NCBI RefSeq assembly: GCF_009451885.1
Contig: NZ_WIAO01000024.1
Span: forward strand, 1-64,000
From: Glycomyces albidus
Lineage (GTDB): Bacteria > Actinomycetota > Actinomycetes > Mycobacteriales > Micromonosporaceae
Direction of reading: 5' to 3'
DNA: 64,000 bases
Shown: positions 1 through 64,000 of the stretch, piece by piece
Layout of the letters: each line of letters begins with the position of its first letter
Position numbering within the stretch: the first letter of the stretch is position 1
Program-made: the position numbers and the translations under genes
Notes under the pieces: model-generated
Databases searched by the model: none
The model's input: only the letters and a program-made list of their open reading frames with translations
What the model was told of the DNA's origin: nothing

Positions 1-220
1 CACCGCCGCCGGCACGACCCTCGGCGCCGCCACCGCGGCGGGAGCCGCAGCGGGCGCGGCCGCCGGATCCCGCGGGGGCCCCGGCATGATGAGCGGCCCC
101 GCCGGCGCCCCGGGGCGCGGCGCGCCCATGGACGACAAGGAACGCGAACCCGACGTCGACCTGGTCGAGGACGCGAACATGTGGGGCTACGTCGACGAAG
201 ACGACGACCCCTACGCTTAG
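1..220 (+). CDS. C-terminal end of a Gly/Ala-rich WXG/PPE-like protein (partial)
   Basis: The gene enters from the left edge; its last 72 codons are visible, ending in TAG at 218-220. The visible part is a low-complexity Ala/Gly/Pro stretch followed by an acidic tail ending in DDDPYA. The tail, with a WGY motif followed by acidic residues, closely resembles the end of the 557-residue protein at 1937-3610 (VWG...NEDPYA), so I infer a second copy of that WXG-domain, Gly-rich protein. Seventeen bases separate it from the next small gene, suggesting one operon. The tail contains Y-V-D-E-D, which fits the YxxxD/E pattern of T7SS export signals; that role is inference. The N-terminal half is outside the window. 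Confidence 0.6.
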   Translation, partial: TAAGTTLGAATAAGAAAGAAAGSRGGPGMMSGPAGAPGRGAPMDDKEREPDVDLVEDANMWGYVDEDDDPYA

Positions 221-236
221 ACAAGGAGCCCCCCGC

Positions 237-575
237 ATGGCCATGCGCGCCTTCGACCCCGCCGCGCTCGAGCGCTACCGGCAGTTCCTCGGCGACCTCA
301 TCGACGAGCTCGAGAACGAGATCATCCCGTCGCTGCGCGAAGGCGCCCTGAAGAAGGCCCCCGCCTTCGGCTCTGCGCCCGGCGCCGCCGAGCACGCCGC
401 CGTCGAGTACGCCGACTTCCACGCCACCACCTGGCGCAACCTCCAGTACCTCCGCGGCACCCTCCACGGCCTCCGCGCGGGGCTCCAATCCGCGATCGAC
501 AACGGCGGCGTCGTCGACCAGCAGACCGCCACCGACCTCCTCCGACTAACCGGCGGAGACGACCTCTACGCGTGA
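237..575 (+). CDS. Small WXG100-like (WxN variant) protein, 112 aa
   Basis: A 112-residue helical protein with ATTWRNLQYLRGTL near residues 62-75. A conserved Trp lies between two predicted helices, as in ESX WXG100 proteins, but with W-R-N in place of W-x-G. It is clearly paralogous to the 103-residue protein at 817-1128, which has ETTWNNFQALRESL at the same place. It ends in DDLYA, resembling the DPYA ends of the large neighbours. The start is supported by AAGGAG about 8 nt upstream; an alternative ATG lies two codons downstream. It follows the Gly-rich gene by 17 bases, so they are probably co-transcribed. A T7SS substrate or substrate-chaperone role is inferred from family and context. 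Confidence 0.75.
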   Translation: MAMRAFDPAALERYRQFLGDLIDELENEIIPSLREGALKKAPAFGSAPGAAEHAAVEYADFHATTWRNLQYLRGTLHGLRAGLQSAIDNGGVVDQQTATDLLRLTGGDDLYA

Positions 576-816
576 TCCGCGGGCATCGTGAACTGCGGTC
601 ACACTCCGTGAGGGGCAGGTTGTTCGAAGGCGCACGGTTTGCACACCCCTGCTAACCTGAACCGTGAACTTACCGCCGAGACCCGCGTAATCCCCCCGAA
701 GGACGCAAGGCAGCGCGCAGACTCCGCACCGGCCCGTTCGCGTCCTCGCGCGATGGAGTCTGACCGCACGTCGGGGGACCGTACCGCAGGTACTGAACTC
801 ACAGACAGGAAATGCG

Positions 817-1128
817 ATGCCGAAGGTCGACCCAGAAGCGCTGCGTACGTACCAGCGGACGGTGCAGGCGCAGCTCGACAAACTCGAGGACGAGATCATC
901 TCGCAACTGCGCAACGGCCAGCCCCTCGGGAAGCTGCCCGCCTTCGGGCTGCTGCAGGGCTCGGATGCGGCGCGGCAGACGTACACGCAGTTCCACGAGA
1001 CGACGTGGAACAACTTCCAGGCGCTGCGCGAATCCCTCGACGGCATCATCACCACCCTCGAAGACTCCGCCAAGAACCACGAGGACTCCGACGAGGTCAG
1101 CGGCCAGAACTTCGACAACCAGCTGTGA
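817..1128 (+). CDS. Small WXG100-like (WxN variant) protein, 103 aa
   Basis: A 103-residue helix-turn-helix-type protein paralogous to the 112-residue protein at 237-575. Both share an N-terminal ExLEDEII-like helix, a PAFG turn and a TTWxNxxxLR core. This copy lacks the acidic YA tail and ends in DNQL. A GGAAA purine run precedes the ATG. A 240-bp gap from the previous gene probably holds its own promoter; the next genes (lipoprotein, Gly-rich WXG protein) follow closely and look co-transcribed. I read it as a small ESX-type secreted or chaperone protein; the exact partner is not known, though the large WXG protein at 1937 is the obvious candidate. Confidence 0.75.
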   Translation: MPKVDPEALRTYQRTVQAQLDKLEDEIISQLRNGQPLGKLPAFGLLQGSDAARQTYTQFHETTWNNFQALRESLDGIITTLEDSAKNHEDSDEVSGQNFDNQL

Positions 1129-1175
1129 CAGTGGTCAGCCGGCAACCGGGCGACCGACAGAGAGGATCTACCCAC

Positions 1176-1934
1176 GTGACCCGAAACCTGACCCTGATCA
1201 AGGGCCTCGCCGCGGCGGGGGCGGCCGGTCTGCTGCTGACCGGCTGCGGCGGCAACGACCCCACCATGCCCCCCGACGGCGGCGCGACCGGCGACTCCGA
1301 CGGCGGCGGCTCCGGTTCCAGCTCGTACAGCGTGATGGCCGAGTGGGAAGGCTGCGAAGCGCTCGACGACATCCAGCCCATCCAGGAGTTCATGGGAATC
1401 CAGGACTGGGGCACGAACGGGCTCAAGTCCAGTGACATCCCCAGCGGTCTGGACGGCGAGGCGTTCAACTGCGGTGCCGACATGGCCACCGTCGCGGTGT
1501 ACACCTCCGAAAGCGAAGTCACCGGCAATAGGGACTACCCCGGAACTTCGACCATCGACATCGGTGTGGCTCCGTGGGAATCCGATGCGGAGGCCACCGA
1601 GAATTTCCAGAGCCGTGTCGATCAGCTGACCGAAGCTCTCGAGACCGGTGGCACCGAGTACTCGAATGTGCAGGAAGGCGAGATCGAAGGCGACTGGGAC
1701 GAGAGCTTCTACTTTGCGGGCAACTCGGCGACCGGCTACAGCTTGAGCGCCATCGTCCGCAAGGCGGACATCGTCTTCTACGCCTTCATCGACTACACGA
1801 CCGACCCTGCAGTCGAACACGATTCGGAACCGATCTACCCCTTCACCGATGAGGAGTTCCGGACCTGGGTCATCGGCGAATACATGCCGACGACATACGC
1901 GGACCTACTCGCCAAGAAAGAGAGCGGCCTGTAA
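1176..1934 (+). CDS. Lipoprotein, DUF3558-like
   Basis: A 252-residue lipoprotein with a GTG start preceded by AGAGAGGA. The N-terminus is a typical lipoprotein signal: basic MTRNLTLIKG, a hydrophobic Ala/Leu stretch, then the lipobox LLTGC at about residues 20-24. A Gly/Ser/Asp-rich linker follows, and then a compact globular domain with two or three Cys (EGCEAL, FNCGAD). This is the architecture of actinobacterial DUF3558-type lipoproteins, although I cannot verify the family by search. The stop at 1934 is two bases from the ATG of the WXG protein, so translation is probably coupled. It would be anchored on the outer face of the membrane, possibly as the receptor or docking partner of the co-expressed WXG proteins. 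Confidence 0.75.
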   Translation: MTRNLTLIKGLAAAGAAGLLLTGCGGNDPTMPPDGGATGDSDGGGSGSSSYSVMAEWEGCEALDDIQPIQEFMGIQDWGTNGLKSSDIPSGLDGEAFNCGADMATVAVYTSESEVTGNRDYPGTSTIDIGVAPWESDAEATENFQSRVDQLTEALETGGTEYSNVQEGEIEGDWDESFYFAGNSATGYSLSAIVRKADIVFYAFIDYTTDPAVEHDSEPIYPFTDEEFRTWVIGEYMPTTYADLLAKKESGL

Positions 1935-1936
1935 CC

Positions 1937-3610
1937 ATGGCTGAAGAATTCGAAAAGGAAGAGTACGGCGACGCAGCCGAGGGGATGTCCAATTCGGCGA
2001 TCCAGGCCCGGATCAACGAGTTGATGACGACTCCGTACTGCGAACTGGGCGAATGCACCGCGAAGACGGTGGACCCGGCAGAAGAGGCATGGCTCAAGCT
2101 GATGTCGGCGGTCCCGAAGGGCGATCGGGCGACGGCGAACATCCGTCCTTCACGGGAAATCCAGGGCTACGCGCTGCCCAGCGGCCAATCGGTGCAGTCG
2201 CTGGTCGCATCGCTGCGCCCAAGCAACCCGGACGATTACGCGATCCTCACGATCAGCGAGCTCTGGTCGAACCTCGCCACCACCTTCGAGGCCATTCCCC
2301 AGGACCTCGACGCGGGTCTGACCGCTCTTGCCGCTGAGTGGGAGGGCGCTGACTACGACGCCTTCGAGGAGCAGGTCCAGACGGTCATCAAGAACTGCAC
2401 CAAGGTGCTCGACGACATCATCGGCGCGGACGGCAACGGCGGTGCGGTCAAGAACCTCACCGACAAGGCCAACGAGATCCTCAACCAGCAGGGCGGCGAC
2501 GAGTGCCCCTACCCGTCGCCGAAGTTCCACCTCGAGGACGCCGCCGCCTGCTCGCACAAGATCCACATCCGGCCGCCGTACTTCCCGTCGTGCGAGGTCT
2601 TCCCCGACGACGAGACCAAGACCGCGTTCGAGTGGGCCGGGTTCGACACGAGCATCATCGACGAGGTCGAGAGCGAGCGCCAGCGCGTCTACGACAGCTG
2701 GATCGAGTACACGAACGCGTACCCCGACTACGAGGTCGACGGCATGCGCGGCGCTGAACTCGCGAAGCACTACTCCGACGAGTACGCCAAGACGGCGACG
2801 GACAACCTCGGCACCGACGGTCAGGACCAGCTTCAGGAGCAGGCCGCGATCGTCAACGAGGACATCACGGACCGCAGCAGCAACACGAACATGGCGGTCT
2901 CCGAGATCAGGCCCGAAGCGGTGCAGTCGGAACCGACGACGTTCAACAACGGGAACACCGAACCTCCCGGCGGGCTCGACGGCGGGTCCCCGCCCGGCGG
3001 CGGCGCGCCTCCGGGGCTCGGCGACATGACCCCTCCCGGGGGCGCCAAGCCGGTGAGCCCGCCGAAACCGGACCTTCCGGATGGACCGGGCAACCCCGAT
3101 TATCCCGGCGGCAACGACCTGCCGGGCGGCAACGACCTGCCCGGGGACCCGGGTGGTCTCGACGACAGCCCGTGGAAGCCCACAACTCCTGACCCGGACG
3201 ACCTGCCTTCGGGTGGTCTGGCCGGCGGCGGTGGTGGCGGCGGTCTGGGGGGCGGCGTCGGCGGTCTTCCGGGCGGCGGTGCCGGTGGCGGCATGGGCGG
3301 TGGCGCAGGCGGTATCGGCGCCGGCGCCGGCAGCCTGCCTCCGGGCATGGGCGGCGCCATGGGCGGCATGATGGGCGCCGGCGGCGGTGCGGGCCGTGGT
3401 GCCGGTGCCGGTGGTGCCGGCGGCGGGCGCGGCGCCGGCCGTGGACCCGGTGGCATGGGCCGTGGCGCCGGTGCCATGGGCGGCATGATGGGCGCCGGTG
3501 GCGCACGCCCGGGCGGCCCGGGTGAGGACGGTGGCGAGACCGGCACCTGGCTCACCGAGGACGACGACGTGTGGGGCATCGGCAACGAGAACGAGGACCC
3601 GTACGCGTAG
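1937..3610 (+). CDS. Large WXG-domain protein with Pro/Gly-rich C-terminus, 557 aa
   Basis: A 557-residue protein. Residues about 85-200 are predicted helical and contain the WXG motif within LAAEWEGADYDAFEEQ (around residue 130), typical of ESX/T7SS proteins. A Cys-containing region follows, then a Pro/Gly repeat zone (about 335-525) rich in GG, GMGG and GAGG, and an acidic tail ending NEDPYA. The layout (helical WXG head plus Gly-rich disordered tail) recalls mycobacterial PPE and Streptomyces Gly-rich T7SS substrates. The tail matches the partial protein at 1-220. It is the last gene before a strong terminator-like hairpin and sits two bases behind the lipoprotein gene. I infer a secreted or surface-exposed T7SS substrate; its molecular activity is unknown. 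Confidence 0.75.
   Translation: MAEEFEKEEYGDAAEGMSNSAIQARINELMTTPYCELGECTAKTVDPAEEAWLKLMSAVPKGDRATANIRPSREIQGYALPSGQSVQSLVASLRPSNPDDYAILTISELWSNLATTFEAIPQDLDAGLTALAAEWEGADYDAFEEQVQTVIKNCTKVLDDIIGADGNGGAVKNLTDKANEILNQQGGDECPYPSPKFHLEDAAACSHKIHIRPPYFPSCEVFPDDETKTAFEWAGFDTSIIDEVESERQRVYDSWIEYTNAYPDYEVDGMRGAELAKHYSDEYAKTATDNLGTDGQDQLQEQAAIVNEDITDRSSNTNMAVSEIRPEAVQSEPTTFNNGNTEPPGGLDGGSPPGGGAPPGLGDMTPPGGAKPVSPPKPDLPDGPGNPDYPGGNDLPGGNDLPGDPGGLDDSPWKPTTPDPDDLPSGGLAGGGGGGGLGGGVGGLPGGGAGGGMGGGAGGIGAGAGSLPPGMGGAMGGMMGAGGGAGRGAGAGGAGGGRGAGRGPGGMGRGAGAMGGMMGAGGARPGGPGEDGGETGTWLTEDDDVWGIGNENEDPYA
3356..3498 (+). repeat. Direct repeat inside the Gly-rich coding tail
   Basis: A 26-base unit encoding A-M-G-G-M-M-G-A-G occurs at 3356-3381 and again at 3473-3498, differing at most at one position. 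It lies within a wider GGC/GGT-rich low-complexity stretch (3220-3510) that encodes the Gly-rich tail. This is coding repeat expansion, not a CRISPR array, since there are no unique spacers. Confidence 0.7.
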
Positions 3611-3629
3611 GCGAACCTGAACCTGAATC

Positions 3630-3655
3630 GGGCCCGCGGCTTCGGCCGCGGGCCC
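3630..3655 (+). terminator. Hairpin terminator after the WXG array
   Basis: A perfect 11-bp GC-rich stem (arms 3630-3640 and 3645-3655) is closed by a stable TTCG tetraloop, 19 bases after the stop at 3610. It separates the plus-strand array from the convergent minus-strand operon ending at 3722. There is no long T-run, as is common in actinomycetes. Confidence 0.75.
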
Positions 3656-3721
3656 GGTCGTTCGTATCGCGACCTGGTGTCTCGGTTCGCGACCTGGTTC
3701 GCCGATACGCGGCCCGGTCGT

Positions 3722-5077
3722 TCAGCTCTCGGTGAACGATCCCTGGTATCGGGCGAGTTCCCATCCTTCGGCGTCCGGTGTCATCTCGATCGAGGCCAGG
3801 GCTTCGATTGCGGCCGTGCCGTTCTCGTCGAGCCGGAGCGTCCGCTCGAAGCGGGCGTCCTCGCCGAGTCGGATCTCGGTCTTGTCTCCCGCAAGGACCT
3901 CCGGAGGCGGCGGGACTTCGACCATCACCTGGTGCCCGCCGGGCGGGAGCCGGTATTCGTTGACGCCCCAGATCGCCGGGACCGGTTCGCCGTCGATGCG
4001 GACGACCGGTGGCGCCGCCCAGGGGCGGGCCTCGGGCGGGTACGACTCGCCGAACCGGTTGCGGCGCTTGCCCGCCGCCTTCGCCTCCCCGGCTTCGTCG
4101 ACCGGACGCCTCGGGTCGTAGCGGTGCGGGCCGACGATCCGGTGCGGCGGGTCCTCGCCGAGGCGCCAGCGGCGGCGAAGCGGGGGACGTGAGCCGCGGC
4201 CGGGGTCGTCGGTGTGCGGTGCCTGGACGTAGGCGAGGGTGAGCCGCAGGGCGGCCATGCCGTCGCCGGTCAGCGGGGACGCGGTGTCGCGCGGGTCGAC
4301 CGGCCGCCATGAGCCGCCGGGGAACGCGGTCGGGCGGTGAACGGCGGACCGCACGCCTCCTGCCAGGCGCTGCTCGGCGAGGGCGAGGACGATCCGCTCG
4401 ATCCCCCTTGCGGCCCAGTAGCCTCCGGTCGCGCCCGCGATCGCGGCTCCCGCGGCGAGCAGCAGTCCCGGTGTCCGGTCGATCGGCAGGCCGGCGAGTG
4501 GCAGTGCCGGCGCCGCGAATCCGAGGACGGCGCCGATCAGCGAGAGGTACATGGGGAACCGCCGCCCGAGGCGGGGCGGGGCCGACGCGGTCGGGATGAG
4601 GAACTGTTCTCGCAGCTGGTCCGCAGCGGTGCCGACGGCGAGGCGCTGGCGCGTGAATCCGGTCAGGCGCACTGTCCCGCCCGGGCGCATCTCGATCGGC
4701 CAGTAGCCCGCCGAGCCGCCGGACCGGAGTTCGACGAGGTGCGGACCGGGTTCGAGCATGATGTCGGCGCGGCCGAAGCCGGTGGCCGCGGGTTCACCGT
4801 TGACCAGGAGGACCGGGGTGAACGGACGCGTTCGGGCCGCTTCGGTGATCGGGCCGAGGAGGTCCGATTCGAAGACCAGGAAGCCGCTCCCGGTCTCGGC
4901 CGGGCCGGAGGCGAACAGGGCCGGCGCGTCGCGCAGGCGCAGGCGCGTGCGGCGGAGGTTGCGGCCCGCCGCGTAGTACTCGTGCGGGTGGACTGTGCGC
5001 TCGCCCAGTGGATGCCGCGCGATCTCGTACGGCGCCGCATGGGCGGTGCCGAGCGCGCGGAGCCAGGCCCAGTTCAT
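3722..5077 (-). CDS. Two-helix membrane protein with two PEGA-like repeats, 451 aa
   Basis: A 451-residue protein with two adjacent hydrophobic segments at about residues 175-225. The flanking parts look like beta-sandwich repeats. VLLVNGEPAATGFG...LEPGPHLVEL (about 88-118) and VVRIDGEPVPAIWG...LPPGGHQVMV (about 360-390) both follow a V-x-(V/I)-(D/N)-G-E ... L-x-P-G-x-H-x-V pattern, resembling PEGA surface-layer domains; this is inference from the pattern. The start codon ATG (5075-5077) overlaps the upstream stop in an ATGA, so it is translationally coupled to the WXG membrane protein. It is the last gene of a three-gene minus-strand operon headed by an EspC-like protein and may form a membrane partner for it. 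I do not recognise a named family. Confidence 0.7.
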   Translation of the reverse strand: MNWAWLRALGTAHAAPYEIARHPLGERTVHPHEYYAAGRNLRRTRLRLRDAPALFASGPAETGSGFLVFESDLLGPITEAARTRPFTPVLLVNGEPAATGFGRADIMLEPGPHLVELRSGGSAGYWPIEMRPGGTVRLTGFTRQRLAVGTAADQLREQFLIPTASAPPRLGRRFPMYLSLIGAVLGFAAPALPLAGLPIDRTPGLLLAAGAAIAGATGGYWAARGIERIVLALAEQRLAGGVRSAVHRPTAFPGGSWRPVDPRDTASPLTGDGMAALRLTLAYVQAPHTDDPGRGSRPPLRRRWRLGEDPPHRIVGPHRYDPRRPVDEAGEAKAAGKRRNRFGESYPPEARPWAAPPVVRIDGEPVPAIWGVNEYRLPPGGHQVMVEVPPPPEVLAGDKTEIRLGEDARFERTLRLDENGTAAIEALASIEMTPDAEGWELARYQGSFTES

Positions 5078-6228
5078 TGCAGTGCCTGCTGCGCCGTTCT
5101 GGTGGTGTTGACGATGGTGTTCTTGTGGTTCTTGAGGAAGTCGAGGACCGGGCGGATCAGTTGGAGGACTTCGGCGACGGCCGCGACGACCTTCGCTGCG
5201 GCGGTGGAGATGCGCAGGACCTGCGCGATGGACCGCAAGGCGCTCATGATCATCGAGGCGACCTTGGCGACGCCGGTGGCGACCGCCGTGGCGAGCGACG
5301 CGCCGAAGGTGGCGATGCTGGCCGCGACCTGGGGGAGCAGCGTCGAGAGCATCCAGGAGACGCCCTTCGCCATGAGGTCGACGATGTCCTGCCGGAGCAT
5401 CTTCGCGAGGTCGCCCATCTTGGTGAGGAGCGCGTTCATGCCGATTGCGACGAAGCCCATAGTGGACACGGCGCGGCCCGTCTCGGCGACGCTGCCGCGG
5501 GCGGCGTCCCCGTCGGTGCCGGTCCAGTCGGCGAGCGCCGCTTCGCCCGTCTGCGTGATGTAGTCGCCGACCTGCTGGCAGCCTTCGGCGACCTTCACCC
5601 ACATCTCGGCTGACTTGCGCATCCGGCCCTCGTTGCCGGAGACGAGGCCGACGAGGTCCTCCAGGGGCTGGAAGAGCTGGATGAGGAAGTCGAGGAGCGT
5701 CCCGGCGAGCCACTGGACGGGGTCGAACTTCGGGTCGGTGATGCACTCGACGAACGCCTCGTACTGCGCCGCCATGTCCATCACCGAGGTGATGTCGCCG
5801 GCGAGGCCGGTGACGGCGTTGGCGATGCCGTCCCAGTCGTTGAGGCCCTCGATCTTCGAGAAGTTGCCGTACGTGTTCAGTCCGGCCGAGATCGGGGCGG
5901 TCGCGCTGTGGAGCATGTTCATACCCGAGTTCGAGTGCTGCGACCGGGCGTTGTACAGCAGGTTCCCGTCGGTGTCGCGGCCGCTGACGCGCGTGTCGGT
6001 GCCGACGGCGTCGCCGGCCCGGTTGCGGTAGGTGTCGTTCCCGCTGCCCGAGAGCATCGAGTTCGCCCACTGGTGGAGCCCGGTGTGCGCGTCGTCGGAG
6101 GTGACGGACCGGGAGCCCTTGCCGGACACGGCGTCGTAGACGTCCTTGCCGCCGGGCGTCCAGTCGTTCGTCGCAGCCTGCTCGGGCAGCGCCCCGTCGT
6201 TCCAGGTGGGTTCGGAGACGTCGGTCAT
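5074..6228 (-). CDS. WXG-domain membrane-active protein, 384 aa
   Basis: A 384-residue protein. After a polar N-terminus with WNDGALPEQAATNDW, the centre carries FQPLEDLVGLVSG followed about 45 residues later by LADWTGTDGDAARG (WXG motif near residue 235). The rest consists of long amphipathic or hydrophobic helices (about 255-360) that could insert in membranes. The same order (PL..LV..VSG, then W, then WxG, then hydrophobic helices) is seen in the proteins at 15730-16977 and 39591-40292, so these are paralogues. The start (ATG at 6226-6228) overlaps the stop of the EspC-like gene as ATGA; its own stop overlaps the next start. It is probably a T7SS substrate exported with the EspC-like protein. 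No catalytic domain is seen. Confidence 0.75.
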   Translation of the reverse strand: MTDVSEPTWNDGALPEQAATNDWTPGGKDVYDAVSGKGSRSVTSDDAHTGLHQWANSMLSGSGNDTYRNRAGDAVGTDTRVSGRDTDGNLLYNARSQHSNSGMNMLHSATAPISAGLNTYGNFSKIEGLNDWDGIANAVTGLAGDITSVMDMAAQYEAFVECITDPKFDPVQWLAGTLLDFLIQLFQPLEDLVGLVSGNEGRMRKSAEMWVKVAEGCQQVGDYITQTGEAALADWTGTDGDAARGSVAETGRAVSTMGFVAIGMNALLTKMGDLAKMLRQDIVDLMAKGVSWMLSTLLPQVAASIATFGASLATAVATGVAKVASMIMSALRSIAQVLRISTAAAKVVAAVAEVLQLIRPVLDFLKNHKNTIVNTTRTAQQALQ

Positions 6229-6551
6229 TTCCCGCGTCCCATCTCCGAGGCGATCCGCTGCAGTTCGGCGGCGATGCCGGCGTCGTTGTCCTGGTGGGCG
6301 TCGGCGCATTCCTCGAGCCGGGAGCACAGGCCCTCGATCGCCGCCTTGGCGTCCTCAAGGGACGGATGGAAGACCGTCTCCGAGACGCCGAAGTACAGTC
6401 CCGCGAACGGGATCCCGCCCAGGCCCCACGTCCACCAGTCGGGGTCGGACTCGCGGGCGTAATCGGCGACGGCCTCCACCTCGCCCGCGCTCTGCTTGAT
6501 CTGGGAGGCCGCATCGCGCAGCTTCTGCGGGTCGACGTCGATCCATGGCAT
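6225..6551 (-). CDS. EspC-like type VII secretion target protein, 108 aa
   Basis: A 108-residue protein beginning MPWIDVDPQKLRDAASQI, the usual opening of actinobacterial EspC-like T7SS targets (V-D-P-x-x-L-x-x-A). It contains WWTWGLGGIPFAGLYFG at about 39-55 between helical stretches. That block is recognisably the same as MTWGLTGVFFANSYNG in the C-terminal part of the protein at 15730-16977, where an EspC-like domain is fused to a WXG protein. It is the first gene of the minus-strand operon 6551-3722, overlapping the next gene by four bases. By analogy with EspA/EspC it is probably exported as a partner of the 384-residue WXG protein; that pairing is inference. Confidence 0.75.
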   Translation of the reverse strand: MPWIDVDPQKLRDAASQIKQSAGEVEAVADYARESDPDWWTWGLGGIPFAGLYFGVSETVFHPSLEDAKAAIEGLCSRLEECADAHQDNDAGIAAELQRIASEMGRGK

Positions 6552-6636
6552 GAGGCATCACTCCGAGGGGCCGGAACTGATCGGGCACGGAGACGGCACC
6601 CCGGACCGGGCGCGGGTCCGAACCGTCCGATTCCCG

Positions 6637-6642
6637 ATCATA
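6637..6642 (-). promoter_or_regulatory. Possible -10 element for the EspC-like operon
   Basis: On the minus strand, TATGAT lies about 86 bases upstream of the ATG at 6551, five of six matches to the vegetative consensus. No convincing -35 box is visible 17 bases further upstream. On the plus strand the same intergenic region holds TAGCGT at 6691-6696, a possible -10 for the gene starting at 6750. Confidence 0.35.
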
Positions 6643-6749
6643 GTGACTCCCCGCAACCCCGTGTGCGCGTCCGGTCCGGTGAACCTGCGATAGCGTGGAG
6701 CGACGGACGCCGCACGCCCCGGTCGGCGCCACGCTCGAAGGAACGCACC

Positions 6750-7439
6750 ATGTCGGTCACTGAACGGTCCGGTCCGGGCATCGCGGTCAGCGGGAGGCGG
6801 CCGCCGAAACTCGACCTGAAACGCGACGCCAAACGCGTCCTCGAAGCGAACTGGCTCCGCCCGGACGAGCGCCTCATCGAAGCCACCCCCGTGTGGGGGC
6901 TCCCCGCACTGGACGGGATCCCGAAACCGCCCTGGAGAGCCGGCCAGTTCGCGAAGGCGGCCTTGAGGATCACCGGATCGACGCTGATGTGGATCGCAGG
7001 TTCGGTGATCGTGCTGGTCGCGCTCGCGGCCGTCGCCGACGGGCTCGGCAGCGGCGGCGGAGGCGGAAACGGCAAGCGCCTCAAGGGACCCGCGATGATC
7101 CTGCACGGCGACGGCCGCGACTCGCTCGCCGGGCGGCTCGTCACCCCGGACCTGCGGCGCCGGGGCTGGTGGGTGTTCACGAACCGGCGGGTCGCGTTCG
7201 TCGCGCCGAGGCGGAGTCACGCGAAGATCTGGAGCGGGGCCGGGCCCGAGACGAAGATCAGCGGCCCGGTGCCGCTCGAGACGGTCGTCGAGGTCCCCGA
7301 GGACCGGTACACGTACGAAGGCGACCTCCACCGGATGCGCCGCACCAGGATCCTGCGGCGCGTCAAACCCGCCGGCCTCTACAAGCGGGTGCGGCTGGCC
7401 GACGGCTCCGGGATCGACTTCCGCCGCCGCCACCAGTGA
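6750..7439 (+). CDS. Single-pass membrane protein of unknown function, 229 aa
   Basis: A 229-residue protein with one clear transmembrane segment at about residues 76-96 followed by a Gly-rich spacer. The N-terminal part (LDLKRDAKRVLEANWLRPDE) and the C-terminal part (RGWWVFTNRRVAFVAPRR, then a basic RR-rich end) are cytoplasmic-looking and positively charged. The phrase VFTNRRVAFV resembles PH-like bacterial domains (T-N-x-R-x), which is a weak suggestion only. The ATG at 6750 follows GAAGGA. It is divergent from the EspC-like operon and precedes the YbaB pair on the same strand. I do not recognise the family. Confidence 0.65.
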   Translation: MSVTERSGPGIAVSGRRPPKLDLKRDAKRVLEANWLRPDERLIEATPVWGLPALDGIPKPPWRAGQFAKAALRITGSTLMWIAGSVIVLVALAAVADGLGSGGGGGNGKRLKGPAMILHGDGRDSLAGRLVTPDLRRRGWWVFTNRRVAFVAPRRSHAKIWSGAGPETKISGPVPLETVVEVPEDRYTYEGDLHRMRRTRILRRVKPAGLYKRVRLADGSGIDFRRRHQ

Positions 7440-7579
7440 CCGCGGGCCGCGGTCGGAACGGGCCGCCGCGGGCCCCGGCGGATCCGTTGACGGCCCGCAA
7501 CTCGCAGTAGCGGCGTGCCGTTAGCATCGGGTGATGTCGCGGTCGACGACCGGCCGCGCGTGCCCGGGAGGAGAGCGGT

Positions 7580-7915
7580 ATGCCGGAGGATCCGGCCGAG
7601 GACATGCGGCGGAAGGCGAAGGAGATCGAGCGTCTCGCCGTCGAACTCGAAGGCGAGGCCGTCAGCGAGGACGGCGCGGTGCGCGTCGTGACCGGCGCTG
7701 CCGGCAACATCAAAGAGCTCGACCTGCGCATGAGCGCGTACCAGATGTCCGGCGTCGAGCTCGGCGAGCTTATCGTCGAGACCATCCGCGCCGCCGACCG
7801 CAGGACGCAGGCCGACCTCGCGCAGCGCGTCGGCGCCATCATGGGCGTCGCCGTGGCCCCCGACGACCTCCGCGGCACCGTGCCGGCCCCCGCACAGGCG
7901 GAGGAGTCCCGATGA
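7580..7915 (+). CDS. YbaB/EbfC-family protein, 111 aa
   Basis: A 111-residue protein with the YbaB/EbfC fold pattern: an N-terminal helix (EDMRRKAKEIERLAVELEGE), a short beta hairpin (AVRVVTGAAGNIKELDL), then C-terminal helices. Classical YbaB proteins bind DNA as dimers, but actinobacteria encode many paralogues inside ESX loci (EspL is one), where they act as stabilising or chaperone factors. The ATG at 7580 is preceded by GGGAGGAGAG. Its stop codon overlaps the ATG of a second YbaB-like gene, so the two are a coupled pair and perhaps form a heterodimer. The EspC-like operon about 1 kb away argues for the T7SS-associated role. Confidence 0.75.
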   Translation: MPEDPAEDMRRKAKEIERLAVELEGEAVSEDGAVRVVTGAAGNIKELDLRMSAYQMSGVELGELIVETIRAADRRTQADLAQRVGAIMGVAVAPDDLRGTVPAPAQAEESR

Positions 7916-8310
7916 GCGATCGCCGATCGATGGACCCCGCGGCGATGATGCGCCGCCTCGAGCAGATGCAGGCCGAGGCCGAGGCGATGCTCGCCAAGTA
8001 CAGCGAGCTCAGGGCGGAGTTCGGCGCCGACACCGTCGAAGTCGTCTCCGAGGACGGCCGCATCCGCGTCAAGCTCGACGCCGACGGCAAGGTCGCCGAG
8101 ATCGGCATCGACGAGCACGCGATGCGGCTGCGCCAGTCCTTGGCGCCCACCATCATCGCGCTCATCGAGGAGGCCACCGCCACCCACGCCGTGAAGACGG
8201 CGCAGATGGCGCAGGCCCTCATCGGCGACAAGATCGACGTCATGGCACTGGTCGATCGGGACATGCCCGAGCACCTGCGCGACCGCGCCCGCGACAACCT
8301 GGACCGCTAG
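7912..8310 (+). CDS. YbaB/EbfC-family protein, 132 aa
   Basis: A 132-residue YbaB/EbfC-like protein: a long helix (AAMMRRLEQMQAEAEAMLAKY), the hairpin VEVVSEDGRIRVKLDADGKV and AEIGIDEHAMRL, then terminal helices. It is homologous to its neighbour at 7580-7915 and to 40619-41005. The start ATG at 7912-7914 overlaps the upstream stop, so translation is coupled. A terminator-like hairpin follows at 8314-8351. Function is either nucleoid/DNA binding or a T7SS-associated chaperone; the sequence alone does not decide. Confidence 0.75.
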   Translation: MSDRRSMDPAAMMRRLEQMQAEAEAMLAKYSELRAEFGADTVEVVSEDGRIRVKLDADGKVAEIGIDEHAMRLRQSLAPTIIALIEEATATHAVKTAQMAQALIGDKIDVMALVDRDMPEHLRDRARDNLDR

Positions 8311-8313
8311 CGG

Positions 8314-8351
8314 CCCTGCGGCACCGCTGCCCTCGGGCCGCTGCCGCAGGG
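8314..8351 (+). terminator. Hairpin after the YbaB pair
   Basis: A 10-bp perfect stem (8314-8323 with 8342-8351) encloses an 18-base GC-rich loop, immediately after the stop at 8310. It likely ends the two-gene transcript. Confidence 0.6.
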
Positions 8352-8376
8352 TCACCGCCCGGTTGCCCGCAGCCGG

Positions 8377-8382
8377 TATCTT
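8377..8382 (+). promoter_or_regulatory. -10-like TATCTT, leaderless start
   Basis: TATCTT ends six bases before the ATG at 8389, a spacing that would put transcription start at or next to the A of the start codon. No clear Shine-Dalgarno sequence precedes this gene. Confidence 0.45.
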
Positions 8383-8388
8383 GCTCGC

Positions 8389-9270
8389 ATGGGAATGAAA
8401 GACCGCCTCGAGCACCTCAAGCAGCGAGCGCAGGACGCCGGCAAGATGGTCGTCGACGTCGGCGTCGAGAGCGCCCGCGAGAAGCGCGACGCCGCGACCG
8501 GATTCGCCAAGAGCAAAGTGGACGCCGCGACCGGCTTCGCCGTCGACAAGCGCGACGCCGCCAAGGACCTCGCTGTCAACACGAAGACCGCCTTCAAGGA
8601 GGGCGACTTCGAGGAGCTGCTCGCCCGCCTCCCCCTGCCCGCCCAGCCCGTCCAGGACGAATGGCAGTGGAGCCTCGGGAAGCTCATCACCGCCGGCAAC
8701 AAGCCCCCGCTCGGCACCGGGATGCTCCTGGGCCTCCTCGACAACTTCGGGACCATCGACATCGGCCCCAAGGAGGTCGGCTTCGACGGCGGCACCGCCA
8801 AGTGGCACAAGGTGAAGGCCGTCCGGACCCGGTCCCTCGACGGGATCCTCCAGAAGCTCTCCACCGACACGTTCACCGAGACCATCGAGAACCTGCTGCC
8901 GCCCGTCCCCGGCCGCGGCTGGGTCTCCGAGAAGGCCACCTCCGCGATCTTCACCCTGTGGGCGATGGTCGCCGACCTCGCCATCCGCGACCCCGAGGCC
9001 GGACGCCGCCAGGTCGTCTGCGAGATCGAGTACAAGGGCTGGATCTTCACGAAGGAGGCCGCGACCGGCTTCTTCACCGGCCCGGCCATGGCGCTCCTGC
9101 CGAACCTCGACCGGATCTTCCGCGACGAGGCCGCGAGCCGCGGCATCCCCGTGGAGCAGGCCGAGGACACCGCGATCGAGAACGCCGAAGCGCGCGTCGC
9201 GTGGCTGCGCGAGAAGCACGCCGCGATCGTCGCCAAGCGCGAAGCCGCGCAGAAGGCGATCGAGTACTAG
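8389..9270 (+). CDS. Conserved-looking protein of unknown function, 293 aa
   Basis: A 293-residue soluble-looking protein. The first 65 residues are a charged helical region with a repeated unit (DAATGFAKSKV, DAATGFAVDKR, DAAKDLAVNTK), suggesting a coiled or amphipathic tether. The rest is a mixed alpha/beta domain with FGTIDIGPKEVGFDGG and KWHKVKAVRTRS at about 120-150. There is no signal peptide or clear TM segment. The stop codon shares the palindrome CTAG (9267-9270) with the stop of the convergent oxidoreductase gene. I do not recognise the family and assign no function. Confidence 0.65.
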   Translation: MGMKDRLEHLKQRAQDAGKMVVDVGVESAREKRDAATGFAKSKVDAATGFAVDKRDAAKDLAVNTKTAFKEGDFEELLARLPLPAQPVQDEWQWSLGKLITAGNKPPLGTGMLLGLLDNFGTIDIGPKEVGFDGGTAKWHKVKAVRTRSLDGILQKLSTDTFTETIENLLPPVPGRGWVSEKATSAIFTLWAMVADLAIRDPEAGRRQVVCEIEYKGWIFTKEAATGFFTGPAMALLPNLDRIFRDEAASRGIPVEQAEDTAIENAEARVAWLREKHAAIVAKREAAQKAIEY

Positions 9271-10268
9271 GACTGCTGCGGGTGGGTCTCGCCGGGGTAG
9301 CGGAGCCCGATCTGGGACCGCACCTCGTCGAGGATCGCCATCACCTCGAGCGTGCTCTGCGGCGGCACCAGGGTCGACTCCAGCCGGCCCTGGCGCAGCG
9401 CGCGGTGCACCTCGAGCGCCTCGTGCACGTAGCCGTGGCCGACGTAGGGCGCCTCGACCTCGCGGGGCGCCTCGTTGTACCGCACCAGCGTGTACCCGCT
9501 CGGCCGGTACGCGTACTCCTTCAGCTCGATCCGGCCCTCGGTGCCCGCGATGGTGACCTCGTTGCCGGGCCCGCCGCGGTAGGAGCACGAGAGCTGCGCG
9601 ATCGCGTTCGGGTACGTGAGGGTGATCGCCGTCTGCGCGTCGACGCCGGTCACCGGGTCCATGACGGCCACGGCCGACACCGATTCGGGCGCGCCGAGCG
9701 CCAGATGCGCCAGCGTCACCGGGTACACGCCGAGGTCGAGCAGCGCGCCTCCGGCGAGTTCGGGGTTCCGGAGCCGGTGCGAGGGCGGCATGTCGCCGGC
9801 GATCGAGAAGTTCCCGTTGACGGACACGACCTCGCCGATCATGCCCTCCTTGATGGCCCGCCGCATCTCCCGGATCGCCGGGTTGCAGCGGGTCCACATG
9901 GCCTCCATGAGGAACCGCTGGTGCTCGCGGGCGACGTCGAACATCGTCCGGGCCTGCGCCGCGTTGTACGCGAACGCCTTCTCGCACAGGACGTGCTTGC
10001 CGGCCTCCAGCAGCCGGAGGGTCGGCAGGTAGTGATGGGAATGCGGGGTCGCGACGTAGACGATGTCCACTTCGTCGTCGGCCGCAAGCGCCTGGACGGA
10101 GTCCCAGGCGTGAGGGATGTCGTACTTCTTGGCGAACGCGGCGGCGCGCTCCGCCGATCGAGAGGCCACAGCGGTGACGCGGCAATCGTCGAGGAGGGCA
10201 AGATCTTCCACAAAGGTCGATGCGATTCCGCCGGTCGCCAGGATTCCCCATCGGATCGGTTCAACCAT
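9267..10268 (-). CDS. Gfo/Idh/MocA-family NAD(P)-dependent oxidoreductase
   Basis: A 333-residue dehydrogenase. The N-terminus IRWGILATGGIASTFVEDL is the Rossmann nucleotide-binding loop of the family, followed by VTAVASRSAERAAAFAKKY and DIVYVATPHSHHY. The usual EKP motif appears as CEKAF at about residue 95, with Ala in place of Pro. The C-terminal half is the alpha/beta substrate domain. Length fits the trans-1,2-dihydrobenzene-1,2-diol dehydrogenase-like branch. The ATG chosen (10266-10268) begins M-V-E-P just before the Rossmann strand. It faces the 293-residue gene convergently, and their stop codons share CTAG. Substrate, probably a sugar or cyclitol, cannot be read from the sequence. 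Confidence 0.85.
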   Translation of the reverse strand: MVEPIRWGILATGGIASTFVEDLALLDDCRVTAVASRSAERAAAFAKKYDIPHAWDSVQALAADDEVDIVYVATPHSHHYLPTLRLLEAGKHVLCEKAFAYNAAQARTMFDVAREHQRFLMEAMWTRCNPAIREMRRAIKEGMIGEVVSVNGNFSIAGDMPPSHRLRNPELAGGALLDLGVYPVTLAHLALGAPESVSAVAVMDPVTGVDAQTAITLTYPNAIAQLSCSYRGGPGNEVTIAGTEGRIELKEYAYRPSGYTLVRYNEAPREVEAPYVGHGYVHEALEVHRALRQGRLESTLVPPQSTLEVMAILDEVRSQIGLRYPGETHPQQS

Positions 10269-10448
10269 GGACGTAAGCACACCACAACTTCCGGCGATCG
10301 TCAACACGAGGGTCAGCGGTACTATCTCCGCTAACCGGGCCATACTCGCGCCCGTCGGTGACCGTGCGTGATCGCTCCTGCTCTCCCTGGTGGGCGGTGT
10401 GACGATTCCCCCACTGGGGAACCGAGCGGGCCGTGGCAATATGGCGAA

Positions 10449-11081
10449 ATGCAGACGACCCGAATCAAACGCGCCGTCGCGTCCGCGCTGGCCGCCGCGG
10501 CCGGCCTCGGCTGCGTCCTGGCGACCGCCGCCCCCGCTTCGGCGCACGCCGCGCTCACCGGCACCGACCCCGAGGACGGCGCGGTCCTCGCGGAGGCCCC
10601 GGCCGAGGTGTCGGCGACGTTCTCGGAGATCCTGGACGGGCCCTCGACCGAGATCGCGGTGACCGACCCGTCCGGCGCGCTCGTCGACGTGGCCGACCCG
10701 GTGTTCGACGGCGACACGTTCACCCAGCCGATGCTGTACACCGAGCCCGGCGAGTACACGGTCGCGTTCCGGGTGATCTCCGAGGACGGCCACCGCGTCG
10801 ACGATTCGCTCGAGTTCACCGTCGAGTCGATCCCCGAGGGCCTGTACGCGCCCGGTGCGGCGCCGCAGGAGACCGCCGGCGCGGCAACGGAGTCGCAGTC
10901 GGAGTCGTCCCCGGCCGCCGAGACGTCCGAAGAGGCCGCTGCGGCCGCGGAAGAAGAGGACTCGAACGCCGGCGCGGCGCTCGCCGCGATCCTGCTGGGC
11001 CTGCTCGTCATCGTCGGCATCGGCGTGGTCCTCGTGAAGACCTTGGGCCGCAAGAAGCACGACGCCGGCGGCGAGGCCTGA
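10449..11081 (+). CDS. copC: CopC-domain copper-binding membrane-anchored protein
   Basis: A 210-residue protein with a Sec signal peptide (cleavage after PASA, near residue 33) that exposes HAALTGTDPEDGA, the N-terminal His motif of CopC copper-binding beta barrels. A second typical motif, SEDGHRVDDSLEFTV, is near residue 120. An acidic, Ala/Glu-rich linker leads to a C-terminal transmembrane helix (about 178-198) and a basic tail. It probably binds copper at the outer face of the membrane. No copD follows, so it stands alone. The hexamer CAATAT ends six bases before the ATG and no RBS is obvious, suggesting a leaderless mRNA. Confidence 0.85.
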   Translation: MQTTRIKRAVASALAAAAGLGCVLATAAPASAHAALTGTDPEDGAVLAEAPAEVSATFSEILDGPSTEIAVTDPSGALVDVADPVFDGDTFTQPMLYTEPGEYTVAFRVISEDGHRVDDSLEFTVESIPEGLYAPGAAPQETAGAATESQSESSPAAETSEEAAAAAEEEDSNAGAALAAILLGLLVIVGIGVVLVKTLGRKKHDAGGEA

Positions 11082-11187
11082 CGCAAGATTTTGTCCATTG
11101 AGGGCAGTCGCACTCGGCGGCGCCGATCTTCCACGCGGGCGGTGGGCCCGAACGCCGGCGAGCAGTCCACAAGGGCCTATACGGGCG

Positions 11188-11616
11188 TCAGGGGCAGTTG
11201 ACCCATTCGTCGGTGCCGTCGTCGAAGTGCTGGTGCTTCCAGATCGGCAGGCGCGCCTTCACTTCGTCGACCAGGTCGGCGCAGGCGTCGAACGCCTCCT
11301 TGCGGTGCTCGGCGGCGACCGCCGCGACCAGCGCCGGGTCGCCGATCGCCAGATCGCCGACCCGGTGCGAGACGACGATGCCGCGCACGCCGGGCCTGGC
11401 GGCGATCTCCTCGGCGATCCGCCGCAGCTCCTCGCCCGCCGACGGGTGGCCCTCGTAGGAGAGCGAGAGGACACCGCGGCCGTGGTCGTGGTTGCGGACC
11501 ACGCCGGCGAACGAGACGACCGCGCCGGCCTCGGCGACGGCGACCGCCCGCTCGTGCTCGGCGACGTCGAGCGGCGCGTCCAGGACGCGGGCGCGGATCA
11601 TTGCTGCACTGCTCAT
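11188..11616 (-). CDS. moaE: Molybdopterin synthase catalytic subunit MoaE
   Basis: A 142-residue protein matching MoaE in length and motifs: GAVVSFAGVVRNHDHGRGV near 30-48, LSYEGHPSAGEE, VVSHRVGDLAIGD, HRKEAFDACADLVDEVK and the C-terminal LPIWKHQHFDDG loop that holds the active-site lysines. With the small subunit MoaD it inserts two sulfurs into precursor Z to make molybdopterin. The ATG at 11614-11616 overlaps the moeA stop by four bases. It is last in a minus-strand Moco operon. No moaD or moaA is in the window, so these must lie elsewhere. Confidence 0.92.
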   Translation of the reverse strand: MSSAAMIRARVLDAPLDVAEHERAVAVAEAGAVVSFAGVVRNHDHGRGVLSLSYEGHPSAGEELRRIAEEIAARPGVRGIVVSHRVGDLAIGDPALVAAVAAEHRKEAFDACADLVDEVKARLPIWKHQHFDDGTDEWVNCP

Positions 11617-12782
11617 TGGGAAACCCCCGGGACGGTGGCGAGGTCGACGACGCTTCCGGCGGCCGCGCCGTCGGGAGCGCCGGGCGGGATCACGGCGAAC
11701 CCGGCGGCGCCCGCGAGACCGCGGAGCATCGCCGAACCGTGGTGGGCGAGCCGGCGCCCGGCCGGGTCGACCAGCGCGAGGTGCGTGAACGAGCCGCGGC
11801 CCGGCACGTCCTCGGCCAGTTCGACCGTGCGCAGCGGCGGCAGCGGCAGGCCGCGCAGGCCCGCGAGCAGCGGCGCGACGACGGTGACGGCCGCGATCAC
11901 GGCCGACTGCGGATTGCCGGGGAGCCCGGCGACGAACTTCCCGTCCCCGGTGCGCGCCAAGAGCATCGGAAACCCCGGCCGCACGGCGACGGTGTTGAGC
12001 ACGTATTCGGCGCCGATCTCGGCGAGCGCGGCGTGCAGGTGGTCGACCGGGCCGACCATGGTGCCGCCGGTGGTGCACACCAGGTCGGCTTCGGCGAGGG
12101 CGTCGCGCAGGGCCGCGACGTGCGCTTCGAGGGTGTCCTCGACCGGTCCGATGCTCGGCCCGGCGTCGGCGCCCGCGGCGGCGAGGAGGTGGGGGACCAT
12201 CGGGCCGAGCGCGTCGCGGATCCGGCCCTTCCCGGAGACGCCGCTGGTGAGCAGTTCGTCGCCGAAGACGACGACGCGGGTCCTCGGCTTCCCGTGCGCG
12301 GGCAGCGTGAGGTGGCCGGCGGCCGCGGCGAGGCCGATCACGGGCGGGGTGACGGGGGTCCCGGCGGGCAGCAGCTCCTCGCCGTGGCGGGCCTCTTCGC
12401 CGGCTTCGCGCCATTCGCGGGCGCTCGGGCCGTCGACGAACCCGTCCTCGACCGCGGCGTGCTCGAGCCGGATGATGCCTTCGCAGCCGCCCGGGACCTG
12501 CGCGCCGGTCGCGATCTTCACGGCCGCGCCCGCGGCGAGGGCCTCGGGGACCTGCCCGGCGAGGACGTCGCCGCCGATGCGCCAGGGGCCCGGGCCGGCG
12601 ACGGCCCAGCCGTCGACCGCGGAGGTCGGGAACGCCGGGAGGTCCGACACGGCGACCAGGGGCGCGGCCAGCGCCGACCCGGCGGCGTCGTCGAACGGCA
12701 GCTCGGCGGGGGCCGGTTTCGCGTCGTAGCCTGCGGCCCAGGCGGTCTCGCGGGCCTCGGTCCAGCTGATCGGGTCGGTCAT
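11613..12782 (-). CDS. moeA: Molybdopterin molybdotransferase MoeA
   Basis: A 389-residue protein with the MoeA layout: an N-terminal domain with DLPAFPTSAVDGWAVAG, a beta region with ATGAQVPGGCEGIIRLE, then the MogA-like domain with VVFGDELL and CTTGGTMVGPVDH (about 205-217), and the C-terminal domain starting after LPGNPQSAVIAAVTV. It inserts molybdate into adenylylated molybdopterin to form Moco. Four-base overlaps on both sides (moaE, mog) show tight operon structure. The length is near the usual 400 residues. Confidence 0.92.
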   Translation of the reverse strand: MTDPISWTEARETAWAAGYDAKPAPAELPFDDAAGSALAAPLVAVSDLPAFPTSAVDGWAVAGPGPWRIGGDVLAGQVPEALAAGAAVKIATGAQVPGGCEGIIRLEHAAVEDGFVDGPSAREWREAGEEARHGEELLPAGTPVTPPVIGLAAAAGHLTLPAHGKPRTRVVVFGDELLTSGVSGKGRIRDALGPMVPHLLAAAGADAGPSIGPVEDTLEAHVAALRDALAEADLVCTTGGTMVGPVDHLHAALAEIGAEYVLNTVAVRPGFPMLLARTGDGKFVAGLPGNPQSAVIAAVTVVAPLLAGLRGLPLPPLRTVELAEDVPGRGSFTHLALVDPAGRRLAHHGSAMLRGLAGAAGFAVIPPGAPDGAAAGSVVDLATVPGVSQ

Positions 12783-13270
12783 GGCTTCCTCTCGTGGTCG
12801 CCGTCGTGGAGCTGGGAGACCGCGTGCTCCACGAACTTCGCGGTGAGCACACTGAGCCCGTCCTTCGCGGCGCCGCGCGAACCGGCGAGGTTCACGATCA
12901 GCGTCCGGCCGGCGACCCCGGCGATGCCGCGGGACAGCGCCGCGTGCGGGGTCTTCGCGAGCCCGGCCGCGCGGATCGCCTCGGCGATCCCCGGGACCTC
13001 GAAGTCGACGATCTCGCTGGTCTGATCCGGGGTCAGGTCGCGGGTCGTCAGCCCGGTCCCGCCGGAGGTGACCACCAGGTCGGCCCCGGCGGCGACCGCC
13101 GCGCGGAGCGCTTCGCCGACCTCGTCGCCGTCGTGGACGACGACCGGGCCGGACACGTCGAACCCGTGCGAGCGGAATCCCTCGGCGAGGAGGGGCCCCG
13201 ACTCGTCCTCGTACACCCCGTCGGCCGCCCGGTTCGAGGCGACGACGACGGTGACCTTCACCGGTGCCAT
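12779..13270 (-). CDS. mog: MoaB/Mog-type molybdopterin adenylyltransferase
   Basis: A 163-residue protein of the MoaB/Mog family: VTVVVASNRAADGVYEDESG at the N-terminus, ADLVVTSGGTGLTTRDLTPD (about 71-90) as the molybdopterin-binding loop, then EVPGIAEAIRA and LSRGIAGVAGRTLIVNLAGS. It adenylylates molybdopterin before metal insertion by MoeA, which is encoded next with a four-base overlap. The start ATG (13268-13270) lies inside the end of moaC, giving a 13-base overlap. Confidence 0.9.
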   Translation of the reverse strand: MAPVKVTVVVASNRAADGVYEDESGPLLAEGFRSHGFDVSGPVVVHDGDEVGEALRAAVAAGADLVVTSGGTGLTTRDLTPDQTSEIVDFEVPGIAEAIRAAGLAKTPHAALSRGIAGVAGRTLIVNLAGSRGAAKDGLSVLTAKFVEHAVSQLHDGDHERKP

Positions 13271-13725
13271 TCGCCCGTCTTCCCTCCGAGCTTCTCCTCG
13301 ACCCTGATGTCGGTGATGACCGCGGCGGGGTCGACGGCCTTGACCATGTCCACCAAGGTGAGGCCGGCGACCGAGACGGCCGTGAGCGCCTCCATCTCGA
13401 CGCCGGTGCGGTCGGCGGTCCTGACGCGCGCGGCGATGTCCACGCCGTCGTCGGTCACCGCCAGGTCCACCGCGACGCCGCTGATGGCGATCGGGTGGCA
13501 CAGGGGCACCAGGTCCGGGGTGCGCTTCGCGGCCATGATGCCCGCGATCCGCGCGGTCGCGAGCGCGTCGCCCTTCGCGAGAGAGTTCTCGCGCAGCGCC
13601 GCGACCACCTCGGGCGTGGTGACCAGGCGCCCGGTGGCGAGCGCCGAGCGCTGGGACACGTCCTTGCCGGACACGTCCACCATGCGCGCGCTGCCGTGGG
13701 AGTCGACGTGGGTGAGCTCAGCCAT
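13258..13725 (-). CDS. moaC: Cyclic pyranopterin monophosphate synthase MoaC
   Basis: A 155-residue protein with full MoaC signatures: HVDSHGSARMVDVSGKD at the start, KRTPDLVPLCHPIAISGV near 67-84, VRTADRTGVEMEALTAVSVA and LVDMVKAVDPAAVITDI near 124-140. It converts the MoaA product to cyclic pyranopterin monophosphate. It is the first gene of the operon moaC-mog-moeA-moaE. On the minus strand TAGACT (13733-13738) ends seven bases before the ATG, so the operon transcript may be leaderless. Confidence 0.93.
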   Translation of the reverse strand: MAELTHVDSHGSARMVDVSGKDVSQRSALATGRLVTTPEVVAALRENSLAKGDALATARIAGIMAAKRTPDLVPLCHPIAISGVAVDLAVTDDGVDIAARVRTADRTGVEMEALTAVSVAGLTLVDMVKAVDPAAVITDIRVEEKLGGKTGEWHR

Positions 13726-13765
13726 GGAGCGAAGTCTAGTCGCGGCGGCCGACGCCGCCGAGCCG

Positions 13766-14164
13766 TCAGTCGCGGTCGCCCCACCAGAACCCGATGTTGA
13801 TGAAGAACGAGGCGAGCAGCGGCGGGAACACCAGGATGAGCGGCAGGACCGCTTCGAAGCGGGAGAGCAGGCCGAGCCCCGGGAGCGGGCCGATGAGCAT
13901 CGACGGCCGGTCCCCGGGCTCCCAGTCGCCGAGGACGGTGATCTCCTCGGTCCCCGACCCGGTCTCGAGGAGCGCGGGGGACCGCATCCAGGACCCGTCG
14001 GTGCACCAGGTGCCGACGCAGTTGGGATCCTCGCCGTCGTCGACGACGGTCACGGTCTGGTACTCGCCCCAGAACAGGTACGAGACGCACCAGACGGCGA
14101 CGGCCGCGCACAGGCAGAACCAGAGGGCGAGGAGCAGACCGGTGAGGGCGCGCTTGACGGACAC
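13766..14164 (-). CDS. Small membrane protein of unknown function, 132 aa
   Basis: A 132-residue protein with a hydrophobic segment at about residues 6-28, an extracytoplasmic-looking middle containing two Cys (DPNCVGTWCTDGSW) that could form a disulfide, and a second hydrophobic segment at about 103-126. The start is taken as GTG at 14162-14164 because GGAG lies five bases upstream and the hydrophobic segment begins directly after a basic MSVKRA. It is not overlapping moaC and probably is a separate unit. No family is recognised. Confidence 0.6.
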   Translation of the reverse strand: MSVKRALTGLLLALWFCLCAAVAVWCVSYLFWGEYQTVTVVDDGEDPNCVGTWCTDGSWMRSPALLETGSGTEEITVLGDWEPGDRPSMLIGPLPGLGLLSRFEAVLPLILVFPPLLASFFINIGFWWGDRD

Positions 14165-14274
14165 GGGGGACTCCAGGGGTCTCGGGCGACGGGAGGGCAC
14201 TGCGGGGGCGAAGTCGAGAATACGCGGCGGCCACTTCGCGGTCCGGTCCCGGAAGCGGCTCCGCGGGCCTGTAT

Positions 14275-14280
14275 TAGCGT
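14275..14280 (+). promoter_or_regulatory. -10-like TAGCGT, leaderless start
   Basis: TAGCGT, inside TATTAGCGT, ends seven bases before the GTG at 14288. There is no Shine-Dalgarno sequence between them. Confidence 0.45.
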
Positions 14281-14287
14281 CGGGTGC

Positions 14288-14656
14288 GTGATCGAATGGC
14301 TCTACCTCGCCGCCCAGGGCGTCGCGCTGGCGATGAGCGCCTGGTTCTTCGTCGACACCGCCCGCTCGCGGCAGGTGGGGCGCCGCCACTTCGTCGGCGT
14401 CGCCGTGCTCGTGGCCTTCCTGCTCGCGCAGCTCGTCGCCGGGATCGCGATCGTCCCCGGCGAGCCCGGCACCGGCAAGGGGCTGTTCTTCTCGTACCTG
14501 GTGACGGCCGTGCTCGTGCCGGTCGCGGCGAGCTTCTGGGGCTCGATCGACCGCAGCCGGTGGGGCATCGGCACCGTCGCGGCCTCGGGTGTCGTGGTGG
14601 CGGCGCTGATGCTGCGCATCCACCAGATCTGGGAGTTCCAGATCCATGTCGGCTGA
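14288..14656 (+). CDS. Four-helix membrane protein, 122 aa
   Basis: A 122-residue integral membrane protein starting at GTG 14288 (MIEWLYLAAQGVALAMSAW). Four hydrophobic segments are visible: about 5-21, 38-56, 66-82 and 92-108. No charged catalytic motif is apparent. It overlaps the next membrane-protein gene by 11 bases, so the two are translated together and may form a complex. The -10-like TAGCGT seven bases upstream suggests leaderless transcription. Function unknown. Confidence 0.6.
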   Translation: MIEWLYLAAQGVALAMSAWFFVDTARSRQVGRRHFVGVAVLVAFLLAQLVAGIAIVPGEPGTGKGLFFSYLVTAVLVPVAASFWGSIDRSRWGIGTVAASGVVVAALMLRIHQIWEFQIHVG

Positions 14657-15047
14657 GGTTCGGGCGCCGCGCTCGCTCGCGGACGGCTTCGGCCGGCTCA
14701 TCGTGCTCGTGTACGTCGTCTTCGCGGTCTCGGCGGGCGCCCGCGCGGGCTACCAGGTCGCGACCAAGTTCGCCGAGGCCCCGCTGAGTTTCACGCTCAG
14801 CGCCGTCGCGGCCGCGATCTACCTGGTGGCGGCGGTTGCGATCATCCGCGGCGCACCGCGCACCGCCCTCGCGGCGGTCGGCGTGGAGCTCGTCGGCGTG
14901 CTCGCCGTCGGCGCGCTGAGCGTCGCGAACCCGGACTGGTTCCCCGAGCCGTCGGTCTGGTCCCACTTCGGGTCCGGCTACGGGTACGTCCCGCTGGTCC
15001 TCCCGGTCGCGGGCGTGGTCTATCTGCTGCGCCGCCGGGCCGCCTAG
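14646..15047 (+). CDS. Four-helix membrane protein, 133 aa
   Basis: A 133-residue membrane protein with hydrophobic segments at about 16-32, 50-68, 74-92 and 110-126, resembling small actinobacterial integral membrane proteins of unknown function. Its ATG at 14646 lies inside the end of the preceding gene (11-base overlap), so it belongs to the same two-gene unit. It converges on the minus-strand gene ending at 15112. No function can be assigned. Confidence 0.65.
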   Translation: MSAEVRAPRSLADGFGRLIVLVYVVFAVSAGARAGYQVATKFAEAPLSFTLSAVAAAIYLVAAVAIIRGAPRTALAAVGVELVGVLAVGALSVANPDWFPEPSVWSHFGSGYGYVPLVLPVAGVVYLLRRRAA

Positions 15048-15111
15048 GGTTCCTGCGGATCAGGGCGGAGCCGGATCCGGGTCCGCGGGCTGGACGAGGA
15101 CCGTTCCGGCG

Positions 15112-15723
15112 TCAGCGGCGGGCGGCCTCGACCGCTTCGGCGGCGGTCTCGAGGAACCGCAGCAGGCCGCCGTCCTCGGCCGGCTTGAGGTGCCCGCGGT
15201 GCCATGCGACGACCCAGTTCGACCGGACCATCCAGGACTGCGCGAGCGGTTCGGGGAGGACGTCGAGGAGGGCGCTCGCCGCGGCGGGGTCGGCCGCGGC
15301 CGCCGTCCGGGCCGCCCCGGCAGGGACCGGCACCGGCAGGCAGCGCGCGTCGGGCTGGAACCACTGCTTCGTGAGCCGCTCCGTGCCGGGCTCGGCGACC
15401 AGGAGGTCCGGCGCGGGCCGGGCGGTCGCGACCGCCGTGAACCAGTGCGCCACGTGCTTCCTGCGGTCCCAGACGCCGGGGTTGGCGAACGCGGCCACCC
15501 GTCGTCCGGCGCGGACGCCGACGGCCACGCGGGCGGGGTTCAGGTTCAGGCGCAGTCCCAGCGCCTCCAGTTCCGCGAGCGCGCCGGCGGCCTCCGGGTC
15601 TGCCGGCCCCGTGGACCGCAGCCCGAACGCCGCGGCGAACCGCTGTTCCCGGCGCCGCCGTGCTCCGCCGGTCGCCGAGCCGAGGACGGTCTCGAGGAAG
15701 AAGTGCGCGATCAGCTCGGACAT
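15112..15723 (-). CDS. Uncharacterised protein at the end of the FtsK/WXG operon, 203 aa
   Basis: A 203-residue soluble-looking protein with an N-terminal hydrophobic patch (SELIAHFFLETVLGSAT), a basic stretch GGARRRREQR and an alpha/beta remainder with WDRRKHVAHWFTAV and WMVRSNWVVAWHRGHL. It begins six bases after the stop of the WXG-EspC fusion gene and is therefore probably co-expressed with it. A chaperone-like role for the secreted partner would fit the position, as in other T7SS loci, but no sequence feature proves this. No family is recognised. Confidence 0.6.
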   Translation of the reverse strand: MSELIAHFFLETVLGSATGGARRRREQRFAAAFGLRSTGPADPEAAGALAELEALGLRLNLNPARVAVGVRAGRRVAAFANPGVWDRRKHVAHWFTAVATARPAPDLLVAEPGTERLTKQWFQPDARCLPVPVPAGAARTAAAADPAAASALLDVLPEPLAQSWMVRSNWVVAWHRGHLKPAEDGGLLRFLETAAEAVEAARR

Positions 15724-15729
15724 GGCGGC

Positions 15730-16977
15730 TCAGACCTGGTTGTACAGGGCTTCGAACGCGGCCGCCGCGATCTCGTCGGCGCTGCAGTAGCCGTCCTTGG
15801 TGTCGCGCAGGCGCTGCGCGTGGCCGGTGCAGGCGCCGGAGATCTGCCCGGTGGTGCTGATCGCCTCCTGGCAGGAGCCGTTGTAGGAGTTCGCGAAGAA
15901 GACGCCGGTGAGTCCCCAGGTCATCTCCTCCGAGGCGGCCGCGGTCGCCACCGAGTTGATCGCGTCGCCGTTGCCGGAGAGCCGGTCGAGTTCGGCGGCG
16001 AGCGCGTCGAGTTCGTCGAGTTGGACGGTGAGGCCCTCGGCGCTGGCGGCGGAGGCCGGAGCGGACGGCGCGTCCCCGGCCGTGAGCTGCTGGTAGCCGG
16101 CCGAGGCCGTGCCGAGCCCGGCGGTGATGCCGCCGGTGACGAGCCCGCGCATGAGGACCGCCTTCCACAGCGGCTTGCCCGCGGGCAGGAAGAACTTCTC
16201 GAGCAGCGGGGCGATCTTCGCGAAGATCTTCCCGGCCGCCGCGAACTTGCTGAGCGCCCGCTGGATCGCCGTCATCGCCTTGACCATGCCGCTGAGGATG
16301 AACTCGGCGATGGCCGCGCCGAACGTGAACGAGCTGGCGGCGAGGGCGACGAGCCCGCGCATGATCAGCCACGACACCAGTTCGGACAGGATCGACTTGA
16401 TGACGTCGTAGATGGTCTGGGCGACCACTTCGGCCCACGCCAGGAGCTGCTTGATGCCGCCGGCCTCGTGCCCCATCGCGCCGATCGCGGCCGACAGCCC
16501 GTAGAGCTGGTTGTAGGCGGCGTCGGCCGCCGAGCCCGACCAGTTCGGGATGCAGGTCCCGACGGCGGTGCCGACCTCCTCGCCGAGCGCGCCGAGCGCC
16601 TCCTGGACCTGGGCCCAGACCTCCTGCTGCTGCGCCATCTGCCCGGGGTCGCCAGAGACCATCTCGAGCAGGTCGTTGAGCGGGGTGACCAGTTCGAGGA
16701 CGATGGTGAGGCCCGCGTTCGCGAGCGCGAACACGGGGTCCTTGATGGCCATGAGGCCGCCCGCCGCGAGCATGCCGAGGTCGGCGGTGATGCCGCCGGC
16801 GGCGTCGGCGAGGGAGCTGTCGCCGTTGACGGCGTCGTTGATCTCCTGGGCGATCCCGTAGACGGGCTTGGCCAGGGGGATGTCGTTCGCGATGCGTTCG
16901 CCCGCGCCGGGGCTCTCGACGGGGGCGTACTGGGTGATGTCGGACCCGTACCGGTCCGCGTTGCTCGGCTCTGCCAT
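15730..16977 (-). CDS. WXG membrane-active protein fused to an EspC-like C-terminal domain, 415 aa
   Basis: A 415-residue protein. The N-terminal part carries LVTPLNDLLEMVSG (about 95-108) and IPNWSGSAADAAYNQL (WXG near residue 146), followed by long hydrophobic helices (about 190-300). An Ala/Ser linker leads to a C-terminal domain (about 310-415) with LDELDALAAELDRLSG and MTWGLTGVFFANSYNG, homologous to the free EspC-like protein at 6225-6551. It thus joins in one chain what the 6551-5074 operon encodes as two. The start ATG follows GAGGCG. The gene lies 61 bases behind the coiled-coil membrane protein and FtsK-type ATPase on the same strand, a hallmark pairing for type VII secretion. No toxin domain is seen. 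Confidence 0.78.
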   Translation of the reverse strand: MAEPSNADRYGSDITQYAPVESPGAGERIANDIPLAKPVYGIAQEINDAVNGDSSLADAAGGITADLGMLAAGGLMAIKDPVFALANAGLTIVLELVTPLNDLLEMVSGDPGQMAQQQEVWAQVQEALGALGEEVGTAVGTCIPNWSGSAADAAYNQLYGLSAAIGAMGHEAGGIKQLLAWAEVVAQTIYDVIKSILSELVSWLIMRGLVALAASSFTFGAAIAEFILSGMVKAMTAIQRALSKFAAAGKIFAKIAPLLEKFFLPAGKPLWKAVLMRGLVTGGITAGLGTASAGYQQLTAGDAPSAPASAASAEGLTVQLDELDALAAELDRLSGNGDAINSVATAAASEEMTWGLTGVFFANSYNGSCQEAISTTGQISGACTGHAQRLRDTKDGYCSADEIAAAAFEALYNQV

Positions 16978-17038
16978 GGATTCGCCTCAAGGGGTGCGGT
17001 AGTGCTTCGGTCACCCGACTATAAGGGGCGGGTGCCGC

Positions 17039-17665
17039 TCAACTGAAGAACCCGAAGCACGCCACGAGCAGCGTCGACCCGCAGAGGACGAGGCCGAGCC
17101 GGAAGTTCCGCTCCAGCTTCGCGTGCTCGTCGCCGATGCGCGGCCGCGCGGCGACGCCGATCGTCAACCAGCCCAGGCAGAACGCCGCGAGCGGGGCGGC
17201 GATGAGGATCGCGGCCAGCAGGACCGCGCCGGTGAGGTCGTCGGCCCGGACGGTGCGCAGGACGACGAGCTGCACGATCAGGCACGCGAGCGCGAACGCC
17301 CCGTAGACGAGCCCGTTGCGCTCGTCGGCGCGCCACCGCGGCAGCCACGGCGCCCGGTGCGCGAGGAACCGGGCTTCTTCGAGTTCGGTCGCGGCCGTGT
17401 GGAGGTCGGATTCGGCGGCGGCGAGTTCGGCGTTCGGGTCGCCGAGGGGCGCGGGCGGGGCGGTGCGCGGCGGGGGCGCGGTGCGGGCGGCGCGGGCGAG
17501 TTCGTCGACGGCGGCGCGATGGGCGGCGGCCTCGTCGGCGAGCCGCCGGGTGCGCTGGCCGAGGGTCTCGGCGGCGGTGGCGGTGCGGGCGGCGGCTTCG
17601 TCGGCGGTGCGGCGGGCCTCGTCGAGGCGGCGCAGCTGGGCGAGGTAGTCGTCGAAGGCGCTCAC
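17039..17665 (-). CDS. Coiled-coil protein with two transmembrane helices, 208 aa
   Basis: A 208-residue protein. Residues 1-70 form an Ala/Glu/Arg-rich coiled coil; a Pro-rich hinge (RTAPPPRTAPPAP) follows, then a short charged helix, two transmembrane segments (about 132-148 and 153-172) and a third hydrophobic stretch at the C-terminus (about 192-206). The GTG start (17663-17665) overlaps the upstream FtsK-type gene by four bases, so the two are translationally coupled. I infer that it anchors the soluble ATPase to the membrane, similar to the division of labour between EccCa and EccCb. No family is recognised. Confidence 0.65.
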   Translation of the reverse strand: MSAFDDYLAQLRRLDEARRTADEAAARTATAAETLGQRTRRLADEAAAHRAAVDELARAARTAPPPRTAPPAPLGDPNAELAAAESDLHTAATELEEARFLAHRAPWLPRWRADERNGLVYGAFALACLIVQLVVLRTVRADDLTGAVLLAAILIAAPLAAFCLGWLTIGVAARPRIGDEHAKLERNFRLGLVLCGSTLLVACFGFFS

Positions 17666-20085
17666 TGGCGGGTCCTCTCGATCGCGGTGCCGTCGCCGCT
17701 GCGCTGCGGGCCGGGCGCGTGGGCTTCGGGGCGGGTGAACGGGACGACGAGCCGTCCGCCCGCGGTGTCGGCGTGCCGGTCGACCAGGAGCGCGCGGCCC
17801 GGCCGGGGGTTCCAGTGCTGGAACTGGGGTCCGAAGTGGCCCATGAGTTCGCTGCCGGGGAGGTTGAGGACGAGTGCGCAGGCGACGTCTTCGCGTCCGG
17901 CGCTGCCGCCGATGTCGTCGGTGAAGCGGCGGAGGCTGCGCCACCAGCCGAGGACGTGGACGCCGCGGGCGGGCCCGGTGCGCAGGAGGTCGCGGAGGGC
18001 CTTCTGGCCCTTGGCGTCGAGGGCGGCGGCGTCGAGGCCCCACGCGGCGAGGACGGTGTCGTCGGGGACCTCCGCGAGTGCGGCGCCGAACCCGTCGGGG
18101 GTGACCTGGGCGGCGGTGTGCCGCAGGTCGGCGTTGCCGGTGAAGTCGGCGCCCCAGAGGCGGGTGCCGTTGCCGGCCAGGGCTTCGACGGCCGCTTCGA
18201 GGGCTTCGCCGCCGGCCGGGTCGGAGCCGAGGACGGCGAGGTTGCGGCCGGGCCGGCGGTCGAGGTCGACGCCGGCGGCCGCGAGGTGGAGCGAGACCTC
18301 GCGGCCGAGGAGCGCCCGGCCCGGCCGCCGCTCCCCGGGCAGGGTCTCGGCGAGGTGGACGGGCCGGTAGCCGTAGAAGACGCGGGGCGCGCCGACGCCG
18401 CTGTGGGCCCGCCCGAGCTGCTCGCGCAGCCGCAGCATGACCTCGGCGTCGGTGTCGGGGAAGCGGGCGATCCGGTCGGCGCCGGCGGTGCCGCCCTCGG
18501 GGTTGACGACGACCTGCCCGAGCGAGATCCGCGCGGCCGCATCGTTGTTCGGTTCCAGGACGGTGCGGGCGCCGGGGAGGGCGATGCGCATCGGGAACTG
18601 CCCGAAGATCGAGTCCTTCTTGGCCCACAGCGCCTCGATGCCGGAGATCGTCTGCGACGCGAGCACGAGGTGGACGCCGTACGAGCGGCCCTTGCGGGCC
18701 AGGTTCTCCAGGAGCGCGACCGCTTCCGAGGCGACCCGGTCGTTCCCGGCGAGGAGCACCTGGAACTCGTCGGCGACGCAGACGATCCGCGGGTACGCCT
18801 CGTGCTGCCGCAGCCCCGAGAACGACGCGCTGCCGTAGCGCTTCATGACGGTGGAGCGGCGCGTCATCTCCTCGTTGAGCGTCTTGAGGACCGCGAGCCC
18901 GTACTCGCGGTCGGACTCGACGCCGACGGCGCGCGCGTGCGGGATGAAGCTCGGGTCGCGCTCGGTCGGGATGAACTCGGTGAACGACACGCCCTCTTTG
19001 AAGTCGAGGAGGAACAGCGCCAGATCCGAAGGGGCGTACCGGGACGCGAGCCCGTAGAGCACGTCGAGGAGGAACACGGTCTTGCCGCCGCCGGTGCGTC
19101 CGCCGACGAGCCAGTGCGGGGTCGCGTCGTCGAACCGCAGCCGCACCTCCCCGGCCGCGTCGCGTCCGATGAGGACTTCGAGGCCGCGGGCCGGGTCGCC
19201 CGATTCGGGGGCGGCGGGGATGAGGTCGCTGAACGAGAGGGTCGCGGCGGCCTTGGCGCGCTCGGCGAGCCGGACCGCCTCGCCGGCCACGAAGGACGGA
19301 TCGGGCGCGTCGGGCCAGGCGACGGGCGCGGCCAGGCGGTCGCCGCGGCCGAACGGCGCCGCGGGCGGGTTCGCGATCTCGACGTGCTCGCCGACCGCGT
19401 GCATGACGGCGGCCCGCGGCAGCTCCGGCAGGCCGCAGCCGAGGACCGTGACGCCGTGCGCGAGACCGGATCTCGCGAGGGCGTCGATCCGCTCGACGAG
19501 GGTCCGCGGGGCGTCGCCGAGCGATGCGACGACGAGGAGCATCCGGTCGGTGCGCCGACCCGCGATGTGCTCGGCCACTTGGGATTCGGCGAGGGCGACC
19601 GCGTCGGCGGCGGCGCGCGCGTCCGTCGCGACCGCCTCGATCACGCCCGCGTCGGCGAGCGGCCGCAGCGGCGCGAACGAGGCGCCGAGCGTCGCCGTGT
19701 CGATCCCGACGACGCGCAGCCCGCCGGGTTCGCGGGTCGCGACCGCGTGCAGGACCGCGGTCCGCACCAGCGCCGCGACGCCGTCGACGCGCGCGTCGAC
19801 CGAGGTCGCGAGGTGCCCGCGGGCGCCGAAGGGCACCAGCAGCGGCACCGACCGGCCCTCGTGCAGGACGACGCGGCCCGCTTGGAGCAGTTCGGGATCG
19901 GTGCGCAGCTGCTGTGCGGAAGCGGCGGCCGCGTCGGCGATCTGGCGTTCGGCGGCCAGGAGCGCGGGGTCCACAGGGGTCTGGAAGGCGGCGTCGCCGA
20001 GGCGCTGGGCCGCGAGCCCGGCCCGGGCGGCGGCCGCGTCGCAGGCCGCGGCCGCGTTCGCCAGTGCAGTCTGGAAACCGGGCAC
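17662..20085 (-). CDS. FtsK/SpoIIIE-domain ATPase, 807 aa
   Basis: An 807-residue protein without transmembrane helices. The N-terminal 290 residues are helical then alpha/beta; the FtsK/SpoIIIE ATPase core has Walker A GGRTGGGKT at 328-336, LLDFKEGVSF near 359-368, and Walker B IVCVADEF at 434-441, followed by ASQTI. A C-terminal alpha/beta region (about 560-780) looks like a second, degenerate nucleotide-binding-type domain with no clear Walker motif. GTG start with GGAGG five bases upstream. T7SS ATPases (EccC/EssC) and DNA translocases share this fold; operon linkage to a WXG protein favours secretion, while linkage to the divergent AAA/BRCT genes leaves DNA translocation possible. Confidence 0.82.
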   Translation of the reverse strand: MPGFQTALANAAAACDAAAARAGLAAQRLGDAAFQTPVDPALLAAERQIADAAAASAQQLRTDPELLQAGRVVLHEGRSVPLLVPFGARGHLATSVDARVDGVAALVRTAVLHAVATREPGGLRVVGIDTATLGASFAPLRPLADAGVIEAVATDARAAADAVALAESQVAEHIAGRRTDRMLLVVASLGDAPRTLVERIDALARSGLAHGVTVLGCGLPELPRAAVMHAVGEHVEIANPPAAPFGRGDRLAAPVAWPDAPDPSFVAGEAVRLAERAKAAATLSFSDLIPAAPESGDPARGLEVLIGRDAAGEVRLRFDDATPHWLVGGRTGGGKTVFLLDVLYGLASRYAPSDLALFLLDFKEGVSFTEFIPTERDPSFIPHARAVGVESDREYGLAVLKTLNEEMTRRSTVMKRYGSASFSGLRQHEAYPRIVCVADEFQVLLAGNDRVASEAVALLENLARKGRSYGVHLVLASQTISGIEALWAKKDSIFGQFPMRIALPGARTVLEPNNDAAARISLGQVVVNPEGGTAGADRIARFPDTDAEVMLRLREQLGRAHSGVGAPRVFYGYRPVHLAETLPGERRPGRALLGREVSLHLAAAGVDLDRRPGRNLAVLGSDPAGGEALEAAVEALAGNGTRLWGADFTGNADLRHTAAQVTPDGFGAALAEVPDDTVLAAWGLDAAALDAKGQKALRDLLRTGPARGVHVLGWWRSLRRFTDDIGGSAGREDVACALVLNLPGSELMGHFGPQFQHWNPRPGRALLVDRHADTAGGRLVVPFTRPEAHAPGPQRSGDGTAIERTRQ

Positions 20086-20446
20086 CGGGCCTCCCCTTCA
20101 AGCGGGATCGGGACCGCACCGGGCGCGCCCGGACGGCGACTGTACAACCGGTCACACCTTATCGCGGACCGGCTCGGCGCGGCCGCTCGCGCGGCGCGGC
20201 CGGCGGCCCCCTGCGTCTGAGTGCGGCGGCGCCGACGCCCGCTTCGCGCAGCCTTCCCCCGATGGGGCGCGTGCACTACCCTAGAGGCAAGGCCCTAGAA
20301 GCAAGCCCGAACTCGCTGACCCGAGTGCCCTGACCCGACATCCCGCGTGCGAGGACCGCCCAGCGCGCGACACACAGAACCGAGACGCGACCGCGCGCCG
20401 CCCCGGCGAGCGGACCCTCGGATTCGCCAAGAAGGACCCGTGCCCC
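20086..20446. other. Divergent intergenic region between FtsK/WXG and flotillin operons
   Basis: These 361 bases separate two divergent start codons and must hold promoters for both operons. On the plus strand TACCCT at 20277-20282 could be a -10 element, which would leave an untranslated leader of about 155 bases before 20447; no clear -35 is seen. No ORF with coding character, RNA gene or strong hairpin was found. Confidence 0.4.
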
Positions 20447-21103
20447 ATGAGTGAGTTCCTGGATATCGCCCTATCCTTCCCTCCGGTCGTCTTCTCCTTC
20501 GGCCTCATCGTCGTGGTCCTGTACTGGCTCTCGGTCATCGTCGGCGCCCTCGACGTGGACGTCGTCGACGTCGGGGCCGACCCCGAGATCGAGGCCGGCG
20601 GGTTCTGGGGCGCGTTCGGGTTCGGCGCCGTCCCGGTCACCGTCGTCCTGTCCCTGTGGATCACCCTGGGCTGGATCGTCACCGTCCTCGGCGCCACCTG
20701 GGTGCGCAGCGCCGACGTGTTCATCCCGGCCGCAGCCTCCGGCGCGGCCGTGCTCGTCGCCGGCCTCGGCGTCGGCATGCTCGGCGCGAAGCTCCTCACC
20801 CGGCCGCTGTCGCGGCTCTTCGACGACGCGCCCGCCACCAAGCACGCCGACCTCGTCGGCAAGGTCGGCGTCGTCCGCACCGGCACCGTCACCCTCGACT
20901 CCGGGCAGGCCGAGATCGTCGACGAGGAGGGCGCGGTGATCCTCATCAACGTCCGCCGCTCCCCGCACGAGCCCGAAGGACTCGACGACAGCCTCTTCTC
21001 GCGCCATTCGAAAGTGGTCGTATTCGACTACGACGAGCTCGACCGCGTATTCCTCGTCGTCCCCGTCGCACTGCCTCCGGACATCGCCGTCCTGGACGCA
21101 TAG
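20447..21103 (+). CDS. YqiJ/NfeD-like OB-fold membrane protein (flotillin partner), 218 aa
   Basis: A 218-residue protein with three hydrophobic segments (about 12-34, 55-82 and 88-110), then a C-terminal beta-rich domain (about 125-205) with DLVGKVGVVRTGTV, GAVILINVRR and KVVVFDYDE. This is the arrangement of the YqiJ/YuaF (NfeD-like) group, whose OB-fold domain sits on one face of the membrane and whose gene is paired with a flotillin. Here a flotillin gene follows 173 bases downstream on the same strand, which supports the call. In Bacillus and E. coli the pair organises membrane microdomains; the same role is inferred here. First gene of a four-gene operon candidate. Confidence 0.75.
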   Translation: MSEFLDIALSFPPVVFSFGLIVVVLYWLSVIVGALDVDVVDVGADPEIEAGGFWGAFGFGAVPVTVVLSLWITLGWIVTVLGATWVRSADVFIPAAASGAAVLVAGLGVGMLGAKLLTRPLSRLFDDAPATKHADLVGKVGVVRTGTVTLDSGQAEIVDEEGAVILINVRRSPHEPEGLDDSLFSRHSKVVVFDYDELDRVFLVVPVALPPDIAVLDA

Positions 21104-21176
21104 CCCCCGAATTCGTGCCGGGGCCGCATTCGCGGACCCCGGAAGCGGCACGCCTTGGATATCGTGGCGTCACGCC

Positions 21177-21224
21177 CGCGACCATGCGCCCGCAACCGCG
21201 CACTCGCGACCGTGCGCCCGCAAC
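21177..21224 (+). repeat. Short tandem-like repeat upstream of the flotillin gene
   Basis: A 20-base unit (21177-21196 and 21205-21224) occurs twice with one mismatch and a period of 28. It lies in the 173-base gap before the flotillin gene. It may be a protein-binding site or simply local duplication. Confidence 0.45.
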
Positions 21225-21276
21225 ACCACGCCCATGACTCCCGAACCCCCATTGAAGTCTCGTTAGGAACCACCGA

Positions 21277-23346
21277 ATGGACGCCTCCAACTCGGCAACG
21301 CTGATCACGCTCGTGGTCGCCGCGCTCATCTTCCTGGGCCTGCTGCTCATGATCATCCGGCTCTACCGGAAGGTCGCCCCGGGCCAGGCGCTCGTCGTCA
21401 CCAAGCTCCGCACCCGGAAGGTCTCGTTCACGTCCGCGCTGGTCCTGCCGATCATCCACCGCGCCGAGTACATGGACATCTCGGTCAAGACGATCGAGAT
21501 CAACCGCGCCGGCAAGGACGGGCTGATCTGCCAGGACAACATCCGCGCCGACATCTCCATCACGTTCTTCGTGCGGGTGAACGCGACCGCCGACGACGTC
21601 ATCAACGTCGCCGGCGCCATCGGCACCAAGCGCGCCTCCGACCAGGACACGCTGCAGGAGCTGTTCAACGCCAAGTTCTCCGAGGCCGTCAAGACCGTCG
21701 GCAAGCAGCTCGACTTCACCGACCTCTACACGAACCGCGACGAGTTCCGCGACCGCATCCTCAACGTCATCGGCACCGACCTCAACGGCTACTCGCTCGA
21801 GGACGCCGCGATCGACTACCTCGAGCAGACCCCGCTCGAGCACCTCGACCCGCAGAACATCCTCGACGCCCAGGGCATTCGCAAGATCACCGAGCTGACG
21901 GCGATCGAAGCGGTGACCACGAACGAGCACCGCCGCCACGAGGAGAAGGAGATCAAGCGCCAGAACGTCGAGGCCCGCGAGGCCGTGCTCGAACTCGAGC
22001 GCCGCCAGACCGAGGCCGAGATCCGCCAGCAGCGCGAGATCGACACCCTCCGCGCCCGCGAGGCCGCCGAGGTCGCGAAGGTCCAAGCCGAGGAGCGCCT
22101 CAAGTCCGAGACCGCCCGGATCAGGACCGAGGAGGCCACGGGCATCCAGCACGAGAACCGCCTCCGCGAGATCGCCGTCGCCGAGAAGAACCGTGAGCGC
22201 GTCATCGCCGTCGAGACCGAGCGCATCGAGAAGGACCGCATCCTCGAGGTCGTCGCCCGCGAACGCGAGGAAGAACTCGCCCGCATCGCCGCCAACAAGG
22301 AGCTCGAGGCGCAGAAGCGCGACATCGCCGACGTCATCCGCGAGCGCATCGCCGTCGAGAAGACCGTCGCCGAGCAGGAAGAGGGCATCAAGCGCCTGCG
22401 CGCCACCGAGGAGGCCGAGCGCGAGCGCCAGCGCGTCATCATCCTCGCCGAGGCCGAAGCCCAGGAGAGCCTGGTCAAGGACATCAAGCGCGCCGAAGCC
22501 GCCGAGGTCGCCTCCAAGCACCTCGCGCGCCAGCGCCTCACCGAGGCCGAGGCCGCCCAGCAGGCCGCCGAGCTGGAGGCCCGCGCGAAGATCCGCCAGG
22601 CCGAAGGGGACCAGGCCATCGCGGCCGCCCCGGGCCTCGCCGAGGTCCAGGTCCGCGAGGCCGAGGCCGACGCGATCGAGAAGGGCGGGCTCGCCGAGGC
22701 GAAGGCCGCCGAGGCGAAGGGCCTGGCCGAAGCCGAGGCCCAGGCCGCCATCGGCAAGGCCGAGGCGACCGCGACCGCCGCGAAGGGCACCGCCGAGGCG
22801 AACGCCCTGCGCGAGAAGCTCGTCGCCGAGTCCGCCGGCCTCACCGAGAAGGCCGCCGCCATGGACGCGCTGTCCGAGGCGTCCCGCGGCCACGAGGAGT
22901 ACCGCCTGCGCCTGGAGATGGAGAAGGAGCTGCGTGCCGCCGAGATCGAGGCCCGCCGGTCCATCGCCGAACAGCAGGCGAACGTCATCGCCACCGGCCT
23001 GTCGAAGGCCGACATCTCCCTGGTCGGCGGCGACGCCCAGTTCTTCGACCGGGTCGTCGGCGCGATCGGCTACGGCAAGGCCGTCGACGGGTTCGTCGCC
23101 CACTCCGAGGTCGCGCAGACCGCGGTCGCGGCCTGGGGCAACGGGTCCACGTCGTTCGCCGAGGACCTCAAGGGCGTCCTCGCCGGCATCGGCACCGAGG
23201 ACGTCAAGAACCTCACCGTCTCCGCCGCGCTCCTGAAGCTCATCCAGGGCGGCGGCGACGAGGGCTCCTTGAACGGCCTGCTCGCCAAGGCCCGCGAGCT
23301 CGGCGTCGCCGAGAAGCCGGCGCTCGAGATCGCCACCGCCAGATAG
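21277..23346 (+). CDS. Flotillin-family SPFH protein (YqiK-like), 689 aa
   Basis: A 689-residue flotillin. One N-terminal membrane helix (about 8-28), the SPFH/PHB domain (about 30-210, with RADISITFFVRVNATADDV and ALVVTKLRTRK), then a very long charged coiled coil (about 220-560) made of EAEA and RAEA repeats, ending in a small globular C-terminus (about 560-689). Length and architecture fit YqiK-type flotillins. It would form oligomeric lattices on the inner membrane face. The preceding gene is its expected OB-fold partner. Two tandem hairpins separate it from the giant ATPase gene. An N-terminal proximal palmitoylation-like Cys is not needed in bacteria and is absent. Confidence 0.9.
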   Translation: MDASNSATLITLVVAALIFLGLLLMIIRLYRKVAPGQALVVTKLRTRKVSFTSALVLPIIHRAEYMDISVKTIEINRAGKDGLICQDNIRADISITFFVRVNATADDVINVAGAIGTKRASDQDTLQELFNAKFSEAVKTVGKQLDFTDLYTNRDEFRDRILNVIGTDLNGYSLEDAAIDYLEQTPLEHLDPQNILDAQGIRKITELTAIEAVTTNEHRRHEEKEIKRQNVEAREAVLELERRQTEAEIRQQREIDTLRAREAAEVAKVQAEERLKSETARIRTEEATGIQHENRLREIAVAEKNRERVIAVETERIEKDRILEVVAREREEELARIAANKELEAQKRDIADVIRERIAVEKTVAEQEEGIKRLRATEEAERERQRVIILAEAEAQESLVKDIKRAEAAEVASKHLARQRLTEAEAAQQAAELEARAKIRQAEGDQAIAAAPGLAEVQVREAEADAIEKGGLAEAKAAEAKGLAEAEAQAAIGKAEATATAAKGTAEANALREKLVAESAGLTEKAAAMDALSEASRGHEEYRLRLEMEKELRAAEIEARRSIAEQQANVIATGLSKADISLVGGDAQFFDRVVGAIGYGKAVDGFVAHSEVAQTAVAAWGNGSTSFAEDLKGVLAGIGTEDVKNLTVSAALLKLIQGGGDEGSLNGLLAKARELGVAEKPALEIATAR

Positions 23347-23355
23347 CGGACCGCC

Positions 23356-23386
23356 CGCAGGCGGAGCCGGACCGGCTCCGCCTGCG
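23356..23386 (+). terminator. Strong hairpin directly after the flotillin gene
   Basis: A near-perfect inverted repeat (23356-23370 with 23372-23386, 15 bases per arm, one central base) begins ten bases after the stop at 23346. It is not followed by a T-run. It could end part of the transcripts or protect the 3' end of the upstream message. Confidence 0.55.
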
Positions 23387-23391
23387 GACAC

Positions 23392-23411
23392 GGCCCTGTG
23401 CGAACAGGGCC
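23392..23411 (+). other. Second hairpin with GCGA tetraloop
   Basis: An 8-bp stem (23392-23399 with 23404-23411) closed by a GNRA-type GCGA loop lies six bases after the first hairpin. A 14-base direct repeat (23381-23394 and 23411-23424) brackets it. Together the two hairpins look like an intra-operon attenuator or processing site between flotillin and ATPase genes. Confidence 0.45.
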
Positions 23412-23562
23412 CTGCGGACACGGCACCGCGGAACCGGACCCCTCAGGGGCCCTTCGGATTCCGCAACCGGTCCGCCCGGCGGCCCGCGTCCGGACCGCCA
23501 CCGCCCCGACCTCGCTTCCGGTCGCGGGCCGCCCGCCGCTTCGACCGAACCCAGGGGAGCCC

Positions 23563-26500
23563 ATGGCCGAGAACGCCGCCACCTCCGCGACCGCCGCCGC
23601 TGCGCCCGCCGCCGCCGCTGACGCCCCGTCCCCCGACGCCTCCCTGGACGGCGGTACCTACGAGGTCCTCTCGGGGCGCCTCGCCGGGTACGCCGCCGAG
23701 CTCGCCGAGCGGGCCGAGGCCCTCAACGCCGCCCGCACCGAGGCGTTCGGGTCCACCGAGCTCACCCTCCTCGGCACCACCCGCATCCGGACCGCGAACA
23801 ACTGCGTCCCCCGCGACATCGCCCGCGTCGGCAACCGCCTCCTCTTCGGCTACAACGTCCACATGGGACTCAAGTCGCAGACCGGGGTCGCCGACGTCTT
23901 CGCCCTCCACGATTTCGCACGCGAGAACGGGAACTTCGCGTTCACCGAGGTCACCGAGCCCGGCCACCTCCTCGACGAGCCCCGCTTCACCACCGACTTC
24001 ACCGAGATCTACCGGTACTACCGCTCCGCCGAACTCCTCCAGGTCCGCGAGGTCGACACCCGCCTCCTCGCCGTCTTCAAGATCGGCGAGCAGCTCACCG
24101 ACCAGCGCGTCCTGCGCTGGCAGCTCCAGAGCGACGGCACCGCCGCGTACATCGACGCGCGCGGCGACGCCGACGCGGTCTGGCCCGAGCCGTACGACTT
24201 CGAGTGGACCCAGACCACGCGCGAGCACCACGTCACCGGCCGCCACCCGCACGTGTCTATCGAGGACGAGATCTTCGTCGAATGCCTGAACGGCGACCTC
24301 ACCGTCAAGATCGAGGACAACACCGAGACCGGCGAGGGCGTCTACTCCGAGCCCGTCGCCGAGCCCCTCCAGTCCCTCGCCGACGCCGAGATCGCCTACG
24401 CCCGCGTCGGGCCCCTCATCCTGTTGCGGATCCTCCCGTACAAGGAGACCATCGCCCGCCACCTGATCTACAACACCCGCACCGCCACCGTGGTCCGCGC
24501 CGACGCGATCGGCGCCGCCTGCCGGCGCCTCCCCGAGGACCACGGCATCATCTTCCCCGGCGGGTACTACCTCAACGAGGGCCGGCTCAAGACCTTCGAC
24601 CACGACAGCGCCGGGCTGCGGTTCAAGAAGGTCGTCCGCTCGCCCAACGGCGAGGACGTCCTCTACGTCTTCTACGAAGAGGCCGAGGGCCGCTCGCTCC
24701 TGCTGCCGTACAACGTGATCCGCAAGGAGGTCGCGGCGCCGATGAGCGTCCACGGCCACGCGGTCTTCGACGACGGCACCCTCGTCGCGTTCCGCGCCAC
24801 CGGCGACGAGGCCACCCGCGTCCACCCGATGCAGGTGTGGGCCACCCCGTTCTGCTCCGAGGCGTACGCCGCCGCGGCCGAGACCGGCGACACGCCCGTC
24901 CACCGCATCGGCAACGCCGAAGCCGTCCGCGCCGTCTCGGACGCGCTCTCGGTGGCCCGCATGGTCCGCGAGATGCAGCCGGCCCAGGCGGTCTTCGAGG
25001 CGCTCATCGCCGCCGCCGTCCGCTGCCTCGACGACTACCCGTGGCTCGGCGACGAGGGCCTCCACGGCCTCGACGAGACCCTCCGGCACGTCCGCGACAC
25101 CGCCGAGGCCGTCCTCGACGAGTACGCCACCGTCGCCGAACTCACCGCCGAGGCCGAGAAGGCCCTCGAAGAGGCCCAGACCGGCACCGTCAAGCTCCTG
25201 CGCCGCGCCCGCGGCGAGACGCCCAAGACCGCCGAGGAATGGGTCGGGCTCCTCACCGAGCTGCGCGGCGCCTCCGGGCACCTCGTGACCCTCCGCGAGA
25301 CCCGCTACATCGACCTCGCCGGGATCGACGCGCTCGCCGCCGAGGTCGCCGAGTCCCTCGCGACGACCGGCCGCCGCGCCGTCGCGTTCCTCGAACGGGA
25401 CGACGCGTTCACCGCCTACCACGAGCAGATCGCCGAACTCGAACGCAAAGCCGAGGCCATCGAGACCGTCGCCGAGGCGAACCCGGTCCTCGAGGACCTC
25501 GACGCCCGCCAGCAGGGTCTCGAGACGCTCACCGAGGTCGTCGCCAACCTCGACATCGGCGACGCCGTCGTGCGCACCGCGATCCTCGGCCGCGTCTCCG
25601 AAGTGCTCGCCGCCGTCAACCGCGCCCGCGCCGCGCTCGCCGCGCGCCGCCGCGAACTCGCCGTCGGCGAGGGCCGCGCCGAGTTCGCCGCCGAGTTCGC
25701 GCTCCTCGGCCAGTCCGTGACCGCCGCGATCAGCGCCGCCGGCACGCCCGCCGCATGCGACGACCAGCTCGGCCGGCTCCTGCTCACCATCGAGAACCTC
25801 GAGACCCGCTTCGCCGACTTCGACGAGTTCCTAGCGCAGCTCGCCGACAAGCGCACCGACGTCTACGAGGCGTTCTCCTCCCGCAAGCAGCACCTCCTCG
25901 ACGAGGCCGCCCGCCGCGCCGAGCAGCTCGCCCAGTCCGCCGACCGCATCCTCGATGCCGTCGCCCGCCGCACCGTGACACTGTCCTCGCTGGACGAGGT
26001 CAACACGTACTTCGCGACCGACCCGATGGTCGAGCGCCTCCGCAAGGTCGTCGGCGAACTCCGCGGCCTCGACGACACCGTCCGCGCCGAGGAGATCGAG
26101 GGCCGCATCGCCGCCGCCCGCGCCGAGGCCGGCCGCGCCCTCACCGACCGCATCGACCTGTTCGACGGCGACGCCGTCAAGTTCGGCGAGCACCGCATCC
26201 CCGTCAACACCCAGCCGCTCGACCTCACCCTCGTGCCCACCGGCGACGGGCTCGCGTTCTCGCTCACCGGCACCGACTACCGGCACGTCGTCGACGACCC
26301 CGGCTTCGCGGACACGAGACCGTACTGGAGCCAGTTCCTGCCCTCGGAGAACGCCGAGGTCTACCGGTCCGAGCACCTCGCCTCCGCGCTCCTCGAGGAA
26401 CGGGGCGCGGCCGCGCTCGCACTCGAGGCCGACCTGCCGAGGCTCGTCGCCGCCGCGGCCGCCGAACGCTACGACGAGGGCTACGAGCGCGGCGTCCACG

Positions 26501-28557
26501 ACGCCGACGCCGCCGCGATCCTCGCCGAGGTCCTCCGCCTCCACGGCCCCGCCGGGACGCTCCGCTACCCCGGCGCCGAACGCGCCCTCGCCCAGCTGTT
26601 CTGGAGCGAGGCCGCCGTCGACGGCAAGGCGCAGCAGGAGACCTGGACCGCCCAGGCCCGGTCCCTCGCCCGAGTCCGGGAGACCTTCGGCAGGACCGAC
26701 GTCATGGCCGGCCTCATCGACGACATCCGCGTGCGGCTCGCCCGGTTCACCGGCGACGCGCTCCTGCACGCCCACTTCCAGTTCCCGCTCCGGGCCGACG
26801 AGCGCCTCGCCGTCGAGTACCTCGTCGAAGAGCTCGCCGCGACCGGCGCGTTCGCGGCCTCCGCGCGCGCCCGCGCGCTCCTGGCGGCGTTCGCGAACCA
26901 CATCGGACCGGCCGCGAAGTCCGGCCTCGACGAGGACCTCCGCGGCCTCGAACCCGACGACCCCGCCGACCGGCCGCGCGCCCTGTCCCGCAGATGGGGC
27001 CTGGCGTGGACGTGGCTCGACGCGTTCCTCGCCCAGGACGAGAGCGACCGGTACGACCGCACCGACCTCCCCGAGGCGATCGCGCTCCTCATCGGCGGCG
27101 CCGACACGTACGACGCCGACGCCGAGCTCACCGCGCAGGCCACCGGCCTGCTCGGGACCCACCCGCGCGTCGAGAACCGCGTCCTCGCATTCCGCCTCGA
27201 CGAGTTCCTCGCCCGCACCGGCCGCTTCCGCCGCGAAGTCCTCCCCGGCTACCGCGCCTACCAGCGCCGCCGCGCCGAGATCATCGAGGAGCACCGCCGC
27301 ACCCTCCGCATCGAGGAGTTCAAGCCCAAGACGATGGCCGGGTTCGTCCGCAACCAGCTGATCGACGACGTGTACCTGCCGCTCATCGGCGCGAACCTCG
27401 CCAAGCAGATCGGCGCCGGCGGCGGCGAGGGCCGCCGCACCGACCAGTCCGGGATGCTCATGCTCATCTCGCCGCCCGGCTACGGCAAGACGACCCTCAT
27501 GGAGTACGTCGCCGACCGGCTCGGGATGCTCCTGGTCAAGGTCAACGGGCCCGCGCTCGGGCACGACACCGTCTCGGTCGACCCGGCCGACGCGCCGAAC
27601 GCGACCGCCCGCGCCGAGGTCCAGAAGATCAACTTCGCGCTCGAATGCGGCTCGAACGTCCTGCTCTACCTCGACGACATCCAGCACACCAACCCCGAGC
27701 TGCTCCAGAAGTTCATCTCGCTGTGCGACGCCCAGCGGAAGATGGAGGGCGTCTGGAACGGCCGCACCCGCACCTACGACCTGCGCGGGAAGCGGTTCGC
27801 GGTGTGCATGGCCGGCAACCCGTACACTGAGGCCGGCCAGAAGTTCCGCATCCCCGACATGCTCGCCAACCGCGCCGACGTGTGGAACCTCGGCGACGTC
27901 CTGTCCGGGCGCGACCGGGTCTTCGCCCAGTCGTACATCGAGAACGCGCTCACCTCGAACCAGGTGACCGCGCCGCTCGCCGCCCGCGGCCGCGCCGACG
28001 TGCAGCTCCTCATCCGGCTCGCCGCCGGCGACCCGACCGCCGCCCCGGAGGGCCTCGCCCACCCGTACTCGGCGGGCGAGCTCGACCAGGTCCTGTCGGT
28101 CCTGCGCAAGCTCCTGCGGATCCAGGAGACCGTGCTGCGCAACAACCTCGCGTACATCGCCTCGGCCGCCCAGGACGACGCCTCGCGCACCGAGCCGCCG
28201 TTCCTGCTCCAGGGCTCGTACCGGAACATGAACCGGCTCGCCGAGCGGGTCGTCCCGGTCATGAACGACGAGGAGCTCGAAGCGGTCATCGACGACCACT
28301 ATGCGGGCGAGGCGCAGACGCTCGCGTCCGGCGCGGAGGCCAACCTGCTCAAACTCGCCGAGCTCCGGGGGCGCCTGACGCCCGAGCGCGAGACCCGCTG
28401 GGAGGCGGTCAAGGACGCGTTCCGCCGGGAGCAGACCCTCGGCGGCGCGAGCGACGATCCAATGTCGAGGGCCGTCGGCGCGATCACCCTGCTGTCCGAC
28501 CGCGTCGCCGGAATCGAGACCGCCCTGAAGGAAAGAAGCAGCGTCCGCGGGGAATAA
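23563..28557 (+). CDS. Giant AAA+ ATPase (DNA-repair-ATPase/DUF3686-like), 1664 aa
   Basis: A 1664-residue protein starting at ATG 23563 with AGGGGAG just upstream. The order is: a short Ala-rich lead; a coiled segment; a beta-rich domain of about 350 residues (70-450) with propeller-like repeats; long helical/coiled-coil regions (about 480-900); a further alpha/beta and helical part; and a C-terminal MoxR-like AAA+ module with Walker A PPGYGKTT (1304-1311), Walker B LLYLDDIQ with D1371/D1372, and a sensor-1-like GNPYT (N1419). This fits the family usually labelled DNA repair ATPase (DUF3686), as I remember it; the repair role is not proven. Operon position after YqiJ-like and flotillin genes implies a membrane-linked remodelling machine. 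Confidence 0.8.
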   Translation: MAENAATSATAAAAPAAAADAPSPDASLDGGTYEVLSGRLAGYAAELAERAEALNAARTEAFGSTELTLLGTTRIRTANNCVPRDIARVGNRLLFGYNVHMGLKSQTGVADVFALHDFARENGNFAFTEVTEPGHLLDEPRFTTDFTEIYRYYRSAELLQVREVDTRLLAVFKIGEQLTDQRVLRWQLQSDGTAAYIDARGDADAVWPEPYDFEWTQTTREHHVTGRHPHVSIEDEIFVECLNGDLTVKIEDNTETGEGVYSEPVAEPLQSLADAEIAYARVGPLILLRILPYKETIARHLIYNTRTATVVRADAIGAACRRLPEDHGIIFPGGYYLNEGRLKTFDHDSAGLRFKKVVRSPNGEDVLYVFYEEAEGRSLLLPYNVIRKEVAAPMSVHGHAVFDDGTLVAFRATGDEATRVHPMQVWATPFCSEAYAAAAETGDTPVHRIGNAEAVRAVSDALSVARMVREMQPAQAVFEALIAAAVRCLDDYPWLGDEGLHGLDETLRHVRDTAEAVLDEYATVAELTAEAEKALEEAQTGTVKLLRRARGETPKTAEEWVGLLTELRGASGHLVTLRETRYIDLAGIDALAAEVAESLATTGRRAVAFLERDDAFTAYHEQIAELERKAEAIETVAEANPVLEDLDARQQGLETLTEVVANLDIGDAVVRTAILGRVSEVLAAVNRARAALAARRRELAVGEGRAEFAAEFALLGQSVTAAISAAGTPAACDDQLGRLLLTIENLETRFADFDEFLAQLADKRTDVYEAFSSRKQHLLDEAARRAEQLAQSADRILDAVARRTVTLSSLDEVNTYFATDPMVERLRKVVGELRGLDDTVRAEEIEGRIAAARAEAGRALTDRIDLFDGDAVKFGEHRIPVNTQPLDLTLVPTGDGLAFSLTGTDYRHVVDDPGFADTRPYWSQFLPSENAEVYRSEHLASALLEERGAAALALEADLPRLVAAAAAERYDEGYERGVHDADAAAILAEVLRLHGPAGTLRYPGAERALAQLFWSEAAVDGKAQQETWTAQARSLARVRETFGRTDVMAGLIDDIRVRLARFTGDALLHAHFQFPLRADERLAVEYLVEELAATGAFAASARARALLAAFANHIGPAAKSGLDEDLRGLEPDDPADRPRALSRRWGLAWTWLDAFLAQDESDRYDRTDLPEAIALLIGGADTYDADAELTAQATGLLGTHPRVENRVLAFRLDEFLARTGRFRREVLPGYRAYQRRRAEIIEEHRRTLRIEEFKPKTMAGFVRNQLIDDVYLPLIGANLAKQIGAGGGEGRRTDQSGMLMLISPPGYGKTTLMEYVADRLGMLLVKVNGPALGHDTVSVDPADAPNATARAEVQKINFALECGSNVLLYLDDIQHTNPELLQKFISLCDAQRKMEGVWNGRTRTYDLRGKRFAVCMAGNPYTEAGQKFRIPDMLANRADVWNLGDVLSGRDRVFAQSYIENALTSNQVTAPLAARGRADVQLLIRLAAGDPTAAPEGLAHPYSAGELDQVLSVLRKLLRIQETVLRNNLAYIASAAQDDASRTEPPFLLQGSYRNMNRLAERVVPVMNDEELEAVIDDHYAGEAQTLASGAEANLLKLAELRGRLTPERETRWEAVKDAFRREQTLGGASDDPMSRAVGAITLLSDRVAGIETALKERSSVRGE

Positions 28558-28671
28558 AGGCTCGGCGCTGGGCCGCACCGCACCGGACACCCGGTACGCT
28601 TTCGAACAAGAGCCTGGCGCCTGGCTCGCCGTGCCCCTGAAGCCGCTGATTATCAATAAAGGGAGGTCCCC

Positions 28672-29400
28672 GTGCCGACAAAGACGGGAGAAAAGGTCCG
28701 GATCATTGTCTTGGGCACCGGCCCCGACGCCGACACCGCCCGCGCGATCGCCGAGTCCGACGCCGACGTCGCACTCGCCAAACAGTTCACCAAGACCGTG
28801 ACCCACCTGGTCGCCGACGACACCGTCAAGCCCACCGAAGCGCGCCTGAAGAAGGCCGAGGAGGCCGGCGTCCCCGTCCTCACCGTCGCCGAGTTCCGCG
28901 CGCTGCTGGTCGCCGGGGCCGAGGACGAGGAGGAGACCGAAGCGGTCGAGACCCCCGCGGCCGAGACCGAGGAGGCACCCGCCGCCGAGGTCGAGGAGGC
29001 GCCCGCCGCCGGGGGGACCGCCGACGTCGCCGAAGCCGAGACCGCCGCCGCGACCGCGGACGTCGAGCCCGAGCCGGTCGCCGAAGCCCCTGAGCCCGAG
29101 CCCGTCACCGCCCCCGCCGCCGAGCCCGTCGAGGAGCTCGAGCCGGTCGACGAGTCCGAGAAGCCCTCGGAGGCGGCGCCGACCGAGACCGCGGCCGCGA
29201 CCACGTCGTCCACCGAGCCCGAGCCGGTCGCCGAGGCGATCGACGAGCCGGAGGAGGCCAAGGCCGACCCGGAGCAGGCCGTCCCCGCCCAGACCAAGGC
29301 GCCCGCGATCGAGACCACCGACGCCGGATCCGAGAAGGCCAAGCCCGGCCTCCTCGCCAAGATCAAGTCGATCTTCGGCCTCACCGGCGCCCGCAAGTAG
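28672..29400 (+). CDS. BRCT-domain protein with long acidic tail, 242 aa
   Basis: A 242-residue protein starting at GTG 28672, seven bases after GGGAGGT. Residues 1-80 look like a single BRCT domain: KVRIIVLGTGPDAD, then VTHLVADDTVKPTEARLKKA (about 44-63) and VPVLTVAEFRALL. The next 140 residues are an acidic, Glu/Ala/Pro-rich disordered region; the last 17 residues are basic and amphipathic (LLAKIKSIFGLTGARK), possibly a membrane- or nucleic-acid-binding tip. It follows the giant ATPase by 114 bases and ends at a strong terminator, so it is probably the last gene of that operon. BRCT domains bind phosphopeptides or DNA ends. A stand-alone copy next to flotillin genes is unusual. Confidence 0.7.
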   Translation: MPTKTGEKVRIIVLGTGPDADTARAIAESDADVALAKQFTKTVTHLVADDTVKPTEARLKKAEEAGVPVLTVAEFRALLVAGAEDEEETEAVETPAAETEEAPAAEVEEAPAAGGTADVAEAETAAATADVEPEPVAEAPEPEPVTAPAAEPVEELEPVDESEKPSEAAPTETAAATTSSTEPEPVAEAIDEPEEAKADPEQAVPAQTKAPAIETTDAGSEKAKPGLLAKIKSIFGLTGARK

Positions 29401-29407
29401 CGCACCG

Positions 29408-29438
29408 AAAGCCCCGAGCCCACCGGGCTCGGGGCTTT
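29408..29438 (+). terminator. Rho-independent-like terminator
   Basis: A perfect 14-bp stem (29408-29421 with 29425-29438) with a three-base loop starts eight bases after the BRCT gene stop and ends in CTTTAG. It is the clearest terminator of the window and isolates clpB from the upstream operon. Confidence 0.88.
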
Positions 29439-29519
29439 AGGCTGCCCGGGAGGGGCCGCGTCCGGGGCGACGCGGACCGGGTTCGCTGAGGGCGAACGCG
29501 CGAGCGATCGCCGTTAAAA

Positions 29520-29540
29520 CTTGAGTCGTCTAGACTCAAC
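29520..29540 (+). promoter_or_regulatory. HspR operator (HAIR) upstream of clpB
   Basis: CTTGAGT (29520-29526), seven bases, then ACTCAAC (29534-29540): 13 of 14 half-site bases match the HAIR consensus CTTGAGT-N7-ACTCAAG, which HspR uses to repress dnaK and clpB in Streptomyces and Mycobacterium. It lies 33 bases before the clpB start codon, consistent with repression at the promoter. Confidence 0.9.
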
Positions 29541-29572
29541 TTGGCACCCGACGAGAGGAAGGCAGAACCGCA

Positions 29573-32176
<2,604 letters not shown>

Positions 32177-32209
32177 TCCGGGGCCGCCCGACGGGCGACC
32201 CACCCGAGA

Positions 32210-32239
32210 GGAGCCCCGGCCGAGCCGCCCCGGGGCTCC
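32210..32239 (+). terminator. Hairpin terminator between clpB and the convergent gene
   Basis: A 10-bp perfect stem (32210-32219 with 32230-32239) lies 34 bases after the clpB stop and 19 bases before the end of the convergent gene. It could act in both directions. Confidence 0.65.
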
Positions 32240-32257
32240 CTCGCGAACCGCGTGCCG

Positions 32258-32677
32258 TCAGGTCCGCTCCCTGCGCGGTACCACCCCGCACCACCGGCGT
32301 GCGTCGCCGGTGAGGAGCAGTCCGAACATCACCCAGAACAGCGGGATCGAGAGCAGATAGGCGACGCTGGTGGCCATGAGCGAGAACGAGCAGAGCCCGC
32401 CGGTGACTCCGAGAGCGATCCCGGTGATCCGCGCCCCGTTCCGCCCGCTGCGGAACCGCGTCGCCACCAGGGCGACCCCGGCGGCGAGGAGCGGCCCGGA
32501 GAGCATCTGCACCGGGTAGTGGTAGAGGAAGTCGCCCAGCCTGCCGGCGTTGTCGAGGATGATCCACTCCCCGGCGGTTCCCAGCGCGACGATCGTCACG
32601 GTGCACCACATGACGATGATGGCGGCGGTGACCTTCCTCGGCATCGTTCCGGGCCCGGACGGCTCTTCGATCTCCAT
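32258..32677 (-). CDS. Four-helix membrane protein, 139 aa
   Basis: A 139-residue integral membrane protein: short acidic N-terminus, hydrophobic segments at about 15-35, 53-72, 82-97 and 104-122, then a basic RRWCGVVPRRERT tail, so the C-terminus is probably cytoplasmic. On the minus strand TAGCCT (32684-32689) ends six bases before the ATG and there is no RBS, a leaderless arrangement. It is monocistronic and converges on clpB. No family is recognised. Confidence 0.6.
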   Translation of the reverse strand: MEIEEPSGPGTMPRKVTAAIIVMWCTVTIVALGTAGEWIILDNAGRLGDFLYHYPVQMLSGPLLAAGVALVATRFRSGRNGARITGIALGVTGGLCSFSLMATSVAYLLSIPLFWVMFGLLLTGDARRWCGVVPRRERT

Positions 32678-32683
32678 GTGCGG

Positions 32684-32689
32684 AGGCTA
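32684..32689 (-). promoter_or_regulatory. -10-like TAGCCT, leaderless start
   Basis: On the minus strand TAGCCT is followed by six bases and then the ATG at 32677. No Shine-Dalgarno sequence is present. Confidence 0.4.
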
Positions 32690-32851
32690 AAGCCCGCGGC
32701 GCGGGAGGGGTCCCGGCGAGCAGCCCGCGGAACGCGGCGGTGGCGCAGTGCGGGTGAGAAGTCCGGGCGTGCCGGCCCGCAGCGGTCCCACTATGGAATG
32801 AAACTTCGTTGTTCACCCGAATAGCTGAGCATCATTGGCCATAGTGCACCC

Positions 32852-33853
32852 ATGGCCATCACTGGTAGCTCAGGCGCCACACCACGCCTGTCCCGCCGCA
32901 CCGTCCTCACCGGCGCAGCAGCCCTCATCGCCGGAGCCGCGGGCGTTCCGGCCCGCCCCGCCCGCGCGGCGCAGGCGCCGCGGATCCGGGCGGCGGCCGC
33001 CGGGTGGAGCGGGCGCGACGGCGAACTCCTCGTCCTCACCGAGGAATCCGAACCCACCGGAGCCGCCGACTACGCGCTCCGCGTCCTCGAACCCGCAGGG
33101 GCCGCCGAGCCCGGCGCGGCCGTGACCGGCGCCCTCGGCCCGCCGCTCCCGCTGCCCCTGCCCGGCGACTTCGCGCCCCACTCGATGGCCGCGACCGGCC
33201 CGGTCCTGTGGGTCACCGGCGCCCGGGAACTCGCGCCCGACCGGGTCCGGCCCGCCCTCGTCCGCATCGAGAACGGCGTCGGCGGCTACGTCGACCTGCC
33301 CGTCCCCGAGGACGTCCGCTCCGGCGTCGCCACCGCCGCGAGCCCCCTCGGAAGCGGCCTCGCCGTCGCCATCGAAGGCGGCCCCGGCGAGCACCTGGCC
33401 GCACTTTCGCGCAGCCACCTCGCCGTCACCGCCGACGGTGCGCGCACCTGGACCGGCCGGCGCCTCGCCGACGACCTCGGCGAAGGCTACGGCACCGTCC
33501 TCACCGAGACCGACCGCGGCCTCTTCGCCGCCGTCGCCGACGGCGCCGGCACCCAGTTCGCCTTCACCGGCCGCCTCACCGAGGCCACGGCCCTGGTCCT
33601 CGCCCCGGCCGGGACCCTCCCCGGTGCGGGCCGGCCGATGGCCGCCGTCGCCGCCGCCGCCCACGTCAGCCTCTTCTCCGACCGGGACGGCGCGATCACC
33701 GAGACCCGCTTCGCCCCCGGGCGCACCGAATCGGGCACCGGCGGCACCGCCCGCGACTGCGCCTGCCTCGGCGAGGTCCTCGCCGTCCCCGGCCGGCGCG
33801 GCCTCCGGCTCGAGACCGACGGCACCACCATCCACATCAGGGGACTCGACTAG
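32852..33853 (+). CDS. Tat-exported protein of unknown function, 333 aa
   Basis: A 333-residue protein with a twin-arginine signal: RLSRRTVLTGAAALIAGAAG at about 12-31, with cleavage after an A-R-A site near residue 40. The mature part is beta-rich, with repeated short strands and WVTGARELAPDRV and LSRSHLAVTADGARTWTGRR, reminiscent of sialidase/BNR-type propellers (the phrase ADGARTWT is close to the Asp-box S-x-D-x-G-x-T-W). CATAGT ends six bases before the ATG, so transcription may be leaderless. It is followed 13 bases later by an M15-like gene, forming an operon of cell-envelope proteins. Confidence 0.65.
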   Translation: MAITGSSGATPRLSRRTVLTGAAALIAGAAGVPARPARAAQAPRIRAAAAGWSGRDGELLVLTEESEPTGAADYALRVLEPAGAAEPGAAVTGALGPPLPLPLPGDFAPHSMAATGPVLWVTGARELAPDRVRPALVRIENGVGGYVDLPVPEDVRSGVATAASPLGSGLAVAIEGGPGEHLAALSRSHLAVTADGARTWTGRRLADDLGEGYGTVLTETDRGLFAAVADGAGTQFAFTGRLTEATALVLAPAGTLPGAGRPMAAVAAAAHVSLFSDRDGAITETRFAPGRTESGTGGTARDCACLGEVLAVPGRRGLRLETDGTTIHIRGLD

Positions 33854-33866
33854 ACGAGGAGGAACG

Positions 33867-34673
33867 ATGCCATTCCCCAGCAGCGGCAAGGCGTTCGCGA
33901 GCTCGTCCTGCGAACTCCCCGACATCACCCGCGACTGGCTCCACGACACCGTCTGGAAGACCCGCTACCGCACCGCGTTCGGCGGTGACGGCCTCGGCGT
34001 CCACCCCTCCGTCACCTCCTTCACGATGCACGAGGAGGCGCACGTCCAGGCCGGGAAGCTCGTCCGCGACCTCCACGACCTCGGCCAGGCGTACGGCTAC
34101 GCCGGCGTCCCGCGCGCGTACCAGTGGACCGGGCTCGCCGGCGCCAAGGTCTGCAAGCCCGGCTACCACCGCTACGGCGCCGCCCTCGACTTCACCCGCT
34201 TCGACTGGGGGCCGGACTGCTTCGTCGACACCGCCGTCCACGGCAGGGCGCGCCGCTACCTCCGCCGCCGCTACCTCGCGGTGATCGCCATGTGCCGCAA
34301 GCACTTCGGGACGGTCCTGCACCTCCACCACGATCCGGACGGCTCCCACTGGAACCACATCCACGTCGACCGGGGCCGCAAGGCCGTCGCCGCCGACTGG
34401 GACTACCAGACCGACACCACGATCATCCAGTGGGCCGCAAGGGATCTCGCGGGCATCACCGACATGGCCATCGACGGCGACTTCGGCCCGCAGACCGAGG
34501 AGGGCTTCAAAGCCCTCCGCGACGCCTTCCGGACGGGGGACGTCGACCCGGCCGCGTCATCGGCGAACTTCCGGATCTGGCTCGACCTCATCGGCCGCCA
34601 CGGCATGGCCGACAAGGACGCGGGCGAGTACCGGGCCGACACGCGGGCGAAGGCCGCCGGCCGCGACGAGTAG
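33867..34673 (+). CDS. M15-like zinc peptidase domain with peptidoglycan-binding domain, 268 aa
   Basis: A 268-residue protein. The first domain has GYHRYGAALDFTRFDW (about 95-110) and SHWNHIHVD (about 156-164): the H-x-x-G-x-A-x-D and H-x-H zinc-ligand pattern of D-Ala-D-Ala peptidases and extensin-like M15-type folds. The second domain (about 175-225) contains MAIDGDFGPQTEEGFKAL, a typical peptidoglycan_binding_1 repeat. No signal peptide is visible at the chosen ATG (after GAGGAGGAA), which is odd for a cell-wall enzyme; it may leave by another route or act on imported substrates. Operon with the Tat-exported protein before it. Confidence 0.75.
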   Translation: MPFPSSGKAFASSSCELPDITRDWLHDTVWKTRYRTAFGGDGLGVHPSVTSFTMHEEAHVQAGKLVRDLHDLGQAYGYAGVPRAYQWTGLAGAKVCKPGYHRYGAALDFTRFDWGPDCFVDTAVHGRARRYLRRRYLAVIAMCRKHFGTVLHLHHDPDGSHWNHIHVDRGRKAVAADWDYQTDTTIIQWAARDLAGITDMAIDGDFGPQTEEGFKALRDAFRTGDVDPAASSANFRIWLDLIGRHGMADKDAGEYRADTRAKAAGRDE

Positions 34674-34715
34674 CGATCGAACCGGGCGGCCGCCGCCCCG
34701 AAGGAGGACCACCGT

Positions 34716-35723
34716 ATGACCCGAACCCGCCTCATGATCATCGCCGCCGCCCTCGCCCTCCTCGCCTCCTGCGACTCGGCCGCCACGCGGAACGAGGCCG
34801 CCGACGCCGGCGTCTTCTACGGCCTCGGCGACGACCACCGCCTCTACCGCTGGGACCCGGCCGAGACGACAGCGGAACCCGTCCTCGACCTCGGCGGCGC
34901 CTGGGACGCCGAGGGCGACGTCGGCACCGTCCTCCGCTCCTCCCTCAGCATCGACCCCCGCCAGCAGAGCGCCGCCTGGATCGAAGGCGCCTCACCGTCC
35001 GCGGCGCTGAAGTTCGGCGACCTCGAGACCGGCGAGATCACCACCGCCGCCGTGTACCCCGTCGACCACGCCTGCATCGACCCGACGTGGCTCGCCGACG
35101 GCTCCGCGCTCCTCGTCCACCGCGCCGCCGTCTGGGGCGCCGAATCCAGTACGGCCCTGGACGACACGACTCCGCTCCCGGTCCAGTCCTGGGGCGACAC
35201 CGAGTGGCATTCACCGGAGTCGGGCGAGCTCCCCGCCACCGTCGACCTCGAGACCCGCGGCTGCCGCCTGCGCTGGTACACCGCCGAGGACGGCTCCGCC
35301 CAGGCGATCTACCACAACACCGACGTCACCGAGCTGTACCGTGTCGACACCGTAGGGAACGTCCTCGAGATCATCGAGATCCCCGAACTCGACGGCGTCG
35401 AGCCGCTCACGATCGGCCTCGTCGGCGTCGACCCCACCGGCCGATACGCGTGCATTGTGGATGGATACGGCCCATACGGGGCGTTCAAGGGCGGCTTCAC
35501 GACCCGCGCCCAGTCGGGCACCCGCGTCATCGACCTCCAGACCGGCGAGGCCGCCGGCCACGACGGCCCGTGCACGTCCCTCCACGCCGACGGCTACATC
35601 GCTAGGGACGACGACGCGGCGGCCTTCGTCGACTACGACGGCCGCACCGAGTGGACCGTCGAACTCCCCGCCGCGATCAAGGAGTCGCCGGTCCTGTTCT
35701 ACTACCCCGACGAGCGCGGATGA
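34716..35723 (+). CDS. Lipoprotein with propeller-like domain, 335 aa
   Basis: A 335-residue lipoprotein: signal MTRTRLMIIAAALALLASC with the lipobox Cys at residue 19. The mature part has repeated motifs such as GLGDDHRLYRWDPAE, SIDPRQQSAAWIEG and GVDPTGRYACIVDGY, spaced like blades of a TolB/WD-type beta-propeller. AAGGAGG lies seven bases before the ATG. It follows the M15-like gene by 42 bases, so probably belongs to the same operon. Function unknown; probably on the outer face of the membrane. Confidence 0.68.
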   Translation: MTRTRLMIIAAALALLASCDSAATRNEAADAGVFYGLGDDHRLYRWDPAETTAEPVLDLGGAWDAEGDVGTVLRSSLSIDPRQQSAAWIEGASPSAALKFGDLETGEITTAAVYPVDHACIDPTWLADGSALLVHRAAVWGAESSTALDDTTPLPVQSWGDTEWHSPESGELPATVDLETRGCRLRWYTAEDGSAQAIYHNTDVTELYRVDTVGNVLEIIEIPELDGVEPLTIGLVGVDPTGRYACIVDGYGPYGAFKGGFTTRAQSGTRVIDLQTGEAAGHDGPCTSLHADGYIARDDDAAAFVDYDGRTEWTVELPAAIKESPVLFYYPDERG

Positions 35724-35740
35724 CCGCCGCGACCGCGGCA

Positions 35741-35746
35741 TAGAAT
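35741..35746 (+). promoter_or_regulatory. -10-like TAGAAT, leaderless start
   Basis: TAGAAT ends six bases before the GTG at 35753, close to the TATAAT consensus and without an intervening RBS. Confidence 0.5.
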
Positions 35747-35752
35747 GCGGCC

Positions 35753-36583
35753 GTGAACCGCGTCGCAGGCATCCGCCGGTACCCGCTCAAGTCCGCCGCC
35801 GCCGAACACCTCGATGAAGCCGAGATCGGCAAGCACGGCCTCGACGGCGACCGCACCTGGGCGTGCCTCGACGCCGACGACACGATCGGCAGCGCCAAGC
35901 AGCCGCGCCTGTGGGCCGGGCTCCTCGACATCGCCGCCGCATACGAACCGGCCCGAGGCGACGCGTCTGAACGCGTCGTCGTCACCGCCCCGAACGGCGC
36001 GGGCGGCGACGCCGGCGAGCCCGAGGCCGACGCCGCCGTCTCCGACTGGCTCGGCCGCCCGGTCCGCCTCACCCGCACCGCCCCGCAGCAGCTCAGACGC
36101 CACCACTGGTGGCCCGACGAGCCCGGCATGATCCCCGAATGGGCCGCCGACGCCGAACCCGGCGGCGACGCGCTCGTCGCGGCAGGGCACGACGCCGCCG
36201 GCGGCCGCTTCTTCGACTTCGGCGCCCTCCACCTCGTCACCACCGGCGCGATCCGGCGGCTCAGCGCCGAGCACGGCACCGACGTCGACCCGATCCGGTT
36301 CCGCCCCAACCTGGTCCTCGACCTCCCCGACGACCCCGAACCGGGCCGGCGCATCGCGATCGGCGACGCGGTCGTCCTCGAGGTCCTCGTCCCCACGCCC
36401 CGCTGCGTGATCCCCTCGATCGCCCACGGCCCCAACCCGAAAGACCCCGGACTGCTCAAGACCCTCGCCCGGCACCACCGGGTGGACGTCCCGGGCTTCG
36501 GCCGCGCCACCTGCTTCGGCTTCTACGCCGACGTCGTCTCCGGCGGCACCGTCCGGACCGGCGACCCGGTCGCGACCGGCTGA
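35753..36583 (+). CDS. MOSC-domain protein with N-terminal beta barrel
   Basis: A 276-residue protein of the YcbX/mARC-like type: N-terminal beta-barrel domain IRRYPLKSAAAEHLDEAEIG (8-27) and GLDGDRTWACLDAD, then the MOSC domain with LHLVTTGAIRRLSAEHG, RFRPNLVLD and the conserved Cys in VPTPRCVIPS (about residue 220), the site that coordinates the molybdenum of sulfurated Moco in this family. It probably reduces N-hydroxylated compounds or handles Moco; partner reductases are not in the window. The operon at 11-13.7 kb supplies part of the cofactor pathway. GTG start, leaderless-type -10 six bases upstream. Confidence 0.85.
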   Translation: MNRVAGIRRYPLKSAAAEHLDEAEIGKHGLDGDRTWACLDADDTIGSAKQPRLWAGLLDIAAAYEPARGDASERVVVTAPNGAGGDAGEPEADAAVSDWLGRPVRLTRTAPQQLRRHHWWPDEPGMIPEWAADAEPGGDALVAAGHDAAGGRFFDFGALHLVTTGAIRRLSAEHGTDVDPIRFRPNLVLDLPDDPEPGRRIAIGDAVVLEVLVPTPRCVIPSIAHGPNPKDPGLLKTLARHHRVDVPGFGRATCFGFYADVVSGGTVRTGDPVATG

Positions 36584-36589
36584 CGCACA

Positions 36590-36617
36590 GAGGCCGGGCG
36601 CCGCAGCACCCGGCCTC
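36590..36617. terminator. Bidirectional hairpin between convergent genes
   Basis: A 9-bp stem (36590-36598 with 36609-36617) with a ten-base loop sits between the stop of the MOSC gene and the stop of the convergent Tat-exported protein gene at 36630. Confidence 0.65.
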
Positions 36618-36629
36618 CGGATCGGGCGC

Positions 36630-37568
36630 CTAGTTGTAGGCGGTGGTGTAGTAACGGGCCTTGTAGAACTCGGCCCCGGTCCGGGTCCGGTCGGTGGACT
36701 GCGAGAACACCACGGTCGGGCTGCCCCAGTCGCGCGAGCCGGCGTTGTCGCCGCGCACGTAGAAGTACTCGCCGGTCGCCATCTTCACGTACGCCTTGAT
36801 CCGCGTCGTGGTGTGCAGCGTCGTCTTCGCGAGCGTCGACTTGTTGATCGAGTAGACCCCGTAGGAGTCCGAGACCTGCAGGAGCGACGAGTTCGAGAAG
36901 TCGGCCTGGAGATCGTGTCCCAGCCCCGACAGCGCGACCTTCTTGCTGTGGGTCTTCAGCCGGGTGTTCCGGTAGGTGCCGGTCACCGAGTACGCCTGGA
37001 CGACCTTGTTCCCGCACGCCCACAGGAGGCTGTTGTTCGGGTCCCAGACGACGCCGTGCGCGCCGGCCAGCGAGACCGTCTGCACCTTCGCGAGCGTCGA
37101 CGGGTCCGAGACCTTCGTGGGCGCGTAGACGGTGAGGAACCCCTCGGACGAGGCCGACACGAACGCGCCGATGTTCGGGATCCGCTCCAGCGCATGCGGG
37201 TTCCCGCCCGGCGTGGCGCTCCACAGGAGGTCGTTGAGCTCCTGGTCCTTCTCGTCGGTGATGTTCCAGATCCCGACCTTGCCACCCGAGGCGGCCGCGA
37301 GCCCGATCGCCCCGAACTGGGCGGTGTCCCGGATGCGGCAGTCGGAGAGGTTCGTCCAGCCGCCGGTGCCGGGGCTCCACGACTTGTAGCGGTTGGCGTC
37401 GCTGAAAGCCTTGTTCTTGTCGAACACGAACACCTTGTTGGTGACCTGCTCGGTCACCATGACCTTGAAGTTGGCGGTGTCCGCCGAGGCGACGCCGGCC
37501 CCGACGGCTCCGGCGGCCGCAAGCGGCGCGCCGACCGCGACCGCGCGAAGCAGGTTGCGTCTCTTCAC
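36630..37568 (-). CDS. Tat-exported propeller-type protein (DUF6528-like), 312 aa
   Basis: A 312-residue protein starting at GTG (37566-37568), seven bases after GAGGAG. The signal KRRNLLRAVAVGAPLAAAGA with cleavage after ASA near residue 29 is a twin-arginine-like signal (K-R-R-N-L-L). The mature domain has about six repeats with I-W-N-I-T-D, GVVWDPNNSLLWACG and LQADFSNSSLLQVSD, a beta-propeller pattern; it resembles the DUF6528 family as I recall it. It would be an extracellular binding protein or enzyme of unknown substrate. Confidence 0.68.
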   Translation of the reverse strand: MKRRNLLRAVAVGAPLAAAGAVGAGVASADTANFKVMVTEQVTNKVFVFDKNKAFSDANRYKSWSPGTGGWTNLSDCRIRDTAQFGAIGLAAASGGKVGIWNITDEKDQELNDLLWSATPGGNPHALERIPNIGAFVSASSEGFLTVYAPTKVSDPSTLAKVQTVSLAGAHGVVWDPNNSLLWACGNKVVQAYSVTGTYRNTRLKTHSKKVALSGLGHDLQADFSNSSLLQVSDSYGVYSINKSTLAKTTLHTTTRIKAYVKMATGEYFYVRGDNAGSRDWGSPTVVFSQSTDRTRTGAEFYKARYYTTAYN

Positions 37569-37742
37569 GAATGGCTCCTCTAGGGGGTAGGAAGAGTCCC
37601 GACCCGATCCGGGCCGCGAACCGGTCCCAGTGTGCGCCATGCCGACCAACCGCCCGCGATCACCACTCACCGGCCCGCGCAGCGCGACCGTATCGCGACT
37701 CACCGCTCGCGTACGCACTGTCCAGCGTCGGCCCCGGCCGCC

Positions 37743-38243
37743 TCAAGTGCGATAGGGGTTGAAGCCCTCCGGCAGCTCGATCACGGGGATCTCCGGGGCT
37801 CCTTTGATCTCAGTGAGCCCACCGGTAATGGCGAACACGCCGTCGTCCAGGTCATCGACGTCGACGAGCACCTCACCGGAGGACCCGTCCTCCGCCACCA
37901 GGATCCACAGTGCGGCGGAAGCCGCATTCGGCGCCGCCAGTACGGCACGGGCCCGGAGCGCCGCGCACAACCGCGAAGCCACCGTTACCTCGGGGAGCCC
38001 GCCGACCGCTGACGCGAACTCCTCACCCGCATCGAAAGCGACATAGTCTCCATGCCGGTCAGGATCGCGTTGGATGAGGACCGCAGGCATTCCCTCGACT
38101 CTCGACCCGACCACGTGGGCCTTCCCCTGCCGCCATTCGAGCACTTCGATCGAACTCGCCGGCACGCCGAACACCGTACTCGTCGCGCTCGCAACCTCTT
38201 CGGGTCGCACTCCATTCACGAGCTGGAAGCTGTAACCGTTCAT
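37743..38243 (-). CDS. Possible second immunity or accessory protein, 166 aa
   Basis: A 166-residue soluble, acidic protein (many D/E, ends EGFNPYRT) with an alpha/beta look: VFGVPASSIEVLEWRQGKAH, AVLIQRDPDRHGDYVAFD and GGLTEIKGAPEIPVIELP. It is the last gene of the minus-strand toxin module, 134 bases behind the SitI3-like gene. Size, acidity and position are typical of immunity proteins in polymorphic toxin loci, but I recognise no immunity family, so the role is inferred from context only. The start has AGGA nine bases upstream. Confidence 0.55.
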   Translation of the reverse strand: MNGYSFQLVNGVRPEEVASATSTVFGVPASSIEVLEWRQGKAHVVGSRVEGMPAVLIQRDPDRHGDYVAFDAGEEFASAVGGLPEVTVASRLCAALRARAVLAAPNAASAALWILVAEDGSSGEVLVDVDDLDDGVFAITGGLTEIKGAPEIPVIELPEGFNPYRT

Positions 38244-38377
38244 TCCTGCTCATCCTTCGCATCGGTTGCCGTGCCGTACACGTGGAGAGTGGCATGCCGA
38301 CTCCCGGCCGGATCGGACAGGAATTCTCTGCGAGTCCTTCCCAATAGCAGCCGGCGCGGCGGAAGTCGCCGGCTGCC

Positions 38378-38857
38378 TCAGAACTGCTCGATCGGCGCGA
38401 CCGGGAACCGCTGGAGCGCTGAGCGGAACACGTGCTGATCGTCCAGGTCGTCCGGGTCCACCAGCCGAGGGTCTACGACAATGCCTGATCCTTTGCGCTT
38501 CTCCAGCACGATGATCTCGTCGTAGAACTCAAGGAACCCCGATGTGTCAGGAGAGGCCGACAGCAAGCCGACCGCGGTTTCGATGATCCGCAGGAGTCCC
38601 GCGGTCTCCTGCTCCCAGGCGAGCGTCTTGCGCGGCTCGAAGGTGATCGAGGTGTAGGCGTCCGAAGCGCCGAGCCGGGCTCCTTCATCCTTGAACTCGT
38701 TGGAGTTCATTCTGGCCACCGACGCCCACCAGCTCGCGCTCGAGATCGGTGAGGGCGCCAGCGGCTTCGCCCGTTCCAGTCCGAGCGCCGCACAGAAGCG
38801 ATCCGACACGTCTTCAACTGAATACGACGCCGTATTGAACTCGTAATTGGTAGCCAA
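38378..38857 (-). CDS. SitI3-like immunity protein, 159 aa
   Basis: A 159-residue protein starting at TTG (38855-38857), with AGGAG six bases upstream and an in-frame TAG before it that excludes longer versions. It opens ATNYEFNTASYSVEDVSDRF and contains FEPRKTLAWEQETAGLLRII and YDEIIVLEKRKGSGIVVDP, resembling SitI3-type immunity proteins as I remember them. It lies nine bases after the CdiA-type tRNase gene, the canonical place for the cognate immunity gene. It would bind and block the toxin in the cytoplasm. Confidence 0.65.
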   Translation of the reverse strand: MATNYEFNTASYSVEDVSDRFCAALGLERAKPLAPSPISSASWWASVARMNSNEFKDEGARLGASDAYTSITFEPRKTLAWEQETAGLLRIIETAVGLLSASPDTSGFLEFYDEIIVLEKRKGSGIVVDPRLVDPDDLDDQHVFRSALQRFPVAPIEQF

Positions 38858-38866
38858 TGCATGCTC

Positions 38867-39586
38867 CTAGAACGGATAGAAATTCACGACTTGGCCGTTT
38901 TGGACAATCTTGATCTCTTGAAGATTGCCGATCGGCCTGCGTTCCAGTGTCGCTCTCAAGTCGGCGAGGTTGACTCCGGAGTCGTCGAGGTTGAGAACGA
39001 TTCGATCCGCCTGGTCCTTCTTGACCTTGTTGGAGATGTCATCGCGAATTCGGCCTGGATCGTCCTTTTTCGGAGAGTAGCAGTCGAAGTACTCTCCCTC
39101 GATCTTGTAATCGGGGTTCTTCCCGTTCTCCTTGCCCGGCGGGTTCTGCTCGACGTCGTAGCCCTGCTCAGCGAGCGTCTTCGCCGCTTCGTTCTCGCGC
39201 CGCAGCGACCGCTTCGTCTCCGCGTTCCCCTTCACCTCGGTCGGTTCCCCACGCGGGGTGTTGTTGGGGTCGGCGGGCCGGGACGGGTTGATGCGGTTGT
39301 CGTCCGTCGTCTGGAGATCCGGCTGACCGTCCCCGTCCGAGTCACTTGGCCGACCTTGCTCCGCCTCCGCCTTCGCGGTGTCGTGGACTTCCGCCATCTC
39401 GGTGGAGGCGTTCTTGCCCTGGAAGTTCAGGCGCTCCTGGCGTTCTTCGGAGTCCTTGGGGCGGCCGGTGAGCGGGTCGACCTCGCCGCCGTCGCCGTCG
39501 GGTCCGTCCGGGCCGTCGCCGCCCTTGGGTTTGGCCATGAGCAGGCCCACGCCAAGGAGCATCAGCAGCTTCAAAGCTCGGCGCAT
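38867..39586 (-). CDS. CdiA-CT-type tRNA nuclease toxin, free-standing, 239 aa
   Basis: A 239-residue protein. Residues 1-22 are a short basic/hydrophobic segment (RRALKLLMLLGVGLLMAK), possibly a signal or membrane-insertion helix. A Gly/Asp/Pro-rich linker follows to about 125. The C-terminal domain (about 128-239) has RRENEAAKTLAEQGYDVEQN, GKNPDYKIEGEYFDCYSP and KDQADRIVLNLDDSGVNLAD, the signature of the CdiA C-terminal tRNase family. Such domains normally sit at the end of very large CdiA proteins or WXG/LXG proteins; here it is a separate small protein. The ATG is four bases after the WXG gene stop, in a different frame. Immunity gene directly downstream. Confidence 0.82.
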   Translation of the reverse strand: MRRALKLLMLLGVGLLMAKPKGGDGPDGPDGDGGEVDPLTGRPKDSEERQERLNFQGKNASTEMAEVHDTAKAEAEQGRPSDSDGDGQPDLQTTDDNRINPSRPADPNNTPRGEPTEVKGNAETKRSLRRENEAAKTLAEQGYDVEQNPPGKENGKNPDYKIEGEYFDCYSPKKDDPGRIRDDISNKVKKDQADRIVLNLDDSGVNLADLRATLERRPIGNLQEIKIVQNGQVVNFYPF

Positions 39587-39590
39587 CGCC

Positions 39591-40292
39591 TCACACCCCC
39601 AGGAGGGTCTTGAGGTTCGTGAACGACTGGACCAGCGCCATGCCGTACCCCATGATGATGCCCGCCCACTTGACCACCGCCGCGACGATCTGCGCGGCGA
39701 TGACCGGGATCGTGACCACGAAGATCGCCTCGATCGCCCACACGATCACGTGCCCGACCAGCTCGGCGATCAGGTCGCGGACGATTTCGTGCGTGATCTG
39801 GACCAGCGCCCCGGCGCCCTCCGTCGCGGCCGCCATCGCTTCGGCGGTCGCCGCCAATGCCGAGGCCGAGGTGACGTTGTGGGCCATGAGCGACTTGTAC
39901 GCGTCGGCCGCGTCCCCGGTCCAGCTCGGCATGTCCGCGTCGAGGTGCGCGGTCAGCTCCTCGACGATCGCCAGCAGCTCACCGGACATGTTGCTCCAGG
40001 TCTGCGCGTGCGCCATCACGACGTCCGCTTTCCCGGTGACCTCCTGGAGCATCTCCCGCAGCGGCTCGAAGTACTCCAGGGCCCATCCGATGCCCGCCGA
40101 CAGCAGCGCGCTGAACGGGTCGAGCACCGAGCCGACCACTTCGAGGGCGAGTCCGCCCCCGGCGAGCAGGTCGTCGACCCAGCCTTCGGACTTGAACGCG
40201 TCGATCATGCCGTGGTACGAGTCCAGCGGCCCGGCCCCGGTGTACCACTGATTGGTCGACTGGACCGGCGCGACGAGCGAGTTGTCGGACAT
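39591..40292 (-). CDS. WXG-domain membrane-active protein of the toxin module, 233 aa
   Basis: A 233-residue protein. EYFEPLREMLQEVTG (about 74-88) is followed by MPSWTGDAADAYKSLM with the WXG motif near residue 124, then two long hydrophobic helices (about 165-215, VIVWAIEAIFVVTIPVIAAQ). It is a shorter paralogue of the WXG proteins at 5074-6228 and 15730-16977. It is adjacent to, but not fused with, the tRNase gene; together they may equal a split WXG-toxin. The start ATG (40290-40292) abuts the stop of the EspC-like gene. I infer that it forms the export or membrane-translocation part of the toxin. Confidence 0.75.
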   Translation of the reverse strand: MSDNSLVAPVQSTNQWYTGAGPLDSYHGMIDAFKSEGWVDDLLAGGGLALEVVGSVLDPFSALLSAGIGWALEYFEPLREMLQEVTGKADVVMAHAQTWSNMSGELLAIVEELTAHLDADMPSWTGDAADAYKSLMAHNVTSASALAATAEAMAAATEGAGALVQITHEIVRDLIAELVGHVIVWAIEAIFVVTIPVIAAQIVAAVVKWAGIIMGYGMALVQSFTNLKTLLGV

Positions 40293-40613
40293 CTACATCC
40301 CCATCCGGTCGCGCAGCTCCGAGAACGCGGTCTGCGACTCCGAGTCGCTGGTCTCGTAACCGTCGGCCACCGCGCGAAGGGCGTTCGCGGCGATGGTGAA
40401 GTTCTCGGCCAGATATGACGTGATCTCGTCCTGGGTCCGGTGACGCTCCTCCAGACAACCGGAGATCCATCCGCAGAGCGTCCCGTACGCCTCGTCGTCC
40501 TGCTCGATGTACGCGCTCGCGTTCATGACCGCGTCGAACCGCTCCTTGAGCGTGTCCAGGAACCGGGCGTGCTCGCGCAGCTCTTCGGGTTCGACGGTGT
40601 ATCCGCTTCCCAT
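40293..40613 (-). CDS. EspC-like type VII secretion target protein, 106 aa
   Basis: A 106-residue helical protein beginning MGSGYTVEPEELREHARFLD, the V-x-P-E-x-L-x-x-H-A opening of EspC-like proteins, with FTIAANALRAVADGYETSD at the end, also characteristic. It contains two Cys (LCGWISGCLEE). Its gene lies between the YbaB-like gene and the WXG membrane protein gene with almost no gaps, mirroring the operon at 6551-5074. It is expected to be exported together with the WXG protein through an ESX apparatus encoded elsewhere. Confidence 0.78.
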   Translation of the reverse strand: MGSGYTVEPEELREHARFLDTLKERFDAVMNASAYIEQDDEAYGTLCGWISGCLEERHRTQDEITSYLAENFTIAANALRAVADGYETSDSESQTAFSELRDRMGM

Positions 40614-40618
40614 GGCGC

Positions 40619-41005
40619 TCAGTCCTCCTCGTCGGTCTTCGGCATGAGCTTCGAGCGGACCCGGTTCGCGATCGCCTGGCCTGCAGCGGAATCCGCGCCG
40701 AGGGTCTCGGAGATGATCTCCGCGGACCGGTCCGCGATCTTCGCCTTCGCGAGCTGAATCGCGCCGAGGACCGCCTGCGCGGTCTCCTCGGTCCCGATCC
40801 GCCGCGTCCGCTCGCTCAACACCAGGTCGACAAGGTTCCCGCTCGAGTCGACGGTGACCTGCACGAGCCCGTACGGATCGGCGGCCGTGACCTTCAACCC
40901 CTCGAACTGCTCGCTCATCGCCTGCGTGTCGGCCGCGAGCCGGTCGATTCGGCCCTTCCACGCCTCGAGATGCTGCCTGGACGCCTCCGGGTCGGGGATT
41001 CCCAT
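40619..41005 (-). CDS. YbaB/EbfC-family protein of the toxin module, 128 aa
   Basis: A 128-residue protein with a long N-terminal helix (ASRQHLEAWKGRIDRLAADT), the central hairpin GLVQVTVDSSGNLVDLVLSE and terminal helices ending KLMPKTDEED: a YbaB/EbfC fold. The ATG at 41005 is chosen because GAGGAG lies ten bases upstream; an ATG six codons earlier overlaps that RBS. First gene of the minus-strand toxin operon. As with EspL in mycobacteria, a stabilising role for secreted partners is plausible; DNA binding cannot be excluded. Confidence 0.75.
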   Translation of the reverse strand: MGIPDPEASRQHLEAWKGRIDRLAADTQAMSEQFEGLKVTAADPYGLVQVTVDSSGNLVDLVLSERTRRIGTEETAQAVLGAIQLAKAKIADRSAEIISETLGADSAAGQAIANRVRSKLMPKTDEED

Positions 41006-41230
41006 GATGGTCGCGCTCCTCATTCACCGAGCGGCACAAGGGGTCATGTGCCGAACACGAAATGAGATCGTATCGGATCGCTGCCATTGAGGAGGGCCGG
41101 CGAATCCGCCGCTGCTCGCGCCCCGCGGTGGTCGTCGCGCCGATCCAAGCAGGCAGAGTCGGACTCCACCTCCCGGTGAACCGAGGCTATTCCGGTTGCC
41201 CACCTGCCCTTCGCCCGCGAGCATTCACCT

Positions 41231-41842
41231 ATGCAGACACTCCGAGCCCCGACGCGGCAGATCCGAGCCGCGTACGACGCTGAAACGATCACCGTCTCCC
41301 AGGCGTACGACCCGCACATCGCCGAACCCGCGGTTGCCGCCCAGACCTTCGTCCCGCCTTTCAAACGCGGGCGCATGACCTGGATCAAGCCCTCGTTCCT
41401 CTGGATGATGTACCGATGCGGCTGGGCCGCCAAGCCGGGCCAGACCCGCGTTCTCGCCGTCGCCATCACCCGAGCCGGCTTCGAATGGGCTCTGGCGCAC
41501 TCCTGCGGCAGCACTCCGGCCGCCGGCGAGGACTACAGCGCCTGGCAGCGCCGCATGGCCGCCTCGCCGGTCCGCATCCAATGGGACCCCGAACGCGACC
41601 TCCGCCTGAACCGCCTCGACCACCGATCGATCCAGATCGGCCTCGGCCCCGAAGCCGTGGACCGCTACGTGAACGACTGGATCACCGCGATCACCGACGT
41701 CACCGAGACGGCTCGGTCCATCGCGAAGCACCTGGCCCAAGGCGACATCGACGCAGCCCGAACGCTGCTTCCGGCAGAACGCCCGTATCCCCTGGAAGCA
41801 GCCGCGGCGGCCAACATCGGCGCCACAGCGCCGATGCCGTAG
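41231..41842 (+). CDS. DUF4291-family protein, 203 aa
   Basis: A 203-residue protein matching DUF4291 closely: RQIRAAYDAETITVSQAYDP near the start, FVPPFKRGRMTWIKPSFLWM (about 42-61), YRCGWAAKPGQTRVLAVAIT and WALAHSC, then IQIGLGPEAVDRYVNDWI. The family is widespread in actinobacteria, fungi and proteobacteria with no proven function; its conserved K-R-x-R-M-T-W-I-K-P motif suggests an enzyme. It is monocistronic, divergent from the toxin module by 225 bases. Confidence 0.88.
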   Translation: MQTLRAPTRQIRAAYDAETITVSQAYDPHIAEPAVAAQTFVPPFKRGRMTWIKPSFLWMMYRCGWAAKPGQTRVLAVAITRAGFEWALAHSCGSTPAAGEDYSAWQRRMAASPVRIQWDPERDLRLNRLDHRSIQIGLGPEAVDRYVNDWITAITDVTETARSIAKHLAQGDIDAARTLLPAERPYPLEAAAAANIGATAPMP

Positions 41843-42004
41843 ACGACACGCCAAGGCGAAATTCCTGAAGTTTGTAGGGTTCGGCGCGACAGGCTGTTAA
41901 CGCATATGCGCGTGTCTCCTTACGAATCCGTCCTGTCCAACCGCCGCCAGTCGGGAGTCCACAATCGCCTCCGACCGGACCGGCTCATATCACTGTGCGT
42001 GCAT

Positions 42005-42033
42005 TTGACTTGACCGCGCGTGCCCCATAAATT
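42005..42033 (+). promoter_or_regulatory. Canonical vegetative promoter upstream of the Rv3235-like gene
   Basis: TTGACT (42005-42010), a 17-base spacer and TAAATT (42028-42033) form the best consensus-like -35/-10 pair in the window. Transcription would start near 42040, leaving a 33-base leader with the strong RBS GGAGGAAAC before the ATG at 42073. Confidence 0.7.
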
Positions 42034-42072
42034 CCTCCCAAACCGGTATCCCACCGACTTATCGGAGGAAAC

Positions 42073-42432
42073 ATGCACTGCCGCAACGACATTCCGCCGC
42101 GCATATCCCCGCGTCAGGCCGTCTCCTACTCCTGCTTCTTCCTGCACGTCCTCACCGGCCGCAAGCCCGCCGCCGACGCCCGCCTCCTGGCCACCGACGC
42201 GGGCTGGGCCGCCTTCACCCGGCTCCGCCGCACCGTCCCCACCCGCTTCAGGCAAGTCCGAGTCCTCCGTACCGTATGCCCCACGCCCGACACCGCCGAA
42301 GTGGTCGCCATGGTCGAGAACGGCACCGCCCACCAGGCCATGACCCTGACATTCCGAGCCACTCCCCACGGCTGGCGCCTCGACCACTGCGCCCTGCTCC
42401 ACGCCAACACCCGCCCACGACACCGCCGTTAA
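42073..42432 (+). CDS. Rv3235-family-like small protein, 119 aa
   Basis: A 119-residue basic protein: SCFFLHVLTGRKPAADARLL, then FTRLRRTVPTRFRQVRVLRT and AEVVAMVENGTAHQAMTLTF, GWRLDHCALL. This order (VLxGRRP head, RVRxVRV, then V-A-x-V-x-x-G...A-x-x-L-x-x-x...G-W-R) resembles the Rv3235 family, usually found beside secA in actinobacteria; here it stands alone. The excellent promoter and RBS argue that it is a real, well-expressed gene. Function unknown. Confidence 0.62.
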   Translation: MHCRNDIPPRISPRQAVSYSCFFLHVLTGRKPAADARLLATDAGWAAFTRLRRTVPTRFRQVRVLRTVCPTPDTAEVVAMVENGTAHQAMTLTFRATPHGWRLDHCALLHANTRPRHRR

Positions 42433-42702
42433 GAACCCGAGGGCCGCCGAGCCGAACGACTCGGCGGCCTCCGGTGTCCTCGAACCTGCCGGATTCCCGC
42501 CGGTCCACCGCCTTGGCATCACTGCCGATCCCGGTTGTAATGGCGGCGGACGGCCGGATCCCAGGCATGCCGGATCGCGGCACGCCGGCCGACGCCGGTG
42601 CAGCGCGCCGGCATCCGCGGTCTGCACCGGAACCGCCGACCCGCACCACGCCGATCCCCGGACTGTGCACACCCCACAGCTTCCAAGAAAGGTGTCGATC
42701 CC

Positions 42703-43530
42703 ATGGTTGACAACAGGAACACCACCGCCCGCAACTCCTCCGGCGGCCTCGGCCGCCGCCGATTCTTCGCGCTCGCCGCAGGCGGCGCCGCTGCCGCCGC
42801 GGGGACGCTGATCCCGGCGTCCGCAGCCCAGGCGCACGGCGACCTCACCTCGTACCCCGGCATCTGGGGACAGCGGACCACCGACTGGAACACCAGCCAG
42901 CTCAAGTCGTACAAGTACCGGCCGGCGTTCCACGACCAGCTGAACGGCTGGCTGCGATTCTGGTTCGAGACCACGGAGTACTTCGAGAAGCCGATTCGAG
43001 TGGGACTCACCGCGGCCCACGACGACAACATGGGCACGGCGCACGAGCAGGGCAGGGCCATCGACCTGGCCGGCCTCACGGTCACGCAGAGCAGCGGCGG
43101 CACCGTGAGCGTCTTCCAGGCGAACTACTCGGTCTGGAAGGACCTGACCGGCTCGGTCCTCGCCCAGTTCCGCCGCAACTACTGGGCGACCTCGGCCTCC
43201 CTCCACTACCACTTCCGCTCGGTGCGCACCTACCCCATGGGCGGCCGCTACCGGGACAGCCTTCACGTCGACAATCTGCTGTCCGGCTCCAACACCCCGG
43301 CATTCAACTCCAGCGACAAGTCGCAGATCTTCCACGTCCAGGCCAGCTGCCGCTACATCTGGGGCAAGGGGACGACCATCGACGGCATGTGGAACACCGA
43401 GTCCCGCCGGCACGCGCACGAGGTCCTCGAGCGGATCGGCAAGGGCGGCTACATCGGCGACTCCAAGTCGCACTGGCAGGCGTTCAACCGCGCCACCCTC
43501 CGCAAGGGGTACTCCACCGAGGAGTACTGA
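42703..43530 (+). CDS. Tat-exported M15-like protein, 275 aa
   Basis: A 275-residue protein with signal GRRRFFALAAGGAAAAAGTL (twin-arginine type) and cleavage after AQA near residue 45. The mature domain contains GTAHEQGRAIDLAGL (H-x-x-G-x-A-x-D, about 107-121) and RDSLHVDNLL (about 185-194), the zinc-site pattern of the M15/hedgehog fold seen also at 33867-34673, although the second motif keeps one His instead of H-x-H. It ends with a small basic domain. Start at ATG 42703 after AGAAAGG. Likely an extracellular peptidase-like or wall-binding protein. Confidence 0.65.
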   Translation: MVDNRNTTARNSSGGLGRRRFFALAAGGAAAAAGTLIPASAAQAHGDLTSYPGIWGQRTTDWNTSQLKSYKYRPAFHDQLNGWLRFWFETTEYFEKPIRVGLTAAHDDNMGTAHEQGRAIDLAGLTVTQSSGGTVSVFQANYSVWKDLTGSVLAQFRRNYWATSASLHYHFRSVRTYPMGGRYRDSLHVDNLLSGSNTPAFNSSDKSQIFHVQASCRYIWGKGTTIDGMWNTESRRHAHEVLERIGKGGYIGDSKSHWQAFNRATLRKGYSTEEY

Positions 43531-43558
43531 CACCGGACGAGCCGCCTCCGGTACGAAT

Positions 43559-43600
43559 CCGGGCCGGGACCGCGGGCGCACTCCCGCAGTCCCGGCCCGG
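43559..43600 (+). terminator. Hairpin terminator
   Basis: A 12-bp perfect outer stem (43559-43570 with 43589-43600) with a further inner CGCGGG/CCCGC pairing lies 28 bases after the stop at 43530. The rest of the gap to 43799 shows TAGAAT at 43764-43769 as a possible -10 for the helicase gene. Confidence 0.7.
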
Positions 43601-43798
43601 GCCATATCGGCCGCAGCCGCCGTGATCCGGGACGGTCATCGACACCGCGATGAGCGGCAGCACGAACGCGGCCACGTGAACCAGGCGATCATCGGGGATC
43701 TCCCGCGAAGGCGGCCAGCCGCCGTCCCCGCGGCGGGCACGGCCGCAGGGCCGCCGCGGCTCATAGAATGGGGTTGCCTCCCGACCCCAGGAGTCCCC

Positions 43799-45988
43799 AT
43801 GACCGGCACCCGACTCGACCAGCGGCAGCTCCGCCGGCACGCGCGCTCGCAGGTCGCCCGCGCCCGTGACACCTTGCGGCAGTGGGAGCACCTCGCCTCC
43901 ACCCCGGCGCGGCTGCGGAACGCGGTGCGCGGGCATGTCGCCGCGATCGCGCAGGAGGAGGTCGAGGGGCGGCTCGCGACCATGCGGGTCACGGAGTTGA
44001 AGAAGGTGGCCAAGGGGCTGCGGCTGGCGAAGCTCGAGGAGGCCGGAATCGCCACGGTCGCCGACGTGCTCGCGAACCCCCGGGAGCGGCTGCTGGAGAT
44101 CCCCGGAGTCGGCGCCCAGACCGTCGACGAGGTGAAGGCCGCCGCCGAGCATTTCGCCGAGCGCTCCCGCGCCGACACCAGGCCCCGGTTCGACCCGCAA
44201 CGGCGCGACCCGCGGCACACCCGCATCCTCGCGCACCTGCGGGCCGAGCAGACCGCTTCGGCCGCCGTCGATTCACTTCGGGAGACCGTGCACGGCTTCC
44301 GGGAACGCGCCCTGCCGTACTTCGCCGCGGCCGACCGGGTCGGCAGCAGGCTGGCGATGCTGTTCTCGACGCGCAAGCGCAGAGCAGAGGCGGTCGCCCG
44401 GCTCGAAGTCCTCACCGCGGTCAACGCCGATCCCGAAACGCGAGCGCTGGAACGGGAACTCGCCACCGCGCTCGACCGCGCCCGGCCGGAGCGGTACACA
44501 TCGGACGAGCTGTGGCGCGACTACGAGCGCCGGGCGGCGAGCGTCAACACGCAGCTCGCCAAGCTCACCGGCTCTGACGTCGAGGACGCCGAGCGCGCCG
44601 AGGACTTCGTCGGCGCCGAACTGCGGCAGGAGATCGAGACGCTGCCGCTCGACCGGTCGCTCCTGCGCACCGATCTGCGCTTCTACCAGTTGTTCGGCGC
44701 GAAGTACGCCGTGCATCAGCGGAAAGTGGTCATCGGCGACGAGATGGGCCTCGGCAAGACCATCCAGGCCCTCGCCGTCGCCGCGCACCTGGCGGCGAAG
44801 GGGCAGCGGCGCTGCCTCGTCGTCTGCCCGGCCAGCGTGGTTCCCAACTGGCTCATGGAGATCCGCAAGCACACGCACCTTGACGCGTACAGTCTCCACG
44901 GCCCCGACCGGGAGGACGAGACCCGCCGGTGGCTGCGCCGCGGCGGCGTCGCGGTGACCACCTTCAACACCGTCGACCGGCTCGACGCGCTGCCGCAGCG
45001 GGCGAGGTTCGCGCTGGTGATCGTCGACGAGGCGCACTACATCAAGAACCCGAACGCGAAGCGCAGCAGGGCGGTCGGGGCCGTGATCGGCCGTTCGAAG
45101 CGGGCGGTGCTGCTGTCCGGCACGCCGATGGAGAATCGCGTCCAGGAGTTCAAGTCGCTCGTCGGGCACCTCCGCCCCGACATCGCGCAGCGGGTCGGCG
45201 AGGGCGACGACGTGGTCGGGGCCGCGGCGTTCCGGCAGGCGGTCGCGCCGGTCTACTTGCGGCGCAACCAGGAGGACGTGCTCAGCGAGCTCCCCGAGAA
45301 GATCGAGGTCGAGGAGTGGGTGCAGTTCAACGCGGACGACGAGGAGGAGTACCGCGAGCAGGTCCGGCGCCGCAACCTCATGGGCATGCGCCGCGCCTCC
45401 TCGGCCATGGCCGGTTCGGCGAAGCTGGAGCGGCTGGCCGAACTCGTCGACGACGCCGGCGCCGAGGGCCAGAAGGTCATCGTGTTCTCATACTTCCTCG
45501 ACGTGCTCAAGGCGGTCGGCGAGCGGATCGGGGACCGTGCGATCGGTCCGATCACCGGGAAGGTCGCCGCGGCGAAGCGCCAGGCGATGGTCGACGAGTT
45601 CGCCCGGCGCGACGGCCCCGCGGTGATCCTCGCGCAGATCGAGGCGGGCGGCGTCGGCCTCAACATCCAGTCAGCGTCAGTCGTGGTCCTCGCCGAGCCG
45701 CAGTGGAAGCCGAGCATCGAGCAGCAGGCTGTCGCGCGGGCCCACCGCATGGGCCAGACCCGGCGCGTCCAGGTCCACCGCCTCCTCGCCAAGGACGGCG
45801 TCGACGACCGGATCAGGGAGGTCCAGGAGCACAAGGAGCTCCTGTTCGAGCACTACGCACGCCACAGCGACGCGAAGAACACCGGCGCCATGGCGACCGC
45901 GAACGCAGTGGCCACACTCGACGACGACTCGATCCCGCTGGAGCAGCGCATCATCACGGCCGAGCGGGCTCGGCTCGGTATCGGTTGA
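43799..45988 (+). CDS. SNF2-family helicase with HhH domain, 729 aa
   Basis: A 729-residue SWI2/SNF2 ATPase. The N-terminal part (60-120) carries a helix-hairpin-helix DNA-binding motif (LLEIPGVGAQTVDEVKAA). The helicase core starts near residue 290: motif I GDEMGLGKT (313-321), motif II DEAH (410-413), SGTPMENR, then the C-terminal RecA domain with IVFSYFLDVLKAVGER, QIEAGGVGLNIQSA and QQAVARAHRMGQTRRV (motif VI). It would remodel protein-DNA complexes rather than unwind DNA. The start has CAGGAG seven bases upstream. Monocistronic; no methylase or nuclease neighbour that would mark it as a defence gene. Confidence 0.9.
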   Translation: MTGTRLDQRQLRRHARSQVARARDTLRQWEHLASTPARLRNAVRGHVAAIAQEEVEGRLATMRVTELKKVAKGLRLAKLEEAGIATVADVLANPRERLLEIPGVGAQTVDEVKAAAEHFAERSRADTRPRFDPQRRDPRHTRILAHLRAEQTASAAVDSLRETVHGFRERALPYFAAADRVGSRLAMLFSTRKRRAEAVARLEVLTAVNADPETRALERELATALDRARPERYTSDELWRDYERRAASVNTQLAKLTGSDVEDAERAEDFVGAELRQEIETLPLDRSLLRTDLRFYQLFGAKYAVHQRKVVIGDEMGLGKTIQALAVAAHLAAKGQRRCLVVCPASVVPNWLMEIRKHTHLDAYSLHGPDREDETRRWLRRGGVAVTTFNTVDRLDALPQRARFALVIVDEAHYIKNPNAKRSRAVGAVIGRSKRAVLLSGTPMENRVQEFKSLVGHLRPDIAQRVGEGDDVVGAAAFRQAVAPVYLRRNQEDVLSELPEKIEVEEWVQFNADDEEEYREQVRRRNLMGMRRASSAMAGSAKLERLAELVDDAGAEGQKVIVFSYFLDVLKAVGERIGDRAIGPITGKVAAAKRQAMVDEFARRDGPAVILAQIEAGGVGLNIQSASVVVLAEPQWKPSIEQQAVARAHRMGQTRRVQVHRLLAKDGVDDRIREVQEHKELLFEHYARHSDAKNTGAMATANAVATLDDDSIPLEQRIITAERARLGIG

Positions 45989-46245
45989 ACCGGGCGCGGT
46001 GCGATCACGGTGCCCTCCTGCCGTTGGAAACGCGAGCACTCACCCGTGCAGGCGCCCCGGACGCCACATCCCCCGCGTCAGCGCGCGGGAACGGTGTCCC
46101 ACACGGGATCTTGTCCATTGGCATACTGTCTGAGTGACCTTCCATCACGAACTCTCCTCCCGGGCTGAAGATTCCGAAGACCTGATATATCGAGAGGATC
46201 CGGCTGCGCCTGCTCTCACCCCCGCACGCCGGTTCACCTAGGGCG

Positions 46246-46479
46246 ATGAACCGAAGAGACGCACGCTTCACCGCCGGTCCGTACGACGGCAAGTTCCTCG
46301 TTGCCGAGGAGGACGCGAGCGGGTCGATCGCCGCATTGGTCTGCGACGGCCGGCCCGGTGCGCTGGAGACAATCGCGGACTTCTGGTTCGCCGACCTGCG
46401 CGAGCTGGAAATCGGCGTGACCGAGGATGGCTGGAACGTCGAGTGGCTGCCGTCGGGAAGTCTTGGGACGCCGCGTTGA
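46246..46479 (+). CDS. Small hypothetical protein, possibly truncated, 77 aa
   Basis: A 77-residue ORF with plausible protein character (RFTAGPYDGKFLVAEED, then LETIADFWFADLRELEIGVT), preceded by a weak AGGGCG. It ends exactly where a transposase remnant begins, so the original C-terminus may have been lost to the insertion. The 257 bases before it (45989-46245) hold no other recognisable gene. Confidence 0.4.
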   Translation: MNRRDARFTAGPYDGKFLVAEEDASGSIAALVCDGRPGALETIADFWFADLRELEIGVTEDGWNVEWLPSGSLGTPR

Positions 46480-46725
46480 CAAGGGCCGCTCGGCCGAACT
46501 CGCCGCCTTCGTCCGCGGACAGTGGGGATAGAAAACTCCTCCCACCACATCAGGGACGTCACGTTCCGAGAGGACGCCGCGACCGTTCACACCGGGACCG
46601 CGCCCCGCACCATGGCCGCCTTCCGCCGAGGCGCCCGCAAAACCCTCGGCGCCACCAATATCGCCAAGACCACCAAGGCAATCGGGGACGATCCAGCACG
46701 AGCCCTCCCGATCCCGGGCATCAAC
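46480..46725 (+). pseudogene. Remnant of an ISAs1-type transposase C-terminus (frameshifted)
   Basis: Translation of 46483-46515 gives RSAELAAFVRGQW, then the frame shifts by one base near 46522 and continues GIENSSHHIRDVTFREDAA, HTGTAPRTMAAFRR, LGATNIAKTTKAI. This is the conserved end of ISAs1-family DDE transposases (W-x-I-E-N-x-x-H...R-D-V-T-F-x-E-D...T-G...P-x-x-M-A). Only the last 80 or so residues remain, with a frameshift and no visible inverted repeats, so it is dead. It marks an old insertion site in the accessory part of the window. Confidence 0.72.
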
Positions 46726-46806
46726 TTTCAACCGAACCCCAGGAACTTGATCAAGCCCTCGCGCCGCCGGTCCCGGTGTGCGTTCGCGGCGGCGCAGCGG
46801 TCGGTC

Positions 46807-47934
46807 CTACAGGTACCCCCAGCAGATCGTGAAGGAGAGTTCGGGGAAGTCGGGGACCTCTTCGTATGACCAGCCCCAGCCGTTGCACCAGCTTTCGCCG
46901 TCCACGAGCTCGTTCGTGCGGCCGGTGAGGTACACGTTGCCGTCGTCGCAGTCGGACACGAACTCGAAGTACGTGTAGTCGGAGTTCATCGACATGCAGT
47001 CGTCGACTTCCGCGTACCCGGCGTCGCCGCTGGCGTACAGCATCTGGAGGCACAGCACGGTATCCAAATAGGTCTGGCCGGTGGAGTAGCCGACGCCGTA
47101 GATGAAGTAGGTCGAGTCGGTGCAGGCGTCGTAGCTGGACTGCCCGTCGACCCGTTCGATCACCTTGAACGCGCCGTCCTGGCATTCGACGATGTTCCAC
47201 GCGCTGCCGGCGGTAGAAGTGCCGTAGACGCATTCGCCGACCTGGGCGTGGTACGCGTCGTCGCCGCTGATCGCGGTGTAGCTCAAGCACAGCACGCGGG
47301 AGGCGCTGGTCGAGGAGACCGCGAGGTTCACGGTGGGCATCGCGTCGCACGCGGTGAGATCGGTGGTGCCCTCGACGATGTCGACCGTCGTGAAGGCCCC
47401 CGCTCCACAGACCGCCGTCTCAAGGTCAGGGGTGGTATCGGTGCCGTAGTTGTAGAAGCAGTCGCCGACCACGGCATCCGCGACCGGGTCCGCGACGGCG
47501 GTGTCGGTGGCGGCGTCGGTCGGGTCGGAGCCGGAGGCGCCCGAGTCGCCGCCGGAGTCGGCGGCCGTGACACCCGGCGGGTCAGCGGGGTCGAGAGCGA
47601 TCACGAGGCCGGTGATGCCGAGGCCGACGAGCAGCACCACGCCGAGGGCGATGCCGATCCAGCCGGCGACCGGGATCCCCGAGGACGGCGGTGGCACGGG
47701 CGCGTACTGCGGCGGCATCCCGGGGTAGGCGGGCGGGTACGAAGGAGTCGCATAGGGGTTCGCGGTGGCGTAGGGCGCCGGACCGGGCGGGATCTGGGCT
47801 CCCGGCTGCGGGTACCCGATGCTGCGGCTCGTCTCCGGGCCGGGCGTGTAGCCCTGGCCGGGGCCGCTGGGTGCGCCGTAAGGACCCTGGTTCGCGGGCG
47901 GGCCGGCATTGGGGTCGTAGGAGGAGGGGTCCAT
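46807..47934 (-). CDS. Membrane-anchored protein with three Cys-rich extracellular repeats, 375 aa
   Basis: A 375-residue protein. Residues 1-88 are Pro/Tyr/Gly-rich and cytoplasmic; a transmembrane helix follows (about 89-113); then a Ser/Asp-rich linker and three repeats of about 65 residues, each starting V-(G/D)-(D/E)-C (VGDCFYNYG, VGECVYGTS, VDDCMSMNS) and containing four Cys, so six disulfides in total are possible. The repeats resemble LppU/septum-formation-type domains in actinobacteria. On the minus strand CAGAAT (47941-47946) ends six bases before the ATG and no RBS is visible, a leaderless arrangement. Function unknown; surface sensing or wall association is a guess. Confidence 0.7.
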   Translation of the reverse strand: MDPSSYDPNAGPPANQGPYGAPSGPGQGYTPGPETSRSIGYPQPGAQIPPGPAPYATANPYATPSYPPAYPGMPPQYAPVPPPSSGIPVAGWIGIALGVVLLVGLGITGLVIALDPADPPGVTAADSGGDSGASGSDPTDAATDTAVADPVADAVVGDCFYNYGTDTTPDLETAVCGAGAFTTVDIVEGTTDLTACDAMPTVNLAVSSTSASRVLCLSYTAISGDDAYHAQVGECVYGTSTAGSAWNIVECQDGAFKVIERVDGQSSYDACTDSTYFIYGVGYSTGQTYLDTVLCLQMLYASGDAGYAEVDDCMSMNSDYTYFEFVSDCDDGNVYLTGRTNELVDGESWCNGWGWSYEEVPDFPELSFTICWGYL

Positions 47935-47996
47935 GAAGCGATTCTGTCAGGCCGTCGCAACCCTTCCAGCGGGCGCAGCGGGCACTTTGCGACCGC

Positions 47997-48080
47997 TCAC
48001 TCGGCGGTGCGGTGGGACTTCCGCCAAGCCGTCCAGGCGACCTGGAGCGTTATGGCGACGGCTGGTACGAGGATGAACAC
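47997..48080 (-). CDS. Possible 27-residue single-span membrane peptide
   Basis: On the minus strand a GTG at 48078-48080 opens 27 codons reading MFILVPAVAITLQVAWTAWR then a basic end, a credible single transmembrane helix with a positive tail. An in-frame stop lies just upstream, and no good RBS is seen. It sits between two exported-protein genes. Support is limited to its hydrophobic pattern. Confidence 0.25.
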   Translation of the reverse strand: MFILVPAVAITLQVAWTAWRKSHRTAE

Positions 48081-48206
48081 GACGAGTGCTCACTGGGAAG
48101 GCGAGGGCTAGTGCAGTGTACCGATCGAAGTTACCTAGGAGTAACGCCGATCGAGCGCGCCAAGCAATTATGACCACTTGGCTACTGGCCGGACCCCGAC
48201 CGAACC

Positions 48207-48248
48207 ACTCGGGCGCGGCAGGGATGGTGTCCCCTGCCGCGCCCGAGT
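48207..48248 (-). terminator. Very stable hairpin terminator
   Basis: A perfect 17-bp stem (48207-48223 with 48232-48248) with an eight-base loop lies about 60 bases beyond the stop of the secreted-protein gene on the minus strand. It is the longest perfect stem in the window. Confidence 0.75.
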
Positions 48249-48309
48249 CTCGCCCGAACGGGCGATGGACCTGCACTGCCGTGACGGCAGCGCGCCGATC
48301 GACGTCGGC

Positions 48310-48750
48310 CTACGCGACGAGTGACGGACTGTAGTTGTGCCACTTGGTGGAACCGCTGCGCGATGCCCAGACATGGACGCGGAATGTCTTGCCTTCGGCG
48401 ATGTTGCGCTCGCAGGAGGTGCGGCCGCCGCCGTTGTTGCCGGTGCTGGTGTCGTCGAAGCAGACGCCTCCGGCAGCCGTCCAGTACCGGTACCCCTCGG
48501 GCGCAGTCTCGAGGGTCTGGAGCTGGGCGCGGATCCCCCAGCCGTCGGCGTGGAAGTCCTCTGCGACGATGTTCTCGCCGTAGCTCCAGGTCTCGGCGAC
48601 ACCGGCGTTGTACGTGCCTTCGGGGTTCTGGGCGAAGGCCCAGACATGGGTGGCGGCGTGCGCCGAGGCCGGGGACAAGGCGACGCCGACGAGGATCGCG
48701 GCGAGGACGATCAGGCCCTGCACCAGTGTCTTCAAGCGTTGTGCGCTCAT
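48310..48750 (-). CDS. Small secreted protein, 146 aa
   Basis: A 146-residue protein with a classical Sec signal peptide (basic MSAQRLK, a hydrophobic core, cleavage after AHA near residue 32). The mature part of about 113 residues is rich in Trp and aromatic residues (THVWAFAQNPEGTYN, VHVWASRSGSTKWHNY) and holds two Cys that could form one disulfide. AGGAAG precedes the ATG. No family is recognised; a small extracellular domain, possibly binding a ligand or the cell wall. Confidence 0.65.
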   Translation of the reverse strand: MSAQRLKTLVQGLIVLAAILVGVALSPASAHAATHVWAFAQNPEGTYNAGVAETWSYGENIVAEDFHADGWGIRAQLQTLETAPEGYRYWTAAGGVCFDDTSTGNNGGGRTSCERNIAEGKTFRVHVWASRSGSTKWHNYSPSLVA

Positions 48751-49050
48751 GCGGTCTTCCTAACTCTGTTGAGTCGCTTACGCAACTTCGTTGCGGCGGA
48801 GGGGATCAGAGTTCGTCAGCGGTCTCAGCATAGCGGCGGACGGTCGACTTCGGCGAAATCCACATAGGCTTTCTTCGCCGCCGTCTCTCGGAGGCGAACC
48901 GGCGGCGGCATGGACGCGGATGTACGGCCGCAGACCTCGACGTGCCCCTACTGCTCTCCAACGGAGCGGGCTGGCCCCGGCGAGCTCGGCCGTGAGATCG
49001 AGTCCGCCGCTGGACCGCCTCGCGATCGAATCGGCCGAGAGAAGCAGAAA
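48751..49050. other. Intergenic region without a recognisable gene
   Basis: This stretch holds the promoter area of the secreted-protein gene, a short hairpin CGCAAC-TTC-GTTGCG at 48781-48795, and the terminator of the tRNA-Arg transcript at its right end. I see no coding sequence with convincing features. Confidence 0.4.
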
Positions 49051-49071
49051 AGCCGGGTCACCGACCCGGCT
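49051..49071 (-). terminator. Terminator of the tRNA-Arg transcript
   Basis: On the minus strand a 9-bp stem (49051-49059 with 49063-49071) with a three-base loop is followed by TTTTCTG, a classical intrinsic terminator nine bases beyond the encoded CCA of the tRNA. Confidence 0.8.
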
Positions 49072-49082
49072 CTTCTTGATGG

Positions 49083-49155
49083 CGCGCCCCGAGGGATTCG
49101 AACCCCCAACCTTCTGATCCGTAGTCAGATGCTCTATCCGTTGAGCTAGGGGCGC
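49083..49155 (-). tRNA. tRNA-Arg (anticodon ACG)
   Basis: A 73-nt cloverleaf on the minus strand: acceptor GCGCCCC (49149-49155) pairs with GGGGCGC (49084-49090), discriminator G, D-arm TAGCTCAACGGATAGAGCA, anticodon loop CTACGGA with ACG (49120-49122), T-arm with GGTTCGAATCC. CCA follows directly in the DNA (49080-49082). It reads CGU and, with inosine at the wobble position, CGC and CGA codons. Confidence 0.95.
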
Positions 49156-49260
49156 ATGCCTGGCTTGATCTGTTCGATCAGGCCGGGCATAACCTTACCC
49201 GGCTCTGGATCGCGGCTGCAACCGGGTTCGATGGTGTGTTGTGGGTCATCAGGCCCGGTT

Positions 49261-49299
49261 TGCGGCGGTGGGATTTGAACCCACGACCCCCGGATTCGG
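49261..49299 (-). other. Orphan tRNA 3' fragment (possible attachment site)
   Basis: On the minus strand these bases reproduce the last part of a tRNA: variable loop, T-stem GTGGG, loop TTCAAAT, T-stem CCCAC, then CGCCGCA as the 3' acceptor strand. The 5' half, including D-arm and most of the anticodon arm, is missing; instead the end of the gene at 49302-49985 abuts. Such 3' tRNA fragments are typical remnants of site-specific integration by actinomycete integrative elements. The matching intact tRNA is not in this window. Confidence 0.6.
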
Positions 49300-49301
49300 C
49301 G

Positions 49302-49985
49302 TCAGCAGTTGTCCAGGACCACCTTCGCCAGGTTGCGCCAGGCTTCGGGGAGTTCCTCGGTGCGGTTCTCTGAGCGGGCGGCGGTCCAGACGGCGGCCTC
49401 GGCTTCGGGGACCTCGTCGCCGAGGAGGTAGCGGGCGACGAAGTCGGCGCGGTGGTCGCGGCCTGGGAAGAAGTAGCCGCCGGCGGCGAAGAGCGCGACG
49501 TAGGCCCGGTGGAGGCCGTTGGTGAGGGTCTCGGCCAGCTCCCACGGGTCGGTTGCGTCGCCGAGGCGCTTGGCGAGGGTCTCGGTCTCGGCGGCGACGG
49601 TCTCGCGAGAGGCGTCGGCGAGGGCCTGCGGGAACTCGGTCACCTCGGCGCGGGCCTTGGAGCCGAGCTCGGAGTCGTCGGCGAGGAGGGTGCCTTCGGA
49701 GAACGCGCCGATGACGCGGAGCGCCTCGTCGGCGGGCGTGCGCCAGCCCTCGCCGCGGCCGAGCTGGTCGAGGAGGTCCTGGAACCGCGCGACGGTGAGA
49801 TGCGTCGCTTCGGCGCTGGCGTCGGCCGGGGCCTCGGCGGTCTCCCAGACGCACACGAGCTCGGCCTCCTCCCCGAACCCGGACAGGGCCGGCCCGTGCG
49901 CGTACGCGAACGCCAGGCGCTCGTCGTCGTTGATGTCGGCGAGGACGTCGGTGGAGAGCCTGAGGACCGCGTTCGGAAGGGACAT
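49302..49985 (-). CDS. Uncharacterised protein abutting the tRNA fragment, 227 aa
   Basis: A 227-residue acidic, mostly helical protein: MSLPNAVLRLSTDVLADIND, then TVARFQDLLDQLGRGEGW and a C-terminal helical part HRAYVALFAAGGYFFPGRDH and SENRTEELPEAWRNLAKVV, which recalls HEPN-like or nucleotidyltransferase-associated helical bundles; this is weak. The start at ATG 49983-49985 is preferred because CACAAT ends six bases upstream, as at other leaderless genes here; a longer version could begin at 50087. The last codons lie against the tRNA remnant, so the C-terminus could have been re-formed by integration. Confidence 0.55.
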   Translation of the reverse strand: MSLPNAVLRLSTDVLADINDDERLAFAYAHGPALSGFGEEAELVCVWETAEAPADASAEATHLTVARFQDLLDQLGRGEGWRTPADEALRVIGAFSEGTLLADDSELGSKARAEVTEFPQALADASRETVAAETETLAKRLGDATDPWELAETLTNGLHRAYVALFAAGGYFFPGRDHRADFVARYLLGDEVPEAEAAVWTAARSENRTEELPEAWRNLAKVVLDNC

Positions 49986-50102
49986 GCCGCAATTGTGGCT
50001 GTTCCTCGCAAGCTCGTCCAGCGGTCTGCGCAGAGACACCCCTCCCGTTTCCGACACGAGTGGCGTGCGGTTCGGGGGAGCACTCATGTCGCCCCCTGGC
50101 GC

Positions 50103-50108
50103 TAGCAT
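50103..50108 (+). promoter_or_regulatory. -10-like TAGCAT, leaderless start
   Basis: TAGCAT ends six bases before the ATG at 50115 with no RBS in between. Confidence 0.45.
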
Positions 50109-50114
50109 GAGCGC

Positions 50115-51257
50115 ATGTCAACTCCTACCGGGGAACTCACGCCTGCGGCGATCGCGGCGTGGCGCGCCCGCTCCCAGCGGCTCTGGGGCGATCGCCTCGC
50201 GACGCCGCTCGACGCGTTCCGGCACTTGGGCGCGGTCCAGTCGCAGGAGTACCACCCTTCGAAGCTCACGCCCGCGATGCGGTCCGTCCCCGACGAGGAG
50301 GGGCTCGCGTTCGCCGGGCCGGCCGCCGTCGACGCGCTCCTGGAGAAGGGCGCGGTCGTGCGCACCCACGTGCTGCGCACCACCTGGCACACGGTCCCGG
50401 TGGAGGACCTGCGGATGATGCTGACCGCCACCACCCACCGCGTCCAGCAGGTCGCGGGCACCCAGTACCGCGCCCTCGGGCTCGACCAGGCGGTCCTCGA
50501 CCGCGGGGACGACCTGCTCGAGGCGGCCACCGCCGGCGGGCGGCACCTGACGCGCGAGGAGGCCTCGGAGGCGCTCGCGGCCGGAGGGATCGCGGACCCG
50601 ACCGGGCAGCGCCTGATCCACCTGCTGTTCCACGCCGAGCTCGAGGCGCGGATCTGCTCGGGGACGCCGAGCGACGGAAAGCAGACGTACGCGAACTTCG
50701 AGGAGCGGATCCCGGCAGGGGAGATCGGGCGGGACGAGGCGGTCCTCCAGCTCGCGCGCCGGTTCTTCACCTCGCGCGGACCCGCGACCGTGAAGGACTT
50801 CACCCGCTGGGGGACGCTGAAGGTGGCCGACGCGAAGGCCGCCGTCGACGAGCTCAAGACCGACGGAACGGGCCTGCGGGAGCTGCGGGTGGACGGCCGC
50901 GTCCTCTACTACACCGGTGAGCGGCCCGAACCGCAGGAGAGCGGGCCCGTGGTCGACTTCGTGCAGGGCTTCGACGAGATGCTGTGCTCCTACACCGACA
51001 CTAAGGACTGGGTCCTGCACCACTCGGTGCCGCGGACCCTGTTCCCCGACCGGCCGCGGTTCAACTCGGCGATCCTGCTGGACGGCCAGGTCATCGGCAA
51101 CTGGAAGGCGACCGTGAAGCGCGACAGGGTGGTCATCGAGACCTGGCGCGTCCGGGGCTTCACCGCCGCCGAGATCGCGGCCCTGCGCCGCGGCGCCGAC
51201 CGCCTCCGCGCCTGGTACGGGAAGCCGGAGATGGAACTCGGCCTCGACCACGCCTGA
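50115..51257 (+). CDS. Winged-helix DNA-binding protein (HTH_42, AlkZ/YcaQ-like), 380 aa
   Basis: A 380-residue protein of the HTH_42 family: HLGAVQSQEYHPSKLTPAM (about 36-54), the Q-x-Q-type loop near the active site of AlkZ-like glycosylases, then VVRTHVLRTTWHTVPVED, a winged-helix middle, FTSRGPATVKDFTRWGTL (about 218-235) and VVDFVQGFDEMLCSY. Members include DNA glycosylases that unhook interstrand crosslinks, but many actinobacterial copies are uncharacterised; this copy reads Q-S-Q. Single gene, leaderless-type promoter. Divergent from the 227-residue gene by 129 bases. Confidence 0.82.
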   Translation: MSTPTGELTPAAIAAWRARSQRLWGDRLATPLDAFRHLGAVQSQEYHPSKLTPAMRSVPDEEGLAFAGPAAVDALLEKGAVVRTHVLRTTWHTVPVEDLRMMLTATTHRVQQVAGTQYRALGLDQAVLDRGDDLLEAATAGGRHLTREEASEALAAGGIADPTGQRLIHLLFHAELEARICSGTPSDGKQTYANFEERIPAGEIGRDEAVLQLARRFFTSRGPATVKDFTRWGTLKVADAKAAVDELKTDGTGLRELRVDGRVLYYTGERPEPQESGPVVDFVQGFDEMLCSYTDTKDWVLHHSVPRTLFPDRPRFNSAILLDGQVIGNWKATVKRDRVVIETWRVRGFTAAEIAALRRGADRLRAWYGKPEMELGLDHA

Positions 51258-51265
51258 AACGCCGA

Positions 51266-51300
51266 GCGGGTGCGGCACCGCCGAGCGGCACCGCACCCGC
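51266..51300. terminator. Hairpin between convergent genes
   Basis: A 10-bp perfect stem (51266-51275 with 51291-51300) lies between the stop of the winged-helix gene and the end of the convergent DUF885 gene. Confidence 0.65.
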
Positions 51301-51314
51301 GATCATGCGGAGAT

Positions 51315-53012
51315 CTAGAGGCGCCCGAGCGCCTCGCTGAACGGGGCGAGGCCCATCGAGCCGAGGTTCAGGGCGTCGGTGTGGAACTGCTTCAGGCTGA
51401 ACTCGGTGCCCTTGCGGGCCCTGTAGTCCTCGCGGGCCTGCATCCACAGGCGTTCGCCGACCTTGTACGACGGGGCCTGGCCGGCCCAGCCGAGGTAGCG
51501 GTTGCGCTCGAAGGACAGCATGTCGTCCTCGATGGTCCGGGTGTGGGCCTTCATGAACTCGAACATCTTCTCGCCGTCCCACTCCTCGCCCGGCCGCCAG
51601 CCGAACGGGTTGTCCTCGGGGATGGCGAACTCGCAGTGGAGGCCGATGTCGACGATGACGCGGGCGGCGCGGAACGCCTGCGCGTCGAGCATGCCGAGGC
51701 GCCCGGCCGGGTCGTCGTCGTAGTAGCCGAGCTCGTCCATGAGCCGCTCCGAGTACAGCGCCCAGCCCTCGCCGTGGCCCGAGCACCACATCATCTGGCG
51801 CTGGAAGCGGTTGAGCAGCTCGGTGCGGGCCATGGTCTGGCCGACCTGGAGGTGGTGGCCGGGGACGCCCTCGTGGTACACGGTGGACTTCTCGCGCCAC
51901 TTGCCGAACAGCTTCTGGCCCTCCGGCACGGACCACCACATCGCACCCGGACGCGAGAAGTCCTCGCTCGGGCCGGTGTAGTAGATCGCCCCGTCCTCGG
52001 TCGGCGCGATCTTGCAGTCGATCCTCCGGATCTGCTCGGGGATGTCGAAGTGCGTGCCCGCGAGGTCGGCGATCGTCGAGTCGGCGAGCTCCTGCATCCA
52101 GTCGCGGAAGACGTTCTTGTCGGTCAGGTTCTGCTCGGGGTCCTGGTCGAGGAACGCCACGGTCTCCTCGATCGTCGCACCCGGCTTGATCCGCTCGCAG
52201 GTCGCGCGCATGTCCGCCTCGATGCGGGCCAGCTCCTGCCAGCCCCACGCGTACGTCTCCTCGAGGTCGATCTCGGCGCCGATGAAGTAGCGAGACGCCC
52301 GCGAGTAGCGGTCGCGGCCGACCGCGTCCTTCTCGGGCGCCTGCGGGGCCAGCTCCTCGCGCAGGAACGTCGCGAACCGCATCGCGGCCGCCCGCGCCCA
52401 CGCCGCGCCGTCGCTCAACGCGATGCGCAGCGGCCCGGTCTTGATCGGCTCCCCGTCGAGGGTCACGCCGTTCGCCAGGGCCGCCCAGAAGTCGGTGTCC
52501 TTGCCCTTGGCGCCGTTCCAGTTGTCGCAATGGGTGGCGACCTCGAGGACCTGCCGCCGCGCGGCGACCCGGCCCGCGGCGGCCTCGGCCCGCAGCGTCT
52601 CGGTGTACTGCTTGAACGCGTCCGGGACGGCGGCCAGGCGGGCCGCGATGTTCTCGGCCGCGGCCTTCCCGTCCTTCGGCATCAGGTCGAAGATCTGGCG
52701 GACGCTGTGGACCGGCGACGCGAGGACGTTCAGACCCAGGTAGGTGTCGTCGGCCTCGTACCGCTCGAGGCTCAGCTTCAGGCGCTCGAGGATGGCCTCC
52801 TTGGCGACGCGCTCGCGCTCGTCGACCGGCTCTGCGGCCTCCAGCGCGGCGATGGTGCGCCGCTCCAGGTCGGCGGCCTCGGCCAGCCCGGCGGGTGAGA
52901 GGTCATCGAGTTCGTGATCGTGCCCGGGCACGCCCATCGCGGTGGCGTTCATGGGGCTGAGGGCGATGGCGTCCTCGACGTACTGATCGGCAATCTGATC
53001 GATTTTTCTCAT
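51315..53012 (-). CDS. DUF885-family metallopeptidase-like protein, 565 aa
   Basis: A 565-residue protein of the DUF885 family: IDQIADQYVEDAIALSPMNA at the start, a mostly helical body, and the zinc-type motif YHEGVPGHHLQ (H-E-x-x-P-G-H-H, about 373-383) with a downstream GEGWALYSERLMDELGYY, where the Glu may be the third ligand. Typical members are around 550-600 residues and are thought to be dipeptidase-like. The start ATG (53010-53012) overlaps the tyrA stop by four bases, so it is translationally coupled to prephenate dehydrogenase. Confidence 0.88.
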   Translation of the reverse strand: MRKIDQIADQYVEDAIALSPMNATAMGVPGHDHELDDLSPAGLAEAADLERRTIAALEAAEPVDERERVAKEAILERLKLSLERYEADDTYLGLNVLASPVHSVRQIFDLMPKDGKAAAENIAARLAAVPDAFKQYTETLRAEAAAGRVAARRQVLEVATHCDNWNGAKGKDTDFWAALANGVTLDGEPIKTGPLRIALSDGAAWARAAAMRFATFLREELAPQAPEKDAVGRDRYSRASRYFIGAEIDLEETYAWGWQELARIEADMRATCERIKPGATIEETVAFLDQDPEQNLTDKNVFRDWMQELADSTIADLAGTHFDIPEQIRRIDCKIAPTEDGAIYYTGPSEDFSRPGAMWWSVPEGQKLFGKWREKSTVYHEGVPGHHLQVGQTMARTELLNRFQRQMMWCSGHGEGWALYSERLMDELGYYDDDPAGRLGMLDAQAFRAARVIVDIGLHCEFAIPEDNPFGWRPGEEWDGEKMFEFMKAHTRTIEDDMLSFERNRYLGWAGQAPSYKVGERLWMQAREDYRARKGTEFSLKQFHTDALNLGSMGLAPFSEALGRL

Positions 53013-53938
53013 GGAGTGGACTTTACGCGAGGTCGGCGTCCGATCGCGACCTCCGTTTCGACCGCTTCGATCCACCCTCCGGCGGCGCCGAACCCGAGCA
53101 GCGCCTCCCGCGTGAGCTCGACCCGTTCGGGCTCGCCGGGCGCCGGCGGCCAGGCCGCGCGCTTGGCGCGGGCATGGTCGAACCAGTCGGCGAGCGCCCG
53201 GTCGTCGCCGTTCGACAGGTGCGCGTGCGCGGTGCCGAGCTCCTCGCCGAGGTCGTCCAGCGACGCGAGGAGCGCCGGCCCGTTGCCCTCGGCCATCCCG
53301 GCGAACAGCGCGGTCGGGCTGGCCGCGACCCGCGTGCCGTCCCGGTAGGACCCGGCCGCGAGGCTGCGCGACAGCGGGTCGTCGGCGACGAGGACCAGTG
53401 CGGCCGCGACCAGGTGCTCGAGGTGGGAGATCCGGGCGGCGGCGCGGTCGTGGTCGTCCGCGGTCGCCGGCACGACGCGCGCGCCGATCGACGTCCACAG
53501 GCGCGCCAGCAGCAGCCAGTCCTCCAGACCGGTATCGGCCTCGAGGCACAGCACCCAGACGCGGCCCTGGAAGAGCCCCGGTTCGGCGCTGGCGAACCCG
53601 GCGGTCTCCTTGCCGGCCATGGGGTGTCCGCCGACGAAGCGGGGGAGCGCGGCGAACGCGCGTGCGGCCGCGGTCTTGACGGAGGCGACGTCCGTGACCA
53701 GGCCGCGGTAGCCGCCGAGCGTCGCGGCGGCCGCGCCGAGGTGGCGGTAGGGGGCGGCGACGACGGCGACGTCGGTGTCGAGCAGCGCGGCCGGGTCGGC
53801 GGCGACGGGGAAGTGCGCGGCGGCGGCCTCGCGGGTCGCGGCGTCGGGGTCGTGGCCGACCACGTCGTGGCCGGCGCCGGCGAGCGCCAGGGCGGCGGAC
53901 CCGCCGATGAGGCCGAGCCCGGTGACCGCGACGCGCAT
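53009..53938 (-). CDS. tyrA: Prephenate dehydrogenase
   Basis: A 309-residue enzyme: Rossmann start VAVTGLGLIGGSAALALAGA, VVAAPYRHLGAA, then GGHPMAGKETAGFASAEPGL (about 105-124), the prephenate-binding signature, and DDHDRAAARISHLEHLVAAAL with the catalytic-site His. It makes 4-hydroxyphenylpyruvate for tyrosine synthesis. No C-terminal ACT regulatory domain is present, so it ends shortly after the dimerisation helices. The ATG shares a base with the stop of the GroES-like gene (TGATG). Confidence 0.92.
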   Translation of the reverse strand: MRVAVTGLGLIGGSAALALAGAGHDVVGHDPDAATREAAAAHFPVAADPAALLDTDVAVVAAPYRHLGAAAATLGGYRGLVTDVASVKTAAARAFAALPRFVGGHPMAGKETAGFASAEPGLFQGRVWVLCLEADTGLEDWLLLARLWTSIGARVVPATADDHDRAAARISHLEHLVAAALVLVADDPLSRSLAAGSYRDGTRVAASPTALFAGMAEGNGPALLASLDDLGEELGTAHAHLSNGDDRALADWFDHARAKRAAWPPAPGEPERVELTREALLGFGAAGGWIEAVETEVAIGRRPRVKSTP

Positions 53939-54273
53939 CAGAGGTAGAGCCCCGTGCCGTCGTTGTCGACGCGCTTGGCGGCGACGGCGTGGATGTCGCG
54001 CTCGCGCAGGAGGATGTAGGTGCGGCCCTGGATCTCGACCTCGGCCTTGTCCTCGGGGTCGAAGAGGACGCGGTCGCCGTTCTCGACAGAGCGGACGAGG
54101 GGCCCGACGCCGACGGCCTCGGCCCAGTGCAGTCGCCGTCCCATCTGGGCGGTCGCGGGGATCACGATCCCGGCGGCGGAGCGGCGCTCGGCGTCGGCGT
54201 CCTCGCGCACGAGGAGGCGGTCGTGCAGCAGCCGCACGGGGAGGCCGCTCGATTCCAACGGTGTCTCGGTCAC
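53938..54273 (-). CDS. GroES-like (Cpn10-family) protein, 111 aa
   Basis: A 111-residue protein of the chaperonin-10 family: LPVRLLHDRLLVREDADAER, AAGIVIPATAQMGRRLHWAE, VGVGPLVRSVENGDRVLFDP and GRTYILLRERDIHAVAAKRV. It differs from ordinary GroES by a longer mobile-loop region (RRSAAGIVIPATAQMG) and no groEL is adjacent, so it is a second, divergent copy. The GTG start (54271-54273) is preferred because TAGAGT lies eight bases upstream and the family begins near T-E-T-P; an upstream ATG at 54312 would add 13 residues. Operon with tyrA. Confidence 0.8.
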   Translation of the reverse strand: MTETPLESSGLPVRLLHDRLLVREDADAERRSAAGIVIPATAQMGRRLHWAEAVGVGPLVRSVENGDRVLFDPEDKAEVEIQGRTYILLRERDIHAVAAKRVDNDGTGLYL

Positions 54274-54702
54274 AGCGGTCAACTCTATCGCCCGATCAGG
54301 CCCGTCCCGCATGGCGAGCGGCGGGGCTCACGTCCGGAACGTCCGGCCCCCGCGGGTTCGCGCGCCGCGCCGGCATCCGGTTCGAAGCCGTCCGATGCCG
54401 CCGGTGATTCCAAGACGAAGCTGCGCCCCGGCGGTGGGTGTGTCCGGACGCGGCGCCGCCCGGCGCAAGCGTGCCCTCGGCGGCCGGCTTCCGCGACCGC
54501 TCCGCATCCCGAGGGCTCGTGCGTCGCGCCGACGGCCCCCGGCACAAGGGTGCCGGAGGGGTGTGACAGGGCGCGCCGGTAGCGCCTGCGGGACCGGTCT
54601 CGGTGGTGCTGGCTGGATGTGGGACTTCGCACCGAACCGGTACCGTACGTGTTGACGTTGCACCCACCTCCGCTCTGCGGAGGAACCGTCCTTGGAGACA
54701 CC
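54274..54702. other. Intergenic region before the AI-2E transporter gene
   Basis: This 429-base divergent gap holds a 7-bp hairpin (54667-54673 with 54677-54683) just before the RBS GGAG of the next gene. I see no gene with convincing codon pattern, no RNA gene and no clear promoter hexamers, though promoters for both directions must lie here. Confidence 0.4.
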
Positions 54703-56052
54703 GTGAGCCGATTCCGCCGCACCACCGCCCGAGCAAGACAGCTGTGGGTCGGCATGCGCCTCAACCCGGTCGCGGACCGGCACGGTCCGGGCGAGGACGT
54801 GCCCGAGGTCGACGCGGACGACGACCTCGCCGCCGAGGACGGCGCGGCGGCCGACCCCGAGCACCCCGAGCGCCGCTACGTCCCGACCGGACTGATCGTG
54901 GGCGCCGCCTGGTCGTGGCGGCTGCTCATCGTCGGCGCGCTCCTGGCCGTGGTCCTGTACCTGCTCAGCCAGGTCACCATGGTCGTCATCCCGGTCCTCA
55001 TCTCGTTCCTGCTCGCCGCGATGCTCCAACCGCTCGCAGCCTGGCTGATCCGAGGCGGCTGGAACAAGTCCCTCGCCTCGATCGTCGTGCTCATCGCCGG
55101 CCTCGCCGCCGTCGCCGCGGTCCTCACCTTCGTCGTGCAGCAGTTCATCGCCGGCATCCCCGACTTCTACGACTCGATCGTCACGGGCCTGCGCGACGCC
55201 CAGACCTGGCTCGAGTCCGGCCCGTGGGGCCTCGACGGCGCGCAGGTCGCCGTGTTCCTCGCCGACATCCAGGACAACGTCACCAACTGGTACGGCGAGA
55301 ACCAGCAGACGATCGTCCAGACCGGCCTCGACGTCGCCGGGTCCACCGCCTCCGGGCTCGGGAACTTCGTCACCGGCCTGTTCCTGGTCCTGTTCACCAC
55401 CTACTTCTTCATCCGCGACGGCCGCCGCATCTGGACCTTCCTCACCGGCTGGCTCCCGCGCCCGGCCACCGAGTCGATGCGGTACGCCGGCGGCGCCGGC
55501 TGGGCGACGCTCGTCCAGTACATGCGGACCCTCGTCGTCGTCGCCGCGGTCGACGCGATCTTCATCGGCCTGGGCCTGTGGCTGCTCGACGTCCCGCTGT
55601 GGCTGCCCCTGACCGCGCTCGTGTTCCTCGGCGCGTTCATCCCGATCATCGGCGCCACCATCTCGGGCGCGGTCGCCGTCGTCGTCGCGCTCGTCGGCAC
55701 CGAGAACGGGCTCATCAACGCGCTCATCGTCCTCGGCATCGTCCTCGCCGTGCAGCAGCTCGAGTCGAACCTGCTCCAGCCGTTCCTCATGAGCCGCGCC
55801 GTCAAGCTCCACCCGCTGGCGATCGTCCTGGCGGTCACCGCGGGCGGCTTCGTGTGGGGCATCATCGGCGCGCTCGTCGCCGTCCCGATCCTGGCGATCG
55901 TCAACGGCACCGTCCGGGCCCTCAACCGCTTCAAGATCGCCCGCCGCGAAGCGCAGGCGCGCGGCCTCGACGCGGGGGAGGCGACCATCGCGGCCGCCCG
56001 CGCCGCCGGCGACCCCATGGACACCGGCCGTCAGGCGGCCCAGGAGGCATGA
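54703..56052 (+). CDS. AI-2E family transporter (PerM/YdiK-like), 449 aa
   Basis: A 449-residue membrane protein starting at GTG 54703 with GGAG five bases upstream. After an acidic N-terminal region (about 25-70) come eight or so hydrophobic segments, including VVIPVLISFLLAAMLQPLAA, a large soluble loop (about 150-225) and the conserved FLGAFIPIIGATISGAVAVV and QLESNLLQPFLM in the last third. This is the AI-2E/UPF0118 transporter pattern. Substrates vary in the family (autoinducer, Na+/H+), so none is assigned. Its stop overlaps the ATG of the DinG-like helicase. Confidence 0.88.
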   Translation: MSRFRRTTARARQLWVGMRLNPVADRHGPGEDVPEVDADDDLAAEDGAAADPEHPERRYVPTGLIVGAAWSWRLLIVGALLAVVLYLLSQVTMVVIPVLISFLLAAMLQPLAAWLIRGGWNKSLASIVVLIAGLAAVAAVLTFVVQQFIAGIPDFYDSIVTGLRDAQTWLESGPWGLDGAQVAVFLADIQDNVTNWYGENQQTIVQTGLDVAGSTASGLGNFVTGLFLVLFTTYFFIRDGRRIWTFLTGWLPRPATESMRYAGGAGWATLVQYMRTLVVVAAVDAIFIGLGLWLLDVPLWLPLTALVFLGAFIPIIGATISGAVAVVVALVGTENGLINALIVLGIVLAVQQLESNLLQPFLMSRAVKLHPLAIVLAVTAGGFVWGIIGALVAVPILAIVNGTVRALNRFKIARREAQARGLDAGEATIAAARAAGDPMDTGRQAAQEA

Positions 56053-58001
56053 GCGCCGACACCGAAGCCCTGAAGATCCTCGACGCCGCCGTCGCCGCCA
56101 CGCCCGGCGGCGCCACCCGCGACGGGCAGCGCGAGATGTGCGCGGCCGTCGCGAACGCCGTCGACTCCGGCAAGCACCTGCTCGTGCAGGCCGGCACCGG
56201 CACCGGCAAGTCCCTCGCGTACCTGTGCGCGGCGCTCGCCACCGGCAAGACCGTCGTCGTCTCGACCGCGACGCTCGCGCTCCAGCACCAGCTCGTCGCC
56301 GTCGACCTGCCGCGCCTGGTCGAAGCGGTCGCGCCCGTCCTGGGCCGCAAGCCGTCCTTCGCGCTCCTCAAAGGACGGCACAACTACCTGTGCAAGCGCA
56401 AGATCGCCGGCGAGGAGGAAGACGACGACGGCATGCTCGAGGGCACCGAGGAGCTCCGCTGGGCCGGGCAGCAGGCGTCCTTCGCGAAGCAGGTGCAGCG
56501 CCTGTTCGACTGGGCGAACGACACCGAGACCGGCGACCGGGACGACCTCGACCCCGGCGTGAGCGACCGCGCCTGGAAGCAGGGCTCGACCACCTCCAGC
56601 GAATGCCCCGGCGCGAAGGACTGCGCGCAGGGCCCCGACTGCTTCGCCGAGCTCGCACGGGCGCGCGCCCACGAGGCCGACATCGTCGTCACCAACCACG
56701 CGCTCCTGTCGATCGACATGATGAACGAGCGGTCGGTCCTGCCCGAGCACCAGGTCCTCATCGTCGACGAGGCGCACGAACTGGTCGACCGGGTCACGAA
56801 CGCGGCTCGCGCCGAACTGCACCCGGCGCGGCTGCGCTGGCTCGCGCAGCGCGGGCGCCGGCTCATCGACACCGATGTGTCCGACCAGATCCGCGAGGCC
56901 GCGGACGCGCTCGAGACCGCGCTCAACCTCACGGGGGAGCAGCGCTTCAGCGGCGACCTGCCCGCGGCGCTCACCGAGGCGCTCAACCTCGTCAACGGCG
57001 CGTGCGTGAAGGCGACGACCCACCTGGCCGCCCTCGACGCCGAGACGAAGAAGCAGCTCAGCGCCCAGCAGCTCAAGGCCGGCCTCGTGGAGGCCATCGA
57101 GACGGCCGGCCGGTGCGTCGGCCCCGCCGGCGACGACGTGATCTGGTCCGAGCCCAACGGCCCCACGCTGGTCGCCGCGCCCCTGTCGGTCGGCGGGCTC
57201 CTCTCCGCGATGCTCTACGAGGACCGGACCGTGATCGCGGCGTCGGCGACGCTGACGCTCGGCGGGAAGTTCGACACGGTCGCGCGCAGCATCGGCCTGC
57301 CCGCGGACGGGCACGGCTGGACCTCGCTCGACGTCGGCTCCCCGTTCGACTACCGCAAGCAGGGCATCCTCTACGTCGCGGCCGCGCTGCCGCGCCCGAC
57401 CGCGTCGGGGCTCTCCGACGACGCCGGGAAGGAGCTGCTGCGCCTGGTCGAGGCCAGCCGCGGCGCGACCCTCGGCCTGTTCTCCTCGAAGAAGGCCGCC
57501 GAGGCCGCCGCCGAGCTGCTCCGCGCCAAGACCGACTTCAGCATCCTGCTCCAAGGCGAGGAGACCCTCGGGAGCCTCGTGAAGCGGTTCAAGGAGGAGG
57601 ACTCGACCTGCCTCCTCGGGGTCATGAGCCTGTGGCAGGGCGTCGACGTGCCGGGCATGACGTGCCGGCTGGTCGTGGTGGACCGGATCCCGTTCCCGCG
57701 CCCCACCGAGCCGCTCACGGCGGCGCGGTCGGAGGCCGCCGACGCGGCGGGCCGCTCGGGGTTCGCCGAGGTCTCGGTGCCGGCCGCGGCGATCCGGCTC
57801 GCCCAGGGCGCCGGGCGGCTCATCCGCCGCACCACCGACCGCGGCGTCGTCGCGATCCTCGATTCGCGGCTCCAGACGAACCGCTCGTACGGGAAGTTCA
57901 TGCGCGACTCGCTGCCGCCGTTCTGGTACACGACGAAGTCCGACGCGGCCGTCGGCGCGCTCGGGCGGCTCGCCGAAGCCGCCGCGGCCCCGGCGGAGTA
58001 G
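56049..58001 (+). CDS. DinG/XPD-family Fe-S DNA helicase, 650 aa
   Basis: A 650-residue superfamily 2 helicase. Walker A AGTGTGKS (48-55), four Cys at about 115, 186, 192 and 198 (YLCKRK, SECPGAKDC, GPDCF) that would hold a 4Fe-4S cluster, motif II DEAH (240-243), then the arch region, and a C-terminal RecA domain with SATLTLGG, LLGVMSLWQGVDVPG, VVDRIPFPRP and QGAGRLIRR (motif VI). It would unwind DNA 5' to 3', probably in repair or R-loop removal. ATG overlaps the transporter stop by four bases, so it is translationally coupled. Confidence 0.92.
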   Translation: MSADTEALKILDAAVAATPGGATRDGQREMCAAVANAVDSGKHLLVQAGTGTGKSLAYLCAALATGKTVVVSTATLALQHQLVAVDLPRLVEAVAPVLGRKPSFALLKGRHNYLCKRKIAGEEEDDDGMLEGTEELRWAGQQASFAKQVQRLFDWANDTETGDRDDLDPGVSDRAWKQGSTTSSECPGAKDCAQGPDCFAELARARAHEADIVVTNHALLSIDMMNERSVLPEHQVLIVDEAHELVDRVTNAARAELHPARLRWLAQRGRRLIDTDVSDQIREAADALETALNLTGEQRFSGDLPAALTEALNLVNGACVKATTHLAALDAETKKQLSAQQLKAGLVEAIETAGRCVGPAGDDVIWSEPNGPTLVAAPLSVGGLLSAMLYEDRTVIAASATLTLGGKFDTVARSIGLPADGHGWTSLDVGSPFDYRKQGILYVAAALPRPTASGLSDDAGKELLRLVEASRGATLGLFSSKKAAEAAAELLRAKTDFSILLQGEETLGSLVKRFKEEDSTCLLGVMSLWQGVDVPGMTCRLVVVDRIPFPRPTEPLTAARSEAADAAGRSGFAEVSVPAAAIRLAQGAGRLIRRTTDRGVVAILDSRLQTNRSYGKFMRDSLPPFWYTTKSDAAVGALGRLAEAAAAPAE

Positions 58002-58159
58002 CGCCCGGGGGGCGGGAAACGGTTCCCCCGCGTCCGGGCCGTCCAGGTGGCGTGCGGTTGAACGCCTCGCGCGCATATCTCCCGCGTTTCTGGGAACCCG
58101 CACGATCCTGCCCGGAACCGGCGACGGTGTCCGCTTCCGGGATCGCCGAAGACATTGAA

Positions 58160-58280
58160 GGTGAACAGTAGATGAATTACAGTGAAACGTTTATGTAACC
58201 GCAGCTTAGAGCGGTTTCGTGGAGTCACACACAGCCGTCATCGCTAACTTGTCTCGCGTTCACCTGGATGTTAACTTCGG
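58160..58280 (+). promoter_or_regulatory. PHO-box-like sites upstream of the phosphate uptake genes
   Basis: The gap 58002-58357 is locally AT-rich and contains GTTCACC-type motifs: GGTGAAC (inverted, 58160-58166), GTTCACC (58258-58264) and GTTAACT (58270-58276), the last two starting 12 bases apart on the same strand. Streptomyces PhoP recognises tandem GTTCACC-like repeats of 11 bases, so the spacing is close but not perfect. TACAGT at 58316-58321 could be the -10. Regulation of the following Pit genes by phosphate limitation is inferred. Confidence 0.5.
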
Positions 58281-58357
58281 CGAGACGATTTCCAGCCGTC
58301 CCCTGGCCTGATCGGTACAGTGAGGACAGTCAAAGCGACCGAAAGCAGGGGTGCCCG

Positions 58358-58987
58358 GTGCGGTTCTCGCTGAAGCCTCAGGACGATACGTTCTACGCGT
58401 TCTTCAATGACGCCGCGGAGAACATCCGCCGCGGGGTCGGGATCCTCGCCGAGCTGGGCGACGACGCCCCCGACTTCCAGAAGATCTCCGAGCGCCTCGT
58501 CGACGTCGAGCACGACAACGACCAGCTCACCCACCGGCTGTTCAACAAGGTGAACTCCACGTTCGTGACCCCGATGGACCGCACGGACATGTACCACCTG
58601 GCCGGGAAGCTCGACGACATCCTCGACCACATCGAGGCCGCCGCGAACCTCGTCTACCTCTACGGCCTCTCCGACCTCCCGGCCCTGCCGCGCGAGATGA
58701 TCGAGCAGATCACCGTCCTCACCCAGCAGGCCGAGCTGCTCGTCGAGTTCATGCCGAAGCTCAAGGGCCTCAACGCGTCCATGCAGGACTTCTGGGTCGA
58801 GTGCAACCGCCTCGAGAACGACGGCGACCGCGCCTACCGCATGCTCCTCGTCCGCCTCTACTCCGGCGAGTACCCGGCCCTCACGGTCATGAAGCTCAAA
58901 GAGGTCGGCGACGAGCTCGAGGCCGCCTGCGACTCCTTCGAGTCCGTCTCCAACGTGGTCGAGTCCGTCTACGTCAAGGAATCCTGA
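58358..58987 (+). CDS. PhoU-like DUF47 phosphate transport regulator
   Basis: A 209-residue helical protein: RFSLKPQDDTFYAFFNDAAE, DVEHDNDQLTHRLFNKVNST, FVTPMDRTDMYHLAGKLDDI (about 67-86) and LENDGDRAYRMLLVRLYS. This is the DUF47/PitA-accessory family, a PhoU-like four-helix bundle with repeated E/D-x-x-x-D metal-binding motifs. It is always found beside Pit transporters, which it is thought to regulate. GTG start after CAGGGG. The Pit gene follows two bases after its stop. Confidence 0.93.
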   Translation: MRFSLKPQDDTFYAFFNDAAENIRRGVGILAELGDDAPDFQKISERLVDVEHDNDQLTHRLFNKVNSTFVTPMDRTDMYHLAGKLDDILDHIEAAANLVYLYGLSDLPALPREMIEQITVLTQQAELLVEFMPKLKGLNASMQDFWVECNRLENDGDRAYRMLLVRLYSGEYPALTVMKLKEVGDELEAACDSFESVSNVVESVYVKES

Positions 58988-58989
58988 GC

Positions 58990-60015
58990 GTGGACAGCGT
59001 CCTCATCGCGGTGTTCGCCTGCATCGCCGCGGCACTGCTCTTCGGCTACACCAACGGCTTCCACGACTCCGCGAACGCCATCGCGACCTCCATCTCGACC
59101 CGGGCCCTCAAACCCCGGGTCGCGCTCGGCATGGCCGCGATCGGCAACTTCGTCGGCGCGCACCTCGGCGCGAAGGTCGCCAAGACCGTCGCCGAGGGCC
59201 TCGTGGTCCTCCCCACCGGCATCGACGGCCTCCTCATCGTCCTCGCCGGCCTCCTCGGCGCCATCACCTGGAACTTCATCACCTGGTACTACGGGCTGCC
59301 GACCTCGTCCTCGCACTCGCTGTTCGGCGGCATCGTCGGCGCGACCATGGCCGGCGGGCTGCTCATCGCCGGCAGCGCGAACGACTGGGTCCTGTGGAAC
59401 GGCATCGTCGACAAGATCGTCCTGCCCACGGTCATCTCCCCGCTCGTCGGCTTCGCGCTCGGCTTCCTGGTCATGATCGCCGTGTACTGGATCTTCCGCA
59501 ACGGCCGCCCCGACAAGCTCAACCGCGGCTTCCGCCACGCCCAGACCGTCTCGGCCGCGGCGATGGCCCTCGGCCACGGCATGCAGGACGCCGCCAAGAT
59601 CATCGGCGTCATCGTCCTCGCCCTCTACGTCGGCGGCATCCAGGACGACGCCACCCACATCCCCCAGTGGGTCTACTGGATCTCCGCCGCCGTCATGGCC
59701 GCGGGCACCTACGCGGGCGGCTGGCGCATCATCAAGACCATGGGCCGGCGCATCATCGACCTCGGCCCGCCCCAGGGCTTCGCGGCCGAGACCGTCGCCT
59801 CCTCCGTGCTGTACGCGAACACGTGGCTGCTCGGCGCCCCGATCTCCACCACGCACACCATCACCTCCGCGATCATGGGCGTCGGCTCGACCGGCGGCAA
59901 GCGCGCGGTCCGCTGGGGCGTGGCCCGGTCGATCGTCATCGCCTGGCTCATCACGTTCCCCATCGCGGCGCTGGTGGGCGCCCTGTTCTACCTGCCCATC
60001 CAGTTCCTCGGGTAG
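58990..60015 (+). CDS. pit: Low-affinity inorganic phosphate transporter, PiT family
   Basis: A 341-residue membrane protein with the two PiT signatures: GYTNGFHDSANAIATSIS at residues 19-36 and GAPISTTHTITSAIMGVGS near 285-303, and about ten transmembrane segments. It carries phosphate as a metal complex in symport with protons. GTG start at 58990, two bases after the accessory gene stop. PHO-box-like sites lie upstream of the pair. A terminator hairpin follows. Confidence 0.93.
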   Translation: MDSVLIAVFACIAAALLFGYTNGFHDSANAIATSISTRALKPRVALGMAAIGNFVGAHLGAKVAKTVAEGLVVLPTGIDGLLIVLAGLLGAITWNFITWYYGLPTSSSHSLFGGIVGATMAGGLLIAGSANDWVLWNGIVDKIVLPTVISPLVGFALGFLVMIAVYWIFRNGRPDKLNRGFRHAQTVSAAAMALGHGMQDAAKIIGVIVLALYVGGIQDDATHIPQWVYWISAAVMAAGTYAGGWRIIKTMGRRIIDLGPPQGFAAETVASSVLYANTWLLGAPISTTHTITSAIMGVGSTGGKRAVRWGVARSIVIAWLITFPIAALVGALFYLPIQFLG

Positions 60016-60026
60016 CGACCCGCGAC

Positions 60027-60053
60027 GCGGCCCGGCCCCTGCGGCCGGGCCGC
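60027..60053 (+). terminator. Hairpin terminator after pit
   Basis: An 11-bp perfect stem (60027-60037 with 60043-60053) with a five-base loop begins 12 bases after the pit stop codon. Confidence 0.7.
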
Positions 60054-60096
60054 CGCCGTTTCCGCGGTTGCGCACTGGCGCGGGCCGCGATTGGGC

Positions 60097-60102
60097 TAGC
60101 GT
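60097..60102 (+). promoter_or_regulatory. -10-like TAGCGT, leaderless start
   Basis: TAGCGT ends seven bases before the ATG at 60110. No RBS is present. Confidence 0.45.
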
Positions 60103-60109
60103 GAAATGC

Positions 60110-60871
60110 ATGTCCATCCAGCGCTTCGGGAAATGGGACTTCAGAGCGGTCGATTCGGCGTCGGCCGCCCGCGCCCTCGACCGCCTCAAGGCGCAGGGCG
60201 CCCCCGCCGAACCGGAGCGCGCCGCCGTCGTCGTCCTCCTGCGCGAGGCCCCGCTGCGGGTGTTCCTGCTGCGGCACGCCGCGAAGGAGCCGTTCGGGCT
60301 CCCCGCGATCGGCCGCGCCGACCTGCCGGGCACCACCGCGCGGGAGCGCTGGGCGCACCTCGACGTCGACGGCTCCTACGAGCGGTCCGGGCACGGCCCC
60401 AAGGGCTCCCTGTACGGCTTCCCGGGCGGCCGCCACAAGCCCGACGACCCCGACGTCGCGATGACCGGCGTACGGGCCGTCGAGGAGGAGACCGGCGCGA
60501 TGGTCGCCCTCCAGCGCGCCTGGGCCCGCTGGGTCACGCCCGAGTACGAGCCGGTCCGCTTCGACACCTGGATATACGTCGCCACCCTCGCCGAGGGCTT
60601 CCAGCCGCGCATCCGCGTGCGCGAACCCGAGTACGCGACCTGGATCGGCCCGGAGCAGGCCGTCTGCCAGTACGGCGGCGAGATGTCGATGCCCGAGGCC
60701 ACGACGCTCGCCGAGCTCTCGCGCTACTCCACGGTCGGGGAGGTCTTCGCCGCCGCCGAGCAGCGCGAGATGTCGCCGATCCTGCCGCGCGTCACCCTCC
60801 GCGAAGGCGAGGCCCGCCTGGTCCTGCCCGGCGAGGAGCACTACCCGGCCGGGGCGCTCGCGCGGGCGTGA
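60110..60871 (+). CDS. NUDIX-type hydrolase, 253 aa
   Basis: A 253-residue protein. The core has AAVVVLLREAPLRVFLLRHA (about 38-57) and the Nudix box in GGRHKPDDPDVAMTGVRAVEEETGA (about 104-128), with R-A-V-E-E-E-T-G matching the REUXEEXG core though the first box residue is Asp rather than Glu. This resembles NUDT19/acyl-CoA-diphosphatase-like actinobacterial homologues in length. The ATG at 60110 is preferred over one 14 codons upstream because the -10-like TAGCGT would lie inside the longer form. It converges on mshD across a tandem duplication. Confidence 0.82.
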   Translation: MSIQRFGKWDFRAVDSASAARALDRLKAQGAPAEPERAAVVVLLREAPLRVFLLRHAAKEPFGLPAIGRADLPGTTARERWAHLDVDGSYERSGHGPKGSLYGFPGGRHKPDDPDVAMTGVRAVEEETGAMVALQRAWARWVTPEYEPVRFDTWIYVATLAEGFQPRIRVREPEYATWIGPEQAVCQYGGEMSMPEATTLAELSRYSTVGEVFAAAEQREMSPILPRVTLREGEARLVLPGEEHYPAGALARA

Positions 60872-60872
60872 G

Positions 60873-60986
60873 CCGCTTCGCCGCGGGGATCCGTCCGGCC
60901 GCCGACGTCGGCGCTCACGCGGTCGCGGGCCGCTTCGCCGCGGGGATCCGTCCGGCCGCCGACGTCGGCGCTCACGCGGTCGTGAG
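60873..60986. repeat. Two 57-bp tandem repeats at the mshD 3' end
   Basis: A 57-base unit occupies 60873-60929 and again 60930-60986, differing at only a few bases near the junction (CGGG versus TGAG), and a third partial copy (about ten bases, from 60987) is the native end of mshD. Each unit contains the 14-base palindrome CGCCGACGTCGGCG (60900-60913 and 60957-60970). The repeats lie between the convergent stop codons, overlapping the end of mshD by its last codons. Confidence 0.9.
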
Positions 60987-61913
60987 CCGCTTCGCCCACT
61001 GCACGTCCGTGCGCACCACCGCGAACCCCTGCCGGCGGTACAGGTTGACCGCCTTCGTGTTCGACTCGTCCGCGTACAGGTCGACCTGCTGGATGCCATG
61101 GGCCGCAAGGTGGGCGAGCCCGGCCAGTGTCAGGGTCCGGCCGAGGCCGGTGCCCTGGGCGCGCGGGTCGACGCCGAGCACGTAGACCTCGCCGACCCCG
61201 CCCTCCACTTTGGTCCAGTGGAAGCCGAGCATCCCCTCGGCGTCCTCGGCCACCAGGAGCCCGTCCGGGTCGAACCAGGACTCCTCCTCGCGCGCCCGCA
61301 GGTCCGCGGCCGTCCACCGGCCCTGCTCGGGGTGGTCGGCGAAGGCCGCCGCGTTCACCCGCAGCCACTCGTCCTCGTCCCGCCCGGTCCTGAAGGGCCG
61401 CAACCGGACGCCGTCCGGGAGGACCGCCGCCGGGGCGTCCCCGCACGGCCAGTTCCGGCCCGCGCCCTCGGGCCACGCCTCGGGCCACGGGAACCCCTGG
61501 AGGTCCCGCGAGAACTGGAACAGCACCCGCGCCCGCTCGAACCCGTGCGCCGCCGCGAACGCCGCCGACTCGGGCCGGTCGCCGTGCGCCCACACCCGCA
61601 GCGACGTGACATCCGTCTCCAACCACGCCTGGACCTCGGCCAGCAGCGCACTGCCGACACCGCGGCCCCGGTGGGCCGGATCGACCGCGAGCTCGGCCTC
61701 CGCACTGTCCCCGACGGCCTCCGCGCCGGCGTACGCGATCACCGCATCGCCTTCGCGCACAACGAAATGCATGCGCTCGGGGGCGGGCCCCCGGGACATC
61801 GCGAGGGTGGTCTGCTCGTTGAAGGGGGCGATGCCGTCCGCCTCCTCGCAGCGGCGGGCCATGGTAACGATTCTGTGAATATCCCGACCCGGAAGTGAAG
61901 CATGTTGCGCCAT
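60972..61913 (-). CDS. mshD: Mycothiol synthase MshD
   Basis: A 313-residue tandem GNAT protein. The first acetyltransferase half has AELAVDPAHRGRGVGSALLA (about 72-91); the second has VNAAAFADHPEQGRWTAADL (about 186-205), typical of MshD, and VLGVDPRAQGTGLGRTLTLA. It transfers acetyl from acetyl-CoA to Cys-GlcN-inositol, the last step of mycothiol synthesis, a marker of actinomycetes. On the minus strand TAGGGT (61920-61925) ends six bases before the ATG: leaderless type. The stop codon lies inside a 57-bp tandem duplication. Confidence 0.93.
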   Translation of the reverse strand: MAQHASLPGRDIHRIVTMARRCEEADGIAPFNEQTTLAMSRGPAPERMHFVVREGDAVIAYAGAEAVGDSAEAELAVDPAHRGRGVGSALLAEVQAWLETDVTSLRVWAHGDRPESAAFAAAHGFERARVLFQFSRDLQGFPWPEAWPEGAGRNWPCGDAPAAVLPDGVRLRPFRTGRDEDEWLRVNAAAFADHPEQGRWTAADLRAREEESWFDPDGLLVAEDAEGMLGFHWTKVEGGVGEVYVLGVDPRAQGTGLGRTLTLAGLAHLAAHGIQQVDLYADESNTKAVNLYRRQGFAVVRTDVQWAKRLTTA

Positions 61914-61919
61914 GGGGTT

Positions 61920-61925
61920 ACCCTA
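61920..61925 (-). promoter_or_regulatory. -10-like TAGGGT, leaderless start of mshD
   Basis: On the minus strand TAGGGT is followed by AACCCC and the ATG at 61913, with no RBS. Confidence 0.45.
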
Positions 61926-62034
61926 TTCCTGGACTCAGCACCGTGCCGGGGTGCTGAGTCCTTTTATGTGTCCAGGGCACGGCGGAGCCCCGGGGATGCG
62001 GTGCGGTGGACGCGCGGCGGCGCGGAACGGCTGG

Positions 62035-62126
<92 letters not shown>

Positions 62127-62165
62127 AGGGCCCGCGAAGGCAAGCGCCAATCTATCAAACGCCAG

Positions 62166-63002
62166 CTAGCACCGATCGGTCTGGACGCAGCAGGTCGAGC
62201 AGGTGCGCCCGCCCTCGATGGTGAGCGCCAGGCAGCAGGTCCGGCGCCGGTAGAGCAGGCGCCCGGTCTCGTCGGTCGAGATGTCGACCAGGTGCGCCAC
62301 GTCGAACGCGTCGAGCAGGGTCTTCGCGACGACCTCGTCGGGGTCCGGCACGACCGGCGCCATCGATGCGACCGCGTAGGACAGGCCGGAGGCGATCGAG
62401 CCCATGAGCGTGCGGCGCCCGACCCGGACCCGCGCCAGGAACGCGTCCAGGACCGGCGCCAGGTGGTCCTCGAAGACGCCGGCGCGCAGGCGGTCCAGCA
62501 GCACGCCCTCGTTCGCGACGACCTCCACGTCGGGGTGTCCGGCGCACGGGTCGTGCGGGAGCGCCAGGAACCGCGGCCGGACCTGCCGGACCGAGAACAT
62601 CGGGGCGTCCGCGCTCACCGAGAACACCGCGTTCGCCGCGTCCATCACCGGGATGCGGCGGGCCGCGACGAAGCCGAGCACCGCGGGGGCGAGCGTCCAG
62701 TAGCAGTAGGTCTTCCACGCCAGCGCCGCGTTGGCGTGCGCCGAGCCGCCCCACAGGGCCGCGGCGGTCGACATGAGTTCCTCGATGCGCTCGCCGGCGG
62801 CGAGCTCGGCGGCGGGGAACTCGACTGCGCCGGGGGCGGGGTCGCCGTAGAGCCAGGTGCGGAGTCCGGCGACGGGGTGGGGGCTCACTTCGCGCTCGAC
62901 GCGGCCCGCGACGGCGCGCAGGGCGAGCATCGGGTGCGGGGGCGCCGGACGGCCGGCGAGTGCGGGCGCGCCCGGGAGGGCTTCCGCAGTCGCGAGCCGC
63001 AT
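62166..63002 (-). CDS. FhuF-like (2Fe-2S) ferric siderophore reductase-type protein, 278 aa
   Basis: A 278-residue protein. The body has HANAALAWKTYCYWTLAPAV (about 89-108) and the C-terminus carries RRTCCLALTIEGG...TCSTCC, the C-C-x10-C-x2-C pattern that binds a 2Fe-2S cluster in FhuF ferric-siderophore reductases. It would release iron from siderophores in the cytoplasm. A strong iron box lies 14 bases upstream of the ATG, so repression by an IdeR/DmdR-type regulator in high iron is expected. GAGAGGGG precedes the start. No transporter genes adjoin it. Confidence 0.85.
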   Translation of the reverse strand: MRLATAEALPGAPALAGRPAPPHPMLALRAVAGRVEREVSPHPVAGLRTWLYGDPAPGAVEFPAAELAAGERIEELMSTAAALWGGSAHANAALAWKTYCYWTLAPAVLGFVAARRIPVMDAANAVFSVSADAPMFSVRQVRPRFLALPHDPCAGHPDVEVVANEGVLLDRLRAGVFEDHLAPVLDAFLARVRVGRRTLMGSIASGLSYAVASMAPVVPDPDEVVAKTLLDAFDVAHLVDISTDETGRLLYRRRTCCLALTIEGGRTCSTCCVQTDRC

Positions 63003-63015
63003 AGGGTACCCCTCT

Positions 63016-63042
63016 CAGGTAAGGACTGGCTAACCTTACCTG
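63016..63042. promoter_or_regulatory. IdeR/DmdR (DtxR-type) iron box
   Basis: A perfect 9-base inverted repeat CAGGTAAGG (63016-63024) and CCTTACCTG (63034-63042) with the centre containing GGCTAACC matches the TTAGGTTAGGCTAACCTAA type of iron box. It is placed directly upstream of the FhuF-like gene, which a ferric-iron-bound repressor would shut off. Confidence 0.82.
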
Positions 63043-63100
63043 ACGCTGCAAGCGGAGTGTCAATAAACCGACAGGCGCGGCGCGGCGACCGGGCGTAGGA

Positions 63101-63160
63101 AGGCGAGGTGCCGCGAGCGTGAGCGTCGCCGAGTGGGATGAGCCTCACAGCACCTCGCCT
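63101..63160. repeat. Imperfect palindromic element in the divergent gap
   Basis: Eleven-base arms 63101-63111 and 63150-63160 are perfectly complementary with a 38-base, partly structured loop. It lies in the 249-base gap between the FhuF-like gene and the CPBP gene. It could be a transcript structure or a mobile-element relic; no function is visible. Confidence 0.5.
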
Positions 63161-63251
63161 GACGCTTCGATCATCCGCTCGATGTGCGGCCGCTCGTCGC
63201 ACACCCAGTGCGTCCTGGCCCGCGGCGATCCGGATCTGGCACGCTGGGCGC

Positions 63252-64000
63252 ATGACGAACCGCTCCGAGACCGCGCCGCTCCTCGCGGCGGCCCCGCCGC
63301 CGCTCTCCCCCCGGGTGATCCGCCGCGAGGTCGTCATCGTGCTCCTGGTCTCCTTGGGCGCCTCGGCGATCTGGTCGATCGTCGACATCATCGGCACCCT
63401 CACCGAGCCCGGCGGCCTCGCCGACTCGGTCCAGTCGATGAACACGGCGCAGGCCGAGGCCGAGCGGCCCTGGTACGACCTCACGCGGCAGCTCGTCCGC
63501 CTCGCGCTCGCCATGGCCCCGGTCGCCCTCGCGCTCCACTTCCTCAGCCTCGACCGCGGGAACCCGTTCCGGCTCATCGGCCTGGACACCCGCCGGCCCG
63601 GCTTCGACCTGCTCGGCGGGACCGCGCTCGCGGCGTGCATCGGCATCCCGGGCCTCGGCCTCTACTTCACCGCCCGCGCGCTGGGCCTCAACGCGGAGAT
63701 CGCGGCCGCGAACCTGCACGACGTCTGGTGGGCCATACCGATCCTGGTCCTCGCCGCGCTCAAGAACGCGGTCATCGAGGAGGTGATCGGCGTCGGCTAC
63801 CTCGTCACCCGCCTCCGACAGCTCGCCTGGAGCCCGCTCGCCGTCATCGCCGCGCACGCGCTCCTGCGCGGCTCGTACCACTTCTACCAGGGTTTCGGGG
63901 GCTTCATCGGCAACGTGGTCATGGGCGCGGTCTTCGCGGCGTGCTTCCTCAAGTGGAAGCGCACCGGGCCCCTGGTCGTCGCGCACACCCTCCTCGACAT
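63252..64000 (+). CDS. CPBP-family intramembrane metalloprotease (partial)
   Basis: The first 249 codons of a membrane protein that runs off the right edge. It has at least six hydrophobic segments, and in the last third AVIEEVIGVGYLVTRLRQL (about 174-192), LLRGSYHFYQGFGG and VVAHTLLD, the three motifs of CPBP (Abi/CAAX-like) proteases with catalytic Glu-Glu and His residues. The usual Arg after EExxx is replaced by Gly here, but actinobacterial relatives often vary there. Possible roles include maturation of peptides or signalling. The remainder of the last helix and the stop are outside the window. Confidence 0.8.
   Translation, partial: MTNRSETAPLLAAAPPPLSPRVIRREVVIVLLVSLGASAIWSIVDIIGTLTEPGGLADSVQSMNTAQAEAERPWYDLTRQLVRLALAMAPVALALHFLSLDRGNPFRLIGLDTRRPGFDLLGGTALAACIGIPGLGLYFTARALGLNAEIAAANLHDVWWAIPILVLAALKNAVIEEVIGVGYLVTRLRQLAWSPLAVIAAHALLRGSYHFYQGFGGFIGNVVMGAVFAACFLKWKRTGPLVVAHTLLD

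What the first reader, a model, noticed from the sequence alone, without database searches (positions are those of the whole stretch)
15112..29400. Divergent FtsK/WXG and flotillin/giant-ATPase/BRCT operons as one candidate machine
Two operons diverge from a shared 361-base region. One encodes an FtsK-type ATPase with intact Walker A and B, a coiled-coil membrane partner and a WXG-EspC fusion. The other encodes a YqiJ-like protein, a flotillin, a 1664-residue AAA+ ATPase and a BRCT protein. FtsK plus WXG is the minimal signature of type VII secretion; flotillin plus OB-fold partner organises membrane patches; the giant AAA+ family is annotated as DNA repair. Together they suggest a membrane-docked NTP-dependent system for secretion, DNA movement or defence that I do not know as a described whole.
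Basis: partly seen in the sequence, partly recalled or inferred. Interest (0 to 1): 0.78.

Follow-up and report, generated by a model that had tools for sequence, protein, structure and literature searches.

The report
Two separate operons, back to back
Two gene groups that looked like one new machine appear to be two separate ones that sit together in one small group of soil bacteria: a known membrane-patch set, and a pared-down relative of a protein-export motor that may be new.

Summary
The window is from Glycomyces. The two operons are not one conserved machine.

Right side: YqiJ-like, flotillin and propeller-AAA+ ATPase. This trio is already described (Ravi 2024). In my scan flotillin lies beside the ATPase in 78 of 80 loci, from Actinobacteria to Gammaproteobacteria; FtsK is nearby in 1 of 80, a Glycomyces. 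In 29 genomes of other genera holding both genes, none shows them adjacent. Within Glycomyces the divergent FtsK/YqiJ pairing is kept in all 21 loci read.

Left side: the constant unit is FtsK plus a coiled-coil/TM protein. The WXG/EspC gene is accessory (4 of 20 informative loci). The FtsK core resembles EccC's first ATPase domain, but it has no clear TM segment and one Walker A. Relatives of this pair often sit beside an 86-residue WXG-like hairpin, which is also the N-terminus of DddA-like and CdiA_C-type toxins (8 of 10 ORFs scanned).

I infer a lineage-restricted, T7SS-like export ATPase module beside an unrelated flotillin module. A flotillin link stays possible: S. aureus flotillin aids T7SS assembly.

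The parts
17662..20085 (-). EccC-like FtsK/HerA ATPase, 807 aa, no TM segment by hydropathy, a single Walker A (GTG start)
   Evidence: PF01580 6e-22; TIGR03924 EccCa 1.1e-21 but 77 vs cut-off 509 bits; best PDB match 4nh0 9e-18; hhalign to the first NTPase domain of EccC, 99.1%; hydropathy and Walker scan
17039..17665 (-). coiled-coil plus three-TM partner (CCTM), start overlaps the FtsK stop by 4 bases
   Evidence: 4-base overlap in 20 of 21 Glycomyces loci; a CCTM or c17 gene follows FtsK in 27 of 31 other loci
15730..16977 (-). WXG100-like/EspC fusion, 415 aa; accessory candidate substrate
   Evidence: PF10824 7e-5 just over cut-off, WXG100_2 below cut-off; directly after CCTM in 4 of 20 informative Glycomyces loci; 6 further relatives in the genome, none within 10 kb of an FtsK-CCTM hit
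15112..15723 (-). 203-aa protein of unknown family that travels with the WXG/EspC gene
   Evidence: no match in Pfam, NCBIfam or PADLOC at the E-values used; follows WXG/EspC in 4 of 4 loci, and occurs downstream of CCTM without it in L082 and L171
20086..20446 (.). divergent intergenic region, 361 bases, with two conserved blocks and a variable spacer
   Evidence: 21 Glycomyces loci; gap 176-554 bases in 20, 4700 in G009; blocks seen by eye only
20447..21103 (+). YqiJ/YuaF-like TM partner of flotillin
   Evidence: labelled before flotillin and AAA in 62 of 80 GTDB loci; three strong N-terminal hydrophobic segments and a weak C-terminal one; family named in PMC11237479; no Pfam match
21277..23346 (+). 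flotillin-type SPFH/Band-7 protein with a long region that reads as coiled coil
   Evidence: PF01145 2.6e-8; found with the AAA+ gene in 78 of 80 loci
23563..28557 (+). 1664-aa propeller / helical / AAA+ ATPase (DUF3686)
   Evidence: PF12458 6.9e-203, PF00004; predicted structures of residues 1-600 and 1230-1664 with PDB matches
28672..29400 (+). BRCT-like N-terminus plus acidic low-complexity protein
   Evidence: BRCT 0.0087, below cut-off; in 2 of 80 GTDB loci, both Glycomyces

Best explanation
Two independent modules lie back to back. Module 1 (FtsK plus CCTM): an EccC-like ATPase that has no membrane anchor of its own is held at the membrane by a separately encoded coiled-coil/three-TM protein. 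It most likely powers export of WXG-like helical-hairpin proteins, in the manner of type VII secretion. Relatives of the module probably serve polymorphic toxins that carry the hairpin at their N-terminus. Module 2 (YqiJ-like, flotillin, propeller-AAA+): an oligomeric flotillin scaffold and its NfeD-like partner organise a membrane patch, and a cytosolic AAA+ remodeller (propeller and helices for client binding, AAA+ motor) loads or dismantles membrane-associated protein complexes there. The two modules came together once, in the line leading to Glycomyces and genus G033. Shown: gene content, conservation, linkage and its limits, domain similarities. Inferred: export, membrane anchoring, client remodelling, a single joining event, and functional independence.
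For: Module 2 stands alone: flotillin is found with the ATPase in 78 of 80 GTDB loci, the other two starting at contig ends, and gene calls give YqiJ/Flot/AAA in a row in 62 of 80. FtsK is nearby in 1 of 80. Outside Glycomyces 0 of 29 genomes with both show them adjacent. In G003 the flotillin and ATPase genes are gone from the locus, and DUF3686 from the genome, while FtsK-CCTM, YqiJ and BRCT stay; genus G033 has FtsK-CCTM but no DUF3686 match. Module 1: in 31 FtsK loci other than the window's Glycomyces orthologs, 27 have a CCTM or c17 gene after FtsK. EccC-likeness. Hairpin partner: 45 of 106 hairpin hits lie within 5 kb of an FtsK hit of this family, against about 0.66 expected by a rough estimate. 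Co-occurrence: 39 of 61 genomes have both, 20 neither, 2 one only. Hairpin fused to toxin domains: 8 of 10 ORFs scanned. Hairpin weakly WXG100-like.
Against: The pairing is kept in all 21 Glycomyces loci read, which coupling would also explain. No hairpin hit lies within 5 kb of any of the 21 Glycomyces orthologs of the window's FtsK, so the toxin link rests on relatives of the module. None of the 8 toxin-domain ORFs lies on a contig that carries a listed FtsK hit of this family, and they come from only 4 genomes, 5 of them from G008. The 12 rows of the hairpin model were themselves taken from FtsK loci, and the co-occurrence test is not corrected for shared ancestry. FtsK misses the EccC equivalog cut-off by far. 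CCTM and c17 could not be shown to be homologous. No protein interaction, export or localisation has been measured.
Confidence: 0.72

Rival explanations
1. One machine in Glycomyces: the flotillin/YqiJ patch and the giant AAA+ protein assemble or recycle the FtsK-CCTM exporter, so that the divergent operons form a co-regulated secretion platform.
For: Divergent pairing in 21 of 21 Glycomyces loci. FtsK beside YqiJ also in G033, whose FtsK groups with Glycomyces in the tree. S. aureus flotillin FloA binds EssB and its loss lowers T7SS secretion (PMC5718613; abstract and discussion read).
Against: Outside this line the modules are not seen adjacent in any of 29 genomes with both. G003 and G033 keep FtsK-CCTM without DUF3686, and without flotillin at the locus. 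G009 has 4.7 kb between the operons, with a YbaB-domain gene and two small ORFs that look WXG-like by eye. The conserved promoter-side blocks look separate, by eye.
Confidence: 0.15
2. The window's FtsK and WXG/EspC genes are accessory parts of the genome's ordinary type VII system (ESX-type EccB/C/D on contig C45): WXG/EspC is exported there, and FtsK-CCTM is only a regulator or a substrate-feeding ATPase.
For: EccB, EccC and EccD over cut-off on contig C45. A paralogous FtsK-CCTM cassette lies a little under 30 kb from that EccC. The WXG/EspC family has 7 places in the genome, only one of them beside FtsK. Window clusters 5074-8310 and 39591-41005 hold EspC and WXG-like genes without FtsK.
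Against: FtsK-CCTM is conserved as its own pair with an intact Walker A and, in relatives, with its own hairpin partner, which is more than a regulator needs.
Confidence: 0.25
3. A DNA-handling or anti-phage system: FtsK pumps DNA, and the giant ATPase and BRCT protein repair or sense it.
For: Pfam describes PF12458 as 'ATPase involved in DNA repair'. The AAA+ domain has RuvB as its best match by E-value, and a RuvB fragment has the highest TM-score on the target seen, 0.65. PADLOC gives mad8, SspH and HerA matches to the FtsK core, PDC-S48 8e-8 to the BRCT-like protein, and weak IetA and JetC matches.
Against: The PADLOC matches to FtsK cover its core only. Type VII ATPases (4nh0, an EccC as I recall, 9e-18; YukB 1.6e-11; EccC5 8e-9) match the FtsK better than FtsK DNA translocases do (5e-8). 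No nuclease or other effector was named in the two operons by Pfam, NCBIfam or PADLOC. The BRCT match is below cut-off, and the locus is kept in place through a genus.
Confidence: 0.06

Closest known systems
Flotillin / YqiJ-YuaF / propeller-AAA+ operon (Ravi et al. 2024, PMC11237479; passages read)
   Same: [quoted passage not shown] The paper states that short operons of this kind are more widely distributed.
   Different: No PspA/CesT dyad in this operon (the one PspA match is on another contig); a BRCT-like gene is added in Glycomyces; an FtsK operon lies divergent to it.
Type VII secretion (T7SSa/b and T7SSc-j of Garrett et al. 2024, PMC11217815; abstract and sections 7, 9, 16 read)
   Same: EccC-like FtsK ATPase core, WXG-like hairpin partner in relatives, toxins carrying the hairpin at the N-terminus.
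   Different: The paper gives T7SSc-j a membrane-bound ATPase with four C-terminal NTPase domains. Here the ATPase has no clear TM segment and one Walker A, the membrane part is a separate coiled-coil/TM protein, and no EccB/D-like gene is in the operon.
NfeD-flotillin (FloA-NfeD) microdomains of S. aureus and B. subtilis (PMC11222466 abstract; PMC5718613 abstract and discussion; PMC2636767 passages)
   Same: Flotillin encoded with an NfeD/YuaF-type partner; a scaffold role in membrane protein assembly.
   Different: Those operons, as far as read, do not include a giant AAA+ ATPase.
DddA/SCP1.201-type deaminase polymorphic toxins (PMC7901873 and PMC3482391 passages)
   Same: The same toxin domain (PF14428) is fused to the hairpin domain.
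   Different: The DddA studied in PMC7901873 is delivered by a type VI system (abstract in listing); the hairpin domain found here reached no Pfam cut-off.

Membership tests
Type VII secretion system | EccC/EssC-family FtsK ATPase | tested here: inconclusive
   Core aligns to the first NTPase domain of EccC and type VII ATPases are among the best PDB matches, but TIGR03924 gives 77 bits against a cut-off of 509.
Type VII secretion system | ATPase membrane-bound, with several NTPase domains | tested here: not met
   No TM segment by hydropathy and one Walker A in 807 aa; some relatives show one or two marginal hydrophobic segments. The ESX EccC of the same genome has a predicted TM segment and three Walker A motifs.
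Type VII secretion system | WXG100/EsxA partner encoded at the locus | tested here: inconclusive
   WXG/EspC fusion near cut-off and present in 4 of 20 informative loci. Hairpin c15 at related loci scores below WXG100 cut-offs.
Type VII secretion system | Additional membrane components such as EccB and EccD | tested here: not met
   No EccB or EccD match among the left-operon proteins; they are on contig C45.
Type VII secretion system | ATP-dependent protein export | not testable with these tools
   Needs an experiment.
Flotillin/YqiJ/propeller-AAA+ operon (Ravi 2024) | Flotillin with TM, band-7 and coiled coil | tested here: met
   Band_7 and one N-terminal TM segment; the coiled coil is read from the sequence, no predictor was run.
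[quoted passage not shown]
   DUF3686, DUF7902 and AAA. Predicted models have mean pLDDT 87.3 (N part) and 85.7 (C part). The N part matches propeller proteins, though with TM-scores of 0.40 or less.
Flotillin/YqiJ/propeller-AAA+ operon (Ravi 2024) | 3-TM YqiJ/YuaF-like protein next to flotillin | tested here: met
   Position and three strong N-terminal hydrophobic segments plus a weak C-terminal one; no Pfam match.
PSP (PspA/CesT) operon | PspA-CesT/Tir dyad in the operon | tested here: not met
   No PspA match in the operon; the only PspA match in the genome is on contig C14.
Known anti-phage defence system | Complete known system in PADLOC | tested here: not met
   Only partial or weak matches: FtsK core to mad8, SspH and HerA, BRCT-like protein to PDC-S48, AAA to IetA, CCTM to JetC.

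The most novel reading that the evidence does not exclude
FtsK-CCTM, with the 86-residue hairpin protein in its relatives, is an undescribed, stripped-down type VII subtype of the window's family and a few relatives in its order. It would export polymorphic toxins of the DddA and CdiA_C types whose N-terminal hairpin is the export signal. In Glycomyces it has in addition been coupled to a flotillin/AAA+ assembly platform.
Probability: 0.2. Interest if true: 0.78.

Novelty: new variant of a known kind. Interest (0 to 1): 0.45.

Why it matters
If the FtsK-CCTM module exports hairpin-tagged toxins, it would be a minimal type VII-like motor with the ATPase and its membrane part on two separate proteins, and it would give these actinobacterial DddA-type deaminases a delivery route that can be tested. 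The negative result matters too. The flotillin/giant-ATPase operon is a widespread, self-standing module and should be studied as such, not as part of this secretion locus.

Tried and rejected
One machine across Actinobacteria was rejected on linkage. DNA repair for the giant ATPase was not upheld, but not excluded: a profile of 11 sequences finds Rix7 and RuvB only at E 0.004-0.008. By fold the AAA+ part matches RuvB best by E-value; TM-scores on the target reach 0.60 for MoxR-type NorQ/CbbQ and 0.65 for a short RuvB fragment. Anti-phage defence: PADLOC gave partial matches only. FtsK+WXG as a fixed pair was rejected because the slot after CCTM varies. CCTM and the c17 family of more distant paralogs could not be shown to be homologous: hhalign aligns 23 columns, 93.7%. 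They share position, similar length and TM pattern. A draw of 149 genomes of the phylum found the FtsK family (E up to 1e-90) and the hairpin (E up to 1e-6) in 1 of 149, the window's own; at most 6 FtsK candidates a genome were scored there. With a looser cut the module also turns up in 4 genomes of the order outside the family (G046, G048, G050, G059). Papers: none held DUF3686, 'Glycomyces' with 'type VII secretion', or flotillin with 'DNA repair ATPase' and operon; one search found one paper, on Bacillus. My novelty claim is bounded by those searches of that library. The A/B/C labels of FtsK are bands of E-value, not clades: the tree (42 proteins; 12 Glycomyces loci and one partial EccC left out; quick method) splits band C into two clades. 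One search's gene caller missed genes in loci of lower GC and was redone with per-locus training; gene calls there are my own and approximate.
Full report
Observation. FtsK starts at 20085 on the minus strand and the YqiJ-like gene at 20447 on the plus strand, leaving 361 bases. FtsK has Walker A GRTGGGKT and the Walker B stretch IVCVADEF. Pfam gives FtsK_SpoIIIE 6e-22, Band_7 2.6e-8 and DUF3686 6.9e-203 with AAA. EspC is just over cut-off; WXG100_2 and BRCT are under theirs. The giant protein is 1664 aa from the ATG at 23563.

Where it is. The window is therefore from Glycomyces.

The right-hand operon is a known module. Ravi et al. 2024 (PMC11237479; [quoted passage not shown] In the 80 loci, flotillin is found by tblastn in 78; in the two misses the ATPase gene begins at a contig end. 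YqiJ is found in 60 by tblastn. By gene calls, YqiJ/Flot/AAA stand in a row in 62 of 80, and the most frequent further neighbour cluster is in 28. FtsK and CCTM occur in 1 of 80, and BRCT in 2 of 80, all Glycomyces; the second Glycomyces contig ends before FtsK could be seen. The predicted structure of residues 1-600 (mean pLDDT 87.3) is beta-rich followed by long helices and matches propeller proteins with TM-scores of 0.40 or less. Residues 1230-1664 (85.7) are an AAA+ domain, nearest to RuvB by E-value, with MoxR-type NorQ/CbbQ chains reaching 0.60 and a short RuvB fragment 0.65 by TM-score on the target. I read this as a chaperone-like remodeller; that is inference.

Linkage. Of 22 Glycomyces genomes (G000-G021), 21 have the FtsK ortholog and 20 have DUF3686. 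In 21 of 21 loci read, FtsK and YqiJ are divergent, with gaps of 176-554 bases in 20 and 4700 in G009. In G003 flotillin and ATPase are missing from the locus and DUF3686 from the genome, while YqiJ, BRCT and FtsK-CCTM remain (flotillin elsewhere was not searched for); G012 has neither the FtsK ortholog nor DUF3686. In a draw of 121 genomes of the family, 77 have FtsK at E up to 1e-125 and 44 have DUF3686. Of the 29 non-Glycomyces genomes with both, 17 have them on the same contig, at least 105 kb apart by linear distance, and 12 on different contigs. FtsK paralogs weaker than 1e-125 were not part of this count, and distances across the start of a circular contig were not taken: for G142 that distance would be roughly 35-135 kb, as its size is given only rounded. 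In genus G033, FtsK-CCTM is divergent to YqiJ; no DUF3686 match is in the genome and no flotillin in the 20 kb read. In G034 the FtsK ortholog and DUF3686 are 3.6 Mb apart along the contig (about 370 kb if circular), and the nearest FtsK paralog 801 kb. In the FtsK tree G033 is sister to Glycomyces and G034 next. One joining event in that line, with later losses, fits best; this is inference.

The left-hand operon. FtsK and CCTM are the constant pair: the 4-base overlap is seen in 20 of 21 Glycomyces loci. In the 31 other FtsK loci fetched (other genera and paralogs), 27 have a CCTM or c17 gene after FtsK (in one a further gene lies between), 2 a shorter gene of BLAST cluster c1, and 2 an unlabelled gene; the CCTM/c17 proteins mostly show three TM segments. 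The window genome has two paralogous cassettes, on C34 and C45. The slot after CCTM varies among 21 loci. L176 shows nothing because the stretch ends there. Of the other 20, the WXG/EspC plus 203-aa pair is in 4, a c32 gene in 4, c28/c33 in 2, the 203-aa gene alone in 1, other genes in 2, and the conserved flanking gene c5 directly in 7. WXG/EspC-like genes are common in the genome (7 places, 4 on this contig), and the window has two further EspC/WXG-like/YbaB clusters. So adjacency of WXG/EspC to FtsK is weak evidence of partnership.

What FtsK resembles. Best PDB match 4nh0 (named FtsK/SpoIIIE in the entry; an EccC as I recall) at 9e-18, then YukB 1.6e-11 and EccC5 8e-9; DNA translocase FtsK at 5e-8. 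NCBIfam EccCa 1.1e-21 but far under its cut-off. A profile of 23 family members aligns over 186 columns with the first NTPase domain of the genome's ESX EccC, 99.1%. It has no TM segment by hydropathy and one Walker A; CCTM has an N-terminal part that reads as coiled coil and three TM segments. Garrett et al. 2024 describe T7SSc-j as having membrane-bound ATPases with four NTPase domains (PMC11217815; abstract and three sections read). A canonical EccB/C/D set is present elsewhere in this genome.

The hairpin clue. Several FtsK-CCTM loci carry an 83-99 aa helical protein (alignment A2, 12 rows, all from such loci) with weak, sub-cut-off WXG100 matches along its length. In 61 genomes, 106 hits were found. 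Of these, 45 lie within 5 kb of an FtsK hit of this family, against about 0.66 expected by a rough estimate; all 39 strongest do, but these include the 12 model rows, and most of the rest are the orthologous cassette of other Glycomyces. None lies within 5 kb of the 21 Glycomyces orthologs of the window's FtsK. Module (best E up to 1e-25) and hairpin co-occur in 39 genomes, neither in 20, one alone in 2 (not corrected for ancestry). In the family draw, 99 of 121 genomes have the hairpin. I fetched 20 of the 106 hairpin places, chosen mainly for long open frames, and of the 20 ORFs scanned the 10 of at least 250 aa other than a near-copy; left out were that near-copy, one of 205 aa and eight of 80-129 aa. 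Six carry DddA-like deaminase and two CdiA_C domains above cut-off; two have none. The eight come from four genomes (G008 five; G009, G011 and G032 one each), and none is on a contig with a listed FtsK hit of this family. This supports the hairpin as an export-type N-terminus of polymorphic toxins, and makes the FtsK-CCTM module a candidate motor. The step from shared domain to shared machine is inference, and for the window's own copy it is one step further; the window genome has a single hairpin hit, beside its C45 paralog.

Flotillin and secretion. In S. aureus, FloA binds EssB and its loss reduces T7SS secretion (PMC5718613; abstract and discussion read). This keeps a one-machine reading alive for Glycomyces. 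It is against that reading that the modules are apart, or one is missing, in the other genera examined.

Verdict. Two modules: one known, one a possible new variant of a type VII-like ATPase system.

Noticed in passing
window 5074-8310 and 39591-41005: Two clusters of type VII substrate-like genes: WXG100_2-like (over cut-off in the first, under in the second), EspC-like (PF10824 over cut-off in both) and YbaB-type genes. The WXG/EspC protein at 15730 looks like a fused form of such a pair.
   Followed up: partly
L235-L245 and L252 (fetched): Hairpin-domain ORFs of other Glycomyces genomes and of one genome of the same family (G032) end in DddA-like deaminase (6 of 10 scanned) or CdiA_C (2 of 10) domains; G008 alone has 10 hairpin hits.
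   Followed up: partly
window 20086-20446: In the 20 Glycomyces intergenic regions printed, two conserved blocks, one on each side, flank a spacer of variable length, as if each operon had its own promoter (by eye).
   Followed up: no
L081 and L179: In G009 a YbaB-domain gene and two small ORFs lie between FtsK and YqiJ (4.7 kb); in G020 a WXG/EspC relative and two small ORFs follow YqiJ, on the flotillin side. The locus looks like a repeated landing place for such genes (the small ORFs judged by eye).
   Followed up: partly
window 29573-32176; L200, L201: ClpB (TIGR03346 over cut-off) follows the BRCT gene in the window; a ClpB relative also lies near, on the other strand from, a paralogous FtsK cassette in two other genera.
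   Followed up: no
window 10449-15047: CopC-like, molybdopterin-synthesis-like and small membrane genes (named from recall); clusters c5, c7 and c11 also lie beside FtsK-CCTM in G033 and G034, so FtsK-CCTM keeps its chromosomal place where the flotillin operon is absent or elsewhere.
   Followed up: partly
G000 contig C45, L065 and L066: A paralogous hairpin-c19-FtsK-c17 cassette a little under 30 kb from the canonical EccB/EccC/EccD locus.
   Followed up: partly
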